Positions 1 through 64,000 of a stretch of 64,000 nt of DNA are shown here, one piece after another. The stretch lies in assembly GCF_000023125.1 (NCBI RefSeq), contig NC_013037.1, positions 6,116,501-6,180,500 of the forward strand, in the 5' to 3' direction. The notes beneath the pieces were generated by a model. That model did no database searches. It saw nothing but the letters and a program-made list of their open reading frames with translations, and was not told where the DNA came from. How positions within the stretch are numbered: the first letter of the stretch is position 1; each line of letters opens with the position of its first letter. The DNA comes from Dyadobacter fermentans DSM 18053. GTDB lineage: Bacteria; Bacteroidota; Bacteroidia; Cytophagales; Spirosomataceae. The position numbers and the translations under genes were made by a program.

Positions 1-1207
1 GCGAGCTGTACGTACTCAGGTCATTTTCCAGCGACTGCTCGTCACCGATATCGATGAAGATATTCTGGAAAAAGCCCATTGAAGAACCTTCCAGCATCGG
101 CACCAGCAGCCCGCATTGAAACATATATTGGATTAATCCCACCGTTTTCAAAGCCACGGACTTTCCACCCGCATTCGGCCCGGAAACGATGAGAATGCGC
201 TGCTTTTCCTGCAATTCAATGTTCAGCGGAATGACCTTTTTACCCTGCTTTTGAAACGACAAATGTAGCAAAGGATGCCGCGCCTCGCGCCAGTCGATAA
301 ATTGGCGATTTTCAAACGGCGGGTTAATCGCGCCCATCTCACCGGCCAGCCTTGCTTTCGCGCGCAGGAAATCCATTAGGCCCAGGAAACCGTAAGCCTT
401 TTGCAAATCGGGCACGAATGGACGGATATAGGCCGTCAATTCGTGCAAAATGCGGTTCATCTCGCGGCGTTCCTCGTATTCGAGTTCGCGGATTTCATTG
501 TTGGACTCAAAAACATCCGTCGGTTCGATGAAAACGGTTTGCCCGGTGGCTGATTCGTCGTGGATAAATCCGCGCAGCTTCCGCTTGTGCTCAGCGGCGA
601 CGGGAATTACCATGCGGCCATTCCGGACGGTGAGCGACACATCGTCGCCGATCCAGCCATTGCTTCTGGCGGATTTGAGGATGGTATCCAGTTTCTTACG
701 AATGCCGGCCTGCTCGGAAATCAGTCGTTTGCGAATGCGCGAAAGCTCGGACGACGCCGAGTCGCGGATCTGCCCGCGGTCGTCGATAATGCGGTCGATG
801 GCGTCGGTAACGGCCTTTTCGACCCTGATTGTTTTGGCATACTCACCCAGGATAGGGAATGCATCGGCCTCCTGGCTTTCAAAAAAGCGCAGGCAAAGCC
901 GGATCGTAAGCAGCGACACTTTTAAATCCGAAAACTCGGGCTGCGTGAGCAGCATTCCTTCAATGGATGCCCGTTTCAGATAAGGCGTCGCGTCGATGTA
1001 ATTCTGGGATGGGAAATTCTCGCCCAGTTCCAGGATGCGCTGCATTTCGGCGGTCTGGCTCACCAGTTTTTCCACCATGCCGAAATTCTCGGAAAACCGG
1101 ATTTTTTCAACAAAACCCTGACCCAAAGAGCTGATACAAAGCTCCTTCAATCGTTCCCTCAGCTTGTCGAATCCCAGTTTTTGTTCTAATGTATTGGGGT
1201 AAAGCAT
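1..1207 (-). CDS. mutS2: Endonuclease MutS2, N-terminal part (cut by window edge)
   Basis: This is the first 402 residues of a MutS2-type protein; the rest lies beyond the left edge. The frame opens at the ATG complementary to 1205-1207 (MLYPNTLEQKLGFD) and reads without a stop to base 2. The MutS core and clamp helices are followed by the P-loop GPNAGGKS (complement of about 170-193) and by the DIGDEQS motif typical of the MutS2 ATPase near the edge. MutS2 proteins bind branched DNA or stalled ribosomes and suppress recombination; the C-terminal Smr nuclease domain cannot be checked here. The gene reads away from a repeat-rich 200-base gap. Identification is firm from the motifs; function is inferred from the family. 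Confidence 0.93.
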   Translation of the reverse strand, partial: MLYPNTLEQKLGFDKLRERLKELCISSLGQGFVEKIRFSENFGMVEKLVSQTAEMQRILELGENFPSQNYIDATPYLKRASIEGMLLTQPEFSDLKVSLLTIRLCLRFFESQEADAFPILGEYAKTIRVEKAVTDAIDRIIDDRGQIRDSASSELSRIRKRLISEQAGIRKKLDTILKSARSNGWIGDDVSLTVRNGRMVIPVAAEHKRKLRGFIHDESATGQTVFIEPTDVFESNNEIRELEYEERREMNRILHELTAYIRPFVPDLQKAYGFLGLMDFLRAKARLAGEMGAINPPFENRQFIDWREARHPLLHLSFQKQGKKVIPLNIELQEKQRILIVSGPNAGGKSVALKTVGLIQYMFQCGLLVPMLEGSSMGFFQNIFIDIGDEQSLENDLSTYSS

Positions 1208-1215
1208 TGTTTAAT

Positions 1216-1401
1216 GGCTATCGGCCATCGGCTTTCGGCCGTCGGCCTGGTAATTAAATGGTGGTTGACTGCTGGCTTCCGCTTTTTCAGTAATCAGCCA
1301 TCGAATGTTTTAATTAGAGTAAATTTTGAACCTAAACCGCCCAATAGGGGACAGTATACAGCTTAAAGCGCACAGCTTATAGCCGACAGCCGACCGCCGA
1401 A
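1216..1401. repeat. Intergenic short palindromic repeats
   Basis: The 200-base gap between mutS2 and the next gene holds two repeat clusters. Bases 1216-1248 are an array of GGC-TATC-GGCC and TCGGCTTTCGGCC units. Bases 1359-1401 read CAGCTTAAAGCGCACAGCTTATAGCCGACAG, a form seen again at 31900-31993. The first unit type also recurs at 26555-26585. These look like dispersed non-coding repeats; no open frame of note lies inside. Confidence 0.5.
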
Positions 1402-1408
1402 GTTGTTC

Positions 1409-1927
1409 CTAAAACACATTCCGTATCTCCTCTTTCAAAACCTTCAAAGCGTGCGTCGAGGGCTGCATTTCCTTTTCGATCACGTGCGCGAAGATCTTTT
1501 TCGCCAGATCCGAAGCGGGGGCTTCGCCGCTCACATCAGCGGCGGCCTGGTTCACGACTGCCACGGTTTCGTTCATCGCATTCACGATCTGTTCCCACGC
1601 ATGGGTGCTGATGTAGAGCTGCTGCGCGACATTATGGTTGTATTCCTCGCGGATTTCATGCAGAATGATCGTTTGCAGTTCCAGCGCGCTCATGGCCGAA
1701 GGGGCCAGCCTGAGTAACAGGTTATTGGGGGTAATCCGTTCCAGGAAAAGGCACATGCGCTCGTACGCCTGCAAGCGCAGGGGCAGCGTGATTTCGATAT
1801 TTTTGCTGCGCATATCCCAGCGCTGCTTTTCCAATATCTTGTTGGCGACGGTCGTGATGGTGAGGTAAATGCCGAAAGTGACGATGGCGACAAGTATGAT
1901 AATGGCCAGTACTGAGATATATTCCAT
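1409..1927 (-). CDS. Small membrane-anchored protein conserved in Bacteroidota (DUF7935-like)
   Basis: The 172-residue product starts with one long hydrophobic segment (residues 5-28), followed by a soluble alpha-helical part. It carries a KxRWDMR motif (about 35-41) and a run ITLPLRLQAYERM (46-58) that I recognise from a conserved Bacteroidota family of unknown function, probably the one called DUF7935. The topology suggests a single N-terminal anchor with a cytoplasmic helical domain. No catalytic motif is visible. It is monocistronic, facing the divergent HesB-like gene across about 130 bases. Function unknown. Confidence 0.75.
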   Translation of the reverse strand: MEYISVLAIIILVAIVTFGIYLTITTVANKILEKQRWDMRSKNIEITLPLRLQAYERMCLFLERITPNNLLLRLAPSAMSALELQTIILHEIREEYNHNVAQQLYISTHAWEQIVNAMNETVAVVNQAAADVSGEAPASDLAKKIFAHVIEKEMQPSTHALKVLKEEIRNVF

Positions 1928-2059
1928 GGTGTGAAACGCAATTTTATGCTAAAACGAGGCACAAAATTAAACGATTAGCCGCATTTGGCGGATATTTATT
2001 TCAAAACGCGAATGGAACGGCGCGAGTTTGCGTTTACAGTGGTACCGCAACCAAGCATA

Positions 2060-2368
2060 ATGAGCAGGATGAATAACCCGATTCAATTGACAGAAGCAGC
2101 CAGACTTGAAATCAGATCGACATTGGAAGCCAACAAAATTCCCGATACCTACGGACTCCGCGTGGGACTGAGAGGGGGTGCGTGCAGCGGGTCATTTCTG
2201 CTCGGCTTCGACACCGCCACAGAGCACGACCAAACCTACCTCATCGAAGGAATCAAAGTGTTTATAGACAAGCGCCACCTCATGTATGTGATCGGCGTGT
2301 CGGTTGATTTTGAAGAAGGCGTGAACGGCAGCGGTTATACGGTTTCCGCCGCTGAAAAAGTCAAATAA
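2060..2368 (+). CDS. HesB/IscA-like iron-sulfur assembly family protein lacking C-terminal cysteines
   Basis: The 102-residue protein has the A-type Fe-S carrier fold pattern: PIQLTEAARLEIRSTL at the start, then GLRVGLRGGACSG with one cysteine (Cys42), then VFIDKRHLMYVIGVSVDF. The pair of cysteines that A-type carriers have near the C-terminus (CGCG) is absent; the region reads VNGSGYTV. It may therefore not bind clusters in the classic way and could be a structural or regulatory paralogue. The start at 2060 (MSRMNN) is chosen over the longer frame because the family normally begins a few residues before the QLTEAA helix; 2069 is also possible. Confidence 0.82.
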   Translation: MSRMNNPIQLTEAARLEIRSTLEANKIPDTYGLRVGLRGGACSGSFLLGFDTATEHDQTYLIEGIKVFIDKRHLMYVIGVSVDFEEGVNGSGYTVSAAEKVK

Positions 2369-2377
2369 GTGTTTTGA

Positions 2378-2950
2378 TTAATCTTCAACGGTTACATGCT
2401 TCCAGTTCTCGCCTGAGCGGATGCGGTTCAGCTGCGTATGCGTGATCCCAAACTGCTTCGCAATCATTTTCAAACGGTTGTTGTCATTTTTCAAAAGCTT
2501 CTTGATGATCCGCACTTTGCTCTCGGTCAGCTTGTAGTTTTTGGTACGACGCGGGATTACGCGGTTGATAAATGCCGGGTTTTCGCGGTTATGATCGATC
2601 ATCTGGGCTTTTGTCACCCATTTCAGGTTCTCGTAAAAGTTATTTTGCTTATCAAAATCCAGGTGGATCACGAAATTATGGTCGGCGTCGGGCTTTTCAA
2701 CGAAATGCTCGGCAACCAGCTTGTGCACGTAACGGTTAATGGTTTTTCCGCCTGCCACGCGGATGTTCAATGACCTGTAACCTTGAATGACAGACCCCTT
2801 AATCACCACACCTTCCTTCGGATTATTCTGGAAGCTCTTCAATCTGCCATAGTTGGATACTTCGTAATGAGGAGCGTTCTCGATCTCGTTGAATAAAATT
2901 TTCGCCCACTTTTCGTTCCAGAAGCTCCGGCTTACATTTGATTCATTCAT
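2378..2950 (-). CDS. NUMOD4/HNH-type endonuclease-like protein
   Basis: The 190-residue protein has three parts. Residues 11-40 carry a NUMOD4 motif (W..I, then YEVSNYGRLKS). Residues 75-113 resemble an HNH core, with HKLVAEHFV, then IHLDFDK (His96) and NLKWVT (Asn108). Residues 140-184 are a C-terminal DNA-binding helix-turn-helix (KIIKKLL, IAKQFGITHTQLNRI). Such proteins occur as phage or intron homing endonucleases and as free-standing genes in Bacteroidota. There is no intron or phage gene nearby, so it is a solitary copy. It ends 9 bases from the convergent HesB-like gene. DNA binding is likely; nuclease activity is uncertain because the HNH core is diverged. Confidence 0.8.
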   Translation of the reverse strand: MNESNVSRSFWNEKWAKILFNEIENAPHYEVSNYGRLKSFQNNPKEGVVIKGSVIQGYRSLNIRVAGGKTINRYVHKLVAEHFVEKPDADHNFVIHLDFDKQNNFYENLKWVTKAQMIDHNRENPAFINRVIPRRTKNYKLTESKVRIIKKLLKNDNNRLKMIAKQFGITHTQLNRIRSGENWKHVTVED

Positions 2951-3073
2951 TTTGCTACAATCTATTATAGGTTCTTTGGTCGTACAATTGGTCAGCTCCC
3001 GCAGGTTTCGGTAAGAACGCGGGAACGATCTTTTGGTGTTATCAAAAGTGTGTTATTATAAAAATTGATTGGC

Positions 3074-3433
3074 ATGAAACGTACACTCATCATAGGAGCA
3101 ACTTCCAACCCATCCAGATACGCTTACCTGGCCGCACAGAAACTCAGGCACTACGGTCATCCCGTATTACTCATCGGACGCAGGAAAGGTTTTGCATTAG
3201 GAGAAGAAATCAACACAGACAAAACTGACTGGAAAGACGTAGATACGGTTACTTTGTATATCAATCCGAGCCACCAACCTGAATACTACGATTACATCGT
3301 TTCTCTCAATCCTAAACGCGTTATCTTCAACCCTGGTACAGAGAATCCTGAATTTAAGGATATTTTAATAGATAAAAATATCATACCAATTGAAGGGTGC
3401 ACGCTCGTGATGTTGTCTACCGGGCAATTCTAG
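3074..3433 (+). CDS. CoA-binding domain protein
   Basis: The 119-residue product is a stand-alone Rossmann-type CoA_binding_2 domain. It begins MKRTLIIGATSNPSRYAYLA, with the GATSNP nucleotide-binding loop at residues 8-13, then HPVLLIGRRKG and the segment KRVIFNPGTENPEF. Members of this family (for example YccU) bind CoA or acyl-CoA, and their role is mostly unknown. The ATG at 3074 is used rather than the TTG at 3065, since homologues start right before the first beta strand. It ends 9 bases from the convergent fabH. Confidence 0.85.
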   Translation: MKRTLIIGATSNPSRYAYLAAQKLRHYGHPVLLIGRRKGFALGEEINTDKTDWKDVDTVTLYINPSHQPEYYDYIVSLNPKRVIFNPGTENPEFKDILIDKNIIPIEGCTLVMLSTGQF

Positions 3434-3442
3434 CCCGGCATG

Positions 3443-4444
3443 CTACCACCTGATCAGCGCGGATGCCCATGTGAAGCCGCTTCCGAATGCTGCAAGGCAT
3501 ACCAGGTCGCCCTCTTTCACCTTGCCGGCCTCCCAGGCTTCGGACAATGCAATGGGGATGGAGGCGGCGGTGGTATTGCCGAAGCGCTGTAAGTTGTTGA
3601 TAACCTGGGATTCGTCGAGGCCAAGCTGCTGGCGGACGTAATCGCTGATCCGGATATTGGCCTGGTGCGGCACGAGCAGGTCAATGTCGCCGGCCGAGTA
3701 GCCGTTCGCTTGCAGCGCTTCCTGGATCACTTCACCGAACCGCACGATGGCATGTTTGAAAACCGCATTGCCATTCATGTACACATTGTGCCCGCCGGAT
3801 TCGATCACCTCCTGGCTCACAGGCCGGCCGGCGCGGCTGCTGCCCGGATCTTTTACATAAAGTTCTTCTGCAAAACGCCCGTCGGCATGTAGGTGTGTAG
3901 ATAATATACAATGTTGGGGATCGTCCGTTGCGGAAACTACCGCAGCACCCGCCCCATCCCCAAAAATAACCGCTGTATTGCGACCAGCCGTGCTCTTATC
4001 GATCCATGACGACTGGATTTCCGAACCCACCACGAGGGCTGTCTTGTACATGCCGGATTTGATGAACTGGTCGGCGATGGATAATGCGTACACAAAGCCC
4101 GAGCATTGCTCGCGGATATCGATCACCGGCTTGCCGTCCATGCCCAGCTCACGCTGCATGAGGAACGCCGAGCCCGGGAAGAAATAATCGGGGGTGATGG
4201 TAGCGTACACGATCACATCAATGTCGCCGGGCGTAAGTCCCGCCCTGTCCAATGCCTGCCGCGACGCCGCGGCGGCCATGCTGTAATTCGTATCTTTTCC
4301 GAATTCGAAATACCGGCGCTCCCGGATGCCTGTCCGCTCGCGGATCCATTCGTCGGAGGTGTCCATCCACTGGGTAAGGTCGTCGTTGCTGATAATGTTG
4401 TCGGGAACGTAAAAGCCCAGACCGGTAATGCGGGAAAATGCCAT
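3443..4444 (-). CDS. fabH: 3-oxoacyl-ACP synthase III (FabH)
   Basis: The 333-residue enzyme condenses an acyl-CoA starter with malonyl-ACP to begin fatty acid synthesis. The catalytic triad is intact: Cys114 in REQCSGF, His260 in PHQANIRI and Asn290 in GNTTAASIP. Length and N-terminus (ITGLGFYVPDN) match the family. Bacteroidota often have several FabH copies, so this may be a paralogue with another starter specificity. It lies downstream of pssA on the same strand with a 132-base gap, which places fatty acid and phospholipid head-group synthesis together. Confidence 0.93.
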   Translation of the reverse strand: MAFSRITGLGFYVPDNIISNDDLTQWMDTSDEWIRERTGIRERRYFEFGKDTNYSMAAAASRQALDRAGLTPGDIDVIVYATITPDYFFPGSAFLMQRELGMDGKPVIDIREQCSGFVYALSIADQFIKSGMYKTALVVGSEIQSSWIDKSTAGRNTAVIFGDGAGAAVVSATDDPQHCILSTHLHADGRFAEELYVKDPGSSRAGRPVSQEVIESGGHNVYMNGNAVFKHAIVRFGEVIQEALQANGYSAGDIDLLVPHQANIRISDYVRQQLGLDESQVINNLQRFGNTTAASIPIALSEAWEAGKVKEGDLVCLAAFGSGFTWASALIRW

Positions 4445-4576
4445 GCTATCGAATCGTCCGGCACTGCCGGAGGTAGCAGGCAGTAACGAACTGTTTTAAA
4501 TCTAAAATGATGTTTATAAGCAACATACATTGCCGGAAATACTACAAAAATGCAATAAAAAGTCCTGTCAACCAAT

Positions 4577-5281
4577 TCAAATGCGCTTTTTCCTGGCGTT
4601 GTCACCGACCGAAAGCAGCACGTAAACGATCAATATCGCAGGAATAGCGAGGAATTTGAGCGTAGCGAGCAGTAGCACCGTCAGACCGATGAGGATAAAC
4701 CGCGCTTCATTTCCCTTCCATCCGAAACTTTTGAATTTCAGGGCAATCAGCGGCAGTTCCATCACGAGCAGGTACGACATCACCACGCTGATGATCAGCA
4801 GATTATTGGTATTAATAATGATATTTTTCCAAAACTCTCCCTCCGTATGCACGATCAGCGGCAGTGAGGCAATGAGCATTGCATTCGCTGGGGTAGGCAC
4901 GCCGATGAAGGAATCGGACTGCCGGGGATCGTTATTGAACTTCGCCAGCCGGATCGCCGAGAAAATGGCGACAATGAATGCGGCGTAGGCTTTCCAGATG
5001 CCGAACAGGTCGGGAATGCTTTGCATCAGCAGCTGGTACATGATGATCGAAGGCAGCACACCAAATGTCACCACATCGGCAAGCGAATCGAGGTCGCGGC
5101 CGATAGGGGAGGTCACTTTGAGGAGGCGGGCAATGAATCCGTCGAGGAAATCGAAAATCAATGCAATGCCGATGAGCACGCAGGAAAGCAGGAGGTTGTT
5201 ATGGAATGCTTCCACCACGCCGATGCAGCCGCAAAGCAGGTTTCCGCAGGTAAGCGCATTGGGAATGTTGCGACGGATCAT
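4577..5281 (-). CDS. pssA: CDP-diacylglycerol-serine O-phosphatidyltransferase
   Basis: The 234-residue membrane protein carries the full CDP-alcohol phosphotransferase signature at residues 44-69: DFLDGFIAR, then G61, D65 and D69, the pattern DGxxAR(x8)Gx3Dx3D. It makes phosphatidylserine, the precursor of phosphatidylethanolamine, at the inner membrane. About seven hydrophobic segments fit the class. The start MIRRNIPNALTCGNLLCG matches PssA of Bacteroidota. It begins 6 bases after the MBL hydrolase gene, so the two are co-transcribed. Confidence 0.92.
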   Translation of the reverse strand: MIRRNIPNALTCGNLLCGCIGVVEAFHNNLLLSCVLIGIALIFDFLDGFIARLLKVTSPIGRDLDSLADVVTFGVLPSIIMYQLLMQSIPDLFGIWKAYAAFIVAIFSAIRLAKFNNDPRQSDSFIGVPTPANAMLIASLPLIVHTEGEFWKNIIINTNNLLIISVVMSYLLVMELPLIALKFKSFGWKGNEARFILIGLTVLLLATLKFLAIPAILIVYVLLSVGDNARKKRI

Positions 5282-5287
5282 AGGGCG

Positions 5288-5926
5288 CTATTTGAAAAAC
5301 GGGTTATGTTTTTTCTCAAAACCGATCGTCGTAGGCTCCATATGGCCTGCGTACACCTGGTAATCGTCGGGCAATGTGAAAAGTTGCTCCCGTATACTGC
5401 GCAGCAATGTGGCATGGTCGCCGCCGGGAAGGTCGGTGCGGCCGATGCTCATGCGGAACAGCACATCGCCGCCGATAACCAGCTTGTCGGCATCGCTCAC
5501 AAATGCAACATGCCCGGGAGCGTGGCCGGGTACGAAAATGATTTTAAGCGAAGTATTCCCGAATTCGATGGTTTCGCCTTCGCGGATGAATGTATCGATC
5601 TCCGGCTCTTCAAAAGTGGAGAAGCCATAGTTGGAAGCGTAGGATTTTACGGCTTTCAGCACGGGCTCTTCGAGTTTATGCAATGCAAATGGAATGCCGT
5701 ATTTCCGTTTAAGCGCTGCCACGCCCAGTACGTGGTCAATGTGCGCGTGTGTGTTCACGATCTGAACGGGTTTCAGACTGTGCGCGTCCACGTAGGCCAC
5801 GAGTTCATTCAGTTCCGACCGGTCGTAGCAGCCCGGGTCGATGATGATCGCCTCGCCGGTTTCGTCGTGAAGCAAATAAGTATTTTCAGAAAATGGATTG
5901 AAAACAAACGTTTGTACCTGTACCAT
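5288..5926 (-). CDS. MBL-fold metallohydrolase (glyoxalase II-like)
   Basis: The 212-residue protein has the metallo-beta-lactamase metal site: THAHIDH at 59-65, His135 and His139 in PGHAPGH, Asp154 in GGDVLF, and a C-terminal YAGHMEPTTIG. Its length and the short C-terminal tail match the hydroxyacylglutathione hydrolase-like subgroup, which hydrolyses thioesters. Bacteroidota generally lack glutathione, so the substrate is probably another thiol ester. It is the first gene of a pair with pssA. Confidence 0.88.
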   Translation of the reverse strand: MVQVQTFVFNPFSENTYLLHDETGEAIIIDPGCYDRSELNELVAYVDAHSLKPVQIVNTHAHIDHVLGVAALKRKYGIPFALHKLEEPVLKAVKSYASNYGFSTFEEPEIDTFIREGETIEFGNTSLKIIFVPGHAPGHVAFVSDADKLVIGGDVLFRMSIGRTDLPGGDHATLLRSIREQLFTLPDDYQVYAGHMEPTTIGFEKKHNPFFK

Positions 5927-5976
5927 TCCGGTAGGTTTATGTGGGTTAAAGATTAGGGGCGAATTTACAAAACACT

Positions 5977-6672
5977 TTACAGTTCTTTGAATCTCGCGAT
6001 AATGCGGTCGAAATAGAAGATGGTCGTATCCTTAAAATCGGAATCAGTCCCGGCATAAAACCATATTTCGCCCTTGTTATTGGCGGTAACCGTCACCGGC
6101 TGGCCGTCGTTGGTGTACCGGAGCGAGCTGTAATAGAGCCTGTCGGGGCGGGTGCTGGCAATGCTGCCGGAGAGCAGCACGTCCTTGCCGATCTGCTTGC
6201 CCGTGCCTTTGTCGAGATTGAACGTGTGGATGCCCGATACCAGCCTGGTCACCGGCTCTAATTGTGATACACCGGCTTTGAAAGTCACCTTTTCTACCGC
6301 GCTGTTCGGGCCGTCGGCAATGTAGTTCGTCGCCAGGTCGACCTGTAACACCATTTCATAGGGACTGTTGGGTGTGAAACCGGTAACTCGTTTTTTGATA
6401 TAACTGAACATATTTCCCTTCGAATACCTCGACAAAATGCGGTAGCCGTATTGTGTCGTGTCCAGGCCGCGGGGCAACAATGTCGTGGCGAAAACCGTAT
6501 CCAGCTGCACGGAATCGGCGGTGGCCGCGTAGCCGGCAAACCCGGCAATCCAGCCATTCGCATCGCCCGACTGGAAATTGGAATCGACGGTGATGGACGC
6601 ATCGAGGCTGTCGTCGTTGCAGCTCCACAGCCCGGCAGCGGCCAGGATGGTTATCAGAATGTATTTTTTCAA
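5977..6672 (-). CDS. Putative lipoprotein, unknown function
   Basis: The 231-residue protein opens with a lipoprotein signal peptide: charged KK, a hydrophobic core ILITILAAAGL, then a lipobox ending at Cys18 (LWSC), followed by acidic residues that favour surface or outer-membrane retention. The mature part is rich in beta strands, with a repeated xVTFKAGVS / VTVTANNKGEIW character, suggesting an extracellular beta-sandwich. I recognise no family. It reads in the same direction as the MBL gene, 50 bases upstream of it, and may share transcripts. Confidence 0.7.
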   Translation of the reverse strand: MKKYILITILAAAGLWSCNDDSLDASITVDSNFQSGDANGWIAGFAGYAATADSVQLDTVFATTLLPRGLDTTQYGYRILSRYSKGNMFSYIKKRVTGFTPNSPYEMVLQVDLATNYIADGPNSAVEKVTFKAGVSQLEPVTRLVSGIHTFNLDKGTGKQIGKDVLLSGSIASTRPDRLYYSSLRYTNDGQPVTVTANNKGEIWFYAGTDSDFKDTTIFYFDRIIARFKEL

Positions 6673-6762
6673 TGCGAATATCGGTTTTTGAAAAGAACGA
6701 AATGCGGACCGGTATCTTCTCCTGCTGAAACCTGCAAAGTTAAACCGCCGTTCCGCAAACGC

Positions 6763-7467
6763 CTATCCGATCAGGAAAATTGCTGGAATTTTGTGCAGAT
6801 CCGGTTTTTGCGCTTTCCAGTTTTTTAACGGCATGGTGCGGATGAACTCGTCCGGCCCGGTGACGTTCGCCGCAATGCACAGCGGCAAGTCGGGTGCACA
6901 CGCTTCGATCACCGCTTCGAGAAGTTGATTATTGCGGAAAGGCGTTTCCATGAAAATCTGCGTCTGCTGGTTTTGCCGCGCATTCCTTTCCAGGGCCTGC
7001 AATGCTTTCCGGCGCTGTGCCTTATCAATGGGCAGGTAACCATGAAACGCGAACGACTGGCCGCTCATGCCCGAGGCCATCAGCGCCAGCAGGATCGACG
7101 AAGGGCCTACCAGCGGCACCACTTTAATGCCCAGCTCATGCGCCATGCGCACGGCCACCGCGCCCGGATCGGCCACGCCCGGGCAGCCCGCCTCCGATAT
7201 GATGCCCGCGTTTTTTGAAAGTTTGCGCAGCGATGCAGCCGTGTCGGCCTCAGGCGTATCCTTGTTGAGCTCGATGAATGTAAGCTCGTCGATTACCTTG
7301 CCGAGTTTGAGACTGCTGATAAACCGCCGGGCGGTGCGCACGTTTTCGACGAAGAAAACATCCAGGTCCTGCACCACCGCTCTGATCTGCGGGGAGAGCA
7401 CCTCGTTCTGGGTGCCATCGGCCAGTATTGTAGGGATTAAATACAGGGAAATCCCGGGATTATTCAT
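6763..7467 (-). CDS. SAM-dependent methyltransferase, tetrapyrrole-methylase fold (RsmI-like paralogue)
   Basis: The 234-residue protein belongs to the tetrapyrrole (corrin/porphyrin) methylase superfamily on the RsmI/YraL side. The evidence is SEAGCPGVADPG at 91-102, VGPSSI at 120-125, and a final ETPFRNNQLLEAV. RsmI methylates the 2'-OH of C1402 in 16S rRNA, and this shorter form may do the same or be a paralogue. The first strand lacks the usual GNxxD start and reads LYLIPTIL. The ATG at 7467 is used; the frame could extend to a TTG at 7500. It is divergent from the lipoprotein gene at 7548. Confidence 0.8.
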   Translation of the reverse strand: MNNPGISLYLIPTILADGTQNEVLSPQIRAVVQDLDVFFVENVRTARRFISSLKLGKVIDELTFIELNKDTPEADTAASLRKLSKNAGIISEAGCPGVADPGAVAVRMAHELGIKVVPLVGPSSILLALMASGMSGQSFAFHGYLPIDKAQRRKALQALERNARQNQQTQIFMETPFRNNQLLEAVIEACAPDLPLCIAANVTGPDEFIRTMPLKNWKAQKPDLHKIPAIFLIG

Positions 7468-7547
7468 AGCGACTGCATTTTTTCGGCCCTTTCCAACCAA
7501 ACGGCGCGATTGTGAATCTACCGAATAAATAAATTTATTTAATAAGT

Positions 7548-7982
7548 ATGAAAAGACTATTATACATACCCCTGGTGCTGGTGTGGTTATTGTCTTGCAA
7601 AAAAGATAGCGACAGCGACGGGGTGTTCAACGGCATCGGTACTTTCAGAACGATTGAAGGGCGCTGGCATTCCGTAGAAATTGAACGGTCGTCGCTCGAT
7701 AATAAAAGCAACTGGGAGCCCATCGCGAATGCGAATTCCGACACACTCATTTTCCGGAACGACGGCGTGGTCCTCAATGCCGACGGCTCACCGCGCTGCT
7801 GCGCGCCTCCGACGCTCATTATCAATGGCCAGCTGCTGGACGTGAAACCGCAAACCGCATTGCCCAACAACCCGCTGTGCCAAACCAACTGCATTACCTG
7901 CCCCACCTGGGAAATGTCGTGGAACGCCGATCAGCTCATTATCAGCACGTGCAGCACGCCCAAAATGAAGTACGTCAGATAG
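7548..7982 (+). CDS. Small lipoprotein, unknown function
   Basis: The 144-residue protein has a short signal peptide with a lipobox ending at Cys17 (WLLSCKK), followed by Lys/Asp/Ser residues. The mature part contains GTFRTIEGRWHSVEIE and LIFRNDGVVLNADG, a pattern seen in lipocalin-like or META-type lipoproteins of Bacteroidota, plus five or six cysteines between residues 84 and 142 (CCAPP, CQTNCITCPTW, STCS) that could form disulfides. The last 8 bases overlap the convergent alpha/beta hydrolase. Function unknown. Confidence 0.72.
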   Translation: MKRLLYIPLVLVWLLSCKKDSDSDGVFNGIGTFRTIEGRWHSVEIERSSLDNKSNWEPIANANSDTLIFRNDGVVLNADGSPRCCAPPTLIINGQLLDVKPQTALPNNPLCQTNCITCPTWEMSWNADQLIISTCSTPKMKYVR

Positions 7983-8751
7983 CCTCGTTCAGGAATTCCA
8001 GCAGGGTGCTTACGAATACTTTCGGCTGTTCGGCCTGCACCCAGTGTCCTGCGCCCTCGATCGTTTTCAGTTGCGCATTCGGGAACAGGTCTAGAATTCC
8101 TTCCATATCTTCATCCAAAATATAATTCGAATCAGCCCCGCGCATGAACAATGCCGGGGTTTCTACCGGGCTTTCCGACGTGATCTGCCTGCCTACATTG
8201 GCCATATCGGTCGTGAGCAGCGGCAAATTAAAGCGCCACGCAAAGCCGCCTTCATCCTTTCTGTACAGGTTTTTAAGCAAAAACTGCCGCACGCCGGGCA
8301 ACGGTTCGTATTCGGCCAGTACTTCGTCCGCCTCGTTGCGGCTTTCGATGCGGTCGATCGGGATGGCATTCAGCCCTTTCAGGATTTTTGTGTGGTGGAT
8401 CGGGTAGGCTTTCGGGCCAATGTCCACCACCACCAGCCGTTCGAAAGTGCCCGGATAGGTAACAGCATATTCCATCACGGTTTTTCCGCCCATCGAATGT
8501 CCGATCAGGATCGGCGATCCGATGTTTTGCTGGTCGAGAAATTCCTTTAAATCGGCTGCCATGGTGGGGAAATCGAGCGGTGCCTCGTGCGGAGAGCGCC
8601 CATGATTGCGCTGGTCTACGAGGTAAACGCGGTAACCTTTTTCGGAAAGCGTTTTTCCGATCGTCAGCCAGTTGTCCAGAAAGCCGAAAACACCATGCAG
8701 GATGATGAGCGGCTTGCCGGTTTCTCCTATTTGTTTGAAGTTGAGTTGCAT
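7975..8751 (-). CDS. Alpha/beta-fold hydrolase (YbfF-type esterase)
   Basis: The 258-residue hydrolase has the catalytic triad Ser86 (GHSMGG, 84-89), Asp207 (MRGADSNYI) and His236 (GAGHWVQAEQP), and an oxyanion LHG at 18-20. The order and spacing, and the DQRNHGRS segment at 46-53, match the YbfF/PLDR family of small acyl-CoA or carboxyl esterases. No signal peptide is seen, so it is cytoplasmic. It is followed upstream by the long regulatory gap before the TonB-dependent receptor. Confidence 0.88.
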   Translation of the reverse strand: MQLNFKQIGETGKPLIILHGVFGFLDNWLTIGKTLSEKGYRVYLVDQRNHGRSPHEAPLDFPTMAADLKEFLDQQNIGSPILIGHSMGGKTVMEYAVTYPGTFERLVVVDIGPKAYPIHHTKILKGLNAIPIDRIESRNEADEVLAEYEPLPGVRQFLLKNLYRKDEGGFAWRFNLPLLTTDMANVGRQITSESPVETPALFMRGADSNYILDEDMEGILDLFPNAQLKTIEGAGHWVQAEQPKVFVSTLLEFLNEAI

Positions 8752-9208
8752 AACAATTTGAGACTATGGTAGATCCGCCTTCTCCGGGACGTGCCCGGCG
8801 CGCACTGCACAACGCATGGATAACAGCGCAAAGGTTGTAAGGAATTCCGGGAAGGTAAAAACACGGGCCTTTGAAAATTTAACTATTTGTTAAAAACCGG
8901 TTACCTGTGGTACAATAATTGCTGCCCGGTCTCACAGAAAAATATACTTTTTCCCCTCCGATCCGTCCCTCCCGGGTACTTGGCTAACCAAGCCGTTTCT
9001 TAACGATTTCTTAAAATAGAAAATATTGAAGTATTGGTACACTAATCTGCATTATTCCAATAAATCAACTAGTTACGAGTATTAGTATTGTATTTTAGTA
9101 GGATTTGGGATTTTGCTTGTGAATGTAAAATGCTATTATTTTGCACTAATTATTCATCCTCCATTGAATGGATCCGCTAGTTTTCTTACAAACCAAATCA
9201 CCAAATTT
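8752..9208. other. 457-base non-coding gap upstream of the TonB-dependent receptor
   Basis: I see no gene, tRNA or clear riboswitch. The left part (to about 8880) is moderately GC-rich leader sequence of the divergent hydrolase. The right part (8990-9208) is AT-rich and contains a candidate promoter (9112-9143). A small palindrome CTTGG-CTAA-CCAAG lies at about 8980-8993. Confidence 0.4.
9112..9143 (+). promoter_or_regulatory. Candidate promoter of the TonB-dependent receptor
   Basis: A -33 type TTTG at 9112-9115 is followed, 20 bases on, by TTATTTTG at 9136-9143, one mismatch from the Bacteroidota -7 consensus TAnnTTTG. Transcription would begin near 9150, giving a leader of about 60 bases before the ATG at 9209. 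Confidence 0.35.
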
Positions 9209-12200
9209 ATGAACGGGAAAAGTTTACTCTTCCGGGCTTTTGCGGCCACGTTACTACTCTGTTGTTTATTCGTCAGTCCCGAGTCGATGGGGCAGGTGAC
9301 CACTTCATCAATCAACGGTTTCATCACTGACGCGGCCGGTGAATTTCTGCCGGGCGCCACAGTCACTGCCGTGCACGAGCCTTCCGGTACCACCTACGGT
9401 ACCGTCACCACCGAAGCCGGCCGTTACACATTTCCTTCGGTCCGTATCGGCGGGCCTTACAAAGTCACCGTTTCTTACGTGGGCTTCTCGGAGCAAAGCA
9501 GAACGAATATTTTTGCCGAACTCGGACTTGCCGCGAGCGTTAATATCACGCTTCAAGAGGGCGGAACGCAGTTGGAGGAAGTATTGATTTCTTCCAGTGC
9601 CGGACAGATGTTCAACGGCGAGCGCACCGGCGCAGCTTCCTCGATCAACACCGAGCAGCTCCGCACTTTGCCTACGGTAACCCGGAGCATTTCCGACTTC
9701 ACCCGCCTGAGCCCGCAATCCAATGGCGGCAACAGCTTCGGCGGCCGCGACGGGCGCTACAACAACTTCCAGGTCGACGGTGCCAATTTCAACAACGGTT
9801 TCGGATTGAACGACAACCCGCTTCCGGGCGGAGGAGGTCTGTCGATCGACGCCATTGAGGAAATCCAGGTGAACATTGCCCCTTACGATGTGCGCCAGAG
9901 CGGTTTTTCCGGCGCAGGCATTAATGCCGTGACCCGCAGCGGTACCAACAAATTCACCGGTTCGGCATACGGTTTTTTCAATAATCAGGATTTACAGGGA
10001 AAGAAAGTAAATGGTGACGACATTACTCGTCCCGACGCGACAAGCCAGACACTCGGTTTCAGACTGGGCGGGCCGCTGATCAAGAATAAATTGTTTTTCT
10101 TCGTCAATGCGGAACATATCAAGAAGACCGGCTCGGGCGTGGGTGCGGTTAACCTGTGGAAAGCATCTGAAAACGGCGTTGCCGATCCCGACAGGAACAT
10201 TTCAAGAACCAGAAGGGCCGATCTCGAAGCAGTACGCAACCACCTGATCAACCAATGGGGATATGATCCGGGCGCTTACGAGAATTATGCAAACGATAAC
10301 AGCGAAAAAACCACTTCGTTCCTTGCCCGCATCGACTGGAACATTAATGCTAAAAACAAGCTGGCCGTACGTTACAACCAGGTTGAAAGCTCCGCTCCGT
10401 CGCTGGTGAATGCCAACTCGGGTGCAAACCCGCGTACGCCGTTCGAAACGGGCCGTGTGAGCTCGCTGTCGATGGCATTCGCAAACACGATGTACAATAC
10501 CAAAAACATCGTTCGCTCCATCACTGCGGAGTTAAATAGCGAACTGACCCCGCGCCTTTCCAACCAGTTCCTCGCTACATACAGCCGTATCCAGGCAACA
10601 CGCAGCTCCCCAAGCCGTGAATTCCCGATGATCGACATCGGCTTTGCCGGTGACAGCCTCAGAAACACGGGTGTTACGACCTATCAGAACTACATCAGCG
10701 CAGGTTACGAGCTGTTTACATACGGTAACGATGTTTTGAACGACAACTTCATCATCACCAACAACCTGAACTATGCAGTAGGCCGCCACAACTTTACAGC
10801 TGGCGCGAGCTTCGAAATGCAGAAATTCGGTAACCGCTACTTGCGTAACGGAACTTCCTATTACCGCTATGCTTCCGTGGAAGAGTTCCTTGCAACCGGA
10901 ACTCCCAACGAGGGAGCGCCATTGCAGTTTGCATTGACTTATCCTTACGAAGGTCAGGACCCATATGCGCCTGTTAAATACGGTCTGCCATCAATCTACA
11001 TCCAGGACAAGTTCGATATCTCAGACCGATTCACACTTACCGCGGGTATCCGTGCTGAAATGCCGGTATTCCTGAACAGCCTTACCCGCAATGCCTCGGT
11101 TGATACCCTGCAATTGCTTGGCGTAGGCGGCGGAATGAGAACTTACGATACAGGCTCATGGCCTAAAACACGCGTGATGCTTTCGCCGCGTGTCGGTTTC
11201 AGATGGGATGCCAAAGGGGATAATTCTCTTATCCTTCGCGGAGGAACGGGTATTTTCGCAGGCCGTGTGCCATTTGTGTGGCTTACCAACATGCCGTCTA
11301 ACCTCGGTGTGATCCAGAATACCGTTGAGCCTGGAAGCTATGCGGCTTCTGCTCCGTGGATCGGCGATATCCGTTTCCAGCCCGACAAGTACTACTGGTT
11401 GAACAACACTCCTGCAAGTGCGCAGAATGTGTTTATCAAAAACCCGCGTGCAGGTTTGCCTAGCACATTGGCATTGGTTGACGAGAACTTCAAAATGCCG
11501 CAAATCTGGCGGACGAGCTTTGGGGTAGATTACAAAATCCCGGGCACACCGTTCGCGATCACGGGTGATGTGATTTACACCAAAGACATTCAGGCAGTGT
11601 ACCAGTTCGGTGCAAACCGCAAGGCGCCTACCCAGCGGATGAATTACAGTGGCGACGACCGTGAGTTTTATCCCAACACGGGTGCTTACCAATATAACAG
11701 CAAGATCGGCGCGAACTCGGTGAGCGTTTTGACCAACACTACCAAAGGACATTCGATTAATGCGACGATTGGTTTGACAATGCAGGCAAGACGCGGATTC
11801 TACGGATCGCTTTACTACTCGCATACTTCGGCTAAGACTACCACCGACAACAACGGTTCTAATGCCAGCTCAGCATGGGGTGCAACGCCGAACATCAACA
11901 ACCCGAACGACCTGAGACTATACAGCTCCGATGGCGCACTTCCGCACCGTCTGATCGGTACGCTCTCTTACCGCATCGAATATGCGAACCACCTGGCATC
12001 GACATTCTCGCTGTATTATAACGGTGCAAATCAGGGCCGTCTTTCTTACACTTACAATGGTGACATGAATGGCGACGCGATCGGCGCGGATATCTTGTAC
12101 ATTCCGAGAAATGCTTCCGAGCTTACTTTTGCGAATTCAACCGTAAACGGTGTAACGTTCACAGCCGAGCAGCAACGCGATGCTTTCGAGGCATACATCA

Positions 12201-12586
12201 AAGGCAACTCATACCTGAACGAGAACCGCGGCAAATACGCAGCACGCAACGGGGATCTTATGCCTTGGCTCAACCGTTTCGACTTCAAATTCTTGCAGGA
12301 TATTTTCACCAACATCGGCAAATCGAAACATACGCTGCAACTCAGCGTGGACGTGATCAACGTCGGCAACCTGCTGAGCTCGAAGTGGGGCGTTCGCCAG
12401 GAAATCATTTCCGGTGCCAACATGCCGCTCCGCCGCGCGAGCGTGACGCCGGACGGTGTTCCAACCTTCACCATGAACGCGGTTCAGGTAGGTGGCAAAA
12501 CGGTATTGCCAACCAGCGTCTTCCGCGACATTACCACTACTTCCACTACATGGAGCATGCTGGTAGGGGTTCGGTACCTGTTTTAA
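9209..12586 (+). CDS. TonB-dependent receptor, Oar-like, with carboxypeptidase-regulatory domain
   Basis: The 1125-residue outer-membrane protein has a signal peptide (residues 1-29, cut near SMGQ), then a carboxypeptidase regulatory-like domain (about 33-115: INGFITDAAGEFLPGATV, then YVGFSEQS), a plug domain (about 125-245, with TRSISDFTRLSP and IEEIQVNIAPYDVRQSGF) and a long beta-barrel ending in the aromatic residue expected by the BAM machinery (RYLF). The plug resembles Oar of Myxococcus and related Cytophagales receptors rather than SusC. No SusD partner follows, which fits that class. The substrate cannot be told. The ATG at 9209 is chosen because the signal peptide follows directly. 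It stands alone and ends in a strong terminator. Confidence 0.9.
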   Translation: MNGKSLLFRAFAATLLLCCLFVSPESMGQVTTSSINGFITDAAGEFLPGATVTAVHEPSGTTYGTVTTEAGRYTFPSVRIGGPYKVTVSYVGFSEQSRTNIFAELGLAASVNITLQEGGTQLEEVLISSSAGQMFNGERTGAASSINTEQLRTLPTVTRSISDFTRLSPQSNGGNSFGGRDGRYNNFQVDGANFNNGFGLNDNPLPGGGGLSIDAIEEIQVNIAPYDVRQSGFSGAGINAVTRSGTNKFTGSAYGFFNNQDLQGKKVNGDDITRPDATSQTLGFRLGGPLIKNKLFFFVNAEHIKKTGSGVGAVNLWKASENGVADPDRNISRTRRADLEAVRNHLINQWGYDPGAYENYANDNSEKTTSFLARIDWNINAKNKLAVRYNQVESSAPSLVNANSGANPRTPFETGRVSSLSMAFANTMYNTKNIVRSITAELNSELTPRLSNQFLATYSRIQATRSSPSREFPMIDIGFAGDSLRNTGVTTYQNYISAGYELFTYGNDVLNDNFIITNNLNYAVGRHNFTAGASFEMQKFGNRYLRNGTSYYRYASVEEFLATGTPNEGAPLQFALTYPYEGQDPYAPVKYGLPSIYIQDKFDISDRFTLTAGIRAEMPVFLNSLTRNASVDTLQLLGVGGGMRTYDTGSWPKTRVMLSPRVGFRWDAKGDNSLILRGGTGIFAGRVPFVWLTNMPSNLGVIQNTVEPGSYAASAPWIGDIRFQPDKYYWLNNTPASAQNVFIKNPRAGLPSTLALVDENFKMPQIWRTSFGVDYKIPGTPFAITGDVIYTKDIQAVYQFGANRKAPTQRMNYSGDDREFYPNTGAYQYNSKIGANSVSVLTNTTKGHSINATIGLTMQARRGFYGSLYYSHTSAKTTTDNNGSNASSAWGATPNINNPNDLRLYSSDGALPHRLIGTLSYRIEYANHLASTFSLYYNGANQGRLSYTYNGDMNGDAIGADILYIPRNASELTFANSTVNGVTFTAEQQRDAFEAYIKGNSYLNENRGKYAARNGDLMPWLNRFDFKFLQDIFTNIGKSKHTLQLSVDVINVGNLLSSKWGVRQEIISGANMPLRRASVTPDGVPTFTMNAVQVGGKTVLPTSVFRDITTTSTTWSMLVGVRYLF

Positions 12587-12611
12587 GAATATACCAATCA
12601 GAAATGAGAAG

Positions 12612-12642
12612 AGGCGCCCAAATGACATTGGGCGCCTTTTTT
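12612..12642 (+). terminator. Rho-independent terminator of the TonB-dependent receptor
   Basis: A perfect 10-base stem (AGGCGCCCAA at 12612-12621 with TTGGGCGCCT at 12628-12637) and a 6-base loop are followed by a T run. It lies 26 bases after the stop codon. Confidence 0.9.
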
Positions 12643-12684
12643 ATGCGTCAAGATTTCTTCTTGATGGCAAGAAGGCCTTTCAGT

Positions 12685-13575
12685 TCAATCCTTCTTATAA
12701 AATATACTTTGTACCAGCACCGGGTTATCCGTACAGATAATGTCCGCACCGCCCGAATCCCAGATCTTTTGGTATAATGGCCTCGACTCGGTCGTTTGCA
12801 GGGTATCAATGCCGCCGTTCGTGCCGAAGGACGATGCGATGCTCATGTTGTGGATGCGCTGATAAAATGATTCTTCCTGCATATCGCGGGGCGTAAGCGC
12901 CACGAGCTGCTCCAACGGTAATCCCGATTGCTCGATGCTGTCGATGTTTTCCGCACTGCTGAATCCGAGGGCCAGCATCAATTGCGGCGCCAGCTTATGC
13001 GCGAGCTTAGCTTCTTCGAGCGAATAACATATCAGCACCGATTTGTAGAGGTTGCCCGTGCCCTGGAGCATTTGCACGGTCCGGGTAATGCTTGTTTCAG
13101 GCTTTTTATCGACGATCAGGACGATGTTTTTACCGGCCGACCAGTTGAGCACTTCCTGGAATGTCGGAATGCGGTGTTCCGTCATGGAGCCGTAGGGATC
13201 TTTCAGCCTCAGTTTGCTGACATCTTTCCACTTTTTTTTGCTTAATAATCCCTTGCCATTGGTTTTCAATGCCAGTTCGTCATCGTGGGAAATCACAAGC
13301 AGGCTGTCTGCCGTGGCGCGAACGTCGAATTCCAGCAGCACGCAGGGGACTTTGGAATAGGTGCGTTCGAAAGTGGCCATGCTGTTACCGGGGTAGGCAT
13401 CTTCCGTACCGCCCTGGTGCGCCATGATCAGCGGCGTGGCCCGTTGGCCGGGTTTGAGGTAGTTTTTCAGAGCCTCGGCGTCGGTGAACCGGCAATTGCC
13501 GGGCTGTGCCTGGCTAGTGTGTGCGAGGGCAGCCAGCAGCAATGCTGCGCAAATCTGCCTTGTGAAGTGCTTCAT
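12685..13575 (-). CDS. Secreted glycerophosphodiester phosphodiesterase-like protein
   Basis: The 296-residue protein has a signal peptide (1-23, ending TSQAQ) and a GDPD TIM-barrel. His53 sits in AHQGG (the family usually has HRG), Glu82 and Asp84 in LLEFDVR, His97 in SHDD, followed by RIPTFQEVLNW. These give the metal-binding and general acid-base set needed to cleave glycerophosphodiesters to glycerol 3-phosphate and an alcohol. The exchange of Arg for Gln in the first motif is unusual. It lies 3 bases downstream of the patatin gene on the same strand, so a joint phospholipid-degrading unit is likely. Confidence 0.85.
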   Translation of the reverse strand: MKHFTRQICAALLLAALAHTSQAQPGNCRFTDAEALKNYLKPGQRATPLIMAHQGGTEDAYPGNSMATFERTYSKVPCVLLEFDVRATADSLLVISHDDELALKTNGKGLLSKKKWKDVSKLRLKDPYGSMTEHRIPTFQEVLNWSAGKNIVLIVDKKPETSITRTVQMLQGTGNLYKSVLICYSLEEAKLAHKLAPQLMLALGFSSAENIDSIEQSGLPLEQLVALTPRDMQEESFYQRIHNMSIASSFGTNGGIDTLQTTESRPLYQKIWDSGGADIICTDNPVLVQSIFYKKD

Positions 13576-13578
13576 GAC

Positions 13579-14577
13579 TTATGTTGCGTTGTTTGGTTCG
13601 CTGTGGACGGGCCCGTGCCTGGCGGCGTCGCGCACCGCGGCTCCATTCACGGCCGGTTCCGTGATCGCGGATTCTCCGCCATCTTTCGCTTTCAAAATCG
13701 ATTCCACCCCGGCGCGGTAACCTTCGATGATCAGCCGCGAAATGTCTTCCGAATTGAAATGCTGCAAATCGAGGAAAAGTGGCGTGGAGGGCCGCACGAC
13801 GGTGAGTTTCATGGGCTTGCCGCGTAGGTTGGAGCGATCCACATACGATTCCGCCCATTGGATATTATTGTTCACGATCTGGTTCACGGTAATGTCGCGC
13901 ACACGTTCGATGAGCGTGATCAGGTTGCGCGTATTGATGCCCTCGGGCTGGTAGAGCAGGGGAGAATGGCAGCCGATCAGGACAATTTCCGTCGCGCCGT
14001 CTTCGATCGCCTCGCGGATCGGCGCCACTTCGCGCAGGCCGCCGTCGAGGTAAAGCTGGCTACCGATCTCCACAGCCGGCATAAGCATGGGTATCGACGA
14101 GCTGGCGTACACAAAATCCACATAATGTGGGTCTTGTGACGGCACATATTTCATTTCACCGGTTTCGATATTCACCGCCCCGGCCTTCACTTTCACGGGC
14201 GTGTCGCGCAGATAATCGTCGTTCAGGTGCTTGCGGATGAGCAAATGCAGCGGCGAGGGGTCCACAATGCCGTCGAAGCGGCTCATTAACGTGTTCATAC
14301 CCAGCATCACGCGCGAGCGCAATTTGGAAATATCCTGCGGTTGTGTGATATTTTTAATCCAGAATTCCAGCAGCTTGCGGCCGGCGAGCGGCCAGTCAAT
14401 TTTGCCGTTTTCGGCCTGCTGCTTTCCGGTTTCATTTGCAAGAAATGTGGCATTCAATGCGCCTACCGAAATCCCGTACACCATTTCAGGCTCGAAGCCA
14501 TTTTCCAGAACAGCCTGGATCACACCTACCTGAAACGCTCCTTTCATAGACCCTCCTCCGAGGACGAGTGCTTTCAT
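13579..14577 (-). CDS. Patatin-like phospholipase
   Basis: The 332-residue protein has the patatin Ser-Asp dyad. The start reads MKALVLGGGSMKGAFQVG with the oxyanion GGGxxKG loop (Lys replaces the more common Arg), then GISVG at 35-39 with the nucleophile Ser37, and DGG at 178-180 with Asp178. Patatins hydrolyse acyl groups from phospholipids. No signal peptide is visible. The ATG at 14577 is preferred to the TTG at 14661 because the family begins right before the first strand. It is co-directional with the GDPD gene, which could complete deacylation by cleaving the head group. Confidence 0.87.
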   Translation of the reverse strand: MKALVLGGGSMKGAFQVGVIQAVLENGFEPEMVYGISVGALNATFLANETGKQQAENGKIDWPLAGRKLLEFWIKNITQPQDISKLRSRVMLGMNTLMSRFDGIVDPSPLHLLIRKHLNDDYLRDTPVKVKAGAVNIETGEMKYVPSQDPHYVDFVYASSSIPMLMPAVEIGSQLYLDGGLREVAPIREAIEDGATEIVLIGCHSPLLYQPEGINTRNLITLIERVRDITVNQIVNNNIQWAESYVDRSNLRGKPMKLTVVRPSTPLFLDLQHFNSEDISRLIIEGYRAGVESILKAKDGGESAITEPAVNGAAVRDAARHGPVHSEPNNAT

Positions 14578-14813
14578 ATCTACCGGTTTACGTGGTTTAG
14601 TTTGAACTTCGGCACGTGGCCGTCGCCGACCGGGTGTTTGAGAACCCCGGCCTTTTCTCAATTCTAAACATTTTCGGTTTAAAATTGATGTAAACAGAAG
14701 ATTTTATTCCAAATTTGAAGATCAGAGTTCAGAGGGTTAAACGAACATATTTACAAACTCATGCCCCTGTTCGCGTCCTTTTATTATCAGGAGGGAGCTT
14801 TGAGCCCTCGTAC

Positions 14814-15794
14814 ATGAATATGACCCTTTCAATAAAGGAAATCCAGGCTCCTATTGCGGATGAAATGAAAGCTTTCGAGCAGAAGTTTCGCCAGTTTATG
14901 AAAAGCGAAGTAATGCTTTTGGACCAGATCATGAACTATATCGTCAGGCGCAAAGGCAAGCAGCTTCGCCCGATGTTCGTGTTTCTTTCGGCGGGAGTCT
15001 GCGGAAATATCTCCGAATCAACCTATCGCGGCGGCGCGATGATCGAGCTTTTGCACACCGCCACCCTCGTGCACGACGACGTGGTGGACGATTCCAATTA
15101 CCGTCGCGGCTTTTTCTCAGTAAATGCATTATGGAAAAATAAAATTGCGGTGCTTGTGGGCGATTACCTGCTGTCACGCGGGCTGCTGCTTTCGGTTGAC
15201 CACGAGGAGTTCAAAATCCTGAAAATCGTTTCCACGGCCGTCCGCGAGCTCAGCGAAGGCGAGCTTTTGCAAATTGAAAAAGCCCGCAGGCTGGATATTA
15301 ATGAAGAAGTATACTACGAAATCATCCGCCAGAAAACGGCATCGCTCATTGCCTCCTGCTGCGCGGTAGGCGCCAGTTCGGTAGGGGCGGCCAAGGAAGT
15401 GGTGGACAAAATGCACGCATTCGGAGAAAAAGTAGGCATGGCGTTCCAAATCAAAGACGATCTATTCGACTACGGCGAGGACGAGATCGGCAAGCCGCTC
15501 GGCATCGACATCAAGGAAAAGAAAATGACGCTCCCCCTCATTTACGCGCTTAACCACGCGCCCTGGCTCGAAAAACGCCGCATTATCAACATCATCCGCA
15601 ACGAAAGCCATAAGCCCAACAAAGTAAGCGAGGTAATCGCATTCGTAAAAGACTCCGGCGGACTGCGTTACGCGCAGGAGGTAATGGAGCGATATGTCAA
15701 AGAAGCACTGGCACTCCTGAACGAATTCGCCGACTCACCCCACCGAAGGTCGCTCGAACAGCTCGTTCAGTATACGATCGAGCGGAGCAAGTAG
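14814..15794 (+). CDS. Polyprenyl diphosphate synthase (trans-type)
   Basis: The 326-residue enzyme has both aspartate-rich motifs of trans-prenyltransferases: DDVVD at 88-92 and DDLFD at 215-219, plus GKQLRPMF at 48-55. It elongates allylic diphosphates with isopentenyl diphosphate, probably to the side chain of menaquinone (octa- or heptaprenyl). The start at ATG 14814 (MNMTLS) is used; upstream frame residues look non-coding. No co-directional neighbour exists. The exact chain length cannot be read from the sequence with confidence. Confidence 0.9.
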   Translation: MNMTLSIKEIQAPIADEMKAFEQKFRQFMKSEVMLLDQIMNYIVRRKGKQLRPMFVFLSAGVCGNISESTYRGGAMIELLHTATLVHDDVVDDSNYRRGFFSVNALWKNKIAVLVGDYLLSRGLLLSVDHEEFKILKIVSTAVRELSEGELLQIEKARRLDINEEVYYEIIRQKTASLIASCCAVGASSVGAAKEVVDKMHAFGEKVGMAFQIKDDLFDYGEDEIGKPLGIDIKEKKMTLPLIYALNHAPWLEKRRIINIIRNESHKPNKVSEVIAFVKDSGGLRYAQEVMERYVKEALALLNEFADSPHRRSLEQLVQYTIERSK

Positions 15795-15872
15795 GAATGG
15801 GGGAATGAGCCGCCGTGGAACGGGGAAAGAGTGCGTGAGCCGCCGTGGAATCGGATGATTCAATCGCGTAGC

Positions 15873-16020
15873 GATGTAATATCGGTAGCAAATGATGGCC
15901 GTGTGTTTTCAAAATCCCGTGAGGGATGCAACAACAATAATGACAGCAGGAGCATTGTTGTTACATGCCTAACGGCATTTGAACTTCATTTGCGACGGTT
16001 TGCTACCAATATTGCATACC
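15873..16020. repeat. REP-like nested palindromic element
   Basis: Two inverted repeats are nested. The outer arms are 15873-15892 (GATGTAATATCGGTAGCAAA) and 15999-16017 (TTTGCTACCAATATTGCAT). The inner arms are 15923-15938 (GGGATGCAACAACAAT) and 15954-15969 (ATTGTTGTTACATGCC). Flanking bases CGTGAGGGATG and CCTAACGGCATTT (the latter occurs twice, near 15968 and 16019) resemble the REP sequences mobilised by IS200/IS605-type RAYT transposases in Bacteroidota genomes. No transposase gene is in the window. Confidence 0.65.
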
Positions 16021-16149
16021 TAACGGCATTTATCTCACACAATTCCCACACATCCGCTCAGTCATTCAGATTCAATCACTCCCACTCTGCGGCGGCTCAT
16101 TGATCGTTCAAATTACTTCTGACAGAAAATATATAAGTAAGTATAATAA

Positions 16150-16175
16150 CATAACTATTTTTTTAGTTATGTTTG
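16150..16175 (+). promoter_or_regulatory. Promoter -7 element with overlapping inverted repeat
   Basis: A perfect 8-base inverted repeat, CATAACTA at 16150-16157 and TAGTTATG at 16164-16171 around six T, overlaps an exact Bacteroidota -7 box TATGTTTG at 16168-16175. It sits 24 bases before the start of the LRR gene, so it could act as an operator. Confidence 0.5.
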
Positions 16176-16199
16176 CGTACTCACTTAATGCTGCCTGTC

Positions 16200-17606
16200 A
16201 TGAAACTAATCTTCACTTGTTTACTTCTTGTCGCAGGCGTCGGCCTGGCGGCTCAGCCTGTGGTGGTGAACCAAAAGGACGTTTCCAAAGATCTTGCTCA
16301 GAAATTGCTTAAGGAATACCAGAATGTGGAAGGTGAGGTGAATGAAAAGCCGCACACCGTACAAACGGCATTCGAACGGATTTACAAAGAAGTCCTTGAA
16401 ACGGACAAGATCCAGGAATACACGGTTTGGAATAAGCTTTATCTGAATGCCGAGGGCAAGATCGACTACCTCGTGTTGTCCGTCTCCCGTGGTTTCGGGA
16501 TGGTGGATGAAAAGACGGCCAAGGAGCCTTCCAAGGCCGATTCGCTGGCGGCGCTGGTTACCTCCCGGGTTGCCCCTTATCTCACCGATTTTGTGTCAAG
16601 AAGAACTGTCGGCTCCAAAACAGCAATCCTGGTATTTGTGAGTTTCTTTACGCGTCCAGCGAAGGAGGTCGCTAAGAAGGATAGTGTCGTGAATGGCCTG
16701 GCGGAGGCAATGGCGGCGAAGGATACATTGAAAGTGAAGACGCTCGCGCTCGGACAAAACCTGCTTACGGCCGTTCCTGATGTAATATACCGTTTCCCTA
16801 ACCTCGAAGAGCTGTTTTTAAGCGATAACGACATTGAGACCGTAAATCTGGACGTGGCACGCCTGCCCAAACTGCGCCATCTCGACCTGAGCAAGAATAT
16901 TATCAAGGATAATGGCATTGCCATCAGCAAAAACAAATCCCTGCAACTGCTCAATCTACAAAAGAACTTCGTTACGGACATTCCCCGCGCAGCCCGCAAT
17001 TGTAAGAAACTGGAAACGCTCTGGCTGGGCAACAACCGGATAAGCGGGCTGAGTAATGCCAGTTTCCGGAAATTGAAACCGGTGAAAGACCTGAATTTTT
17101 ACAAATCCGAAATAGCCGTCCTGCCGCGGGGAATTCGTAAACTGCGCCGGCTGGAAGTGCTGGATTTGTATTATAACAAACTGGAAACACTGCCGAAATC
17201 GGTCACCAGGCTGAAACGCCTCACGCACCTGGCCGTATCCCATAACCAGCTCTCGGAATTACCGGCCCGGATTGACCGCATGAAACGCGTCCATACGATC
17301 TATGCGCACCATAACCACCTGAGCAAGCTGCCCGACCGCATTACGCGTATGCAGTCGCTGCGGATAGTGGATTTGGGTTACAACTGGCTTACCACCTTCC
17401 CGGCCCAGCTCGCCGCGTTCACCAACTTGGAGGAACTCGACCTATCGGCCAACAACTTCCCCGATTTCCCGGTACAGTTGTTGCAGATCCGCAAGCTCGA
17501 CAAGCTGCATTTACGCGGCAATCCTTTCCTGGGAGAGGACGCCGAGCGTAAATACAGCGAGCAGCTAAGCCAGCTCAAAAAGAAGAATATTGAAGTGTTT
17601 TATTAA
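16200..17606 (+). CDS. Secreted leucine-rich repeat protein
   Basis: The 468-residue protein begins with a signal peptide (about 1-18, MKLIFTCLLLVAGVGLAAQ). An N-terminal domain of about 170 residues of unknown kind is followed by roughly ten leucine-rich repeats from about residue 190 to 450, with the motif LxxLxLxxNxLxxLPxxI (for example LEVLDLYYNKLETLPKS). Such repeats bind proteins. The target is unknown. The ATG at 16200 is chosen because it directly precedes the signal peptide; 16188 is possible. Its last 4 bases overlap the end of the convergent DUF5916 gene. Confidence 0.85.
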   Translation: MKLIFTCLLLVAGVGLAAQPVVVNQKDVSKDLAQKLLKEYQNVEGEVNEKPHTVQTAFERIYKEVLETDKIQEYTVWNKLYLNAEGKIDYLVLSVSRGFGMVDEKTAKEPSKADSLAALVTSRVAPYLTDFVSRRTVGSKTAILVFVSFFTRPAKEVAKKDSVVNGLAEAMAAKDTLKVKTLALGQNLLTAVPDVIYRFPNLEELFLSDNDIETVNLDVARLPKLRHLDLSKNIIKDNGIAISKNKSLQLLNLQKNFVTDIPRAARNCKKLETLWLGNNRISGLSNASFRKLKPVKDLNFYKSEIAVLPRGIRKLRRLEVLDLYYNKLETLPKSVTRLKRLTHLAVSHNQLSELPARIDRMKRVHTIYAHHNHLSKLPDRITRMQSLRIVDLGYNWLTTFPAQLAAFTNLEELDLSANNFPDFPVQLLQIRKLDKLHLRGNPFLGEDAERKYSEQLSQLKKKNIEVFY

Positions 17607-19780
17607 AGATTCCACCAATAGGTGAATTTCAGCACGATTGCCCGGTTTTTGACCTTGAAGTTCTCGGGCAGATAGTTGTCTGTATACACGATGAACAAAT
17701 CGGACGCGGGCTTGTAGCGCCATTGCAGACGGGCATTCAGGTTTATATTGTCGGCCTGGTTGTTGTACTGCATGAATGTCGTGAAAAACAGGTTGTTCGT
17801 GAATGTCACGTCCACGCGCGGGCCTACGAGCCAGAGCTGCGTGCGTTTCCACGGCTCTGGAAGGCGGATATCGTTGTAGTTACCGGCCATGGTAATGGCG
17901 ACATAAGGCTGCACGCGGTAGCCCAGCTCGGCGCGCAGGTTGTTGCGCTTGCCGTTTTGGTAGTAACCCCCTAAAATACCCGATGCCAGGTAGGTAAAGC
18001 GGTTTTGCGGACCGGAGACGATATCGAAACCGACGGCTTTCCAGTTATGCTCCGTGCCCGTGGCCAATGTAGCATTGCCCAGGTTGGTAGGATCGAAAGG
18101 GCGGAGGAGGCGCACATAATTGCTCGAACCCCAAACGGCCACAGTGGCGCGGTTGATAAAGTTTACATTGTAGGACAAAATGAACTCGCGATCGCTCAAA
18201 TCGAAATTCTTGTCCCAGAAAGTATTGTTCACAAGTTTCGGCCCGTGGCTGATGATTTTGGGATGCTTGATGAAGAACAGATAAGCGACATTCGGACTGA
18301 TCTTGTAATAGCCATTCCGAACGGCATTGGGCACGTAGCCTACTTCCGCATTGTAATTCTTACCCACATATTCATGCTGCCATTGCCAGATGAGGTTGGC
18401 TTTGGTGAATTTCAAATCGGCCGCGTGCGTAAAATCATCGGACGACCGGCCCGGTGTGAACGATTTCAGGAACATTACTTTCCCCGTCCACAGGTTTTTG
18501 GCGCTCGCGAGGTTGAACTCCGCGCCGATGTTCCGATTATAGCGGTTCGAGGCCGAGTGCCTTTCCGTGGTGTAGTTAGTCGCGTCCTTGTTCACGAAAA
18601 TGAACCGCACATTCGAGCGGGCGAGCACTTGCCGCTGCAATGCGAACACGGCGTAGTTATTATGCGGCGTGAGCGTGTCGTTGGAGCCCGTTTGCACGTC
18701 GAGCACACCAATGCGCCAGTTTTTATTGATCTTTCCGCTCATCCTGGCTCCGAACTGGATCGGTACTCCGAGGCCAATGCGGCGCGAGAAGAACGGCCGG
18801 ATGGTAGCGTACCCGAAATTGGCAAAAAGGTCGGCGTTTTCGAGAAAAAACTGCCTGCGTTCGGGAAAAAACAGTTCGAAACGGTCGAGGTTGGTCTGCT
18901 GCACGTCCACATCCACCTGCGAGAAATCGGGGTTGACGGTCAGGTCGAGGTTAAGCGACGGCGTGAGTCCGATTTTGACGTCACCGCCAATGGTCGGTTT
19001 GTACTTGGTAGGAATGTCGTTCTGATGATCCTTCGTCATCCGCATGGCCGCGTAGGGGATCACCGAAATGTTCGGTCCGGGCGTGGGCGGCGGCACGTCC
19101 CACACCAGCACGCCCGTGTAAGCGAGCGAGGCGGATGGAAACTGCCGCGGAACGGGCGCCCACGAGGATTTTTCGGAGATGGTCAGGTCCTGGCGGCTGA
19201 AATTGATACCCCAGCGCGTGATGCCCGGTTTGTAGCGGATGCTTTTGAAGGGAATGGCCGCTTCCCAAACCCATTTGTCGTCCTCGTTTTTGACGGCGCT
19301 TACCCATTTGTTGTCCCAGCTGAGGTCCACCGTGCCGCCATCGCCCTGCTGGCCATCCCAGGGAGCGCCGGCAGCATTGGCACCGAATGAAAAACCGTTG
19401 GTCTTGTCATCAAAGGTGTCCATGAAAAGGAGGAAGTTGTCGTTCTTCCCAAATGCGAAATCGCGTTTCAGGGATTCCACGATCAGCCCGCCTTTTACCG
19501 GTTTGTAGTTGACAACCAGGATGTAAAGGTTGTGTTTGTCATAACACATTTTCACGTCCGTCAGCGCCCTGGAAAAGCTGGTATCCATCGGCGTGATCAT
19601 GAAAAAGTCCTTCGCGGTTTCCGTCGCCGACCACGCGGCGTCATCGGCTACGCCATCGACTTTGACAGGCGAAACAGCCGAATGGATATGGTACTGGTAA
19701 TTTTCGTTCGGTTTCTGTGCAATGCTTTGAAAAATGATGAAACAGAAGATGAAAGGGGTTAGGATAAAGGTACGTAGCAC
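17603..19780 (-). CDS. DUF5916 outer-membrane protein with CBM9-like N-terminal domain
   Basis: The 725-residue protein has a signal peptide (1-21, FQSIAQ) and an N-terminal carbohydrate-binding-module-9-like domain (about 30-225, with VKVDGVADDAAWS and WVWEAAIPFKSIRY). The rest is the DUF5916 beta-strand-rich region (FFPERRQFFLENADLF), probably an outer-membrane barrel, ending YWWNL. Proteins of this type are common in Bacteroidota and often accompany proteases or polysaccharide uptake, but no substrate is established. It is transcribed alone and is flanked by a convergent LRR gene and a DUF3817 gene upstream. Confidence 0.88.
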   Translation of the reverse strand: MLRTFILTPFIFCFIIFQSIAQKPNENYQYHIHSAVSPVKVDGVADDAAWSATETAKDFFMITPMDTSFSRALTDVKMCYDKHNLYILVVNYKPVKGGLIVESLKRDFAFGKNDNFLLFMDTFDDKTNGFSFGANAAGAPWDGQQGDGGTVDLSWDNKWVSAVKNEDDKWVWEAAIPFKSIRYKPGITRWGINFSRQDLTISEKSSWAPVPRQFPSASLAYTGVLVWDVPPPTPGPNISVIPYAAMRMTKDHQNDIPTKYKPTIGGDVKIGLTPSLNLDLTVNPDFSQVDVDVQQTNLDRFELFFPERRQFFLENADLFANFGYATIRPFFSRRIGLGVPIQFGARMSGKINKNWRIGVLDVQTGSNDTLTPHNNYAVFALQRQVLARSNVRFIFVNKDATNYTTERHSASNRYNRNIGAEFNLASAKNLWTGKVMFLKSFTPGRSSDDFTHAADLKFTKANLIWQWQHEYVGKNYNAEVGYVPNAVRNGYYKISPNVAYLFFIKHPKIISHGPKLVNNTFWDKNFDLSDREFILSYNVNFINRATVAVWGSSNYVRLLRPFDPTNLGNATLATGTEHNWKAVGFDIVSGPQNRFTYLASGILGGYYQNGKRNNLRAELGYRVQPYVAITMAGNYNDIRLPEPWKRTQLWLVGPRVDVTFTNNLFFTTFMQYNNQADNINLNARLQWRYKPASDLFIVYTDNYLPENFKVKNRAIVLKFTYWWNL

Positions 19781-19822
19781 TTTGTTAAGGGGTGTTTAGG
19801 AATATAAAAGGTTCAGGGAAAT

Positions 19823-20122
19823 TCAATCTTTGAACCAGCGGGAATCGGCATAAAATGTCCCGAAGGGTATCAGCGAAGAAATAAACGACAGGGTCGATTT
19901 CTTGAATGACCAGTTTTTTTCCACAGCTACCTGGATCAGCAGCAGTACAAAAAGGACAAACAGCACGCCATGAGCCATGCCCACCACGCGGACAGCCTGT
20001 GGAAGTCCCGCGAGGTATTTGAGGGGCATTGCAATGCCCAGAAGTACGAGATAGGAAATGCCTTCAAGGAAGGCGATGATACGCAGCCGGCCTAGCGCCG
20101 ATTTAGTGAGTTCGGATACCAT
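19823..20122 (-). CDS. DUF3817 integral membrane protein
   Basis: The 99-residue protein has three hydrophobic segments and the DUF3817 motifs: FLEGISYLVLL near residue 20, a GMAHG segment near 50 and a C-terminal SLIPFGTFYADSRW. The family is found alone or beside transporters in many bacteria; function is unknown. The ATG at 20122 (MVSELTKS) is used instead of the TTG at 20128. It lies 42 bases upstream of the DUF5916 gene in the same direction. Confidence 0.85.
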   Translation of the reverse strand: MVSELTKSALGRLRIIAFLEGISYLVLLGIAMPLKYLAGLPQAVRVVGMAHGVLFVLFVLLLIQVAVEKNWSFKKSTLSFISSLIPFGTFYADSRWFKD

Positions 20123-20268
20123 AATCAATCAAAATAGAGAAATGCATTTTACCGGCAAAGATACGTATCAACCGGCTTAATGTCATGCATTTGGTATCCA
20201 GTAAAAACCGCTTATCCGGCGGCAGCCCGGACCGGGCGTGAAATGTGCCCGGCCTGGTTGCGGATTGC

Positions 20269-21648
20269 TCAAACGGCGATGATTTCTGCCGCGGCCATTT
20301 CGCCGGTAACAATCGCGCCTTCCATGAATCCTTGCCAGTCGGCGAGGTGCTCTCCGGCGAAAGATGTGTGTAAAAACGGCTTTTGCAATGCAGGACGCGT
20401 CGTGTTCCATTGGTTGAGGCCGTACATGGCGTAGGCGCCTTGTGAGATCTTGTCGGTTCCCCAGTAATAGTTCGCCTGCGACTCGATGAGCTTTTGGGCT
20501 TTCGGGAAATAGGGGCCTAGCGTTTGGCCCAGCATTTGCTTGCGCCATTCGTCGTTTTGGGCCGAGATCAGTTCCGCTTTTTCGCCGATGGTGTAGGAAA
20601 TCAGTACGCCTTTTTGTGACGGCTGGTTTTTGGTGGCGTGGTAAAAATAATGGGGCGTCTGGTCGGTTACCAGGTCGAAGCTCTCGTCGTTCCAGAACCG
20701 TTTTTTGAACAAAATCGCATTCTTGTTGATGCGTGCGTATTGGAGTTCGTTGATCGCCTGTATTTTTTCGGCAGGCAGGCCCGGCTCCCATTGGATATTC
20801 TTCATGGCGAATGTCGGGATGGCGCAAATGAGCTTGTCGGCTTCGAAGGTTTTGCCGTTTTCGCAAGTCACTTTCACCGAATCCTTTTGCTCGATGCGTT
20901 TCACGGCGTGGCCGGTGAGAATATTGCCTTCACCTATGCCTTCCGCGAATTTCCTCGCGAGCATGGTGTTGCCGCCCTGCATTTTGAGGTCCATTTCGTT
21001 TTTCTCGCTGCTTTCCGCGAATGTCGCCAGCGCAACGAATGCGGATACGTGCCGGATGCTTTCCCCGAAATCGGTACTATCCAGCAGCTCGCGGAGGATG
21101 AGGTCTTTGCCTTCGCAGCCATTGTTGACCAGGTAGCGCCACCAGTCGATGCTGTCGAGTTCCGCCTTCTGCGTTTCGTCCAGTTTTTTGTAACCTTCCA
21201 GCAATGCCTTCATTTTAGGTTTCCAGTTTTCCGAAAAGTCCCACGCATTGGCTTTTGTGTATTGGTTTTGGTAAATGAGGTGGGTATCAAACTGGTTGTT
21301 GAGCAGCGGAATTTTGAATTGGTCGCAAAGCGTGCGGACGCGCTCGTGCGAGTTGCCGACCCACTCGGCGCCGAGCTCTACCACGAGGTTTTCTTTCGGG
21401 TCGATGGTGTGGGAGAATACGCGTCCGCCAATGCGGTTCCGCGTTTCAAGCACGGTTACGTTCATGCCTTTTTGTTTCAGGGCATAAGCGGCAGCCAATC
21501 CGGCAAACCCGGCGCCGATCACGATCACGCGGGACTGTTTCCCGACATAAATGTTGCCGAAAGAGCGTGTGGAAAGGAGGGAGGTCCCTGCGAGGAATGC
21601 GGATTGGCGCAGGAATTCGCGCCGGGAGGTTTGTTGCGGCTTGTCCAT
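20269..21648 (-). CDS. Flavin-dependent amine oxidase, Tat-exported
   Basis: The 459-residue enzyme has a twin-arginine signal (SRREFLRQS at 8-16 followed by a weak hydrophobic stretch), then an FAD-binding Rossmann motif GAGFAG (45-50), ET-RNRIGGRVF, and a C-terminal FAGEHLADWQGFMEGAI that closes the FAD site. This is the pattern of monoamine/polyamine oxidases, which oxidise amines to aldehydes with H2O2 release. The substrate is unknown. The Tat motif implies folding with FAD before export to the periplasm. It is followed by a short hairpin-containing gap, and no operon partner is evident. Confidence 0.88.
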   Translation of the reverse strand: MDKPQQTSRREFLRQSAFLAGTSLLSTRSFGNIYVGKQSRVIVIGAGFAGLAAAYALKQKGMNVTVLETRNRIGGRVFSHTIDPKENLVVELGAEWVGNSHERVRTLCDQFKIPLLNNQFDTHLIYQNQYTKANAWDFSENWKPKMKALLEGYKKLDETQKAELDSIDWWRYLVNNGCEGKDLILRELLDSTDFGESIRHVSAFVALATFAESSEKNEMDLKMQGGNTMLARKFAEGIGEGNILTGHAVKRIEQKDSVKVTCENGKTFEADKLICAIPTFAMKNIQWEPGLPAEKIQAINELQYARINKNAILFKKRFWNDESFDLVTDQTPHYFYHATKNQPSQKGVLISYTIGEKAELISAQNDEWRKQMLGQTLGPYFPKAQKLIESQANYYWGTDKISQGAYAMYGLNQWNTTRPALQKPFLHTSFAGEHLADWQGFMEGAIVTGEMAAAEIIAV

Positions 21649-21750
21649 AATGTATTGAGGTCGATTGAGTTCCTCAAAACTACCGGCCTATATACGCACG
21701 TGAAACAAACCTTTATTGAGAGGCGGTTTTACTTATTTTTTGGTAGTAAA

Positions 21751-21791
21751 TGAAAAGCGGTCCGGCTTTCGAGAGGCCGGACCGCTTTTCA
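21751..21791 (-). terminator. Terminator at the end of the ccm operon
   Basis: A perfect 16-base stem (TGAAAAGCGGTCCGGC at 21751-21766 with GCCGGACCGCTTTTCA at 21776-21791), with a 9-base loop, lies directly after ccmF. On the minus strand it ends in a TTTTCATTT run. Confidence 0.85.
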
Positions 21792-21808
21792 TCTATTTGA
21801 GATGAATC

Positions 21809-24409
21809 TTAGGCAGTTTGCACTTTGGGTTTTGCTTTGGCCTTCGGTTCGGCTGCCGCGTTTTCCTTATTGCGCATTTTTACAAAATCCCTGAAACGGC
21901 GGATCGTTGCCATCGTAAGACCGATCATCAATACGAACGTACCCAACCACAGGATGTTGATCAGCGGCTTTTCGGTGGCCTTCATGACGATGAAGTCACG
22001 CTGGGTAGTGTTTACTCCAAATGTAAACTGGCCCGTTTGCGGGTTGATTTCATTGAACTGAATGCGCATGCCCAGTTCGTCGCTTACTTCCGGCTTGCGT
22101 GCGACCATGCGGTCGCGGATGACGAATGACGGTGTTACGACAAACTCCTTTTCCTTATCCAACACGCGTATGATCGCCTTCACGGCGGCATCGCCCGGGC
22201 CGAGTTTGATGCCTTCCACGTCCTCGGTGCGCACCACGTTGTCGAGTATCGCCACGTAGTCGTTCACGAAGAATGTATCTCGAAGGTTAATGGTAAAGTT
22301 CTCTGTTTGGCTCCAAACCGGCTCGGCGGTCGGGTTGGTCACCATCGAAACGTAGGTGTACAAGTCCTTATCGACCTTGCGCTGAATGTCCGGCGAAGAC
22401 ACGATGCCACCCATGCGCGGGTTGATCTGCACACGCGGGAACAAGGTGAATATCTTCCCCGACGGCTCGCGGTATTCGATTTCGTAGTAGAAGTTTTCAG
22501 GGAAAATTTCGAGGGTATCGCCCTTTTTGTTGTACTTCTGTCCATCCAGTTCGATATCACGCAACGCTACCGCGCGGAAATCGCCCTCTACGATGTCAAC
22601 CCAGCTCTTCGGAATGTAGCCGGGAATGTGGCGTGGCTCCACACGCACGTCGCGCCAGGTGAGCATGTAGTCGCCCATTTTTTCGGGCTTGTTGAGCCAG
22701 AGGGTAATGTTCTCTTTGTTTTCCTTATTGTCGTTGGCTGTAAATTCCTCGCTGCGGGAGATCATGAGCCCGGAGTTGTTCATCGAAACGACTTTCGTGT
22801 AGGCCGATGAAAACAGCACGCCGATGAGCATGAGCGCTACGCCAATGTGCGTGATCGCCCCGCCGGAGAGGTTATAGTTACCGCGGATGATGTTGAGCAG
22901 GATATTTCCATTGGCCACGATCGCGAAAATGGAGGTGGTCAAAAGTACAATGTACTGAATATCGCGAACCTGCTTCACGGTGATGACCGCGGCGCTGATC
23001 AGCAACGCGATCAACAGTGGGTTGTACAATGCCTGCAACTTGCCTTTTCCGGTTTTTTTCCACCAGAAATACTGACCAACACCGGTGAGGACGATGATCA
23101 ACGCGAAGAACCAGAGCTGGAACTTGTTGTAATGCGACAGCTGATCGGCCGGCAATGCAAGGTTGAGTACAAATCCGAATGCTTCGGCGATTTTGTTATA
23201 AACCGGGAAAGAAGTGGTAAAGATGATCTGGAAACCGGACATACACAGCACCACCGCGCCAATGAAGATCCAGAATTCCTGCGAGTAAGTCGAAACCTCC
23301 TCCTCGTCGCTCGGCAACGATTTCCAACGGTAGATCAGCAGGCCGATGGACACGATCATGAACGTGAAAAGGTAGATCAGCAGCTGACCGGAAAGGCCAA
23401 GGTCCGTAAACGAGTGTACCGAAGCACTGCCCAGCACGCCGCTGCGTGTCATGAAGGTAGAGTATAGCACGAGAATGAACGTCGCGATCGTGAGGATGAA
23501 CGACGCTTTCAGTGCGGTTGCATTCCTTCTGGCGATGATCATCACGTGTACGGCAGCCACCAGCACGAGCCAGGGAACGAATGATGAGTTTTCAACCGGG
23601 TCCCAGTTCCAGTAACTACCGAAGTTCAGGGTTTCGTAAGCCCAGTAGGCACCCATTAATATACCCACACCCAACACCAGCGCCGAGAATAGCGACCATG
23701 GCAATGCGGGGCGAATCCATTCATTAATTCTCTTGCTCCAAAGCCCCGCGATGGCGAACGAGAACGGAATGAGCGTGCTCGCAAAGCCGAGGAACAGGGT
23801 AGGAGGGTGGATCACCATCCAGTAGTTCTGCAACAATGGGTTGAGGCCGTTACCGTCTTTCGGAATGAAATTCGGGTCCATTTTGTAAACCGGCAGGTCG
23901 GGCATTACCTCTTTGAGCAAAAGGAATGGCGTAGAACCGATTTTCATATCGAGGCCGGGGATTACTACGCCGAGGATCATGGAGGTCAAAAATGCCTGTA
24001 CCAATGCAAAAACGGTCATCACAGGCGCTTCCCACGAGCGGTTGGAGAAGATCAGTACCGCTCCAAGCACAACGTTCCAGAATATCCAGAGGAGAAAGCT
24101 ACCTTCCTGGTCCTGCCAGAAACTGGAAATCGTGTAGCCAGTCGGCAGGGATAGCGACGAGTTTTTCCAGGCGTAATGGTATTCGAAATAATGGTTACCG
24201 ATGATCCAGTAGAGCGAGAACACTACTCCGAGCACCGCCGCCAAATGTACCCAGTAAACGCCGCGCGCAAACTTTTTCCAGTTTTGCGTCTCTTCCACGG
24301 TCCCACCCGCGATACCCGCCTTGAAATAAGCGAACGTCGCCAGAATGGCCGAGACGAATGCGACTATAACCAGCAGGTGCCCTGCATTTCCGATCGTACT
24401 GTGAATCAT
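21809..24409 (-). CDS. ccmF: Cytochrome c haem lyase subunit CcmF
   Basis: The 866-residue polytopic protein carries the haem-handling WWD region at 262-280 (LNFGSYWNWDPVENSSFVPW) and the conserved His201 in VIHPPTLFLG. A long soluble C-terminal portion (from about residue 560) and a final membrane segment fit CcmF/NrfE, the enzyme that joins haem from CcmE to apocytochrome c at the periplasmic face. It is at the longer end for CcmF. It overlaps ccmE by 4 bases (ATGA), so the two are translationally coupled. The hydrophilic tail is rich in Lys and Ala. Confidence 0.92.
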   Translation of the reverse strand: MIHSTIGNAGHLLVIVAFVSAILATFAYFKAGIAGGTVEETQNWKKFARGVYWVHLAAVLGVVFSLYWIIGNHYFEYHYAWKNSSLSLPTGYTISSFWQDQEGSFLLWIFWNVVLGAVLIFSNRSWEAPVMTVFALVQAFLTSMILGVVIPGLDMKIGSTPFLLLKEVMPDLPVYKMDPNFIPKDGNGLNPLLQNYWMVIHPPTLFLGFASTLIPFSFAIAGLWSKRINEWIRPALPWSLFSALVLGVGILMGAYWAYETLNFGSYWNWDPVENSSFVPWLVLVAAVHVMIIARRNATALKASFILTIATFILVLYSTFMTRSGVLGSASVHSFTDLGLSGQLLIYLFTFMIVSIGLLIYRWKSLPSDEEEVSTYSQEFWIFIGAVVLCMSGFQIIFTTSFPVYNKIAEAFGFVLNLALPADQLSHYNKFQLWFFALIIVLTGVGQYFWWKKTGKGKLQALYNPLLIALLISAAVITVKQVRDIQYIVLLTTSIFAIVANGNILLNIIRGNYNLSGGAITHIGVALMLIGVLFSSAYTKVVSMNNSGLMISRSEEFTANDNKENKENITLWLNKPEKMGDYMLTWRDVRVEPRHIPGYIPKSWVDIVEGDFRAVALRDIELDGQKYNKKGDTLEIFPENFYYEIEYREPSGKIFTLFPRVQINPRMGGIVSSPDIQRKVDKDLYTYVSMVTNPTAEPVWSQTENFTINLRDTFFVNDYVAILDNVVRTEDVEGIKLGPGDAAVKAIIRVLDKEKEFVVTPSFVIRDRMVARKPEVSDELGMRIQFNEINPQTGQFTFGVNTTQRDFIVMKATEKPLINILWLGTFVLMIGLTMATIRRFRDFVKMRNKENAAAEPKAKAKPKVQTA

Positions 24410-24840
24410 GATTGTTTCGCGGTATGTTCCGTAGTTTCCATTTTACCCTCCTCGTATTTCGACGGGCATTTCATCAGAATTTTTTCCGCAGTGAACGAGC
24501 CTTGCTGCATTTTGCCCACCACTACCACTTGTTCGGATTTGTCGAAATCCTGTGGTTTGCTGTTTTTGTAGACCACCTTCTGTTCCACATTGTTATTGTC
24601 TATCAATGTGAAAACGAACAGGTTAGGGTCAATTTCCGGGCGGTATTCCATTTCGAGGATCTGGCCGGCAGCATCTTTTTTGAGCTTGCCTACCACGTGA
24701 ATGCTCTCATTGTCGCCGTCGGCAGCCATGGCTTTGGCTTTCGTAAAATCGACGTAAGTACTTGCATCACCGGCAGTTGAAACAATAATACCAATTGCAA
24801 CCGCGATGATCACCAATCCGAATATCTGTATCTTTTTCAT
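24406..24840 (-). CDS. ccmE: Cytochrome c maturation chaperone CcmE, CxxxY type
   Basis: The 144-residue haem chaperone has an N-terminal anchor (5-21) and an OB-fold core. The haem-binding site reads CPSKY at 125-129, so the usual histidine of HxxxY is replaced by Cys125. This C-x3-Y form is known from archaea and Desulfovibrio, where it goes with loss of CcmH-type partners (called system I*). The gene lies between ccmD (6 bases) and ccmF (4-base overlap), which secures its identity. Confidence 0.93.
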   Translation of the reverse strand: MKKIQIFGLVIIAVAIGIIVSTAGDASTYVDFTKAKAMAADGDNESIHVVGKLKKDAAGQILEMEYRPEIDPNLFVFTLIDNNNVEQKVVYKNSKPQDFDKSEQVVVVGKMQQGSFTAEKILMKCPSKYEEGKMETTEHTAKQS

Positions 24841-24846
24841 AGGGGC

Positions 24847-25071
24847 TTACTTGATATTGAGGTCTTTTTCAATCTTTTTCAGTCTGGAATCGATGCGGAA
24901 GAGGTTCACGGCCAAGCCGGCGAAAATCACGGCTACTACCGCTACCACGACCCAGATTTTACCGTCGGCGCGGAGCTTGTCGGCCATCTCCACGGAGGTA
25001 TCACCTGCCTGCGCGAATGCGTTGCCGCAGATGGCCAGCAGGGTCAGGAGGATGAGGGAAATTCTTTTCAT
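24847..25071 (-). CDS. CcmD family protein
   Basis: The 74-residue protein has a cleavable-looking signal peptide (1-21, ending NAFAQ) and one membrane segment (about 38-57), followed by a charged helix (RIDSRLKKIEKDL). CcmD in system I of Proteobacteria is likewise a tiny single-span protein that helps release holo-CcmE from CcmC. Sequence similarity is weak; position between ccmC and ccmE carries the call. The signal peptide is unusual for CcmD. Confidence 0.78.
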   Translation of the reverse strand: MKRISLILLTLLAICGNAFAQAGDTSVEMADKLRADGKIWVVVAVVAVIFAGLAVNLFRIDSRLKKIEKDLNIK

Positions 25072-25149
25072 TGTATTTATGAGTGGACTAAACCTTAACG
25101 AAAATTTACTTTGAAACGTTTGCTGAGAGCGTGAATCGGGGCAAAATGC

Positions 25150-25833
25150 TCAAATCTTGCCTGATTCGATGAGTGCTTCTTCGCGTACCCGGTTGATCTG
25201 CTTGATGCGGATTCGCAGCTCCGCGATCCATAATCCGAGCAGGATGTAACCGATTACGGCCGGGTAAAAAACGCGACGGATGTTGTTGTCGAAATCATAC
25301 GAACCGAATGTGCTGTTGCCGCCGCTCCCGGGGTGCAAAGAGTCCGTAAGCCGGGGCAGAATGTAAATGATCGGGATGAAAACGGCGAATGCGAAAATGT
25401 TGTAAACCGAAGAAATCCGCGCCCGGCGCTGCTCGTCCTCGAAGGAGCTTCTCAGGAGCAGATAGGCCAGGTATATCAAAATGCCGACGGCTGCGCCGTT
25501 CAGTTTCGGATCGTTCGGCCAGGGATCTCCCCAGGTATAGTTGGCCCATACCGAGCCGGTCAGGCAGCCGAGTATGCCAAAGAAAATAGCGGCTTTGGCC
25601 ACTTCGCTGGCAATATCGTCGTCTTTGATGCTTCCCTTCATTAAATAACGAACTGAAAACACCATCGACAGCAGCAGCAGCGTGGTCATGGCGAGCCACA
25701 ATGCTACGTGAAAATAAGTATTGCGGATACTTTCATTGATAATGGCAAGGCGTGGAACGGGACCGATAAATCCCATGATGATCACGTAGAAGATGATCAC
25801 GACACAGAGGATTTTCCACCAGATCTTTCTCAT
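25150..25833 (-). CDS. ccmC: Haem export protein CcmC
   Basis: The 227-residue membrane protein has six hydrophobic segments and a WWD-type motif WGDPWPNDPKLNG (near residues 104-117), variant of the WGxxWxWDxRLTS of CcmC. Conserved histidines of the first segments (NTYFHVALW) are also present. CcmC handles haem delivery to CcmE. It is followed by ccmD (78 bases) and preceded by ccmB (45 bases) in the operon. Confidence 0.88.
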   Translation of the reverse strand: MRKIWWKILCVVIIFYVIIMGFIGPVPRLAIINESIRNTYFHVALWLAMTTLLLLSMVFSVRYLMKGSIKDDDIASEVAKAAIFFGILGCLTGSVWANYTWGDPWPNDPKLNGAAVGILIYLAYLLLRSSFEDEQRRARISSVYNIFAFAVFIPIIYILPRLTDSLHPGSGGNSTFGSYDFDNNIRRVFYPAVIGYILLGLWIAELRIRIKQINRVREEALIESGKI

Positions 25834-25878
25834 GTTAAACTAATACTTTAAATGTTGTGCCCTGTAACCTGCTGTATT

Positions 25879-26541
25879 TCAGCTCCTCCATAAATACGGA
25901 AAAAGCAGGTAGGAGAGCGTAATTACTATCAGATCGATCGATAATAGTGTGGTGATTTCATCGGTGCTCACCGACCAGTCGAGCCCATCCATGGCGTTTT
26001 TGGCCAAACGGATCGTCATCAGCAGCATCGGCAGGATGATCGGGAAACTAAGCACGGCCATGAGCGTGGCGCTGTTGTCGGCCTTGGACGCAATGCCCGC
26101 GATGAGTGTGAGAACGGAAGCGAACCCCGTGGAAGCCAGCAGGATACAGATCGAAAACAGGCCGTTATCCTGGATGGGATTGCCCATCACAAATGCATAA
26201 AACACAAATCCCATCACCGATAACACCGCCATTACCAGCGAGTTATAGATGATTTTGGAGATGATAATGGCCTGCGGGCTGCACAAATTGTAATAATAAA
26301 GCAGCCGCCCGTGGCGCTCCTGCGAAAAACTTTTGGCAATGGCATTCACCGCCGTGAAAAGCAAAATAATCCAGAACAGCGTGTTCCAGACGATCGGCGT
26401 GAGTTGGTTGCGGCGGAGGTTAAAACTGAGGTAGCAAACAAATACGGTACTGACCACGTAAAGCAGCATTCCGCTGAGGGCGTATTTCTGGCGCCATTCG
26501 AGCGTTACTTCTTTCCAGATCAGGGTCTTAATCTCGTTCAA
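25879..26541 (-). CDS. ccmB: Haem exporter protein CcmB
   Basis: Read from a TTG at 26541, the product has 220 residues, the normal length of CcmB, and starts NEIKTLIWKEVTLEWRQKYA after the initiator. It has six membrane segments, as expected for the permease of the CcmAB ABC transporter. No ATG lies in the right place; the upstream frame reaches past a repeat (26555-26585) and is not plausible as protein. The ATPase CcmA, normally adjacent, is absent from this window. The gene heads the ccm operon. Confidence 0.85.
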   Translation of the reverse strand: MNEIKTLIWKEVTLEWRQKYALSGMLLYVVSTVFVCYLSFNLRRNQLTPIVWNTLFWIILLFTAVNAIAKSFSQERHGRLLYYYNLCSPQAIIISKIIYNSLVMAVLSVMGFVFYAFVMGNPIQDNGLFSICILLASTGFASVLTLIAGIASKADNSATLMAVLSFPIILPMLLMTIRLAKNAMDGLDWSVSTDEITTLLSIDLIVITLSYLLFPYLWRS

Positions 26542-26554
26542 GGTGATTGGTGCA

Positions 26555-26585
26555 GGCCGTCGGCTCTCGGCTTTCGGCTTTCGAT
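26555..26585. repeat. GGC-TCTCGGC-type short repeat
   Basis: The array GGCCGTCGGCTCTCGGCTTTCGGCTTTC resembles the cluster at 1216-1248. It sits between feoA and ccmB, 14 bases upstream of the ccmB TTG. Confidence 0.5.
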
Positions 26586-26735
26586 TTACTTGTTGACTGT
26601 AACCAGCGCAACATTTTCCGGCTTCGGTACTTCGTTTCGCGCTGCAAAAGTACGACACAAAGCCCGAGGGAAATAATAAAACGGTCAGGATTTTGAATGA
26701 TTTGACGACCGGCAGGCACATTAGGCAAAGTAAAG

Positions 26736-26766
26736 TTTGATTTACCGTCTGAGAGTGCTTTATTTG
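26736..26766 (+). promoter_or_regulatory. Candidate feoAB promoter
   Basis: TTTG at 26736-26739 and TTTATTTG at 26759-26766 (one mismatch to TAnnTTTG) are separated by 19 bases. Initiation near 26772 would leave only about 8 bases before the ATG at 26780, so the start at 26801 (MSARTV) may be the real one. Confidence 0.45.
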
Positions 26767-26779
26767 TACTTTAAATAAA

Positions 26780-27028
26780 ATGAATCTAAATAAGGAACGT
26801 ATGTCGGCTCGCACCGTTTCGCACCTTAAAAAGGGTGAAAAAGGCATAATCAAATCATTTACAGACCGTGCAATGTCCCTCAAACTGCTCGAAATGGGCT
26901 GTTTGCCGGGTTGCGAGGTGCGGCTGGACGCGATTGCGCCATTCGGTGACCCGATCTGCATTAACGTTGGCGGGAATTACAGCCTGTCGTTGCGTTTGAA
27001 CGAAGCCGCAGTGATTGAATTAGAGTAA
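26780..27028 (+). CDS. feoA: Ferrous iron transport protein A (FeoA)
   Basis: The 82-residue SH3-like protein has the FeoA pattern: L-KKGEKGIIKSF, then LLEMGCLPG and a C-terminal LNEAAVIELE. FeoA binds to FeoB and tunes Fe(II) uptake. Two starts are possible; 26780 gives the longer form, and 26801 (MSARTVSHLKKG) fits the promoter position better. It ends 28 bases before feoB, so the two are one operon. Its divergent neighbour is ccmB, which links iron import and haem use. Confidence 0.88.
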   Translation: MNLNKERMSARTVSHLKKGEKGIIKSFTDRAMSLKLLEMGCLPGCEVRLDAIAPFGDPICINVGGNYSLSLRLNEAAVIELE

Positions 27029-27056
27029 AGATTGCGTTCCGCATACAGTCTCTCCA

Positions 27057-29195
27057 TTGAAACAGGGAAATATTAAAGTTGCGCTGGTAGGTAACCCAAA
27101 TGCCGGCAAGTCTACGCTATTTAATGCACTCACCGGAATGCGCCAGAAAACAGGTAATTTTCCGGGAGTTACAGTCGAAAAGAAATCAGGAACATTCCGC
27201 ATTGCAGGTGTGAACGGGCACGGCGGCGACGCCCATGTGACGCTCGTCGATCTGCCGGGTACATATAGTATATACCCCAAATCGAAGGATGAAACGGTGG
27301 TAATGGACATTCTCGCCAACCCGAAACATCCCGATTTTCCGAATGTGGTGGTGATCGTCGCCGATGCCTCCAACCTCCAACGAAACCTGCTCCTTTTTAC
27401 GGAAATCAACGACCTGGGCATTCCAACCGTCCTCGCATTGAACATGCTCGACGTCGCCGGAAGCATGAACCTCACCGTGAATGCCGTCCAGCTCGCGATG
27501 CAGCTCAATGTGCCTGTGGTGCGCATTAATGCACGAACGGGCGAAGGGGTGAAGGGTTTGAAGGAAGCCATCCGACAAGTGGCCGAGCGTACCGAGCAGC
27601 CCGCATTGCAGTATTTTTACGAACCAAAGGAAAATGAAATAGGGCTGATCAACGAGGTGAAGGAGATTCACCATCTTGATAATGACTATGTTGCGCTGCA
27701 ATATGTCTGTCAGCATGATAACTTCTCTTTCCTTGAACAGCCCGTCCGCGCCAAGCTCGATGCGCTGATTGAGAAATACGGCTTCGATGAAAACAACTTC
27801 CTCGCCAACGAAACCGTGGCGCGGTACGAAAAAATCAAACCGATCGTTTCCAAGGCCGTCAAATCCGAGGGTGTCACCGAGCAGCCTTACTGGACGCGCA
27901 AACTGGACGCCATCCTGCTGCACCGTGTGTGGGGTTACGTAACCTTTGCATTGGTGCTGCTCGTTGTATTTCAGGCCATTTTCGCCTGGGCATCCTACCC
28001 GATGGACATGATCGACGCCGGTACGGCCGCTGCCATTGAATGGACCAAAAACGCATTGCCCGAAGGCGTGCTCAACGACCTCATCACCGACGGCATCATG
28101 GCCGGCATCGGTGGTATCATCATCTTCATCCCGCAAATCGCGATTCTTTTCGCATTGGTCGCCATTCTCGAAGAATCGGGTTATATGGCGCGGGTAATGG
28201 TAATTATGGATAAATTAATGCGCCGTTTCGGTCTGAATGGCCGCAGTGTGGTGCCGCTGATTTCCGGCGTAGCTTGTGCGGTGCCTGCCATCATGACCAC
28301 ACGCAGCATCAGCAGCCGCTACGAACGCCTGCTCACAATTCTCGTAACGCCGTTGATGAGCTGCTCCGCACGCCTGCCCATTTACGCGATCCTCATTGCA
28401 GTAGTAGTTCCCGAAACCAAGTTATTGGGCATTTTTAATGTGCAGGGATTGGTACTTTTCGGCCTTTACCTGCTCGGCTTGCTCGGCGCATTAGGCTCGG
28501 CGTGGCTGCTATCATTGTTTATTCCAAGAAAAGAACCGAGCTATTTCATGCTCGAAATGCCGTCTTACAAGCTGCCGCGTTGGGGGCATGTAGGTTTTTC
28601 GATGTACGAAAGCGTGAAATCCTTCGTACTCGAAGCCGGTAAGGTGATTATGGCTATTTCCATCATCCTATGGGTGCTCGCATCGTATGGCCCGGGCGAT
28701 GCCATGGACAACGCCGAGCAGCAAATGGTAACCACCATGACCGCCGCTCCGCAGGAAGAAATCGACGCTGCGGTGGCATCCGCCCGCCTCGAAAGCTCCT
28801 ACGCAGGGCAGTTCGGTCGCTTTATCGAGCCGGTGATCAGGCCATTGGGCTATGACTGGAAAATCGGCATTGCATTACTTGCATCGTTCGCTGCACGGGA
28901 AGTGTTCGTCGGCACAATGGCCACCATTTACAGCATCAGCGGCGATTCCGAGGATGTGCTTACCGTCAAGCAAAGGCTTATTCAGGAGAAAAATCCGGAA
29001 ACCGGCGGACAAATGTTCACACCGGCTGTATGCTACTCGCTACTGATATTCTACGTGTTCGCAATGATGTGTATGAGCACCATCGCCGTAGTCTACCGCG
29101 AAACCCGCGGCTGGAAATGGCCCATGATCCAACTCGCATACCTAAGCGTGCTGGCCTATGTTTCGGCATTTGTAGTGTATCAGGTTTTGAGTTAG
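27057..29195 (+). CDS. feoB: Ferrous iron transporter B (FeoB)
   Basis: The 712-residue transporter has an N-terminal G domain with G1 GNPNAGKST (12-20), G3 DLPG (65-68) and G4 NMLD, then a helical spacer, and the two Gate membrane domains, the second with LMSCSARLPIYAI. These features mark GTP-driven Fe(II) uptake across the inner membrane. The gene starts at TTG 27057; no in-frame ATG precedes the G1 loop. FeoA lies upstream. No FeoC is seen. Confidence 0.94.
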   Translation: MKQGNIKVALVGNPNAGKSTLFNALTGMRQKTGNFPGVTVEKKSGTFRIAGVNGHGGDAHVTLVDLPGTYSIYPKSKDETVVMDILANPKHPDFPNVVVIVADASNLQRNLLLFTEINDLGIPTVLALNMLDVAGSMNLTVNAVQLAMQLNVPVVRINARTGEGVKGLKEAIRQVAERTEQPALQYFYEPKENEIGLINEVKEIHHLDNDYVALQYVCQHDNFSFLEQPVRAKLDALIEKYGFDENNFLANETVARYEKIKPIVSKAVKSEGVTEQPYWTRKLDAILLHRVWGYVTFALVLLVVFQAIFAWASYPMDMIDAGTAAAIEWTKNALPEGVLNDLITDGIMAGIGGIIIFIPQIAILFALVAILEESGYMARVMVIMDKLMRRFGLNGRSVVPLISGVACAVPAIMTTRSISSRYERLLTILVTPLMSCSARLPIYAILIAVVVPETKLLGIFNVQGLVLFGLYLLGLLGALGSAWLLSLFIPRKEPSYFMLEMPSYKLPRWGHVGFSMYESVKSFVLEAGKVIMAISIILWVLASYGPGDAMDNAEQQMVTTMTAAPQEEIDAAVASARLESSYAGQFGRFIEPVIRPLGYDWKIGIALLASFAAREVFVGTMATIYSISGDSEDVLTVKQRLIQEKNPETGGQMFTPAVCYSLLIFYVFAMMCMSTIAVVYRETRGWKWPMIQLAYLSVLAYVSAFVVYQVLS

Positions 29196-29548
29196 AAAGT
29201 ATAGAGGGTATTGATTTTCCCCAGTTCGAAATAGAAGTACTGGTGTTGATCAATATCCTCGATCAAAGCAAGATGCTCCGAAAATAGCTCGATCAATGCA
29301 CTGTTGGAAATGTTCCCGAGGCTGATACGGATTAGCTTGCGGGGTGTCCGGCGAAGAAGGAACGAAGCTCGGAAATCTTCATCTTTCGTAATGACAATCC
29401 ATCCGTTGTGATCTGCAACCGTGCAAATTTCCGAATCATCGGTATGCCATTTAGCCGGTAACTGGTTTACATGCTTCGCTGAATGGCCTTTACTTTGCAA
29501 AAACTTCGCCAGTTTAATGGGAATATGAACGTCACAAAGGAAGTTCAT
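29192..29548 (-). CDS. DUF5615 PIN-like protein (putative toxin)
   Basis: The 118-residue protein belongs to the DUF5615/Mut7-C-like PIN group: FLCDVHIPIKLAKFLQSKG, then ADHNGWIVITKDEDFRASFL, with acidic Asp6, the pair around TKDEDF and TDDSEI available for metal binding as in PIN RNases. Such genes are almost always paired with DUF433 genes in what is proposed to be a toxin-antitoxin module. Here the DUF433 gene precedes it and overlaps by one base. It overlaps the end of the convergent feoB by 4 bases. RNase activity is inferred. Confidence 0.82.
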   Translation of the reverse strand: MNFLCDVHIPIKLAKFLQSKGHSAKHVNQLPAKWHTDDSEICTVADHNGWIVITKDEDFRASFLLRRTPRKLIRISLGNISNSALIELFSEHLALIEDIDQHQYFYFELGKINTLYTF

Positions 29549-29775
29549 TACGCAGCCTCGTCAATTGCCCGACCAGATACCAGCATTTTGGCATAATTTA
29601 AACTAGCCAAAATATCTTCTCTTTCAAGCTCCGGATGATCTTCAAGGATTTCTAAAATCGACATTCCGGAACCCAGCAAGTCTATAATCACTTCCACAGG
29701 CCAACGCATTCTGCGGATGCATGGTTTGCCGTGGCAAACGCCGGGATCGATCGTGATTCTTTCAAGATATTCCAT
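29548..29775 (-). CDS. DUF433 protein (putative antitoxin)
   Basis: The 75-residue protein has the DUF433 signature: ITIDPGVCHGKPCIR (7-21), WPVEVIIDLLGSGMS and EREDILASLNYA. DUF433 folds as a winged helix-turn-helix, so it can bind DNA and repress its own promoter, as antitoxins do. It is the first gene of the pair, and its stop overlaps the next start by one base. A 7-base inverted repeat lies over the promoter (29788-29817), consistent with autoregulation. Confidence 0.82.
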   Translation of the reverse strand: MEYLERITIDPGVCHGKPCIRRMRWPVEVIIDLLGSGMSILEILEDHPELEREDILASLNYAKMLVSGRAIDEAA

Positions 29776-29787
29776 TGTAAGAGGCTA

Positions 29788-29828
29788 TTTGATTAACCAA
29801 ATTTAACTCAAATCAAACGAGTTACCAA
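29788..29828 (-). promoter_or_regulatory. DUF433/DUF5615 promoter with inverted repeat
   Basis: On the minus strand an exact -7 box TAAATTTG lies at 29798-29805, and a TTG at 29826-29828 sits 20 bases upstream as -33. A 7-base inverted repeat TTTGATT (29788-29794) and AATCAAA (29811-29817) flanks the -7 box. This suits an autoregulated promoter. The -33 lies in the end of nnr. Confidence 0.5.
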
Positions 29829-31303
29829 CCCAAATGCTCGATCACGTCCGATGCGATCAGCGCGGTTTGGCCGCGGGCTTCGGCGGCGCGGTCGCCGGCG
29901 AGGCCGTGCTGGTACACGCCCAGAATGGCGGCGTCGGCGGGGTCGTATTTTTGGGCGAGCAGGCTGGTGATGATGCCCGTGAGGACGTCGCCTGTGCCGC
30001 CGGTGGCCATGCCCGGGTTGCCGGTTGAGTTGAAATGCACTTCGCCATTCGGAAGTACCACGGCGGTGTTGGCGCCCTTTAAGCAAATAATCACTTTGTA
30101 TTTGGACGAAAACGCCCTCGCTTTCTCCAATCGCTCGAATTCATTGCTGCTTTCCCCAGCGAGCCGCTGAAATTCCTTCGGGTGCGGCGTGAGAATAGTG
30201 TTCGCCGGCAATTTGAAAAGCAAATGCCGGTTGGTTGAGAGAATGTTCAGTGCATCCGCATCGACGATAACAGGTACTTTCGCTTTTTCCAGCACCTTTT
30301 CCAATGCTTTCACCGTGGCAGGGTCCTGGCCGATGCCCGGACCAATACCGATGGCAGTAGCCGAATTGAGGTCGGGAGATTTACTGATGTATTTTTCCGT
30401 ATCATCAACGGTCGTCATGGCTTCGGGAACGGAAATCTGGGCAATCGCGTAGCCGCATGCAGGTACGTGCATCGTAAGCAGGCCGACGCCCGAGCGCAGG
30501 CAAGCGCGACCCGAGAGCACCGCCGCGCCCATTTTTCCAAAACTCCCCGCAATGAGTACCGCATGCCCGAATGTGCCTTTGTGCGAGAATTTTTGCCTCG
30601 GAACAATGCGTTTTTCGGCTTCCGGCTTGTCCGTAAAGTGATAAGGCGTATTGGTTTCCGCGATGTAACCGGCATTCAGGCCGATGTCCACCACATGCCA
30701 TTCACCCACATACTCCGCGTTTTGGGGGAGCATAAAGGCGAGTTTTGGTAGCTGGAACGTAATGGTGTACCTGGGCTTGATGATGACGTCGGAAGGGCCG
30801 TTCGGCTGGTCGGTGTAGAGGCCGCTTGCAACGTCTACGGCCACAATCCTGTTGGGTAATGCATTCAAATGCCCGATTACGATGGCGAGCAGCCCGTCCA
30901 CCGGGCGCGAGAGGCCGGAGCCGAGGAGCGCGTCGATGCAAACGACCTGTTTGGGCAGCTGCGGAAGATCGTTCTCCGAATGAATGCGCCGGGGCGTCAG
31001 ATGGTTGCCGAGCCGTGACAAGTTTTGCCGGAAATCGTCGGTCGCGTGCAATGTATATTCCACGATAAAAACCTGCACATCGTAGCCCGAACCACTCAGC
31101 AGCCGGGCGATCGCGAGGCCGTCGCCGCCATTGTTTCCCTTGCCGCAAAAGACGGCAACCGGGCGGGTATTGACATATTGATTGCAAAAGCAGCGCACAA
31201 ATGCTTGTGAAGCGCGTTCCATCAGGTCGATGGAGGCAATGGGTTCGTGTGCGATCGTGTGGGCATCCAATGCCCGGATTTGTTCTACGTTGAAAATCTT
31301 CAT
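29822..31303 (-). CDS. nnr: Bifunctional NAD(P)H-hydrate epimerase/dehydratase
   Basis: The 493-residue fusion repairs hydrated NADH and NADPH. Its N-terminal YjeF_N epimerase domain (1 to about 215) has [17 protein letters not shown]. Its C-terminal ribokinase-like dehydratase domain (about 230-490) has [26 protein letters not shown] and [10 protein letters not shown], with the ATP/ADP site and catalytic Asp of the family. The start [13 protein letters not shown] matches homologues. It faces rplS, with a shared 141-base region in between. Confidence 0.93.
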
Positions 31304-31321
31304 GATAATCGTGCGAAAAGC

Positions 31322-31352
31322 TTTTACTTACATAAAAATAGTGCTAGCTTTG
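31322..31352 (+). promoter_or_regulatory. Candidate rplS promoter
   Basis: An exact TAnnTTTG box, TAGCTTTG, lies at 31345-31352, with TTTTA at 31322-31326 about 19 bases upstream as a -33-like element. Initiation near 31359 leaves a leader of about 85 bases before the ATG at 31445. Confidence 0.5.
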
Positions 31353-31444
31353 CACTCGTTTTCTCAAAGGCTGTTTTGAATGAAGGGGCGTCACCCCGTC
31401 CGCTGGAAGCAAGCTATCATTTTAAATCCATAAAATCACTCGTC

Positions 31445-31807
31445 ATGAGCGAACTTATTAAACTCGTAGAAGCTACGATTGAAAATCGTAAATCCGAGTA
31501 TCCTGATTTCAAATCAGGCGACACGATCAATGTTCACGTGAAAATCCGTGAAGGTAACAAAGAGCGTATCCAGCAGTTCCAGGGTACCGTTATGCAGCGC
31601 CGTAACGTAAACGGAGCTGGCGAAACTTTTACAGTACGTAAAATTTCAAACGGTATCGGTGTTGAACGTGTTTTCCCTATTCTTTCCCCAAGCATCGCGA
31701 AAATCGAATTGATTCGTCGTGGTAAGGTGCGTCGCTCACGTCTGTTCTTCTTGCGTGGCCGTCAGGGCAAAGCCGCTCGTATCAAAGAGCTTAAAACCAC
31801 GAAGTAA
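31445..31807 (+). CDS. rplS: 50S ribosomal protein L19
   Basis: The 120-residue protein matches L19 throughout, with [20 protein letters not shown], then [22 protein letters not shown] and the basic tail [25 protein letters not shown]19 lies at the interface of the 30S and 50S subunits. The gene is monocistronic with its own promoter and terminator; trmD and rimM, often linked to rplS in other bacteria, are not adjacent. Confidence 0.95.
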
Positions 31808-31835
31808 TCCTAAGGAACTTCGGGAACGAAATTTT

Positions 31836-31878
31836 AAAACCCTGCAAGCGAATTTTTCTTGCAGGGTTTTGTTTTTTG
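31836..31878 (+). terminator. rplS terminator
   Basis: A perfect 13-base stem (AAAACCCTGCAAG at 31836-31848 with CTTGCAGGGTTTT at 31858-31870) with a 9-base loop is followed by GTTTTTT. Confidence 0.92.
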
Positions 31879-31899
31879 TTATTATAAGCGGTAATAAAA

Positions 31900-31993
31900 G
31901 GCTATAAGCATTAGGCTATAAGCTTTAAGCCGCGTCATTGCTAATTATGTTTACAGCCTATCGCTTACAGCCTATTGCTTAAAGCTTAAAGCC
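31900..31993. repeat. GGCTATAAGC / AGCCTATCGCTT inverted repeat cluster
   Basis: Left arm 31900-31931 (GGCTATAAGCATTAGGCTATAAGC, then TTTAAGCC) and right arm 31953-31993 (ACAGCCTATCGCTTACAGCC, then TATTGCTTAAAGC) are largely reverse complements. It lies only 8 bases before dapF. A related unit occurs at 1359-1401. Confidence 0.55.
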
Positions 31994-32000
31994 TTTTACC

Positions 32001-32780
32001 ATGAACATCCCGTTCTACAAATACCAGGGAACCGGAAATGACTTTGTGATGGTCGACGACCGCAATCTGCAATTCCCGGTTTCCAAAGAGCTCATCGCCT
32101 CTATTTGCCACCGCCGGTTCGGGGTGGGCGCTGATGGCCTCATTCTCCTTCAAAATGCCGAAGGATACGATTTCCGTATGGTGTATTTCAATGCCGACGG
32201 CGGCGAGGGCAGCATGTGCGGCAATGGCGGCCGCTGCGTGGTGCGTTTCGCGAACGACCTCGGGCTTTTTGATGGTAACACGAAGTTCATAGCCGTCGAC
32301 GGCGAGCACGAAGCCACTGTAACCGGCGAGGTGATCCGCCTCAAGATGTCGAATGTGAATGGCGTGGAGCAATATGAAGAATACGATTTCATGAACACCG
32401 GCTCGCCGCATTATGTGACGTACGTGGACGATATCCACGAAGCGGATGTGGTAAACATCGGCAGCGAGATCCGCTACGGCTCGGTATACGGCCCGAAAGG
32501 CGGCACGAACGTCAATTTCGTGGAGGTGATCGAAGACAACCACCTGAGCGTGCGCACCTATGAGCGCGGCGTGGAGGACGAAACGTTCTCGTGCGGCACG
32601 GGCGTAACCGCCTGCGCACTATCCGCCCACCTGCGCAAAGGCTGGCCCAGCCCGGTAACGGTGGAAACGATCGGAGGCACATTGGCCGTCGAATACCAGG
32701 AAACGGGCGAAGGGCAGTTCAAAGACATTTACCTGATCGGCCCCGCGGTGCGTGTGTTCGAAGGAAGTTTGAATGTGTAA
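32001..32780 (+). CDS. dapF: Diaminopimelate epimerase
   Basis: The 259-residue enzyme interconverts LL- and meso-diaminopimelate for peptidoglycan and lysine. It has both catalytic cysteines: Cys73 in MCGNGGRC and Cys198 in SCGTGVTA. The start MNIPFYKYQGTGNDFV and length are normal. It lies between a repeat cluster and its own terminator and is not in an operon with other dap genes; dapA is at 59928. Confidence 0.95.
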   Translation: MNIPFYKYQGTGNDFVMVDDRNLQFPVSKELIASICHRRFGVGADGLILLQNAEGYDFRMVYFNADGGEGSMCGNGGRCVVRFANDLGLFDGNTKFIAVDGEHEATVTGEVIRLKMSNVNGVEQYEEYDFMNTGSPHYVTYVDDIHEADVVNIGSEIRYGSVYGPKGGTNVNFVEVIEDNHLSVRTYERGVEDETFSCGTGVTACALSAHLRKGWPSPVTVETIGGTLAVEYQETGEGQFKDIYLIGPAVRVFEGSLNV

Positions 32781-32789
32781 ATGAAAAAG

Positions 32790-32815
32790 CCTCGCAAAAT
32801 CTGCGAGGCTTTTTC
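32790..32815 (+). terminator. Terminator after dapF (shared with the convergent rhodanese gene)
   Basis: Stem GCCTCGCA (32790-32797) with TGCGAGGC (32803-32810), 5-base loop, then TTTTC. An A run precedes the stem, so it can also act on the opposite strand. The stop codons lie on both sides. Confidence 0.85.
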
Positions 32816-32821
32816 ATTAGC

Positions 32822-33126
32822 TTATTCGGATTCGATAATGCCGCCTTTCACATGGTAAATCTGCTTGGCGGCCCATTCGGGAACGCGGCAGTAATCCATG
32901 GCAGCCACTTTACTGCGTACGCCATTCGTGCAAATTACCACGATCGTGTGATAGGGTGCAACCAGCGGCCGTTTTTCCCGGATCTCAGCCAGCGGGATGT
33001 TGATTCCTCCCTCATTGAATTCTTCAAACTCCCAATTCTCACGCACATCTACCAGCACGGCGCCGGGCTCATTGATCAATGCAAGCGCCTGCCGAAAGTT
33101 GATATCGGCGTAGGTTTTCTTTTCCA

Positions 33127-33127
<1 letters not shown>
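32822..33127 (-). CDS. Rhodanese-like sulfurtransferase domain protein
   Basis: The 101-residue single-domain protein has the rhodanese core: LVDVRENWEFEEF (25-37), the active-site Cys66 in ICTNGVRS (65-72) and the final VKGGI. Such proteins transfer sulfane sulfur to cyanide or a protein acceptor. The CTNGVRS loop is typical of single-domain GlpE/PspE-type enzymes. It shares one base with the helicase gene upstream, so the two are coupled. Confidence 0.9.
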
Positions 33128-34278
<1,151 letters not shown>

Positions 34279-34398
34279 TTGGTCTTTTTAATGGCTGCCG
34301 GTTCAGTTTTTCGTCTCAAATGCAGCCTGAATAATATATTGCGGCCCTTGCGGCCAGGAGTATAACAGAACTCTATTTTTAAACGTTCAGTGGATATA

Positions 34399-34432
34399 CT
34401 TGGCAAAAGTAGTTACTATTCCTCTAAATTTG
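34399..34432 (+). promoter_or_regulatory. Promoter of the outer-membrane protein gene at 34460
   Basis: An exact -7 box TAAATTTG lies at 34425-34432, with TTGG at 34400 as -33 (22-base spacing). Initiation near 34439 gives a leader of about 21 bases. Confidence 0.55.
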
Positions 34433-34459
34433 TTCATTAGCCATCAACACAACTATTCT

Positions 34460-35332
34460 ATGGTTCGAATTCTTACGCTCGCATTTTTCTTTTTATCCCT
34501 CTTCACAACGCTCCGCGCACAGGACGTGCTCGTGCGAAAAAACGGCTCCATTATCGAAGGAAAAGTCGTGGAGGTGGGTGTTGACAAGGTTTTATACAAA
34601 ATCAGCAAGGAGGCCGATGCCGCCAATTTCGCGGTCAGGAAGAACGAACTGCTGCGGATAGAGTTCGGAAACGGGCAAACGATCTGGTTCGATAAACGTG
34701 CTGAACGAAATACCGAACGGGGCGAACGAAATATCGACCGGAGCGCCGACCGGGGCAGGGACCGCGGAGGCCGAGCGCCGGAATACGACAACCAGTTCAG
34801 GAAGAATAAAATTGACATTTCCCCATTCAAAGCATTGGACAGCGGGCCGGGTTTTGGGCTCAGCTACGAGCGGATTCTCGATAAAAACGGCAATTTCGGG
34901 CTTTTGCTGCCTCTGACGATGACGCTCCCGGATTCCTATTATTTCACCGTCGGCTCGGATCGCAACCAGAGCGACCAGATGTACTACTTCTCGCCCACGC
35001 TGAAAGTGTACCCGTTCGGGCAGCGTCGTGTCACCTACGCCATCGGGCCCTCGCTCTTCGCCGGGGTAGGCAAGCGCTTCAATAACTACACGGATTTCGA
35101 CCCTTCGACAGGCGTGTACACCAGCCGCGATGAGGAGCGCGACCGTTTCCGCATGGGGATGCTCGTCAACAACTTCGTAAACTTCCAGATCACCCAGCAT
35201 TTCCAGATCGGCCTCAATGCCGGGCTCGGGGCAAGATATATCGATCAGGAAAAATTCCGGTCGTCCACTTTCCGGACCACCGGTATGGAAATCACGGGAG
35301 AATTCAACTTCAACCTCGGCTTTCGTTTCTGA
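34460..35332 (+). CDS. Predicted outer-membrane beta-barrel protein
   Basis: The 290-residue protein has a signal peptide (1-20, ending TLRAQ), a short N-terminal domain (DVLVRKNGSIIEGKVVEVG, then VRKNELLRIEF) and an Arg/Asp-rich linker (about 78-108, ERNTERGERNIDRSADRGRD). The C-terminal two thirds are alternating beta strands ending in NFNLGFRF, fitting an outer-membrane barrel. The N-terminal segment resembles small domains found at the start of many Bacteroidota barrel proteins. Function unknown. The start is set by the signal peptide. Confidence 0.75.
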   Translation: MVRILTLAFFFLSLFTTLRAQDVLVRKNGSIIEGKVVEVGVDKVLYKISKEADAANFAVRKNELLRIEFGNGQTIWFDKRAERNTERGERNIDRSADRGRDRGGRAPEYDNQFRKNKIDISPFKALDSGPGFGLSYERILDKNGNFGLLLPLTMTLPDSYYFTVGSDRNQSDQMYYFSPTLKVYPFGQRRVTYAIGPSLFAGVGKRFNNYTDFDPSTGVYTSRDEERDRFRMGMLVNNFVNFQITQHFQIGLNAGLGARYIDQEKFRSSTFRTTGMEITGEFNFNLGFRF

Positions 35333-37063
35333 TCATCGCATAACGCGGAAAATGGGGTACCGCATGTATTCCTTTTCCGCGTGTGGCGAGTTTTGATAAA
35401 TAAAATCCAGCTGCGCACGGCCGTTTTGGGCAAACGACGGGTCGGATTTCCGCTTTTCGTCCAATCTCGCTTTCAGTTCGGGAGATTTTTGGAGCAGTTC
35501 CGCCGCCAGGTCCTCAAAAACATAGCCGGAATAATGCTCCTTGGCTTGCAAAATGGTGTCGAAGAAATTCCATTTGAAAAACGAATCCACGGCCCGCGGT
35601 TCCAGCGTTTCGACGATGTAGCGGTTCGTCCATTGGTTTACGGGCACATACCAGTCACCTTTTCTGAACGTCAGCTTCTGCTTTTCGGTCCTTAATGTCA
35701 CGGCCGTGTGCCAGTAATGCCCTTCGAATGGCTGCCGGGGCGTTTCCAGGTCTTCAACATAATATGTTTCAACCAGCAATGCGGTGTCTTTTTCAAAAGC
35801 CTTCATTTGCACGCCGTTCAGCCGCATGAGGTCGGCGATGTTATGCCAGCCTTGCGGAATGATGTAGGCCTGCGGGCGCTGCACTTCTACGAGCGGGATG
35901 TAGGTGTCGTAAAACGGAATGCTTTTGGTAAATGGTTTCGACCGGTCGTAATGCAGCCGCGGCAATCCGCTCACGCCGCTGGGAATAGAGTCGGGCTCAA
36001 AGCCTTTGAAAGAAATCATCGATTGTTTCGATTTATCAACCTGCCAACTGATCGCGAATTTTTCCTGCTTTTTGACGGCTTCCTTCGTTTCTGCACGCAA
36101 TTTCAACAGCGTTTTCCGGTGCGAGGCCAGGAACCGGATATTGCCTAGCAAGTAAGCATACGTGGACTTAACGCGCTGATCGTAAGGTTTCAGCATGTGC
36201 GTTTCGGTCATCACGCCGATAGTATGAAACAAAGCCGCGTAGCCGGTAGAATAGCGTGGCCAGTCGGGGAATTGGACAAAACCTTTGTCCGGCGTTTGTT
36301 CCCAGGCATTCACATAAGGCGTTGCTTCAAAGCCCGCCTCCTTCAAATGCTTGTACATATAAGGCAGGAAAACCGTGTGATTGAATTCGCCGAGCGGCCC
36401 GCCTAGCTTGTCTTTCTGCGCATAGTCGAGTGTGATCACGTATTGATAATCGGCGCCATTGCTCACATGCGTGTCCGCGAACAGGTCGGGATCGAGCTCG
36501 TGGAAAATCGCGGCGAAGCTCCGTGCATTGCGGGTATCGGACTTGATGAAATCCCTGTTCAGATCATAGTTACGCGCATTTCCTCTGAAACCGTATTCTT
36601 CGGGTCCATTCTGATTGGTGCGGGTAGTGCTGTTACGGTTCAATGCGCCGCCTATGTTGTAAAATGGGATTATCGCTACCACCACGTTGTCCAGTTCCGG
36701 GAACTTCGCGGGGTTAACCAGTATATCACGCAGCAGCATCATTGAAGCGTCCACGCCATCCGATTCGCCGGGGTGGATCGCATTGTTGATGAACAATATC
36801 GCTTTACCCTGCGATTTCAGTTTGGCAATATCAAAGACCTTGTTTTTGGAATACAACACGAGGTGTAATGGTCGCCCGCTGTCGGTAAGGCCTTTTTCGC
36901 GCATTTGCACCTGCGGGAAATTTTTGGCCAGTTGGCGGTAAAATGCGATCCCTTCGTCATAGGTGGGCGTTTGTTTGCCGCCGCTTTTTTCAAAGCGGGT
37001 CTGGTACTGGCCCGTGGCGTGGAATGCGATGGCCAGCAGGAGGTAGGTCAGTTTGTAGCGCAT
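35333..37063 (-). CDS. M14 family zinc carboxypeptidase
   Basis: The 576-residue protein has a signal peptide (1-18) and an M14 metallopeptidase domain: zinc ligands His97 and Glu100 in IHPGE, substrate-binding NRDFIKSDTRNARSF, and the third ligand in FADTHVSNG. The remaining C-terminal half (from about residue 330) is beta-rich and probably accessory. It cleaves C-terminal amino acids from peptides, probably in the periplasm or outside the cell. It lies 15 bases downstream of the lipase gene on the same strand and ends right at the stop of the convergent barrel gene. Confidence 0.9.
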   Translation of the reverse strand: MRYKLTYLLLAIAFHATGQYQTRFEKSGGKQTPTYDEGIAFYRQLAKNFPQVQMREKGLTDSGRPLHLVLYSKNKVFDIAKLKSQGKAILFINNAIHPGESDGVDASMMLLRDILVNPAKFPELDNVVVAIIPFYNIGGALNRNSTTRTNQNGPEEYGFRGNARNYDLNRDFIKSDTRNARSFAAIFHELDPDLFADTHVSNGADYQYVITLDYAQKDKLGGPLGEFNHTVFLPYMYKHLKEAGFEATPYVNAWEQTPDKGFVQFPDWPRYSTGYAALFHTIGVMTETHMLKPYDQRVKSTYAYLLGNIRFLASHRKTLLKLRAETKEAVKKQEKFAISWQVDKSKQSMISFKGFEPDSIPSGVSGLPRLHYDRSKPFTKSIPFYDTYIPLVEVQRPQAYIIPQGWHNIADLMRLNGVQMKAFEKDTALLVETYYVEDLETPRQPFEGHYWHTAVTLRTEKQKLTFRKGDWYVPVNQWTNRYIVETLEPRAVDSFFKWNFFDTILQAKEHYSGYVFEDLAAELLQKSPELKARLDEKRKSDPSFAQNGRAQLDFIYQNSPHAEKEYMRYPIFRVMR

Positions 37064-37078
37064 GAACGTGCGAAAATG

Positions 37079-38227
37079 TCAGTGCTGGTATTGTTCGAGC
37101 AGGTGAAGGTAGGGTTGCAGGCCGTGGTGGACAAATACCTGCTCATTCGAATCCTTGAACTCCTGGTAATAGGCCTCGTCCGCCAGCAGCACGACCGTCG
37201 GGCCGGTGCGGACATAGTTGCTGCTTTTGTAGAATGCGGGCGACTGGTATTCGGGCAGGTTTTTGGAAACGATTTTCCCCGCATACCGGCCGAGGTATTT
37301 TTCATAATTGCTTTGCGCCTTTTCGCTCGGTTTCCGCAAACCCTTGTAAGCGTGCCGCAGACCGATCCGCGCCATCAGTTTTTGCTTTTTGATCACACCT
37401 TCGATGTTTTTGAAGGGATTGGTTTGATTAAAATCACTCAATGTCTGTACGGTAAACGGCACCTCCGGCACCCAATCGGCCGAATTGACCACATTGTATC
37501 CCCAACCTCCGTCCACGCGGTGCTCATATTCATAGGCGAAATAGGTGTTGCCTACTTTCGGCGCCGCGCTGGCGTAAGTTTTGAAGCGGATGTCCGCAGG
37601 CAATGTGCCCTGCTTTTGAAGCGAATACAAATGCGCAGTCATAAGGTAGCAGAGCGCGCCGCCCTGGCTGTGGCCCATGATGAGGAAGTCTCTGACGCCA
37701 TTTTTATACAAAGAGTCGATTTTAGGCACAATATCCCGGGCGAGGTAAGCCGTGCCGACGAGCCAGCCGATGTGTACGGCCGCCTTGGGATTCTCGGCCA
37801 GGTGGTATTTAAATGTATAATCGTTGCTGATCCGCAGCTCGCCGCTGGCCGGCACCATGGCGGCATAGAAATTTTCCAGCCATCCGACGGCATTGGTCGT
37901 GGTGCCGCGGAGGTTGATCGCCGCTACCGAAGATTTATTTTGCCAAAGCCCCCAGCGGTTGTCGAGGCCCATCACGGGCGACGCGTAAACCGAATCAAAT
38001 TGTGTGGGGCGCGGCACCCGGAACGTTCCGCGGCGGGTCATGGTGGTGTCGTACAGCAGGGAGTGCATGTAAATGAGCTCCTGGTATTCGGCTTTGTCGA
38101 AACCGGGTTTGAGTTTTGTCGTCTGTGCGCTTGCAATTTGGGCGGCGAGCATGCCGAATGTGAATGCTGCTACCGCGTATAAATGCCTGAGCAGGCACGG
38201 TTTTGAACTCGTCAGGATCGTTTGCAT
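37079..38227 (-). CDS. Secreted lipase, class 3-like
   Basis: The 382-residue protein has a signal-like N-terminus (residues 11-34, LLRHLYAVAAFTFGMLAAQI) and a serine-hydrolase nucleophile elbow GHSQGG at 185-190 (Ser187), preceded by a lipase class 3 style FLIMGHSQGGALCYL. A candidate Asp and His follow in the C-terminal half (SADWVPEVPF, then RHAYKG), but assignment is uncertain. The start at 38227 (MQTILTSS) is used; an ATG further upstream is possible. It is paired with the M14 peptidase gene 15 bases downstream. Confidence 0.85.
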   Translation of the reverse strand: MQTILTSSKPCLLRHLYAVAAFTFGMLAAQIASAQTTKLKPGFDKAEYQELIYMHSLLYDTTMTRRGTFRVPRPTQFDSVYASPVMGLDNRWGLWQNKSSVAAINLRGTTTNAVGWLENFYAAMVPASGELRISNDYTFKYHLAENPKAAVHIGWLVGTAYLARDIVPKIDSLYKNGVRDFLIMGHSQGGALCYLMTAHLYSLQKQGTLPADIRFKTYASAAPKVGNTYFAYEYEHRVDGGWGYNVVNSADWVPEVPFTVQTLSDFNQTNPFKNIEGVIKKQKLMARIGLRHAYKGLRKPSEKAQSNYEKYLGRYAGKIVSKNLPEYQSPAFYKSSNYVRTGPTVVLLADEAYYQEFKDSNEQVFVHHGLQPYLHLLEQYQH

Positions 38228-38396
38228 AGTATGAAGCCGAAGCATGGATGAACAAGGCAACCTTTGGATTACGAATGTAGGAAAACAATTGATCCAAGCA
38301 GATTTCCGCGCTTTTAAATCGCCTTTCCGACACGTTTTGACACAGTTATTTCAAATTAGAATACTATTAGAGTTTATGCCGATTGCCTGCTTTGCC

Positions 38397-38427
38397 TTGA
38401 ATGCCTGCCCGGAATTTGTTATTTTTG
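38397..38427 (+). promoter_or_regulatory. Promoter of the Na+/H+ antiporter gene
   Basis: An exact -7 box TATTTTTG at 38420-38427 and TTG at 38397-38399 (20-base spacing) precede the ATG at 38449 by a leader of about 15 bases. Confidence 0.5.
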
Positions 38428-38448
38428 GTTAGCCTAAAAAATATTTTA

Positions 38449-39705
38449 ATGGAGCTGTATTACTCATTTTCTGCCCTGATCGTTCTCTCTGCGATATTTT
38501 CCTACCTCAATTCCCGGTTTCTGAAACTGCCTCCTTCCATCGGTGTGATGGTGATCGCGCTCATGGTTTCGCTCGGGCTTATAGCGACGGATAGCATATT
38601 TCCGCGGACATTTATCCGCATTTCTACACTCATCGCGAGTGTGGACCTTACCGAAATCCTCATGGGCGCCATGCTCAACTTCCTGCTTTTTGCGGGCGCG
38701 ATCCATTTGCACCTGGAAGACCTGCGGGAACAACGGCTGCCGGTGATCATTTTCTCGACGGTGAGCGTGGTCATTTCCACGTTTGTCATCGGTTTCCTGA
38801 TGTTCTACATTTTGCCATTATTCGGCATCGCCATCCCGCTGATCCAGTGTCTCGTTTTCGGCGCATTGATCTCACCAACCGACCCTATTGCGGTGCTTGG
38901 TATTCTCAAACAGGCCGGCGTTCCCAAATCGCTGGAAACCAAAATTGCAGGCGAATCGCTTTTTAATGACGGTATGGCGGTTGTGGTTTTCATTTTGATG
39001 CTTGCGCTGGCGCGGGGAGAAGAGGTTAATACTTCGTTCACGGGCATTGTGGGGCTGTTTGTAAAAGAGGCATTAGGCGGGATTTTGCTCGGCTTGGTGC
39101 TGGGTTTTTTAGGTTCCAAAATGATGTACCGGGTGGATGGCTACAATGTGCACGTGCTGATTACGCTTGCGATCGTGATGGGCGGCCATTTGGCGGCGCA
39201 GGCATTGCACATGTCGGGCCCGCTGGCGATGGTAGCGGCCGGTTTGGTGGTGGGGAATTATGGTAAAAACCCGGGAGCGGTTTCCGAAACCGAGCGGGAT
39301 TATATTGATAAATTCTGGGAGCTGATCGACGAAATCCTGAATGCGATCCTTTTCATGATCATCGGATTTGAGCTGCTGCTCATCCCGGATCTGAAGCAAT
39401 ACGGCTGGGCGGGCTTAGCGGCAATTGTCGTGGTACTTTCAGCACGGTTCATATCCATTTACATTCCAGTGCGACTGATTCCCTTCAAAACGCGCTTCGG
39501 TAAGAAGTCGATTACGATATTGGTGTGGGGAGGTTTGCGCGGTGGCGTGTCCATTGCATTGGCGCTGTCAATCGACTCGGAGCTGAACAAGGACGTGCTG
39601 CTGGCGATTACCTATTTTGTAGTATTGTTCTCGATCATCGTGCAAGGTCTCACCGTAGGCAAGCTCACCAACCGCCTTCCCGACGAAGAAGAGGCCCCGG
39701 CCTAG
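38449..39705 (+). CDS. Na+/H+ antiporter, CPA1 family
   Basis: The 418-residue protein has about 12 membrane segments with the CPA1 motifs FGALISPTDPIAV (near 140), the core KIAGESLFNDGMAVVVF (near 165-182), and WGGLRGGVSIALALSI (near 360). This marks a cation/proton antiporter for pH and sodium homeostasis. The start MELYYSFSALIVL is chosen because it directly precedes the first membrane helix. It is monocistronic with its own promoter, and its last four bases overlap the SGNH gene. Confidence 0.9.
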   Translation: MELYYSFSALIVLSAIFSYLNSRFLKLPPSIGVMVIALMVSLGLIATDSIFPRTFIRISTLIASVDLTEILMGAMLNFLLFAGAIHLHLEDLREQRLPVIIFSTVSVVISTFVIGFLMFYILPLFGIAIPLIQCLVFGALISPTDPIAVLGILKQAGVPKSLETKIAGESLFNDGMAVVVFILMLALARGEEVNTSFTGIVGLFVKEALGGILLGLVLGFLGSKMMYRVDGYNVHVLITLAIVMGGHLAAQALHMSGPLAMVAAGLVVGNYGKNPGAVSETERDYIDKFWELIDEILNAILFMIIGFELLLIPDLKQYGWAGLAAIVVVLSARFISIYIPVRLIPFKTRFGKKSITILVWGGLRGGVSIALALSIDSELNKDVLLAITYFVVLFSIIVQGLTVGKLTNRLPDEEEAPA

Positions 39706-40730
39706 GACGACGGTCCGGAAACGATCCGGTTGATCATCGCATTGACCTTGTTCAACCAGATCGTCTGACCTTCGCAGGTCCAGTGTGAATCGCCTTTCAG
39801 ATAAGCCGCGCGGCCCAGGCGACGGAAATCGGGGAGTACGTCGATGTACGGCATGCCTAATTTTGGATTCTGATATACTTTTTCAATCAGATGATTGTAA
39901 GGCCCGTATTCCGGGCTGAGGACTGAAACCTTGTTCGGGATAATGGATAATATCACATTGTCGAAGCCCAGTGAATCGGCGAAATGGCGGCTTGCTTCAA
40001 GGTGGTTCATCACCGAGTCGAGCTCGGTAGGGCGAATGGGCGTGAACGACGACGTGATCTCCGACGTGTCGGTATCCATGTAATACACCATGTCGCGGTC
40101 GTTGTTCACGAGCGTTACACCCGAGGCCTCCCGGTCGAACAGACGGTGATTAAAGTCGGATTTCCATTCTTTTACACGTAATGCAAGGTCGTTTTGGAAC
40201 AAAAAACCATCGAGGCGGTCGGCTGTGTGCGATCCTTTGAAGGCTTCGTCGAGGCGGTGCATGAATTTGCCCGGGCCTACCCGTTCAATGAACGTCGCCG
40301 AATCGGGCACCAGCACGGTTAGCTGCGACGATAGCCGCTGGCGGAAATGGCGCTCCACGGATTCGATCAGCAGGATATTGTGCTCGTTTGTGTCCAGTTT
40401 GATATGCAGAAATTCGGACAGGTGCACGTAGGTGTATTCATCCACTGCGAAATCGGCCTTGGCTACGCGGCCTTTTTCCGTGAAACTATCGCCGATAATG
40501 TACAAATGCACTTTTCTGGCCGATTGCGGCCTGGCGGGCGGCGTGTAGCCGGCGCATTGCCTGCGTGGGTCGCGGAACTCCGAAAGCGTGGAAAGTTTAT
40601 ATAAATCACCGTACTGGTAGCCATCTTCCACAACCTGCTCCTTCCAGAGCCAGGGCAAAATGGACGGGCTCAGCCCCACAATCCAGATAAGGCAACCGAT
40701 CGCCAGAACGACATATCTTAAAATTTTCAT
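39702..40730 (-). CDS. AlgX/AlgJ-like SGNH family protein
   Basis: The 342-residue protein has an N-terminal membrane anchor (1-20, then SPSILPWLW) and the SGNH set: GDSFTE at 80-85 (Ser82) and DSHW at 314-317 (Asp314, His316) near the C-terminus. The late position of DxH and the surrounding sequence match the alginate O-acetyltransferase group. Such periplasmic enzymes add or remove acetyl groups on exported polysaccharides. It is the last gene of the surface-carbohydrate operon, 4 bases from the preceding gene, and pairs logically with the OafA-type acyltransferase. Confidence 0.82.
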   Translation of the reverse strand: MKILRYVVLAIGCLIWIVGLSPSILPWLWKEQVVEDGYQYGDLYKLSTLSEFRDPRRQCAGYTPPARPQSARKVHLYIIGDSFTEKGRVAKADFAVDEYTYVHLSEFLHIKLDTNEHNILLIESVERHFRQRLSSQLTVLVPDSATFIERVGPGKFMHRLDEAFKGSHTADRLDGFLFQNDLALRVKEWKSDFNHRLFDREASGVTLVNNDRDMVYYMDTDTSEITSSFTPIRPTELDSVMNHLEASRHFADSLGFDNVILSIIPNKVSVLSPEYGPYNHLIEKVYQNPKLGMPYIDVLPDFRRLGRAAYLKGDSHWTCEGQTIWLNKVNAMINRIVSGPSS

Positions 40731-40734
40731 AGCA

Positions 40735-43413
40735 CTATCTCAACTTGATCGACCAGACCTGTATTTTCTTTTCCGATCGGCTGAATATCAATAATTTGTA
40801 ATAACCGGGCTGGTATGTCAGCTGCACGGGCATTTCCGAAGGGATAGCCTTGTCGCCGAGCCGTCTGCCGTTGACATCAAAAACCGTCGAATAACTGCCC
40901 GATTTGATCGTGATAAACCGGTTGTCCACCCCGAAGAAATGGTATCGGATCACCGCATTGGGCAAAATATCCTTGATTTCGAACAACTCGCGGCCTTCTT
41001 TGGTAATAATAGCGGTTTTTGAGTTAACCGACCGCACAAGTATCCAATCCAGCGAATTGCGATCGAACAAAATGCGGAAGCGCGACCCGGGCTCGGGGCG
41101 GAGCAATTGTTTCCGCGAAGTAACTTTTCCGTCGAGGCTAATGCGGATCAGCTCGCCCGAAACGCTCGCTCCCACAAGTTCGGGCTGGCCGGTTTGCGGG
41201 TCCTGCGCCCAAGTGAACGGGCTTTCCGCACGTGTAAGGATATCCACCGGGAAGCCGGGCCTTACCGTCCCATTCTCTTTGAGCAGGTAAATCTTCCCAT
41301 TCTGCTGCGTCACAATGAAGCCGCGGTTGCCGATCTGGTTAAGCGCCACCACCGGGCCCACGATTTTGTCGAAACGGACCGAATGGTTCAGCTTTCTGAG
41401 GGGGCGCGTCACGCTTTCCCACACAAACAATTCTTCCGCCGAGCTTTTCAAAATGAAACGGTTACTGCCGTCCTCGCCGCCGTCGATCAGGTATAATGCC
41501 GAAATCGCGTCCTGTCCGGGCAAATGCGCCTGGAAAGTGGAGACGTTCGTCGAGTCGTCTTCGTCGAGCGCGTACACGGTGCGATCGGTCGCAAAAATGC
41601 GCTGCTGGCGGCCGATATTAAGGAAATCCACCTTGTAAGCAGCCGTGGCGATCGGGCCGTTCAGTTTCGCTATTTCTTCGGTTTTGCCTTCGCGCAGGTT
41701 GTTGGTGCGAAGCAGCTTGTGTTCCTTGTCGGTGAGCAATATTTCCGAACTTCCGTCGATCGGGTTTTGCAATGCGGCCAGTTCGGAATCGTAAATATCC
41801 GGCCACTCAATGTCGATATTCAGAAACGTCCGGTTGAGTACCTTGCTTGCCGTTTGCCGCTTTTTCGGGCGGAATGTGAGTTCGGGATAGGCCTCGCTGC
41901 CTTCGAAATGGCATTGTAATGTGATGGACTCCATTTTGGCGGTCAGGTCGCTGTATTTTTTGCTCACCTGCGTTTCTTCGCCCGACTGTGCCTTGCGAAG
42001 GTTTACGATCATCGAGAGCTGCGCCTCATTGTTCACGTTGGTGAGCACGCTGTCGTATTCAGGCGATTGCTGCCAGGTGATCTGGTTTTCGTAGTCGACA
42101 ATGTAGTTCTGCAAAACCTGCGAATTGTTGCTGATCACCAGGTAGGGCGCCACGTAAGTAATGTAGCTGCGCGGAAATCCTGTAAACATCGGCCCGTACA
42201 AGCCCGACGGCAGCTCGGCAATGGGTACGGAGTAAATGTCGTAACCCTGGTACTGATCCGCCGATACGTTACTTTCCTGATTGGCAAGGCGCGCGAGTTT
42301 TTGCAGTACCGGGCGTAGTTTGTCATAGTTGGAGAACTCAGCCAGCAGGATTTTGCCGTCGGTAATGCTGTTGTTCTCTTCCAATTGGCATAGCACAAAC
42401 TCCGAACCGATGTTGTCGATCAGCAGATTGCTTTCTCCGGCAATGTAATAGTTCAGCTTGTCCCAGGCCGGGGATTTGTATTTTTTGTGCCATTTCGAAA
42501 ATGCGGCTTTGAATGCAGCTTTATCGGAGGCCGCTGTGCGGTACAGAAATGACGTTTGCTGCGAAATATGCTTGTGGCCGATGAACGGCGTGCCCGGGTT
42601 GTCTTTCAGAAGGTCGGCCAGGTAATAATCCGGCGCATCCGCGCCATCCGATTTGATGGTCAGGTTTCCTTTGTTTTCCGTTTTTTCAATGTGAAAATCC
42701 TGGTAAACCGGGAATGCCCTGCCAAACTCGGCTAGCGTAGCCACATTTTCCATCGACATGACGGACTTCCAGGCGTCGGTGCGCAGGTAAATGCTCGTGC
42801 CGTAGTCGGAGTCGTTGATGTTCGAAAAGCGCGAACGCAGCCTGAACGAGCTGATATTGAGCGAAGAGGCACGCACGGCATCTTCAATCAGGTCGCCGTA
42901 GTAGCTTACGATCAGGAAATGGTCTTTGACGAGATAGGAAAACAACGGCCGCGAATTGGCGTCGATGGCGTCGGTAATGCGGTGGTCCTGGAAATTGTGG
43001 TGCAGCAGGCGGATATTGGCGTGCTGGGGGCTGGCGAGCCATTTGGTTTCTTCCTCGGTGACGGGAATGTACATGATCACCCCCCATTCCGTGCTGGTGC
43101 GCGGGTGGTAGGAGTAGGAGAGGTCTTTGCCTTTGAGGAATGTTTTGAGCTTCTTAGGGTCCTTCGTGAGCAGGTTCAGCAGCGTCAGGTTATCGCTGGC
43201 GATGTCGAGAAGCGGAAGGCGTTTGAGGTCCAGGGAGGCTTCGGTGGCCGTGTAGGCCGAATCTTGCAAATGCCCGCTGGTGATTACCACAACGGCATTG
43301 GACGGGATGAATTGCCAGGCTGCCGACGAGCCCCTCGACCATTTGAACAGGAAATATCCTGCCGATGCGAGAATGACGATCAGCAGGATAGCAATCAGTT
43401 TTTTTTTCGACAC
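40735..43413 (-). CDS. Large membrane-anchored protein, unknown family
   Basis: The 892-residue protein has one N-terminal membrane segment (6-24, LIAILLIVILASAGYFLFK) and a large periplasmic portion. Residues 30-500 show a mixed alpha/beta pattern (FIPSNAVVVITSGHLQDSA, then repeated AAFSKWH). From about 540 to the end the strands run in a propeller-like repeat (PIDGSSEILLTDKEHKLLR, NQIGNRGFIVTQQNGK, VNGRRLG). I recognise no named family. It lies 5 bases from the SGNH gene and 12 bases from the GT2 gene, so it belongs to the carbohydrate operon, perhaps as a scaffold. Function is inferred only from position. Confidence 0.75.
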   Translation of the reverse strand: MSKKKLIAILLIVILASAGYFLFKWSRGSSAAWQFIPSNAVVVITSGHLQDSAYTATEASLDLKRLPLLDIASDNLTLLNLLTKDPKKLKTFLKGKDLSYSYHPRTSTEWGVIMYIPVTEEETKWLASPQHANIRLLHHNFQDHRITDAIDANSRPLFSYLVKDHFLIVSYYGDLIEDAVRASSLNISSFRLRSRFSNINDSDYGTSIYLRTDAWKSVMSMENVATLAEFGRAFPVYQDFHIEKTENKGNLTIKSDGADAPDYYLADLLKDNPGTPFIGHKHISQQTSFLYRTAASDKAAFKAAFSKWHKKYKSPAWDKLNYYIAGESNLLIDNIGSEFVLCQLEENNSITDGKILLAEFSNYDKLRPVLQKLARLANQESNVSADQYQGYDIYSVPIAELPSGLYGPMFTGFPRSYITYVAPYLVISNNSQVLQNYIVDYENQITWQQSPEYDSVLTNVNNEAQLSMIVNLRKAQSGEETQVSKKYSDLTAKMESITLQCHFEGSEAYPELTFRPKKRQTASKVLNRTFLNIDIEWPDIYDSELAALQNPIDGSSEILLTDKEHKLLRTNNLREGKTEEIAKLNGPIATAAYKVDFLNIGRQQRIFATDRTVYALDEDDSTNVSTFQAHLPGQDAISALYLIDGGEDGSNRFILKSSAEELFVWESVTRPLRKLNHSVRFDKIVGPVVALNQIGNRGFIVTQQNGKIYLLKENGTVRPGFPVDILTRAESPFTWAQDPQTGQPELVGASVSGELIRISLDGKVTSRKQLLRPEPGSRFRILFDRNSLDWILVRSVNSKTAIITKEGRELFEIKDILPNAVIRYHFFGVDNRFITIKSGSYSTVFDVNGRRLGDKAIPSEMPVQLTYQPGYYKLLIFSRSEKKIQVWSIKLR

Positions 43414-43424
43414 AAGCCTGTTTT

Positions 43425-44168
43425 TTAAGCGCGGATCGCTTTCACTTTACCATTCAGTTCGAGGCGAAACCGCAAGAGTTCTTTAAAGCTTCGGATACAA
43501 ACTTTCCACAGGTTCCATTTCACAATCGAAACGGTGCCGGTTTCCCGGTCTTTGTGGGTGATAGGGATGTCGAACAGCTCCTGTCCCGATTTTTTCGCCA
43601 TCACAGCCAGGAAGATGTTCGGTGCGAACGGCTCCGGGTTGGGCAGCTGGTTCATCAGTTTTTGCAGGAATGTCCCTTTGATCAGACGGAACGGAATGTT
43701 GCTGTCCATGATGAATGTGCCATACACAGTCGAGATCGTGCCGCGGAGAAATTTCGTGATAAAGAGGCGCACGCCGGCATCGTGCCGCACCTGGCGGTAG
43801 CCGAGTATGAATTGCGATTGGGAACGCTTGTCCCAGAGTTTGTCAAAGTCTTCGGAAACGAACTGGTCGTCGCTGTCGGTCTGGAACACATATTCCGAGC
43901 CGAGTTCCAGCGCCTTGCGGTAGCCGTTAACGACCGCATTGCCATGTCCGCCGTTTTTCTGGTGAACGACCGTCAAATTGTCGATCTTCTTGTCCAGCTC
44001 ATCCAGTAACGCTTTCGTATTGTCTTTCGATCCGTCGTTGATGACGATCAGGGTAGTGTTATCGTTGGGGAATTTGGTTTTGAGGAAGGAGGTCCAATTA
44101 TAAACTACTTTTTCGATACAATCCTGCTCATTGTATGCGGGCATTACTATACTCAGAAGATATGACAT
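43425..44168 (-). CDS. Glycosyltransferase family 2
   Basis: The 247-residue enzyme has a GT-A fold: LSIVMPAYNEQDCIEKVV (5-22), LIVINDGSKDNT (41-52) and a DxD-type TDSDDQF in the middle. It resembles dolichol-phosphate mannosyltransferase-type GT2 enzymes but lacks the C-terminal membrane anchor. It probably transfers a sugar from a nucleotide donor to a lipid-linked acceptor in the cytoplasm. It sits between the acyltransferase gene (73 bases) and the 892-residue gene. Confidence 0.87.
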   Translation of the reverse strand: MSYLLSIVMPAYNEQDCIEKVVYNWTSFLKTKFPNDNTTLIVINDGSKDNTKALLDELDKKIDNLTVVHQKNGGHGNAVVNGYRKALELGSEYVFQTDSDDQFVSEDFDKLWDKRSQSQFILGYRQVRHDAGVRLFITKFLRGTISTVYGTFIMDSNIPFRLIKGTFLQKLMNQLPNPEPFAPNIFLAVMAKKSGQELFDIPITHKDRETGTVSIVKWNLWKVCIRSFKELLRFRLELNGKVKAIRA

Positions 44169-44241
44169 GCAAAAGCGTATTTGGTATGGTTGCGCGAAAT
44201 TAATAAATAAAGCCTGTAACCGGGCTATGGGGTATTATTAT

Positions 44242-45378
44242 TTAGTAAGCGTACTTGTCTTTCAGGGCATTAATCGGCTTTTCGAAGAAGTGCCACGACA
44301 CCGATGCCACTAAGACAGTGAGCGCTACTACCACCGTTGCTTCGAACGCGATATTGCCTTCGAGAACGGGGACATATTGATAGATTTTCCTGAAAAGCCT
44401 GACCGTCGGGTGCATGGGGCCACTGTGAAAGTGGTTGTAGACAAAGTTGTGATACAGATAAAGGCCATAGCTTATTCTTCCCAAATAAATACATACCGGA
44501 TTTTCGAGGAACGCCGCCATCCAACCCCTGAAACCCATCACAGAGCGTCCTATCAGCATAAACCCGAAAATGGACGACATGGTTCTGTCCAACACCACGT
44601 AGGGGAAGTTGAACGGCTGCGCCAGCGATTTGGCCCACCATTGCACCAGCACCCAGCCGAGCAGCCCCAGCAGCACCGGCCACGATTTGTCGAAAAATTT
44701 AACAAACAATTCATTCTTGTACAGCTGCATCCAGGCCATAAGCCCGCCTAGTGCGAAGGAATCGAAACAGGTGGGTGTGGAAACGTACGCGACCGTCCAT
44801 TCACCCATTGTAACGAAGTTCGTACCCGGAATCCGGCCCGAGTAAAAGATGTAGGCACGCAGCAGAATGCTGAAAACGCCCATCAGTCCTAGCACAGGCA
44901 CCAGCCGGTTTTTTGGAATGAAGAATATCAGGAACGGGAAAAAGAGGTAAACCTGCTCTTCCACGGCCAGCGACCACAAATGGTCCACCGAGCCCATCCA
45001 GGTTTTGTGCAGGGCAATGTAAATGTTGGTCCCGTACAATGCGAGCCACGCGAGATTGTCGCGCACGGGCGGTACATTGAAGATGAACAGCAGGGCGATA
45101 ATCAGGTAATAAACAGGAAAAATACGGATCGTCCTGCGAATGAGGAATTTACGCAGGTATTTTTTGAAACCGCCCGGCGTTCCGTACGTTTTTTCCTTGC
45201 TTTTCAGGAGAATGCGTGAAATGAGGAAACCACTCAGTACAAAGAAAATGGTCACTCCCAGCGCCCCGAATGGGATGATGTTGATTTCTACGATGAGGTG
45301 ATCCAGCAGTACCAATCCCACTGCAATGAAGCGCACGCCGTCAAGTTGAATAATGTGTCCTTCCGAATTGGTGCGCAT
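44242..45378 (-). CDS. Acyltransferase family 3 (OafA/YrhL-type) membrane protein
   Basis: The 378-residue polytopic protein has about ten membrane segments and the acyltransferase-3 start (IIQLDGVRFIAVGLVLLDHL), with the characteristic early LLDHLI and the SVDHLWSLAVEEQ stretch (RxxR-like active site region) near residue 130. It transfers acyl groups, usually acetyl, from the cytoplasm to sugars on the periplasmic face. It is 2 bases from the membrane-protein gene upstream. In the operon it is the plausible donor module for the SGNH protein. Confidence 0.88.
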   Translation of the reverse strand: MRTNSEGHIIQLDGVRFIAVGLVLLDHLIVEINIIPFGALGVTIFFVLSGFLISRILLKSKEKTYGTPGGFKKYLRKFLIRRTIRIFPVYYLIIALLFIFNVPPVRDNLAWLALYGTNIYIALHKTWMGSVDHLWSLAVEEQVYLFFPFLIFFIPKNRLVPVLGLMGVFSILLRAYIFYSGRIPGTNFVTMGEWTVAYVSTPTCFDSFALGGLMAWMQLYKNELFVKFFDKSWPVLLGLLGWVLVQWWAKSLAQPFNFPYVVLDRTMSSIFGFMLIGRSVMGFRGWMAAFLENPVCIYLGRISYGLYLYHNFVYNHFHSGPMHPTVRLFRKIYQYVPVLEGNIAFEATVVVALTVLVASVSWHFFEKPINALKDKYAY

Positions 45379-45380
45379 GG

Positions 45381-47075
45381 TTACCAGTTAACTTTCACTT
45401 CTTTTTTATGCGTTTCTTTGACCGTCACTCGCTGGTCTTTGAACAAAATGCCGGTTTGGTCGCCCTGCTGATGAATCAGCGCAACCTTGTAATTGCCCTT
45501 CTGCATTTCCGAAAACGGAATGTCGGCATAGAAGCCTGGAGCAAAATAATACTGTTTCAGGAACAACTGCTTGCGGCTCGTGTTGCGGGTGCGCAAGGCC
45601 GGGAAAATGTAAAAGCATTCATCAGAGCTCAGGAGCACATACACGCCGCTATCCTGCAAGCGCTGGCTGGTGAACGTCGTGTTGCTTACCTTAATGGACG
45701 CCGTGTCGGTCGTAAAAGTTGTTTTATCATACAAATTCACCATTCCGCGCGAGCTGCCGGCGAAATTCTGCCGGTCGGCGATGGAAATGAGCGAGAGCCA
45801 TTTGTCGTAAATGACCGGCGTTTTCTCGACGATATTTGCTTCAAATGAAGTGTCATCGGGGTATTTCAGCGATTTATCGGTATAGGTCCAGTTGAACTGC
45901 GACGTCACCAGCTGCTTCCGCAGATTGTACGCATCCACGAGGTGATAATGGTAGCTGAACACATTGAATGTCACGGCCAACGCGATTATCGCCGTAATGT
46001 AAGGCGATAGGAAGCTGCCGCGGATGGGCACTACCACGTAAATGTAAGCGATGATCAGCAGGAGCACGGAGTAGATTTTGTACCGGCTGGTAATCAATCC
46101 TTCCAGCCCGAAACCGGCCCGGGTGTACACGACGATCAATGCGGTCCCCAAAATGAACAAGATCGCGCCGAGGCAGAACAGATCGGTCGTACGCTCAAAC
46201 TTGACGGAATATTTATTCCTGACAATGCGGAAAAGCGTGGTGGACGCAATGGAAACTGCGACCAAAAACAGCACGACACCCAGAAAGAGGCATACCTTGA
46301 AGTGGTCAAGCACCGGAATGGATTCGGCAAACGAACCCAAAAATGCCATGTAGCCTTTGGCCAGCTGCAAAATGCCCGCCTTCGATTCCGGGTTGGATTC
46401 CGGTTTGGTATACCAATAAAAATAGCAGAAGATTTCGGCAATGCTGATGACGATCCACAATGCGAACCGCTTCCTGTTACCGGCCAGGAAAAGCAGCAGG
46501 GCTCCCAACGGCAGCACCATCAGCCCGTTTCCGCTTGTGAGCACGGTGATTACACTCAGGATGATGGCAATGGCAAATGGCAGCGTTTTGGGGTTAATAA
46601 CCAGGTATAATGTCCAGAGCACGAGCGTTACCACGCCCAGATTCTGCACAGCGGCCATTCCCCAGTACATATTTTCCCAAAACGCCAGCGTCATCCACAA
46701 GAACGGGATGGGTACCAGCGCGAAAAGCGGCTTTTTGTTCTTTTTCAGCAAATCATACCATAGCGGAATCGCACCGAGGAGCAGCAGGTTGCCCGCGGTC
46801 ATGAGATGCCGGTAGTTGAGTTGCCCGAAAACAGCATAGTCGATCCACGCGAAGAGGCGCGTAAGCGCGATGCGGTGCTCGTTATGCTGTTTGAAAAGTG
46901 CCCGGATTTTTCCCTGCCAGTCACCGGCCTGCGCGTACTCGACGATGAACGTCTTCAATGCATGGTCGTCCCACTTGGGGATATTGATGGCATAGTAATC
47001 CCAGACCGTAAAATAAATAGCGACGGGTAACAGCAGGATCAGGCTCAGAATAATGGTAAAAGCCTTTTTTGTCAT
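45381..47075 (-). CDS. Polytopic membrane protein of the carbohydrate operon
   Basis: The 564-residue protein has about ten to eleven membrane segments in its first 400 residues and a soluble C-terminal domain of about 160 residues ending VKETHKKEVKVNW. The layout resembles membrane glycosyltransferases or polymerases of the GT-C kind, with an early ITVWDYYAINIPKWDDHA loop, but I find no diagnostic motif. It overlaps the transketolase C-half gene by 4 bases and is 2 bases from the acyltransferase gene. It could be a GT-C-like transferase, but this is a guess from topology. Confidence 0.75.
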   Translation of the reverse strand: MTKKAFTIILSLILLLPVAIYFTVWDYYAINIPKWDDHALKTFIVEYAQAGDWQGKIRALFKQHNEHRIALTRLFAWIDYAVFGQLNYRHLMTAGNLLLLGAIPLWYDLLKKNKKPLFALVPIPFLWMTLAFWENMYWGMAAVQNLGVVTLVLWTLYLVINPKTLPFAIAIILSVITVLTSGNGLMVLPLGALLLFLAGNRKRFALWIVISIAEIFCYFYWYTKPESNPESKAGILQLAKGYMAFLGSFAESIPVLDHFKVCLFLGVVLFLVAVSIASTTLFRIVRNKYSVKFERTTDLFCLGAILFILGTALIVVYTRAGFGLEGLITSRYKIYSVLLLIIAYIYVVVPIRGSFLSPYITAIIALAVTFNVFSYHYHLVDAYNLRKQLVTSQFNWTYTDKSLKYPDDTSFEANIVEKTPVIYDKWLSLISIADRQNFAGSSRGMVNLYDKTTFTTDTASIKVSNTTFTSQRLQDSGVYVLLSSDECFYIFPALRTRNTSRKQLFLKQYYFAPGFYADIPFSEMQKGNYKVALIHQQGDQTGILFKDQRVTVKETHKKEVKVNW

Positions 47076-47992
47076 GCCGTGATCATTAGTTGGCTGATGC
47101 TCGACAGGATCGAATCCGGGTCAAGGCCTGAAAGTTTCTGGTGGTAAGCCTGGCTGCCGTAGCGGCCATTGGGATAGCCTTCCGCTTTGAGGCTTTTGAA
47201 AACCGTCGGAAAAATGCCTTTTTCAAGTAATTGAACTGAAAGCTGCTGCGCGAGGCCCCCCGTGCTGATGTGTTCTTCGGCCACAAGCAGGGCAGGGGCC
47301 TTTTTAACCAATGCAAGAAGTTCGTCTGTCAGTTCCAGCGGGAAATGCAGGGCGCTCACTACATTCACTTTGTCAGCGATTTCGGGTGAAAGACCCAGCG
47401 CGGAAAGCACATTGTTAGCCACCGGCCCCAGCGCAAAAACCGTAATTTCGGCATTCGCAGGCTGATGAAGGACTTTAAATGAGCCTGTTGCGTAGCTGTT
47501 TGCCGGCGCGGTTTTACCGGCTCCGAGACGCAAATAAGCGGGCCGCGCGTCGGCAACGATCTGCTGCACCACCGGTCCTACCTCGTCGGCAAAAGCCGGC
47601 ACCCACATCTGCGCATTCTGCTGTCCGCTCAGGCATGCCAAATCCTCGATCGTGTGGTGGCTGCTGCCCATGATACCATAGCCATAGCCGCCGCCGTTGC
47701 CCACCAGGAATACTGGTAAGTTATTGAAACATACATCATTACGAAACTGTTCGAGACAGCGGTAGACGATGAATGGCGCAATGCTGTAACAAAAAACCTT
47801 GTAGCCTTTATGCGCAAAACCGGCCGCTACGCCCACCATATTCTGCTCGGCAACGCCCGCATTGATAAACCGCTTGCCCATTTTGGCCTGCAAGTTTTCC
47901 AATGCATTATATCCGAGGTCGCCGGTGATAAAAATAATGGACTCGTCCGCTACGGCAAGCTCTTCTATGGCTGTTGAAAATTCCTTTCTCAT
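47072..47992 (-). CDS. Transketolase-like protein, C-terminal half
   Basis: The 306-residue protein corresponds to the pyrimidine-binding plus C-terminal domains of a split transketolase. The catalytic Glu is in VAEQNMVGVAAG (near 49-60), and SSHHTIEDLACL and PADAxAxLRLGAG-type segments follow. ThDP enzymes of this kind form a heterodimer with an N-terminal half. The partner lies at 50024-50851, with the epimerase-GT2 fusion in between. It overlaps the next gene by 4 bases. It is more related to sugar-cluster transketolases than to the housekeeping full-length type, by its split form; substrate unknown. Confidence 0.87.
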   Translation of the reverse strand: MRKEFSTAIEELAVADESIIFITGDLGYNALENLQAKMGKRFINAGVAEQNMVGVAAGFAHKGYKVFCYSIAPFIVYRCLEQFRNDVCFNNLPVFLVGNGGGYGYGIMGSSHHTIEDLACLSGQQNAQMWVPAFADEVGPVVQQIVADARPAYLRLGAGKTAPANSYATGSFKVLHQPANAEITVFALGPVANNVLSALGLSPEIADKVNVVSALHFPLELTDELLALVKKAPALLVAEEHISTGGLAQQLSVQLLEKGIFPTVFKSLKAEGYPNGRYGSQAYHQKLSGLDPDSILSSISQLMITA

Positions 47993-48036
47993 CGTTAAGT
48001 GGGCCCGTGGCCGGTTATTGTCTTAACTTAAAATAC

Positions 48037-50031
48037 CTACTTTCTCAATTGCTTCACCAGAGCGCGGATCTCGTCGGCCGTTTTATAGGCTTTCGGGCCG
48101 CGGCGTATTCTGGTGCGGATGTATTTCGGCCGTTTCTTGGTCTCTTCAAATATCTTGGTAATGTATTCTCCCAAAAACGAAATGCCGAGGATCGTTAATC
48201 CGCCGAAGAAAACGATCAGGATAATGACGGTGCTGAGGCCTCGTGGCGTATCCGGGAAGAAGAAAAACTTGGCGAATATTTGCCAGATGATCCCCAGAAT
48301 GGACAAGCCCGTGAGGCCGAAACCCGCATAACTCATCAGTTCCAATGGCGCGAAACTAAATGAGAAGATCGCCTTTTTGGCCCACCAGATGTTCTTCGTC
48401 CAGTTGTTGGTGGACACGCCGAACATCCTTTCCGGCCGCACATACGGCACGCCGGTTTGTTTAAAACCAACCCAGGCACGCAGCCCGCGCAGGAATTGTT
48501 CCGTTTCGGGCAGGTCCACGAGCTCTTTCACCACTTTCCGGTCGATCATCGAAAAATCGCCTGCGTCGCGCGGGATAGGTATGTAGCTCAGCCCCTGGAA
48601 CACCTTATAAAACGATTTGTAGAAGAAATGAATATGCGGCTTCATCTCGCGCTGCACGCGAACGCCGTACACGACGTCGTAGCCATCCATCCATTTTTCG
48701 TAAAATGCGGGGATAATCTCAGGCGGATCTTGCAAATCCCCGTCCATCAGCACCACGCAATCGCCGGTAGCGATCTCCATCCCGCTCAGGAATGCCGACT
48801 GCGATCCGAAATTTCGCGAGTGGCTGATCCCCACTACATTAGGGTCTTTATCACAAATCGCATTGATCACCTCCTCCTGGTTGTCCGGTGAGCTGTCGTT
48901 CACAAAAATGATCTCGTAGCGCACCTTCAATTCATTGAAAGTCTTCACCAACCTTTCGTACATGAACGGAATGGCCTGCGCATCCTTGTAGCACGCGATG
49001 ATCGCCGTGATGACCGGATTGAGCTTCGGATTTTCGAAAGCGGGAATGACGCGCGCCTCGTACTGAATGGCATCCTGCCACTGGCTGTAACGTTTCAGAC
49101 CGTCTTCGAGCGATGTTCTGGCTTCCCAGCCGAAGTCTTTTTCAAACGCCGAAGGGTCGCCGTACCAATCGGCGAGGTCCCATTTGCGGTTGGACATGCT
49201 GCCCCATTCAGGCTCTTTCGCAATCGCGAACGCCGTGCGGGTCACTTCCACGAGGTCGCCCATGGTTGTTTTCCGGCCGGTAGCAATGTTATACGAGCGT
49301 CCCGACTTTTCGTCGTTGATATTCAATGCCGCATCCAGGAACGCTTCCACGCAGTCTTCTACAAACACAAAATCGCGGCTGATATCCGGCGACACGAGCG
49401 ATGGCAGGCCCTTTTTACGGGCATTCTCGATCAGCCGCGGGATCAGGCGGTCCGGCTCTTCCCAGTACCCGTAAATCGAGTACAGGCGAAGGTTTAGTGT
49501 TTTCAGCCCGGCTACTTTGGCATAATATTCCAGCAGATACGCCGCCGAAACCTTGGAAACCGCGTAATGGCTGTTTGGCTCCACGCGGTCGGTTTCTTTG
49601 GGAGACGTACAGTTGAAACCATATTCGGAGCTGCTTCCGGCGTGGATATACACCATCTCCTTCGAGCAGTTTTGCAGGATGTTCACCGTTCCGAGCACAT
49701 TCGTCTCGTAGGTCAGGTTCACATTGCTCTGCTTGCTGTAAGCCCCGTAGGCAGCGAGGTTGAATATGGTTTGCGGTTTGTATTTTTCAAATACTTCCTT
49801 AATCGAATTGTCCGAAAGGATATCGCAGTGAATGATGTTTTCAAAAGGTACATTCAGCAGTTTCAGGCGCCATGCTTTGGTGGCGTCGTGCGTGACTGCG
49901 TAGCAATCCTTCCGGATTTTGAAAATATCATTGAAAAGATTGGCGCCAATGAAGCCGCTGGCACCGAAAACAAAAACTGGCCCTTTTAATTTCTCTATTT
50001 TATCGCGGTAAACCGGTAAATGATCAAGCAT
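48037..50031 (-). CDS. Fused sugar epimerase/dehydratase-GT2 glycosyltransferase
   Basis: The 664-residue protein joins two enzymes. Residues 18-320 form a short-chain dehydrogenase (extended SDR) with NAD loop GASGFIG (23-29), SSSEYG and catalytic Tyr156/Lys160 (YAVSK). Residues 338-575 are a GT2 domain with ITAIIACYKD, FVNDSSPDNQEE and DGDLQDPPEI (DGD at 430-432). Residues about 575-640 carry two membrane segments, as in polyprenyl-phosphate glycosyltransferases (ArnC/DPM1). So one protein could make a sugar nucleotide and load it on a lipid carrier. It overlaps the transketolase N-half gene by 8 bases. Confidence 0.9.
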   Translation of the reverse strand: MLDHLPVYRDKIEKLKGPVFVFGASGFIGANLFNDIFKIRKDCYAVTHDATKAWRLKLLNVPFENIIHCDILSDNSIKEVFEKYKPQTIFNLAAYGAYSKQSNVNLTYETNVLGTVNILQNCSKEMVYIHAGSSSEYGFNCTSPKETDRVEPNSHYAVSKVSAAYLLEYYAKVAGLKTLNLRLYSIYGYWEEPDRLIPRLIENARKKGLPSLVSPDISRDFVFVEDCVEAFLDAALNINDEKSGRSYNIATGRKTTMGDLVEVTRTAFAIAKEPEWGSMSNRKWDLADWYGDPSAFEKDFGWEARTSLEDGLKRYSQWQDAIQYEARVIPAFENPKLNPVITAIIACYKDAQAIPFMYERLVKTFNELKVRYEIIFVNDSSPDNQEEVINAICDKDPNVVGISHSRNFGSQSAFLSGMEIATGDCVVLMDGDLQDPPEIIPAFYEKWMDGYDVVYGVRVQREMKPHIHFFYKSFYKVFQGLSYIPIPRDAGDFSMIDRKVVKELVDLPETEQFLRGLRAWVGFKQTGVPYVRPERMFGVSTNNWTKNIWWAKKAIFSFSFAPLELMSYAGFGLTGLSILGIIWQIFAKFFFFPDTPRGLSTVIILIVFFGGLTILGISFLGEYITKIFEETKKRPKYIRTRIRRGPKAYKTADEIRALVKQLRK

Positions 50032-50851
50032 TCGTCAATTCATTAAGATAACGTTCTTTTACTTCCAGTGCAGCTTGCTCATACTGGTCTTTATTCATGG
50101 GTAAATAGTGCCATTCCAATTTGTTTTCCATGTAAGAAACGCCCTTTCCCTTAACGGTGTTGGCGATAATGGCTTTGGGTAGGCCGTTTTTGTGCTTTTT
50201 CAGGCCGGTAATGGCTGCGCTGATGGCCGCAATGTCGTGCCCGTCCACTTCCACGGTTTCGAAGCCGATCGCATTCCATTTTTCAACCGAAGCCGTTTCG
50301 CCCAGAACCTTGTCGGTGGTGCCGAAACCTTGCAGGCCGTTCTTGTCGATGATCATGAAAAGGTTGTCCAGCTGGTTCTGAATGGCGTAATGCGCCGCCT
50401 CCCAGGTTGTGCCTTCGTTGGTTTCTCCATCAGACAGCAGCGTGAACGAATACGCTGCATCGCCGCCGACCTTCGCCGCATGGGCAATGCCGGTTGCGAT
50501 GGGCAGTCCGTGGCCGAGCGAACCCGTCGCGAACGGGATTCCTTTGTACTGGCGCGGGGCCGGGTGGGCGGGCAATGTGGTGCCGTCCAGGTAAAACGTG
50601 GCCAGTTCTTCGTCGGTAATTTCCCCCAGGGTGTTCAGGCATGCGTAAAGCGCCGCGGCGGCGTGCCCTTTGGAAAGGATAAATGTATCGTCGGCCGATT
50701 TTTCAAGGAAAAGGACCGCGATCATCAGGTCGATGCAGCTGAGTGAACAGCCGATATGGCCCGCATTGGCCTGATGGTAAAGACCCAGGATTTTCAGGCG
50801 AAGTTCGCCGCTTATTTGTTTAGGGTCATTCAGTATCTCTTCTGCTGTCAT
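50024..50851 (-). CDS. Transketolase-like protein, N-terminal half
   Basis: The 275-residue protein is the ThDP-pyrophosphate-binding half of a split transketolase, with SKGHAAAALYA (60-70), ATGSLGHGLPIATGIA and the Mg-ThDP loop SDGETNEG, then Asn in IIDKNGLQG. It should pair with the C-half protein at 47072-47992. It starts the core of the carbohydrate operon. A 117-base gap, possibly a promoter, separates it from the GT39 gene upstream. The C-terminal end overlaps the fused epimerase-GT2 gene by 8 bases. Confidence 0.88.
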   Translation of the reverse strand: MTAEEILNDPKQISGELRLKILGLYHQANAGHIGCSLSCIDLMIAVLFLEKSADDTFILSKGHAAAALYACLNTLGEITDEELATFYLDGTTLPAHPAPRQYKGIPFATGSLGHGLPIATGIAHAAKVGGDAAYSFTLLSDGETNEGTTWEAAHYAIQNQLDNLFMIIDKNGLQGFGTTDKVLGETASVEKWNAIGFETVEVDGHDIAAISAAITGLKKHKNGLPKAIIANTVKGKGVSYMENKLEWHYLPMNKDQYEQAALEVKERYLNELTNA

Positions 50852-50968
50852 GCCTGATGTTGTATGTCGATGTAAGTAATAGCTTACAAAATAACGGTCA
50901 AATCTCCGGTTTTAAGTCCGCAATATACGAAATCTTATTGGACAGCCCGGGTAAAACAAGCGCGCCGC

Positions 50969-52825
50969 TTACTCAAATCCGTACCGTTTGCCTTTCAATT
51001 TCATGATTTCCAAAGGCTCGTTGCGCCCTTGCTTTTTGATCCAGATGCGTTCTGTCTGGTTCATATCCATTACCTGCACATATTGCGCATCCTTGGGGAA
51101 GTACAGATTGGTGATTTGCGCGTCGTGGATTGAATAGGGCAGGAATGTCCGGTCCATTTCGGAGAGGATCTCGTAACGCGGTGCCGGGTAATAAATAGTG
51201 TCGCCCGGCTGGTAAGCCGCTTCGATCTTTTTTGCAGCTTCCATGTAAGGATTCGGCACACGTGGCACGGCGAAATAGCCGTACTTCGGTGAGCGGTCTT
51301 CATAGAATTCCTGTAATCTCAACCCGACAAAATAGAGCTGCGCGGCGAGGAACACGAATATCAGCACCCGGAACTCGACCTGCAATGTCGTATAAAATTG
51401 CAGCAAGAGGCTGAGCAGGATGATCACATAAGGGAATGAGAACCCGGAATACCGCTGCATGATCCCGTAAGTGTGCCCGTTTTTGAACGACATCAGGATG
51501 AGGAACAGTGTGGGCACGAGCGCCATCATGTACAACATCCAGAGCCGCGCCCGCTGCTGGCGGTCGGCGCTTTTGTGTAAATCGGGAATGAAGGATAATG
51601 CAAACAGGCTGACGCTGAGGATGCTGAACTGTAATTTGTGGTTATTGTAAAACAAACCCACGAAAATGATCAGCAGATACGGAAAGCGTGGAGTAAGCCA
51701 GGCCGGTGTGTTGATTTTGTCCTTGAAACGATACCAGCAAATAAGTATTAATGCCGCCAGCAACGCTACGGCCACGTTTTTCTTACCGCCCAATGCATCG
51801 GCCAGGCCATTGGTGAACAGGATGAGATCGGAAAAAATCGGCAGCGATTTGTTGAAGACATTCAAAGGCGTTGCAGGCAGGATATTGCCGAAAGCCTGTC
51901 CGCCCGTTTCGGCCTGGTACCGGTATCTCTCCGCCTGGTGCTGCAACGACGACAACGTGTAGACGCCCCCTCCGAACATCAGCCACCAGGTTACACCCGA
52001 AAGCGTAAACACCGCCGCAATGGCCATCCTGATCCAGCCTTTGATCGTTCTCAGGAAAAATACAGCGTACAATGCGTGCGCCAGCAGCACCGAAATCACG
52101 AGGAAATGGCTTAGCAGGCCCAATCCGGCCGATAAGATGTAACCGACGTAAAGCCAGATCACATTCCGTTTTTCCGGCTTGTTTTCAATGATTTGTAAAA
52201 AGAAATAAGTAGCTGTGAGCGTCAGGAAGAATGTGAGCGAATAGTTGCGCGCCTGATGGCTGTAAGCGATAAAAAACGGCTCGATGGCCGTGATGCCCGC
52301 TGCTATCAATCCGGTGGTGATGCCGAAAAACCGTCTTGCAAAAAGATACGTTACACCGATAATGAGCAGGCTGAAAATGACTGAAAACAGCCGTATCGAA
52401 AAGTCGGAAATGCCGATCAGGTCAATCCAGGGGTGTAAAAGCAGGTAATAGAACGGACTGTTCCCGATGTCGCTGCGCGTCATCGCTTCATAATAATCCG
52501 CGATTGACTTCGGCGCCCAGAATTCCGCGGGCGTGAATGCTTTGGGATGATAAAGTTCGTTGGCGGTAAAAGTGCGGAGCACTTGCTTCTGCGGGTGCGC
52601 GGGCGTTTTCCAGAAATACGAATCTGCCAGTTCAACGCTCGAAAAGACTTCTTTCTGGTTCGCCCCTTCGAGTACTATTCCCTGGCTGACGAGCAATGTG
52701 CTCACTTCGTCGAAAAAAATACTGTAACGGTCGAGTTGATAAAGCCTTAATGCAAGGCCGGCGATCAGAATGAGGAGGAGAATACCCCTGGTTTGCAGGG
52801 TTTCTTTGGTATGGTTGGGAGACAT
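50969..52825 (-). CDS. Glycosyltransferase family 39-type membrane protein
   Basis: The 618-residue protein has about 10-12 membrane segments and the GT39/ArnT/PMT signature of an early acidic pair after the first helix: IFFDEVSTLL, with Asp39-Glu40. A soluble C-terminal domain of about 120 residues follows. Such enzymes use polyprenyl-phosphate sugars as donors and act in the periplasm. This fits the lipid-linked sugar proposed to be made by the operon 117 bases downstream. Confidence 0.85.
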   Translation of the reverse strand: MSPNHTKETLQTRGILLLILIAGLALRLYQLDRYSIFFDEVSTLLVSQGIVLEGANQKEVFSSVELADSYFWKTPAHPQKQVLRTFTANELYHPKAFTPAEFWAPKSIADYYEAMTRSDIGNSPFYYLLLHPWIDLIGISDFSIRLFSVIFSLLIIGVTYLFARRFFGITTGLIAAGITAIEPFFIAYSHQARNYSLTFFLTLTATYFFLQIIENKPEKRNVIWLYVGYILSAGLGLLSHFLVISVLLAHALYAVFFLRTIKGWIRMAIAAVFTLSGVTWWLMFGGGVYTLSSLQHQAERYRYQAETGGQAFGNILPATPLNVFNKSLPIFSDLILFTNGLADALGGKKNVAVALLAALILICWYRFKDKINTPAWLTPRFPYLLIIFVGLFYNNHKLQFSILSVSLFALSFIPDLHKSADRQQRARLWMLYMMALVPTLFLILMSFKNGHTYGIMQRYSGFSFPYVIILLSLLLQFYTTLQVEFRVLIFVFLAAQLYFVGLRLQEFYEDRSPKYGYFAVPRVPNPYMEAAKKIEAAYQPGDTIYYPAPRYEILSEMDRTFLPYSIHDAQITNLYFPKDAQYVQVMDMNQTERIWIKKQGRNEPLEIMKLKGKRYGFE

Positions 52826-52934
52826 TAGTGCGTTCGCTGATGATGGCTGTTTCCGCTTATCCGCAAAGACAAGCTCCGATTGAACATATCAAGATGCCGC
52901 GAAAATAAGGAAATTTCCCGTTATAGGATATTTT

Positions 52935-54956
52935 TTAGATTTTAAGAATTGTAAACTCTACTCTGCGGTTCTTCTGCCGGGTCTGTTCGGTGAGGTTGCT
53001 GGCGATGGGCCGCGCCGGTCCCCAGGCTTTGGTCTGGATGCGCCGACCGTCAATGCCTTTGGACAAAAGATATTTTTTGACCTGCTCCACGCGATCGGCC
53101 GAGAGCTTCACATTCTTTTGCACTTCGCCCTGGTTGTCGGTATGTCCTTCGAGTAGGATTTCCATCGTCGGGTAGGTTTGCATCGTCTCGGCAATCCGAT
53201 CCAACTCCACCAGCGAGGCAGGTGTCACTTCCGCGCTGCTTTGGGAAAACATGGTGTTGCTCAGTCGGATCTGCTGCCCGGCTTTGATCGGGTGCAGGTA
53301 AATGTTCTTGCGGATGGTTCGGAAGGCGTTGTCTCCGAGCAGGTCCATATCTTCCGAAACTGGGAAATAGCCTTCGCCCGATGCCGAAATGCGGTAAACT
53401 TCCTTCAATGGCAGTATGAGCCGGTACTCGCCCGTTTCGGGGTCGAAATTAGCTTTGGCGAAAGTGTTATTGCTGTTTTTGAAATCCGCTGTGATCTCGG
53501 ATTTGACCGGTTTGGTTGTTTCCGCTTCAAATACATTCCCGCTGACCACCGCCACAGGGTCCGGCTTGATTTCGGGCGTCATTCGAATGCGGAATATATC
53601 TTCCTGGCCCAGAACTTTGTCGCTAGCGCTGAAATAGGCGTAATCGCCCGTAGCGGGAATGTTGATAAATGCATCCCAGAGTGGCGAGTTAATGGCCGGT
53701 CCGAGGTTTTCGGGCGTCGACCAGTTCAGCCACGTGTCGTCCAGGCGGCGGGTAAGGAACAGGTCGCCCTCGCCGTAGCCCGCGTGGCCTTGTGAAGAGA
53801 AGTACAGGGTTTTATTGTCCAATGCGAGGAACGGCGTCCCCTCGTAATCGGCCGTGTTGATCACGCTGCCCAGGTTCCGCGGCTCGGACCACGTGTTGTC
53901 TTTTTGCAGAAATGAAATGTAAAGGTCCTTCCCGCCCTCCGAATCGGCCCGCTGGACGGACATAATTAGCACATTTTCGAATGGCGAGACGGTGATTTCG
54001 ATCGTCGTCGCCGACCCCACCAGGTTTGTTATTTTGGAAGATTTCGGAAAACCCCAGCCCGATTTGGTTTTGAACGACCGTGAAAATCCGAAATACATGC
54101 TGCCGTCGGGGCGGTATTCATTGATGAGGTAAATCGTTTTGCCATCCGCTGAAATGCTCGTAATCGCATTGTCGCCTGCATTGTTGATCGGGGAACCCAT
54201 ATTTAACGCATCCGTCCATTGGCCTTTATCATTGAGCGTCGAGTACCACACATCCTGGCGGGACGGCGAGCCGATATTGCCTTCGAAATTATTCCGTGTA
54301 AAGTAAAGCGTTTTGCCATCGGGGGAAATAATGGGCGCCACTTCCTGGCCTTTGGAGTTGATCGCCTTGCCCATATTTTCCTTCTGGGTTTTCAGCTGTG
54401 TGGCCGTAAAGTTGATCTTAGCCTCAATCGGCGCTGTTTCCGAAGAAATACCGATCGCGTCGATCTGGTTGAAACCCGGTACTTTGTTGGGCTGCAACAC
54501 CACTTTCACCGCATTGGCCTGGATGTTTTGGGTTGGGAAAATGCGTAGCATCCTTCCTTTCACCGCCTGCTGGGCAGCCGGATTTTCCAGCACGAGGTAT
54601 TCCTTGCCCGCAGCATCGTAGGCATACACCCGCGCGATGGCTCCCGGATTGAAGTTTTCAGCAATCGCGATCTGTTTCAGTGCAATGGATTTTGCAAAAC
54701 CGACCTTAATCCACTCTTCATTGCGACCGTCCGGATCAGCCGGCGACCATGCGCATGGGCTGTTACCGAAATCGGGGAGCTTGCTCGGTACGCCCAGAAT
54801 TTGTTTGGAACGGTAGGCGTGGCCTATTTGCGACGGGCGGTATTCGGACGAGTAACCCAGGACTTTGTTTGCCCACAACACTTCCTGGCAGGATGCGGAA
54901 AGCGGCATTACCGCCGTGAGAAAGCCAAAAAGATATTTTCTAAAAGTCAAATGCAT
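52935..54956 (-). CDS. OmpA-family protein with PD40 repeats
   Basis: The 673-residue protein has a signal peptide (residues 1-23; ASC at 21-23 could be a weak lipobox), an N-terminal discoidin-like or F5/8-type region (about 30-180), a set of WD40-like PD40 beta-propeller repeats (about 195-460: ISPDGKTLYFTRN, ISADGKTIYLINE), a short carboxypeptidase-regulatory-like domain (about 470-550) and a C-terminal OmpA domain with LLEGHTDNQGE and NRRVEFTIL. It links the outer membrane to peptidoglycan and perhaps binds extracellular matter. The N-terminal extension is not usual. Genes on either side are on the same strand. Confidence 0.88.
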   Translation of the reverse strand: MHLTFRKYLFGFLTAVMPLSASCQEVLWANKVLGYSSEYRPSQIGHAYRSKQILGVPSKLPDFGNSPCAWSPADPDGRNEEWIKVGFAKSIALKQIAIAENFNPGAIARVYAYDAAGKEYLVLENPAAQQAVKGRMLRIFPTQNIQANAVKVVLQPNKVPGFNQIDAIGISSETAPIEAKINFTATQLKTQKENMGKAINSKGQEVAPIISPDGKTLYFTRNNFEGNIGSPSRQDVWYSTLNDKGQWTDALNMGSPINNAGDNAITSISADGKTIYLINEYRPDGSMYFGFSRSFKTKSGWGFPKSSKITNLVGSATTIEITVSPFENVLIMSVQRADSEGGKDLYISFLQKDNTWSEPRNLGSVINTADYEGTPFLALDNKTLYFSSQGHAGYGEGDLFLTRRLDDTWLNWSTPENLGPAINSPLWDAFINIPATGDYAYFSASDKVLGQEDIFRIRMTPEIKPDPVAVVSGNVFEAETTKPVKSEITADFKNSNNTFAKANFDPETGEYRLILPLKEVYRISASGEGYFPVSEDMDLLGDNAFRTIRKNIYLHPIKAGQQIRLSNTMFSQSSAEVTPASLVELDRIAETMQTYPTMEILLEGHTDNQGEVQKNVKLSADRVEQVKKYLLSKGIDGRRIQTKAWGPARPIASNLTEQTRQKNRRVEFTILKI

Positions 54957-55026
54957 GGGGTGATCAGATACCGGCCGGGCTATTCAATATCTGTTAATAT
55001 AATGATAATACAAAAAAATGTCAATC

Positions 55027-56337
55027 CTACTGCTTGGCGCCGATCAGGAGAATCCAGTCCCATTCCGGCTGCGAATCGGGCGGCTGGACGATCGCTTCTT
55101 CATCCGGTTTCAAATCTTTGCCGTTCCACCGCTTGCCGGTCCGCGGACTGTACCACACAGCCCCGAATACGGTGCCTTCCAGATGTTTGAGGTCGAGCCG
55201 GACCGGCCGGGAAGTGGGAATGTAGAGCATCGCCATCTTCTTGTTAGACAATGAAACAATGCCTATTTCGGCCTTATCGACCGAATCCGGGAGCAAATCG
55301 GGCTCGTCGGGCTGCATATATTCCCACGGAATGCCTTTGAGGATTTTCACGAGCTGGTGAATGTATTCCGCGCCGTCCTTGGTGATATTCACTTTCCAGG
55401 TCGGATTGAAATTCTTAATCGTGCTCATGTGGCAAAAGCCGGCGGCGGAACTGAGAATGGACTGGTAGGCCTGGTTGCGGATGAGCGTCGACTGGTCAGT
55501 AATTTCCTTCGGGAATTCCGAATTCGCGATGAGGAAGGGCCTTAATGCGGCTTCGGCTGAATTCTTCTGCCAGTTGGCCAATGCGGCATATTCCGCAGGA
55601 GTTACCGTGGAGTCGGGAATGATGAATTTGAGTTGCGAATGGTTGGGCGAATTGTCGTTCACGCTCGTGGGCGAGCAGGTGTTGAGCGACGCCAGGATCT
55701 GCCCGTCGGATTCAGAACGGATGCCTTCGGAAATGGCCTTGAACTGGGAAGCGCTCTGGTATTCCTCCTCGCTGACGATCCAGATGATATTGGCATATTT
55801 CGAGAAACGCTTTCCTACATAAGTTCCGTAGCTTTTCCAGGCTTCCTCTTTTTGTGTATCAAAAGCCGTGTTCCAGCTCTGCCGCGATACCACAATGCCT
55901 ACCACCAGGTTGCGCTCACGGGCTGCTATCACAATTTTTTCCAGGTAATCGAAATAGGATTTATTCGGCTTGGTGAGGTCGTTATTATCGAGGAACGGCG
56001 CAATCTTGTTGAAGTTCCGCTGGTTAGGCAATGCAGGCAGCAAATGCACGAGAAACGTGTTGAACGACTGCGACTTGCGAATATCCATGTACTGCACCGC
56101 TTCGGTGTAGCTGAGGCGCCGGAGCATTTGCCAGGCCACATCGGCCACCATCAGGAACGGCGTGCCGTTGTTGTCGGTAAGGTGCTTTCCGCTCGGGCTG
56201 ATCTTCAACGGGAACCGGGCCGGGGGTTGATCGGTGCCCCGAAACGTGAAACCGAACGACAGTACGCAGGGGAGCAATACCCAGATCAGCGATCTGGCGA
56301 CCAACGGATGGATGGTCAGCGGTCTGGAAATTTTCAT
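55027..56337 (-). CDS. DUF4038 apiosidase-like secreted protein
   Basis: The 436-residue protein has an N-terminal signal anchor (13-31) and a TIM-barrel region of the DUF4038/apiosidase-like type: LTDNNGTPFLMVADVAWQML (52-71), then IIWIVSEEEYQ (184-194) as the likely acid/base site and a C-terminal beta domain with LSNKKMAMLYIP and YSPRTGKRW. The family cleaves apiosyl or other pentosyl bonds. The acidic trio EEE at 190-192 departs from the usual NE or D motif, so activity is uncertain. It is 20 bases downstream of rpe and 70 bases upstream of the OmpA gene. Confidence 0.8.
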   Translation of the reverse strand: MKISRPLTIHPLVARSLIWVLLPCVLSFGFTFRGTDQPPARFPLKISPSGKHLTDNNGTPFLMVADVAWQMLRRLSYTEAVQYMDIRKSQSFNTFLVHLLPALPNQRNFNKIAPFLDNNDLTKPNKSYFDYLEKIVIAARERNLVVGIVVSRQSWNTAFDTQKEEAWKSYGTYVGKRFSKYANIIWIVSEEEYQSASQFKAISEGIRSESDGQILASLNTCSPTSVNDNSPNHSQLKFIIPDSTVTPAEYAALANWQKNSAEAALRPFLIANSEFPKEITDQSTLIRNQAYQSILSSAAGFCHMSTIKNFNPTWKVNITKDGAEYIHQLVKILKGIPWEYMQPDEPDLLPDSVDKAEIGIVSLSNKKMAMLYIPTSRPVRLDLKHLEGTVFGAVWYSPRTGKRWNGKDLKPDEEAIVQPPDSQPEWDWILLIGAKQ

Positions 56338-56357
56338 TGGTGTCGGCTCAATGGGTG

Positions 56358-57005
56358 CTAGCTATTGCCCAGCTCGGCGATCGTCTTTGCCGGATCGGGC
56401 GACGTGAAAACGAAGCTTCCGGCCACCAGGATATCGACACCTTCGCGTACGAGTCGGGGGGCATTGTTGAGATTAACGCCGCCATCGACCTCAATCTTGA
56501 AATTGTAGCCAAATTCTTTGCGGTAACGGTCGAGCGTCGCGATCTTCTTATATGTATTCTCAATGAATTTCTGCCCGCCGAAACCAGGGTTCACGGACAT
56601 GATCAGGATGAGCGAAACATCGCCCATGATTTCGCTCAGCACTTCCACGGGTGTATGCGGGTTGAGCGCCACGCCCGGTTCCGCACCAAGCTCTTTAATG
56701 TGCTGGATCGTGCGGTGCAAATGCGGACAAGCCTCATAATGTACCGTAATCCCCGACGCGCCCGCATTGCGGAATGCTTCGAGGTAGCGGTCGGGCTGCT
56801 CGATCATCAGGTGCACATCCAGCGGCTTTTTGGCATGCCGGTGAATGGCTTCGCACACGGGTAACCCGAATGAAATGTTCGGCACAAACATGCCGTCCAT
56901 GATATCCACATGAATGTAACCTGCGGAACTGTTATTGATCATTTCGACGTCGCGTTGCAGGTTCGCAAAATCCGCGGCGAGTATGGAAGGGGCAATTTCA
57001 GCCAT
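56358..57005 (-). CDS. rpe: Ribulose-phosphate 3-epimerase
   Basis: The 215-residue TIM-barrel enzyme has the metal ligands His32 and Asp34 in IHVDIMDG, the second His in HLMIEQP, EVDGGVN (catalytic Asp) and GSFVFTS. It interconverts ribulose 5-phosphate and xylulose 5-phosphate, the donor used by transketolases. It is followed by the DUF4038 gene after 20 bases. A link with the split transketolase genes downstream is plausible but not shown by the sequence. Confidence 0.95.
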   Translation of the reverse strand: MAEIAPSILAADFANLQRDVEMINNSSAGYIHVDIMDGMFVPNISFGLPVCEAIHRHAKKPLDVHLMIEQPDRYLEAFRNAGASGITVHYEACPHLHRTIQHIKELGAEPGVALNPHTPVEVLSEIMGDVSLILIMSVNPGFGGQKFIENTYKKIATLDRYRKEFGYNFKIEVDGGVNLNNAPRLVREGVDILVAGSFVFTSPDPAKTIAELGNS

Positions 57006-57156
57006 GAAAATCAGGTGCTAGATTGATTCGTAGGGCCGAAATTAGTGAATTTATGGGCAATGCGGGTTATCCATTGATTGCATTCGCGGGAAATGAAAGG
57101 CTGTCAAGCACTTGCGAGCGTACGAGGTCGTCATTGGCGTACGATCCCGACAATGC

Positions 57157-57594
57157 TTAACGGCCATTGACCAGGGCATATATTTCAATGCCAATTTTTT
57201 CCGGCAAAACGAGCCAGCATTCGGGTACGCCGTAGCTTTCGTAGATGTCTTTTTTGACGACAGTATCTATGTAATGCATTTCAGGTGAAACAACCTCGAT
57301 GACAAGCTTAGGCATGCTGTGAACCGCTTCCTGCAAAATATTCTCACGCTCTTTTGATACGAAAAATAAATCAGGTTGGAGGACATTGAAGTTTTCTTTA
57401 AAGATTACGTCGTAAGGGATACGACAAAGCGTTCCCAATTGATGGGTCTTCAAGTGATCGTAAAGTACGTACAGGAGCTGTGTTATGGCTCGCTGATGCG
57501 GCATTTTCGGGCATGGCAAATCAATTTCTTTGCCGTTGATAATCTGTGTATATTCTTTGTTAATGGAAACTGCTCCGTCAATAATAGTTTTCAT
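57157..57594 (-). CDS. Uma2 family endonuclease-like protein
   Basis: The 145-residue protein matches the Uma2/DUF820 family: an IINGKEIDLPCPKMPHQ start, VLQPDLFFVSKER with the acidic active-site Asp, LVIEVVSPEMHYIDTVVKKDIYESYGVPECWLV (restriction-endonuclease-like D-ExK core) and a basic end. Such proteins are PD-(D/E)XK nucleases by fold, and their biological role is unknown. The ATG at 57594 (MKTIID) is used; ATG 57675 would add 27 residues. It is read towards rpe and is divergent from ligA. Confidence 0.82.
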   Translation of the reverse strand: MKTIIDGAVSINKEYTQIINGKEIDLPCPKMPHQRAITQLLYVLYDHLKTHQLGTLCRIPYDVIFKENFNVLQPDLFFVSKERENILQEAVHSMPKLVIEVVSPEMHYIDTVVKKDIYESYGVPECWLVLPEKIGIEIYALVNGR

Positions 57595-57736
57595 GGATGC
57601 TTCGGTTTTTTGACCAAAATACAAAGTGGGCTTGCTTCTGAAAGGGTATCGCAAAGCCCAATGTTCAACTGACATTCCTGGGTTTTCAATCGGAAATGAC
57701 TGCAACAACTCCACGTTCAAAATTTGAATTAAATCT

Positions 57737-57744
57737 TAAATTTG
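57737..57744 (+). promoter_or_regulatory. Candidate -7 element upstream of ligA
   Basis: An exact TAnnTTTG box, TAAATTTG, lies 31 bases before the ligA ATG at 57775. No clear -33 element is seen at the expected distance. Confidence 0.35.
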
Positions 57745-57774
57745 GGCCGAATCATTAAAGCCGCCGTGACCACT

Positions 57775-59862
57775 ATGAATCCCGAACAGAGAATCCAGGA
57801 GCTTTCAGAAAAGCTGCATTACTACAATGACCGCTACTACCAGGATAGCGTGTCGGAAATATCGGATTACGAATTCGATCAGCTGCTCAAAGAGCTGCAA
57901 GCCCTGGAAAGCGAATACCCGCAGTTCCGGCAGGACGATTCACCCACGCAGCGCGTCGGCGGGACGGTCACAAAGTCATTTAATGCCGTGTACCACCGGT
58001 ACCCGATGCTCTCGCTCGATAATACCTATAATGAAGACGAACTCCGCAGTTTCGACGACCGCGTGCGCCGCGGGCTGGATGGAGAGGCTTACGAATACAT
58101 TTGCGAGCTCAAATTCGACGGTATTTCCCTCAGTTTTACCTACGAAAACGGCGTCCTTGTGCGCGGCGTCACGCGCGGCGACGGCACACGCGGCGACGAG
58201 ATCACCAACAATGTAAAGACTATTCGCTCATTGCCACTCCGCGTGAAAGCGGACGGCATTCCGCCTGTTTTCGAGATCCGGGGCGAGGGTTTTATGCCCA
58301 TTTCGTCATTTCAGAAACTGAACGAGGAAATGGAAACGCTGGGTGAAAACCAGTATGCCAATCCGCGCAATGCCGCGTCGGGTTCGTTCAAGTTGCAGGA
58401 TTCGGCGGAGGCGGCGCGGCGCGGGCTGGATAGTTACATTTATTCGTTTTTATCGGATAATGCATTTTTCAAAAGCCATGAGGAAAGTTTGCTGGCGCTG
58501 AAATCGTGGGGTTTTAACGTGTCGCCGGGCTGGAAGAAAGTTTCTACGATCGACGAGGTGATTGCATACATTCATGAATGGGAGGAGAAACGGGCGCATT
58601 TGCCGCTCGCTACGGACGGTATTGTGATTAAGATCAATTCGTTCGAACAGCAGCGGGAGCTTGGATTTACAGCCAAAAGCCCGCGCTGGGCGATTTCTTA
58701 CAAATACAAAGCGGAGAACAAACCCGCCGTGCTGCGGATGGTGACCTACCAGGTGGGGCGGACGGGCGCGGTGACGCCGGTAGCCAATCTTTGCGACCTT
58801 TCGGAGCGGGCATTGCCTTATAATCAGGTTAAAGGCGTGCATTTGTCGGGCACGCGGGTGAAACGTGCTACCCTGCACAATGCCAACGAGCTGGAAAGGC
58901 TGGGCGTGCGGCTCAACGACACGGTGTTTGTTGAAAAAAGCGGCGAAATCATCCCTAAAATCACAGGAGTGGACGTTTCGCAACGAGAAAACTACGAAAC
59001 CGAACCGGTAATATTCCCCACGCATTGCCCCGAATGCGGCCACGAATTGCAGCGTAACGAAGGTGAAGTCGCGTTCTTTTGTCCCAACGACAGCCATTGC
59101 CCGCCGCAGCTGAAAGGCCGCATCGAGCACTTCATTCACCGAAAGGCAATGAATATCGAAAGCTTGGGCGAAGGTAAAATCGAGTTGCTTTTCGACCTGG
59201 ACCTCGTGCGCACACCCGCAGACCTGTACGACCTCAATCACGACAAACTGCTCGGCCTCGAAAAGAACCTGCTGAACGAAGAAACGGGCAAATTGAAAAA
59301 GATCAGTTTCAGGGAAAAAACGGTAGAAAACATCCTGAAAGGCATAGAGGTGTCGCGGACCGTGCCGTTCAAAAACGTGCTTTTCGCATTGGGAATCCGC
59401 TTTGTGGGACAAACGGTGGCCGAAAAGCTCGCGGCGTATTTCAAATCCATGCGCGCATTGCGGGCGGCAACTTACGAGCAGCTCACCGCCGTGCCCGAAA
59501 TCGGCGGGCGCATTGCATTGAGTATCGAATCGTTTTTCAGCGTGCCGGAAAATCAAATGCTCGTTGAGCGACTGGAACGCGCCGGTTTGCAAATGGAAAG
59601 CGATGAAAAGCCGGTGGAGATCGAAAGCGACTTGCTTGACGGCAAAACGTTCGTGATTTCGGGCGTGTTCGAGAATTTCGAGCGCGACGAGCTGAAAGAG
59701 AAGATCGAAGCGAACGGCGGAAAGGTGCTCAGCGGCGTGTCCGGGAAGCTCAATTACCTGCTCGCCGGCGCCAATATGGGCCCTTCCAAACTCGAAAAAG
59801 CACGTAAACTGGGCGTTACAATCATCTCCGAAGAAGAATTTTTAGCAATGATTGGAAATTAA
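57775..59862 (+). CDS. ligA: NAD-dependent DNA ligase
   Basis: The 695-residue ligase has the adenylation domain with the AMP-accepting Lys113 in ELKFDG (111-116), a Cys4 zinc finger (CPECGHEL, then CPNDSHCPPQL near 430), helix-hairpin-helix repeats (FVGQTVAEKLA) and a C-terminal BRCT domain (LLDGKTFVISGVF). It seals nicks in replication and repair. Full-length and intact. The ATG at 57775 (MNPEQRIQEL) is used. Confidence 0.96.
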   Translation: MNPEQRIQELSEKLHYYNDRYYQDSVSEISDYEFDQLLKELQALESEYPQFRQDDSPTQRVGGTVTKSFNAVYHRYPMLSLDNTYNEDELRSFDDRVRRGLDGEAYEYICELKFDGISLSFTYENGVLVRGVTRGDGTRGDEITNNVKTIRSLPLRVKADGIPPVFEIRGEGFMPISSFQKLNEEMETLGENQYANPRNAASGSFKLQDSAEAARRGLDSYIYSFLSDNAFFKSHEESLLALKSWGFNVSPGWKKVSTIDEVIAYIHEWEEKRAHLPLATDGIVIKINSFEQQRELGFTAKSPRWAISYKYKAENKPAVLRMVTYQVGRTGAVTPVANLCDLSERALPYNQVKGVHLSGTRVKRATLHNANELERLGVRLNDTVFVEKSGEIIPKITGVDVSQRENYETEPVIFPTHCPECGHELQRNEGEVAFFCPNDSHCPPQLKGRIEHFIHRKAMNIESLGEGKIELLFDLDLVRTPADLYDLNHDKLLGLEKNLLNEETGKLKKISFREKTVENILKGIEVSRTVPFKNVLFALGIRFVGQTVAEKLAAYFKSMRALRAATYEQLTAVPEIGGRIALSIESFFSVPENQMLVERLERAGLQMESDEKPVEIESDLLDGKTFVISGVFENFERDELKEKIEANGGKVLSGVSGKLNYLLAGANMGPSKLEKARKLGVTIISEEEFLAMIGN

Positions 59863-59886
59863 GTGAAGAAAATAGCCCCGGAAGGC

Positions 59887-59894
59887 TAACTTTG
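59887..59894 (+). promoter_or_regulatory. Candidate -7 element upstream of dapA
   Basis: The box TAACTTTG exactly matches TAnnTTTG and lies 34 bases before the dapA start. A matching -33 sequence is not evident. Confidence 0.4.
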
Positions 59895-59927
59895 TGTTTT
59901 AAAATCTAACAATTATATAAGTAAATA

Positions 59928-60818
59928 ATGCCATTGGACCAACGTTTCAAAGGGGTAGGAGCGGCGCTGATCACACCTTTTGATGAACAAAATGAGATTG
60001 ATTATCCGGGTCTGAAAAGACTGATCGACCTGGTCACGGAAGGTGGTACCGACTACCTCGTTGTACAAGGAACAACTGGCGAGTCGCCAACGGTTACTTC
60101 CAAGGAAAAGCGTGAGATCCTGGCATTTACAATCGAAAATAACTACAAAAAGCTGCCGATCGTTTACGGTATCGGAAGCAACAATACCCAGTCGGTACTG
60201 AATACAATTAAGGAAACCGATTTTACCGGCGTGGATGCGATCCTGTCTGTTTGTCCTTATTATAACAAACCCACGCAGGAAGGCATTATCGCGCATTTTA
60301 CGGCAATTGCCGATGCTTCGCCGGTTCCGGTACTTTTATACAACGTTCCGGGCCGCACGGTAATCAATATGAAGGCGGATACGATCGTGAAACTGGCGGC
60401 TCATCCGAATATTATCGGTATCAAAGACGCCGGCGGAAGCCTCGAACAAAGCATGGAACTCGCTGCCCGTGCGCCGGAGGACTTTTTGCTGCTTTCGGGT
60501 GATGATAACCTCGTGACCACCATGGTGAGCGTAGGCTGGCATGGCGTTATTTCGGTGATTGCCAATGCATTCCCGAAAGAATTCGGCGAACTCACCTGGG
60601 CTGCACTCGAAGGCCGTTTTAAAGACGCTGCCAAATTGCAGCTCGCATTTCTGGAATTCGATACCTTGCTTTACATTGAATCTAACCCCGTTGGGATCAA
60701 GAAGTGTCTGGAAATCAAAGGCATTTGCAGCTCCGATGTACGTTTGCCGTTGCTGAAAGCGTCGAAAGAACTGGGCGAGAAGTTGGAGAAGGCGATGGTT
60801 CGCGAAGGGTTTATCTGA
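59928..60818 (+). CDS. dapA: 4-hydroxy-tetrahydrodipicolinate synthase
   Basis: The 296-residue TIM-barrel lyase has the Schiff-base Lys166 in GIKDAGG, Tyr138 in LLYNVPGRT and the GTTGE loop (48-52). It condenses pyruvate with aspartate semialdehyde, the first step of lysine and diaminopimelate synthesis. It ends in a clear terminator. A 65-base gap with a -7 box separates it from ligA, so it is probably transcribed on its own. Confidence 0.95.
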   Translation: MPLDQRFKGVGAALITPFDEQNEIDYPGLKRLIDLVTEGGTDYLVVQGTTGESPTVTSKEKREILAFTIENNYKKLPIVYGIGSNNTQSVLNTIKETDFTGVDAILSVCPYYNKPTQEGIIAHFTAIADASPVPVLLYNVPGRTVINMKADTIVKLAAHPNIIGIKDAGGSLEQSMELAARAPEDFLLLSGDDNLVTTMVSVGWHGVISVIANAFPKEFGELTWAALEGRFKDAAKLQLAFLEFDTLLYIESNPVGIKKCLEIKGICSSDVRLPLLKASKELGEKLEKAMVREGFI

Positions 60819-60893
60819 TGGGCCGGCTCGTTAAGAGCGGTGAATATTGGTCAGGTGTTGTCATCTGATACTCCGGCTTTACGTTATATTTCG

Positions 60894-60938
60894 CATCACA
60901 GGTTTGGGATTTAAATCCGGCCTGTGATGTTTTGTTTT
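60894..60938 (+). terminator. dapA terminator
   Basis: Nine-base stem CATCACAGG (60894-60902) with CCTGTGATG (60921-60929) encloses a second small palindrome (GGAT-TTAA-ATCC, 60907-60918) and is followed by TTTTGTTTT. It lies 75 bases after the dapA stop. Confidence 0.82.
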
Positions 60939-60957
60939 AAACCAAAAGCGAAATTCT

Positions 60958-62016
60958 ATGATCACCTTTTATCCAGGACCCAGCAAGGTTTATCCAGAGG
61001 TCGAACAATTCATTTCGGAGGCATTTGCCAGCGGTTTGATCAGCGCCAACCATCGCAGCGAGGTCTTTATGCAGTTGCTCGAAAAAACGATCGCGGACCT
61101 AAAAGCGAAACTGGACATTCCGGCTGGTTACGAAGTGTACCTCGTGTCGTCGGCCACCGAATGCTGGGAAATCATCGCGCAATCGCTGCTCATCGATTCC
61201 AGCCTGCATATTTACAACGGCGCATTCGGCGAAAAATGGATGGAATATACCCACCGCATTTCGCTGCGGACGAGCGACGCGGCGTTCGGCCTCAACGAAA
61301 CGTTGCTCATGGACCGTTCCGCTGTGTTTTCACGCAATGAACTGATTTGCGTCACGCATAACGAAACGTCCAACGGGACCAAAATACCCGAGGACTTCCT
61401 GCTCGACATTCGTAAGAAAGTCGATAACCTGATCGCCGTGGACGCAACTTCTTCCATGGCCGGGGTGGTCTTGCCCTGGGAGAATGCGGATGTGTGGTAT
61501 GCGTCGGTGCAGAAATGTTTCGGATTACCGGCCGGTTTGGCGGTGATGGTCGTTTCGCCGAAGGCTATCGAGCGGGCGATCCAGGTGGGAGAACGGAAGC
61601 ATTACAATAGCCTGCTGTTTATACGCGATAACTTTTTGAAGTTTCAGACACCCTTTACCCCCAATATCCTCGGTATTTATCTGCTCGGAAAGGTAATGCA
61701 ACAGGTCCCGGCCATTGAGCAAACGGACAAGCAGACCCGCCGGCGCGCGCACGATTGGTATGCATTCCTGCTCGAAAACGGTTATGAGCTGGTTGTTGAA
61801 AACACGGCGGTACGTTCCGATACGGTCATTGCCGTCAGGGAAACGAAAGAGCGGATTTCGGAGCTGAAAGGCGCTGCGAAAAGGGAGGGCATCACGCTTG
61901 GTAACGGCTATGGCAAAGAGAAGGATACCAGCTTCCGGATTGCCAACTTCCCGGCTATCAGCGATGCGGAAATCGCGACGTTGAAGGCTTTTTTGGTGAA
62001 AATGGCCGCGTATTGA
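60958..62016 (+). CDS. Class V aminotransferase, SerC-like
   Basis: The 352-residue PLP enzyme resembles phosphoserine aminotransferase. It has FYPGPSK-YPEV at the start, NHRS (31-34), VTHNETSNGT (132-141) and the PLP lysine Lys186 in ASVQKCFG, with Asp162 in VDATSS. Phosphoserine aminotransferase converts phosphohydroxypyruvate and glutamate to phosphoserine. It may be a paralogue of another substrate because some active-site positions differ from standard SerC. It follows the dapA terminator and precedes a Nudix regulator by 74 bases. Confidence 0.82.
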   Translation: MITFYPGPSKVYPEVEQFISEAFASGLISANHRSEVFMQLLEKTIADLKAKLDIPAGYEVYLVSSATECWEIIAQSLLIDSSLHIYNGAFGEKWMEYTHRISLRTSDAAFGLNETLLMDRSAVFSRNELICVTHNETSNGTKIPEDFLLDIRKKVDNLIAVDATSSMAGVVLPWENADVWYASVQKCFGLPAGLAVMVVSPKAIERAIQVGERKHYNSLLFIRDNFLKFQTPFTPNILGIYLLGKVMQQVPAIEQTDKQTRRRAHDWYAFLLENGYELVVENTAVRSDTVIAVRETKERISELKGAAKREGITLGNGYGKEKDTSFRIANFPAISDAEIATLKAFLVKMAAY

Positions 62017-62021
62017 CGGAA

Positions 62022-62072
62022 TGAGTAGTAAATGGCATTCAATGTATTTATTACTAAAAACAAATCTACTCA
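62022..62072 (+). promoter_or_regulatory. Candidate operator upstream of the Nudix regulator
   Basis: Nested inverted repeats lie in the 74-base gap: TGAGTAG (62022-62028) with CTACTCA (62066-62072), and TAGTAAAT (62026-62033) with ATTTATTACTA (62046-62056). A Nudix-type regulator gene starts 19 bases further on, so autoregulation is possible. Confidence 0.35.
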
Positions 62073-62090
62073 CTTGCGGATTTCTAAATT

Positions 62091-62804
62091 GTGCGATTAG
62101 ATATTTTAAAGCAATACCAGGCCCAGACGAAATGTCTGGTTGCGCTGGATTCTATCATTTTTGGTTTTGATGGCGAAGAGCTCAAATTGTTGTTGGTAAA
62201 AAGGGGCATTGAAGACGAGCATCACACATGGTCGCTTATGGGCGGCTGGGTACAACCCGACGAAAGCCTCGAAGGCGCATCGTCCCGCATCCTGTTTGAA
62301 TTGACCAATCTCACCGACATTTACCTCGAACAACTTTACACATTCGGAAGTCCCCAGCGCGATCCCGTTGAGCGAACGGTGTCAGTCGCCTATTTCGCAC
62401 TCATTAATGTGGAGGATTACGACCATAAGATTTCCAAAAACTTCGAAGCGCAGTGGTTTTCGATGCAGGAATTGCCTAAGCTGCTCTTTGACCACGGCAT
62501 GATGGTCGAAATGGCTATTCAGCACCTGCGTTACAAGGCCTCGCAGCACCCGATCGGCTTCGAATTGCTGCCTGAAAAGTTCACGATTCCCCAGTTGCAG
62601 AAATTGTACGAAGCGATTTTCGGAACGGAGCTGGATAAGCGCAATTTTAGCCGTAAACTCTTGTCAACCAACTTGTTGATAAAACTGGACGAGAAGCAGA
62701 AAGGCTATTCCAAAAAGGGCGCGTATTTCTACAAAATCGACGAGGAGAAATATAAAAAGCAGTTTAATACCTTCCTGAACTTCCTGCCGGGAAGCGCTTC
62801 TTAG
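62091..62804 (+). CDS. Nudix-type transcriptional regulator (NrtR/AraR-like)
   Basis: The 237-residue protein starts at a GTG and joins a degenerate Nudix domain (about 14-150) to a C-terminal winged helix (about 160-230, with FTIPQLQKLYEAIFG and DKRNFSRKLLS). The Nudix box reads GGWVQPDESLEGASSRILFE and has lost key acidic residues (Ile and Phe in place of Glu), so it is probably a ligand sensor without hydrolase activity. Related proteins control NAD or sugar genes (NrtR; AraR of Bacteroides). The effector is unknown. A palindrome lies upstream. Confidence 0.85.
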   Translation: MRLDILKQYQAQTKCLVALDSIIFGFDGEELKLLLVKRGIEDEHHTWSLMGGWVQPDESLEGASSRILFELTNLTDIYLEQLYTFGSPQRDPVERTVSVAYFALINVEDYDHKISKNFEAQWFSMQELPKLLFDHGMMVEMAIQHLRYKASQHPIGFELLPEKFTIPQLQKLYEAIFGTELDKRNFSRKLLSTNLLIKLDEKQKGYSKKGAYFYKIDEEKYKKQFNTFLNFLPGSAS

Positions 62805-62888
62805 CCGCCGCTATTTCGGGGTGATGGTTGTGTAAGCAGTCGGATTTGAGCAACTTTGCGGGACCAAACCTCGCGAAAGTGTAAGCTC

Positions 62889-63458
62889 ATGTTCAATTTC
62901 AAGGAAATCATCTCCGTCACGCTGATCCTCTTTTCGGTGATCGATGTGCTTGGCTCATTGCCTATTATCGTCGATTTCCGCAGGAAACTCGGCAAGATCG
63001 AGTCCGAGAAAACGACCATCGTTGCCGGAGCCATTATGGTGATATTCCTGTTTTTGGGCGAGCGGTTACTAAGCCTTTTTGGCGTCGATATCGCCTCATT
63101 TGCCATCGCGGGGGCCATTATCCTGTTTTTGCTGGGGCTCGAAATGATCCTGGGAAGGGACATTTTCAAGCACGGAAATATCGACGTGGGCGTGGCATCC
63201 ATCGTCCCCATCGCATTCCCGATGATCGCGGGCGCGGCCACAATGACGACATTACTTTCGCTCCGCTCGACCTACCAGATCCAGAACATCCTGGTAGGCA
63301 TCGTGCTGAACCTCTTTTTTATTTACCTCGTATTAAAATCATCGAACTGGCTCGAAAGGAAGCTGGGGCAGGGCGGTACGGATATTCTTCGTAAAGTATT
63401 CGGAATCATTCTGTTGGCTATATCTATTAAGCTTTTCAAAACCAACCTTTCGATGTAA
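62889..63458 (+). CDS. MarC family integral membrane protein
   Basis: The 189-residue protein has six hydrophobic segments and the MarC/UPF0056 pattern: a GSLPIIVDF loop after the first helix, GxxILxxFGVDIASFAIAGAIILF and IVPIAFPMIAGAATMTT. Members are inner-membrane proteins of unknown function. The ATG at 62889 (MFNFKEII) is chosen because it directly precedes the first helix. It lies 84 bases after the Nudix regulator gene on the same strand. Confidence 0.88.
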   Translation: MFNFKEIISVTLILFSVIDVLGSLPIIVDFRRKLGKIESEKTTIVAGAIMVIFLFLGERLLSLFGVDIASFAIAGAIILFLLGLEMILGRDIFKHGNIDVGVASIVPIAFPMIAGAATMTTLLSLRSTYQIQNILVGIVLNLFFIYLVLKSSNWLERKLGQGGTDILRKVFGIILLAISIKLFKTNLSM

Positions 63459-63511
63459 GTGGCGCCCCGGCGTAACATTCAAGTAAGACCAATTTTTTAA
63501 ACCATATAACA

Positions 63512-63976
63512 ATGCAACAACTGGATAGCCTTAATCAAGTCGCGGATTTTCACAGAACTTTCAAACACCCGATCCTGGAAACGCCGACGATCCCCTCCGA
63601 AGAAAGAAGCCGCCTGCGCGTGGCATTGCTCGCCGAGGAATTGAAGGAGCTGGAAGTTGCGATCCTCGAAAAGGACATTGTGGAGGTGGCCGACGCCCTT
63701 TGCGACCTGCAATACGTGCTTTCCGGCGCGGTGCTGGAATTCGGGCTGGGCGAGAAGTTCCGGACGCTGTTCGACGAAGTGCAGCGCTCGAATATGTCCA
63801 AAGCGTGCAACTCGATGGAAGAAGCCGAAGCGACTGTGGCGCATTACCAGGCCAAAGGCACGGATTGCTATTTCAAGGAAGATAATGGCAAATACCTCGT
63901 GTACCGCACGGCCGACGACAAGACTTTGAAAAACATCAATTATTCGCCGGCTGACCTGGCGTCGATTATCGGTTAG
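63512..63976 (+). CDS. MazG-like nucleotide pyrophosphohydrolase
   Basis: The 154-residue all-alpha protein has the MazG-type metal site EExxE then ExxD: Glu42, Glu43 and Glu46 in AEELKELE, then Glu58, Asp61 and Asp65 in EVADALCDLQ. Such enzymes hydrolyse NTPs or modified nucleotides to the monophosphate. The C-terminal tail (about 95-154) is family-specific. It is 53 bases downstream of the MarC gene in the same direction and ends 24 bases before the window edge. Confidence 0.85.
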   Translation: MQQLDSLNQVADFHRTFKHPILETPTIPSEERSRLRVALLAEELKELEVAILEKDIVEVADALCDLQYVLSGAVLEFGLGEKFRTLFDEVQRSNMSKACNSMEEAEATVAHYQAKGTDCYFKEDNGKYLVYRTADDKTLKNINYSPADLASIIG

Positions 63977-64000
63977 TCGTATTTCAAAAACTTCAATCGA

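Follow-up and report, generated by a model that had tools for sequence, protein, structure and literature searches.

A conserved split transketolase around an SDR–glycosyltransferase fusion in Dyadobacter fermentans: a possible route to a branched, lipid-linked sugar

Within a 64,000-nucleotide stretch of the Dyadobacter fermentans DSM 18053 genome (the window), three genes encode the two halves of a transketolase and, between them, a fusion of an SDR with a GT2 glycosyltransferase. We lean, with slightly more confidence than doubt, towards the view that this trio is a dedicated ketol-transferring enzyme for an activated sugar, together with a reductase and polyprenyl-phosphate loader that feeds GT-C transferases. 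In the proposed mechanism, the two halves would assemble as a ThDP transketolase, probably an α2β2 tetramer, that would have left the service of the pentose phosphate pathway; a ketol unit of two carbons would be drawn from a ketose or from hydroxypyruvate and joined to an activated sugar at its carbonyl; an NDP-keto-sugar is the most likely acceptor, and the product would be a branched or lengthened sugar. The fused SDR would alter a carbonyl of the new sugar, with reduction as the most likely change. The GT2 domain would transfer the sugar onto polyprenyl phosphate and, after flipping, the flanking GT-C enzymes (the 564-aa protein and the PMT_2 protein) would attach it to a glycan of the periplasm or the cell surface. 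We infer the reaction, the sequence of the steps, the role of the reductase, the lipid and the final glycan, and have computed the make-up of the genes, their conservation and co-occurrence, the intact catalytic and altered acceptor-pocket residues, and the relationships of the fusion and its neighbours to polyprenyl-phosphate glycosyltransferases and GT-C enzymes. The preliminary description of this DNA had already suggested that a two-carbon transfer builds an unusual sugar that is placed on a lipid carrier; the residue changes, the co-occurrence, the unfused counterpart in a CDP-sugar cluster and the natural SDR–transketolase fusion described below strengthen this suggestion, which is still to be read as one.

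Organisation and conservation of the locus

The N-half, the fusion and the C-half are three open reading frames on one strand (Table 1). Their coordinates, lengths and direction in the preliminary description agree to the base with the list of open reading frames, as do the 8-base overlap between the N-half and the fusion (50024-50031) and the gap of 44 bases between the fusion and the C-half (47993-48036), and Pfam bears out both the transketolase halves and the SDR and GT2 domains of the fusion.

Table 1. Features of the trio and of the neighbouring genes, in positions of the window
Feature	Position	Strand	Basis
Transketolase N-half (ThDP diphosphate-binding domain), 275 aa	50024..50851	-	ORF and Pfam
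Fusion of extended SDR and GtrB/ArnC/PgfS-like polyprenyl-phosphate glycosyltransferase, 664 aa	48037..50031	-	ORF and Pfam
SDR domain, approximately residues 17-325 of the fusion	49057..49983	-	GASGFIG, SSSEYG and Y156xxxK160 motifs; Thr47
GT2 domain, approximately residues 339-640 of the fusion, with two C-terminal membrane helices	48112..49017	-	D430-G-D432 motif
Transketolase C-half (pyrimidine-binding and C-terminal domains), 306 aa	47072..47992	-	ORF and Pfam
564-aa membrane protein, GT-C fold, 4-base overlap with the C-half	45381..47075	-	Fold relationship
PMT_2-family GT-C glycosyltransferase, immediately upstream of the N-half	50969..52825	-	PF13231, 58.3 bits
Acyltransferase_3 membrane acyltransferase	44242..45378	-	PF01757, 78.2 bits
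Second, short GT2 glycosyltransferase	43425..44168	-	PF00535, 68.3 bits
DUF3352 protein	40735-43413	-	PF11832, 34.4 bits
342-aa protein read as SGNH-like, at the end of the same-strand run	39702-40730	-	No Pfam match

Among 80 named fusion loci, the order N-half, fusion, C-half occurs in 68 and the order N-half, C-half, fusion in nine; the three loci without one or both halves lie on contigs that are cut or short. Because 77 of the 80 carry both halves together with the fusion (some with one or two intervening genes), the arrangement is far from chance, and the conservation of gene order, which the preliminary description had named as a check, is upheld. The fusion is present in 128 of the 222 genomes of the family, and a C-half ortholog was found in 127 of these 128 and in none of the other 94, the two genome lists being compared by eye. 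The only exception, G600, is a genome that is 71% complete and divided into 870 contigs.

Several neighbouring genes are also kept in the 65 loci longer than 21 kb, namely those for the PMT_2 protein (62 loci), the Acyltransferase_3 protein, the short GT2 and the DUF3352 protein (63 each) and the 342-aa protein (58), as well as a ribulose-phosphate 3-epimerase gene located 5.5 kb upstream on the same strand (55). The length of the same-strand run and the conservation of other genes in it would fit the notion that the members of the trio are mere neighbours within a large glycan locus and do not share one sugar. This notion is highly improbable, given that the trio is intact in nine loci of other Bacteroidota in which nine window-neighbour genes all go undetected (tblastn, E <= 1e-10; several of the contigs are short), that its three genes stand side by side on a plasmid of Methylobacterium, that the fusion and the C-half co-occur as described, and that an SDR is naturally fused to a transketolase N-half in a Paenibacillus rfbF-rfbG cluster.

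Catalytic site and acceptor pocket of the transketolase halves

In Pfam, the N-half matches Transketolase_N (PF00456, 101 bits against a cut-off of 22) and the C-half matches Transket_pyr (PF02779, 85.6 bits); the match of the latter to Transketolase_C (PF02780) reaches 24.8 bits, slightly below the cut-off of 25.9, and 26.9 bits in the genome scan. These domains give the organisation of a split-gene transketolase, with the PP domain on one chain and the Pyr and C-terminal domains on the other. The same organisation is found in ChTK of Carboxydothermus hydrogenoformans (PDB 6yaj, 6yak), which is the top PDB hit for each half (179.6 bits for N and 97.6 bits for C), whose reconstituted halves are reported to form an active α2β2 enzyme, and which is described as the sole transketolase of that organism (PMC7661550). 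Unlike those of ChTK, the Dyadobacter halves flank a sugar-loading fusion. The Dyadobacter genome contains two further split transketolase pairs (L176 and L177), which disposes of the possibility, raised in the preliminary description, that the halves form the only transketolase of the genome.

Residues are numbered as in E. coli, counted on TktA. The counts for the C-half exclude L002, L004 and L021, those for the N-half also exclude L020, and both exclude the closest relatives in the family search (L023-L051); the positions of S385 and R358 do not align securely. The equivalents of H26, H66, H100, D155, E160, N185 and H261 are conserved in the 78 N-halves (with one gap, at H26), and those of the catalytic Glu411 and of His473 (His112 in the C-half's own numbering) in all 79 C-halves, which gives the scored halves the ThDP/metal-site and catalytic residues of the transketolase superfamily. 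The acceptor-pocket set of the pentose-phosphate transketolase (EC 2.2.1.1), H461/D469/R520/R91, is absent from these orthologs: H461 is replaced by Gly and D469 by Met in 79 of 79 C-halves, R91 by Tyr in 78 of 78 N-halves, and R520 by an uncharged residue in 77 C-halves and by Lys in two, with Arg in none. The corresponding residues of the Dyadobacter C-half are Gly100, Met108 and Ala158. The housekeeping-type paralog L002 retains all four residues, and ChTK, according to the alignment, retains the pocket His and Asp that are both replaced in the Dyadobacter halves. We take H461, R520 and R91 of the E. coli enzyme to be substrate- or phosphate-contacting residues. An E. coli variant altered at S385, D469 and R520 is described as having its target acceptor shifted from phosphorylated to non-phosphorylated and aromatic aldehydes (PMC5073344). 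By computation, the catalytic residues of the halves are intact and those of the acceptor pocket altered.

This pattern bears on the proposal that the enzyme is a sugar-phosphate transketolase whose only part is to provide a phosphorylated compound, such as a heptulose phosphate, from which the nucleotide sugar used by the fusion is made. Such a role would agree with the transketolase core fold, with the retained catalytic histidines and glutamate and with the conserved ribulose-phosphate 3-epimerase gene, but H461, D469 and R91 are changed in every scored ortholog and R520 in all 79, while L002 keeps them, and none of the twelve proteins encoded on this strand (39702-57005) was recognised as acting in heptose synthesis; we consider such a role improbable.

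Another proposal makes the ThDP enzyme a transketolase by descent only: its donor would be pyruvate or a different 2-keto acid and the branch that it adds would be of the acetyl type, in the manner of YerE and the alpha-keto-acid-dehydrogenase-like enzymes. DXP synthases use pyruvate, and the C-half scores with them too (69.9 bits, against 94.4 bits for transketolase). The two-carbon sugar branches discussed in PMC12247030 and PMC10338323 also derive mostly from pyruvate. The N-half, however, retains the equivalents of H26, H66, H100 and H261 and matches the transketolase profile far better than that of DXP synthase (217 against 42.8 bits), and the use of a 2-keto acid seems unlikely. The sequence gives no secure reading of the donor chosen by the enzyme.

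The SDR-GT2 fusion and its GT-C partners

Residues 19-250 of the fusion correspond to the Epimerase family of SDRs (146.9 bits) and residues 343-504 to Glycos_transf_2 (92.2 bits). In the SDR domain the GalE-type Ser/Thr-Tyr-Lys set is present, S134, Y156 and K160 being invariant in 25 aligned fusions. NAD-dependent epimerases usually carry an acid where the second strand ends, a feature associated with their preference for NAD; in the 25 fusions no acidic residue closes this strand, and its place is taken by an invariant Thr47, located at the end of strand 43-47 in the structure model. The fold neighbours of the domain do not discriminate for or against an NAD-dependent sugar 4-epimerase. With Thr47 in place of the usual acid, the name epimerase, used in the preliminary description, is doubtful, and the domain may be an SDR of another kind.

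The GT2 part (residues 341-639) aligns over the whole length of the domain with the membrane glycosyltransferase Sll0501 (207 bits), D430 and D432 of the Asp-X-Asp motif are invariant in the 25 fusions, and the model contains two long helices (563-591 and 599-631) in a stretch of partly low pLDDT. A GT2 domain with Asp-X-Asp followed by two membrane helices is the organisation of the GtrB/ArnC/PgfS type, and the fusion scores below the NCBIfam equivalog cut-offs for PgfS (234.2 against 500 bits) and ArnC (123 against 529 bits). The alignment of the GT2 domain and the GT-C partners liken the locus to the polyprenyl-phosphate glycosyltransferases GtrB (Sll0501), ArnC and PgfS and to the three-component periplasmic glycosylation systems (as described in PMC11127046), the polyprenyl-phosphate synthase-like GT2 and the GT-C proteins being present by relationship in sequence or fold. 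The 564-aa protein is a candidate user of the lipid-linked sugar. In contrast to those systems, the GT2 is here fused to an SDR and no flippase gene was recognised at the locus; the search covered the GtrA family, whose only place in the genome is approximately 3.2 Mb away.

Relatives in glycan clusters and comparison with known systems

In a tree of 27 C-halves (without L021, L140-L142 and L145, the last being the same locus as L171), 20 rows, mostly from glycan clusters, form a group with support of 96/88; a catabolic clade (95/91) and the canonical pair fall outside it. The other split transketolases sampled from glycan clusters also carry Gly-461, and most of them have Lys or Arg at the position of R520 (Arg in the Methylobacterium C-half); L146 has Val-461, though it falls within the glycan group. 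Fifteen genomes gave a C-half match; the genomic context covers 12 of them, and G248, G303 and G358 contributed residues only, their C-halves (L140-L142) all having Gly-461. Because four of 370 plasmid records with a C-half match were examined (L149, L150, L152 and L153, chosen by rank and annotation), the residue signature reflects a selected sample. The context was taken from the record annotation for L150, L152 and L153, from NCBIfam and Pfam for L169 and L172, and from open reading frame starts for each of L167, L168, L170, L171, L173 and L176-L179; in L173 and L180 the GC content is too high for a safe reading of frames.

Among the relatives sampled, the transketolase adjoins CDP-glucose genes only in L150, L153, L169 and L172, and in one of these four it is fused to an SDR. 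The gene order of L169 is rfbF, rfbG, tktN, tktC, SDR, GtrA, GT2, and by domain type this set reads as an unfused counterpart of the trio. Compared with the fused SDR, the SDRs of L150 and L153 show 22-23% identity, and no match at E <= 1e-5 was obtained for those of L169 and L172; because these sequences are weak relatives, an equivalent role can only be inferred. A CDP-glucose 4,6-dehydratase is present in 27 of the 128 fusion genomes and in 16 of the 94 others (Fisher p = 0.49, lists compared by script). The Dyadobacter genome has one approximately 0.6 Mb from the locus, at which no source of a CDP-4-keto-sugar of the yersiniose type was recognised. The four loci point to a CDP-sugar as the acceptor, but such an acceptor cannot hold for the fusion genomes in general, CDP-glucose not being their general source.

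The same clusters bear on a reversed order of steps, in which polyprenyl phosphate first receives a common sugar through the GT2, and the lipid-linked sugar is then the substrate of the SDR and the transketolase. An SDR epimerase of Citrobacter youngae O2 is reported as deduced to work on undecaprenyl-P-ribofuranose once the sugar has been loaded (PMC11127046), and, apart from the fused SDR, no enzyme that forms keto-sugars, such as a separate dehydratase, was recognised among the products of the twelve same-strand genes, so that the fused SDR might form the ketone. In the unfused clusters, however, the transketolase adjoins CDP-glucose enzymes that make soluble keto-sugars, and there is little probability that loading comes first.

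The preliminary description knew of no pathway with this gene arrangement, a statement that has to be qualified since split transketolases have already been proposed for branched sugars: in the biosynthesis of miharamycin and amipurimycin, such an enzyme would attach a hydroxyacetyl unit to a keto-sugar, with an oxidoreductase as its partner. A 2025 review treats this role, the natural acceptance of sugar ketones by a transketolase in two nucleoside antibiotics, as still unproven, and the 13 further candidates that it gives are from Streptomycetes only (PMC12247030). The present case differs in that an SDR-GT2 fusion is part of the locus, which is conserved in Bacteroidota and also occurs in one Methylobacterium. 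In yersiniose A, the ThDP enzyme YerE puts two carbons on a CDP-keto-sugar for a surface glycan, and this enzyme is of the decarboxylase class, with pyruvate as its substrate (PMC12247030). The four relatives that adjoin CDP-glucose genes recall that system, whereas the halves are of the transketolase type and 101 of the 128 fusion genomes have no detected CDP-glucose 4,6-dehydratase.

Members with Gly-461 were found in surface-glycan clusters of Bacteroidota, Alphaproteobacteria, Desulfovibrionales and Bacillota and on a phage contig. Tentatively, and with rather more doubt than confidence, these transketolases may be regarded as a third class, which would add a ketol to the carbonyls of nucleotide- or lipid-activated sugars and of which the Spirosomataceae form would be a fixed trio with a reductase-loader fusion, placing a new tertiary-alcohol branched sugar on polyprenyl phosphate. 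The locus offers a compact and conserved test case for a ketone-accepting transketolase with a linked SDR and loading enzyme, and for its relatives in CDP-sugar clusters the likely acceptor can be prepared with known enzymes. If the proposal is true, it would provide a natural ketone-accepting transketolase beyond Streptomyces and a residue signature for spotting ketol-branching enzymes in glycan clusters, and it would predict an undescribed surface sugar in many Spirosomataceae.

Anatomy and conservation of the trio

The ORF check places the three genes where the preliminary description had put them, and both the 8-base overlap and the 44-base gap between them were borne out. Pfam gives a Transketolase_N match for the N-half, Epimerase and Glycos_transf_2 matches for the fusion, and Transket_pyr with a borderline Transketolase_C match for the C-half (24.8 bits against a cut-off of 25.9, and 26.9 in the genome scan).

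Coordinates of the features discussed (window, or compared locus as named)
Feature	Location	Coordinates	Strand
Transketolase N-half	window	50024-50851	-
SDR-GT2 fusion	window	48037-50031	-
Transketolase C-half	window	47072-47992	-
PMT_2 gene	window	50969-52825	-
OmpA-family protein with PD40 repeats	window	52935-54956	
Promoter-like site	window	55024-54996	
Apiosidase-like protein (PF13204, 129.9 bits)	window	55027-56337	-
SDR-transketolase N-half fusion, P. cellulosilyticus	L153	7097-9004	
CDP-glucose cluster, own genome	L175	7054-12149	
Sugar operon, own genome	L176	418-10467	
Surface-sugar cluster, phage contig	L021	6434-12481	
Two methyltransferase genes	L119	6441-7902	
Two methyltransferase genes	L127	7211-8659	

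The fusion is found in 128 of 222 genomes of the Spirosomataceae (E <= 1e-90) and in 2 of 395 sampled across the phylum, D. fermentans being one of these. A C-half ortholog occurs in 127 of the 222 (E <= 1e-55), every one a fusion genome; the single exception among the fusion genomes (G600) is an assembly of 870 contigs at 71% completeness. Gene order is conserved in relatives, which counters one refuting condition of the preliminary description: N-fusion-C is the order in 68 of 80 named loci and N-C-fusion in nine, with extra genes intervening in some, and of the remaining three L087 and L108 are truncated at contig ends and L128 is a 6.7-kb contig without the halves. The nine N-C-fusion loci come from MAGs of other Bacteroidota, and a tblastn search at E <= 1e-10 recovered none of nine window-neighbour genes from these loci (several contigs are short), so that the trio looks like the unit. 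N-half, C-half and fusion are also consecutive on a Methylobacterium aquaticum plasmid, in a region without annotation in its record, and that fusion is 45.7% identical to the D. fermentans one over 98% of its length.

Upstream of the trio, the apiosidase-like gene is present in 36 of the 65 loci longer than 21 kb (apiose is a branched sugar), and the OmpA-family gene, which lies between it and the PMT_2 gene and directly behind the region's best promoter-like site, in 57. Two class I methyltransferase genes, which may modify the sugar of the trio, lie 3' of it in several distant loci (L119, L120, L127, L130) and between fusion and C-half in L111.

A divergent acceptor pocket in the split transketolase

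When the C-half of the window and those of 78 loci (79 in total) are aligned to E. coli TktA, the equivalents of the catalytic Glu411 and His473 are kept in all, while in the acceptor pocket H461 is Gly and D469 is Met in all 79, and R520 is replaced by Ala (54), Val (8), Phe (7), Leu (5), Met (2), Lys (2) or Asn (1). Likewise, in 78 of 78 N-halves the ThDP/metal residues and the histidines of the active site are conserved, apart from a gap at H26 in one row, and R91 is Tyr. The housekeeping-type paralog (L002) keeps H461, D469, R520 and R91. PMC5073344 describes an E. coli variant with changes at S385, D469 and R520, which was evolved as the target acceptor was moved from phosphorylated aldehydes to non-phosphorylated and then to aromatic ones.

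In a wider comparison, a chosen, non-exhaustive sample, the residue at position 461 sorts the split transketolases. TktA of E. coli and the housekeeping-type paralog have His there, L146 has Val, and L004, L143, L144, L147 and L170 have Ser; of these last five we read all but L147 as catabolic operons. Gly is found in 11 rows of the trio module, in eight more loci read as glycan clusters (L150, L152, L153, L167, L168, L169, L171, which is one locus with L145, and L172), in L140-L142, near relatives of L172 known by residues alone, and in the phage contig L021. A 27-row C-half tree has three parts. The canonical pair and a catabolic clade (95/91) are two of them; the third is a group of 20 rows (96/88), made up of glycan-type enzymes and L146, whose inner branching is poorly resolved. 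The contig L021, from a viral collection and with a terminase by PHROG match, holds a 249-aa N-half and a 156-aa C-half that stops short of the C-terminal domain, adjoining, by reading, apparent sugar-phosphate transferase, aminotransferase and SDR genes.

The halves are not the sole transketolase of the genome (one contig, 6,967,790 bases), which counters the other genome-level refuting condition of the preliminary description. Scans with PF00456 (a 650-aa frame and the N-halves of three split pairs above the cut-off, plus one weaker match) and PF02780 (three C-halves, the same frame, presumably a DXP synthase, and two other proteins) gave no full-length transketolase, only three split pairs, one of them that of the window. 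By ORF reading, the pair at 3.60 Mb (L177) has unrelated housekeeping-type genes around it, and that at 2.59 Mb (L176) belongs to what reads as a sugar-catabolic operon, which also encodes an ABC sugar transporter and a DeoR-type regulator; L170, L178 and L179 are similar operons. The D. fermentans genome is presumably mesophilic; Carboxydothermus hydrogenoformans alone is described as having only a split transketolase (PMC7661550).

According to a 2025 review (PMC12247030), a keto-sugar is the proposed acceptor of a hydroxyacetyl unit from split-gene transketolases in miharamycin and amipurimycin; there are 13 further candidates, all from Streptomycetes, and none has been characterised in vitro. 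A search of titles and abstract openings gave nothing on such transketolases in bacterial surface-glycan loci.

The fused SDR and the source of the acceptor

The invariant motifs of the fused SDR fit an active extended SDR. It carries Thr47, where an acid is usual, and an invariant R55; this pair may point to NADP(H) use and hence to a reductase. Fold comparison did not tell epimerases, dehydratases and decarboxylases apart.

Several Gly-461 loci adjoin CDP-glucose genes. In Methylovirgula (L150), rfbF, rfbG, an oxidoreductase and rfbH adjoin both halves, and the other strand carries GT2 and GtrA genes; in a Bacteroidota genome (G044, L169), rfbF and rfbG precede N-half, C-half, SDR, GtrA and GT2, a set that corresponds to the trio in its domain types but is unfused; in L172 the two halves are accompanied by rfbF, rfbG and an SDR; and in Paenibacillus cellulosilyticus (L153) a natural SDR-transketolase N-half fusion, annotated as SDR oxidoreductase only, is followed by the C-half beside rfbF and rfbG. 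The link between SDR and transketolase thus takes more than one form. Identity to the fused SDR is 22-23% for the SDRs of L150 and L153, and for those of L169 and L172 there is no match at E <= 1e-5; this low similarity would argue against close equivalence.

Separate from the trio and about 0.6 Mb away, the D. fermentans genome holds a CDP-glucose cluster (L175), with rfbF and rfbG matches above cut-off and, by reading, RfbH-like and epimerase-like genes; of 48 genomes in the genus, 11 have CDP-glucose 4,6-dehydratase. Across the Spirosomataceae, 27 of the 128 genomes with the fusion have the dehydratase, as do 16 of the 94 without it, and the acceptor in this family must therefore usually come from another source. 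The chemistry proposed in the preliminary description, an unusual sugar made by two-carbon transfer and then loaded on a lipid, is putative and the best available reading of the trio.
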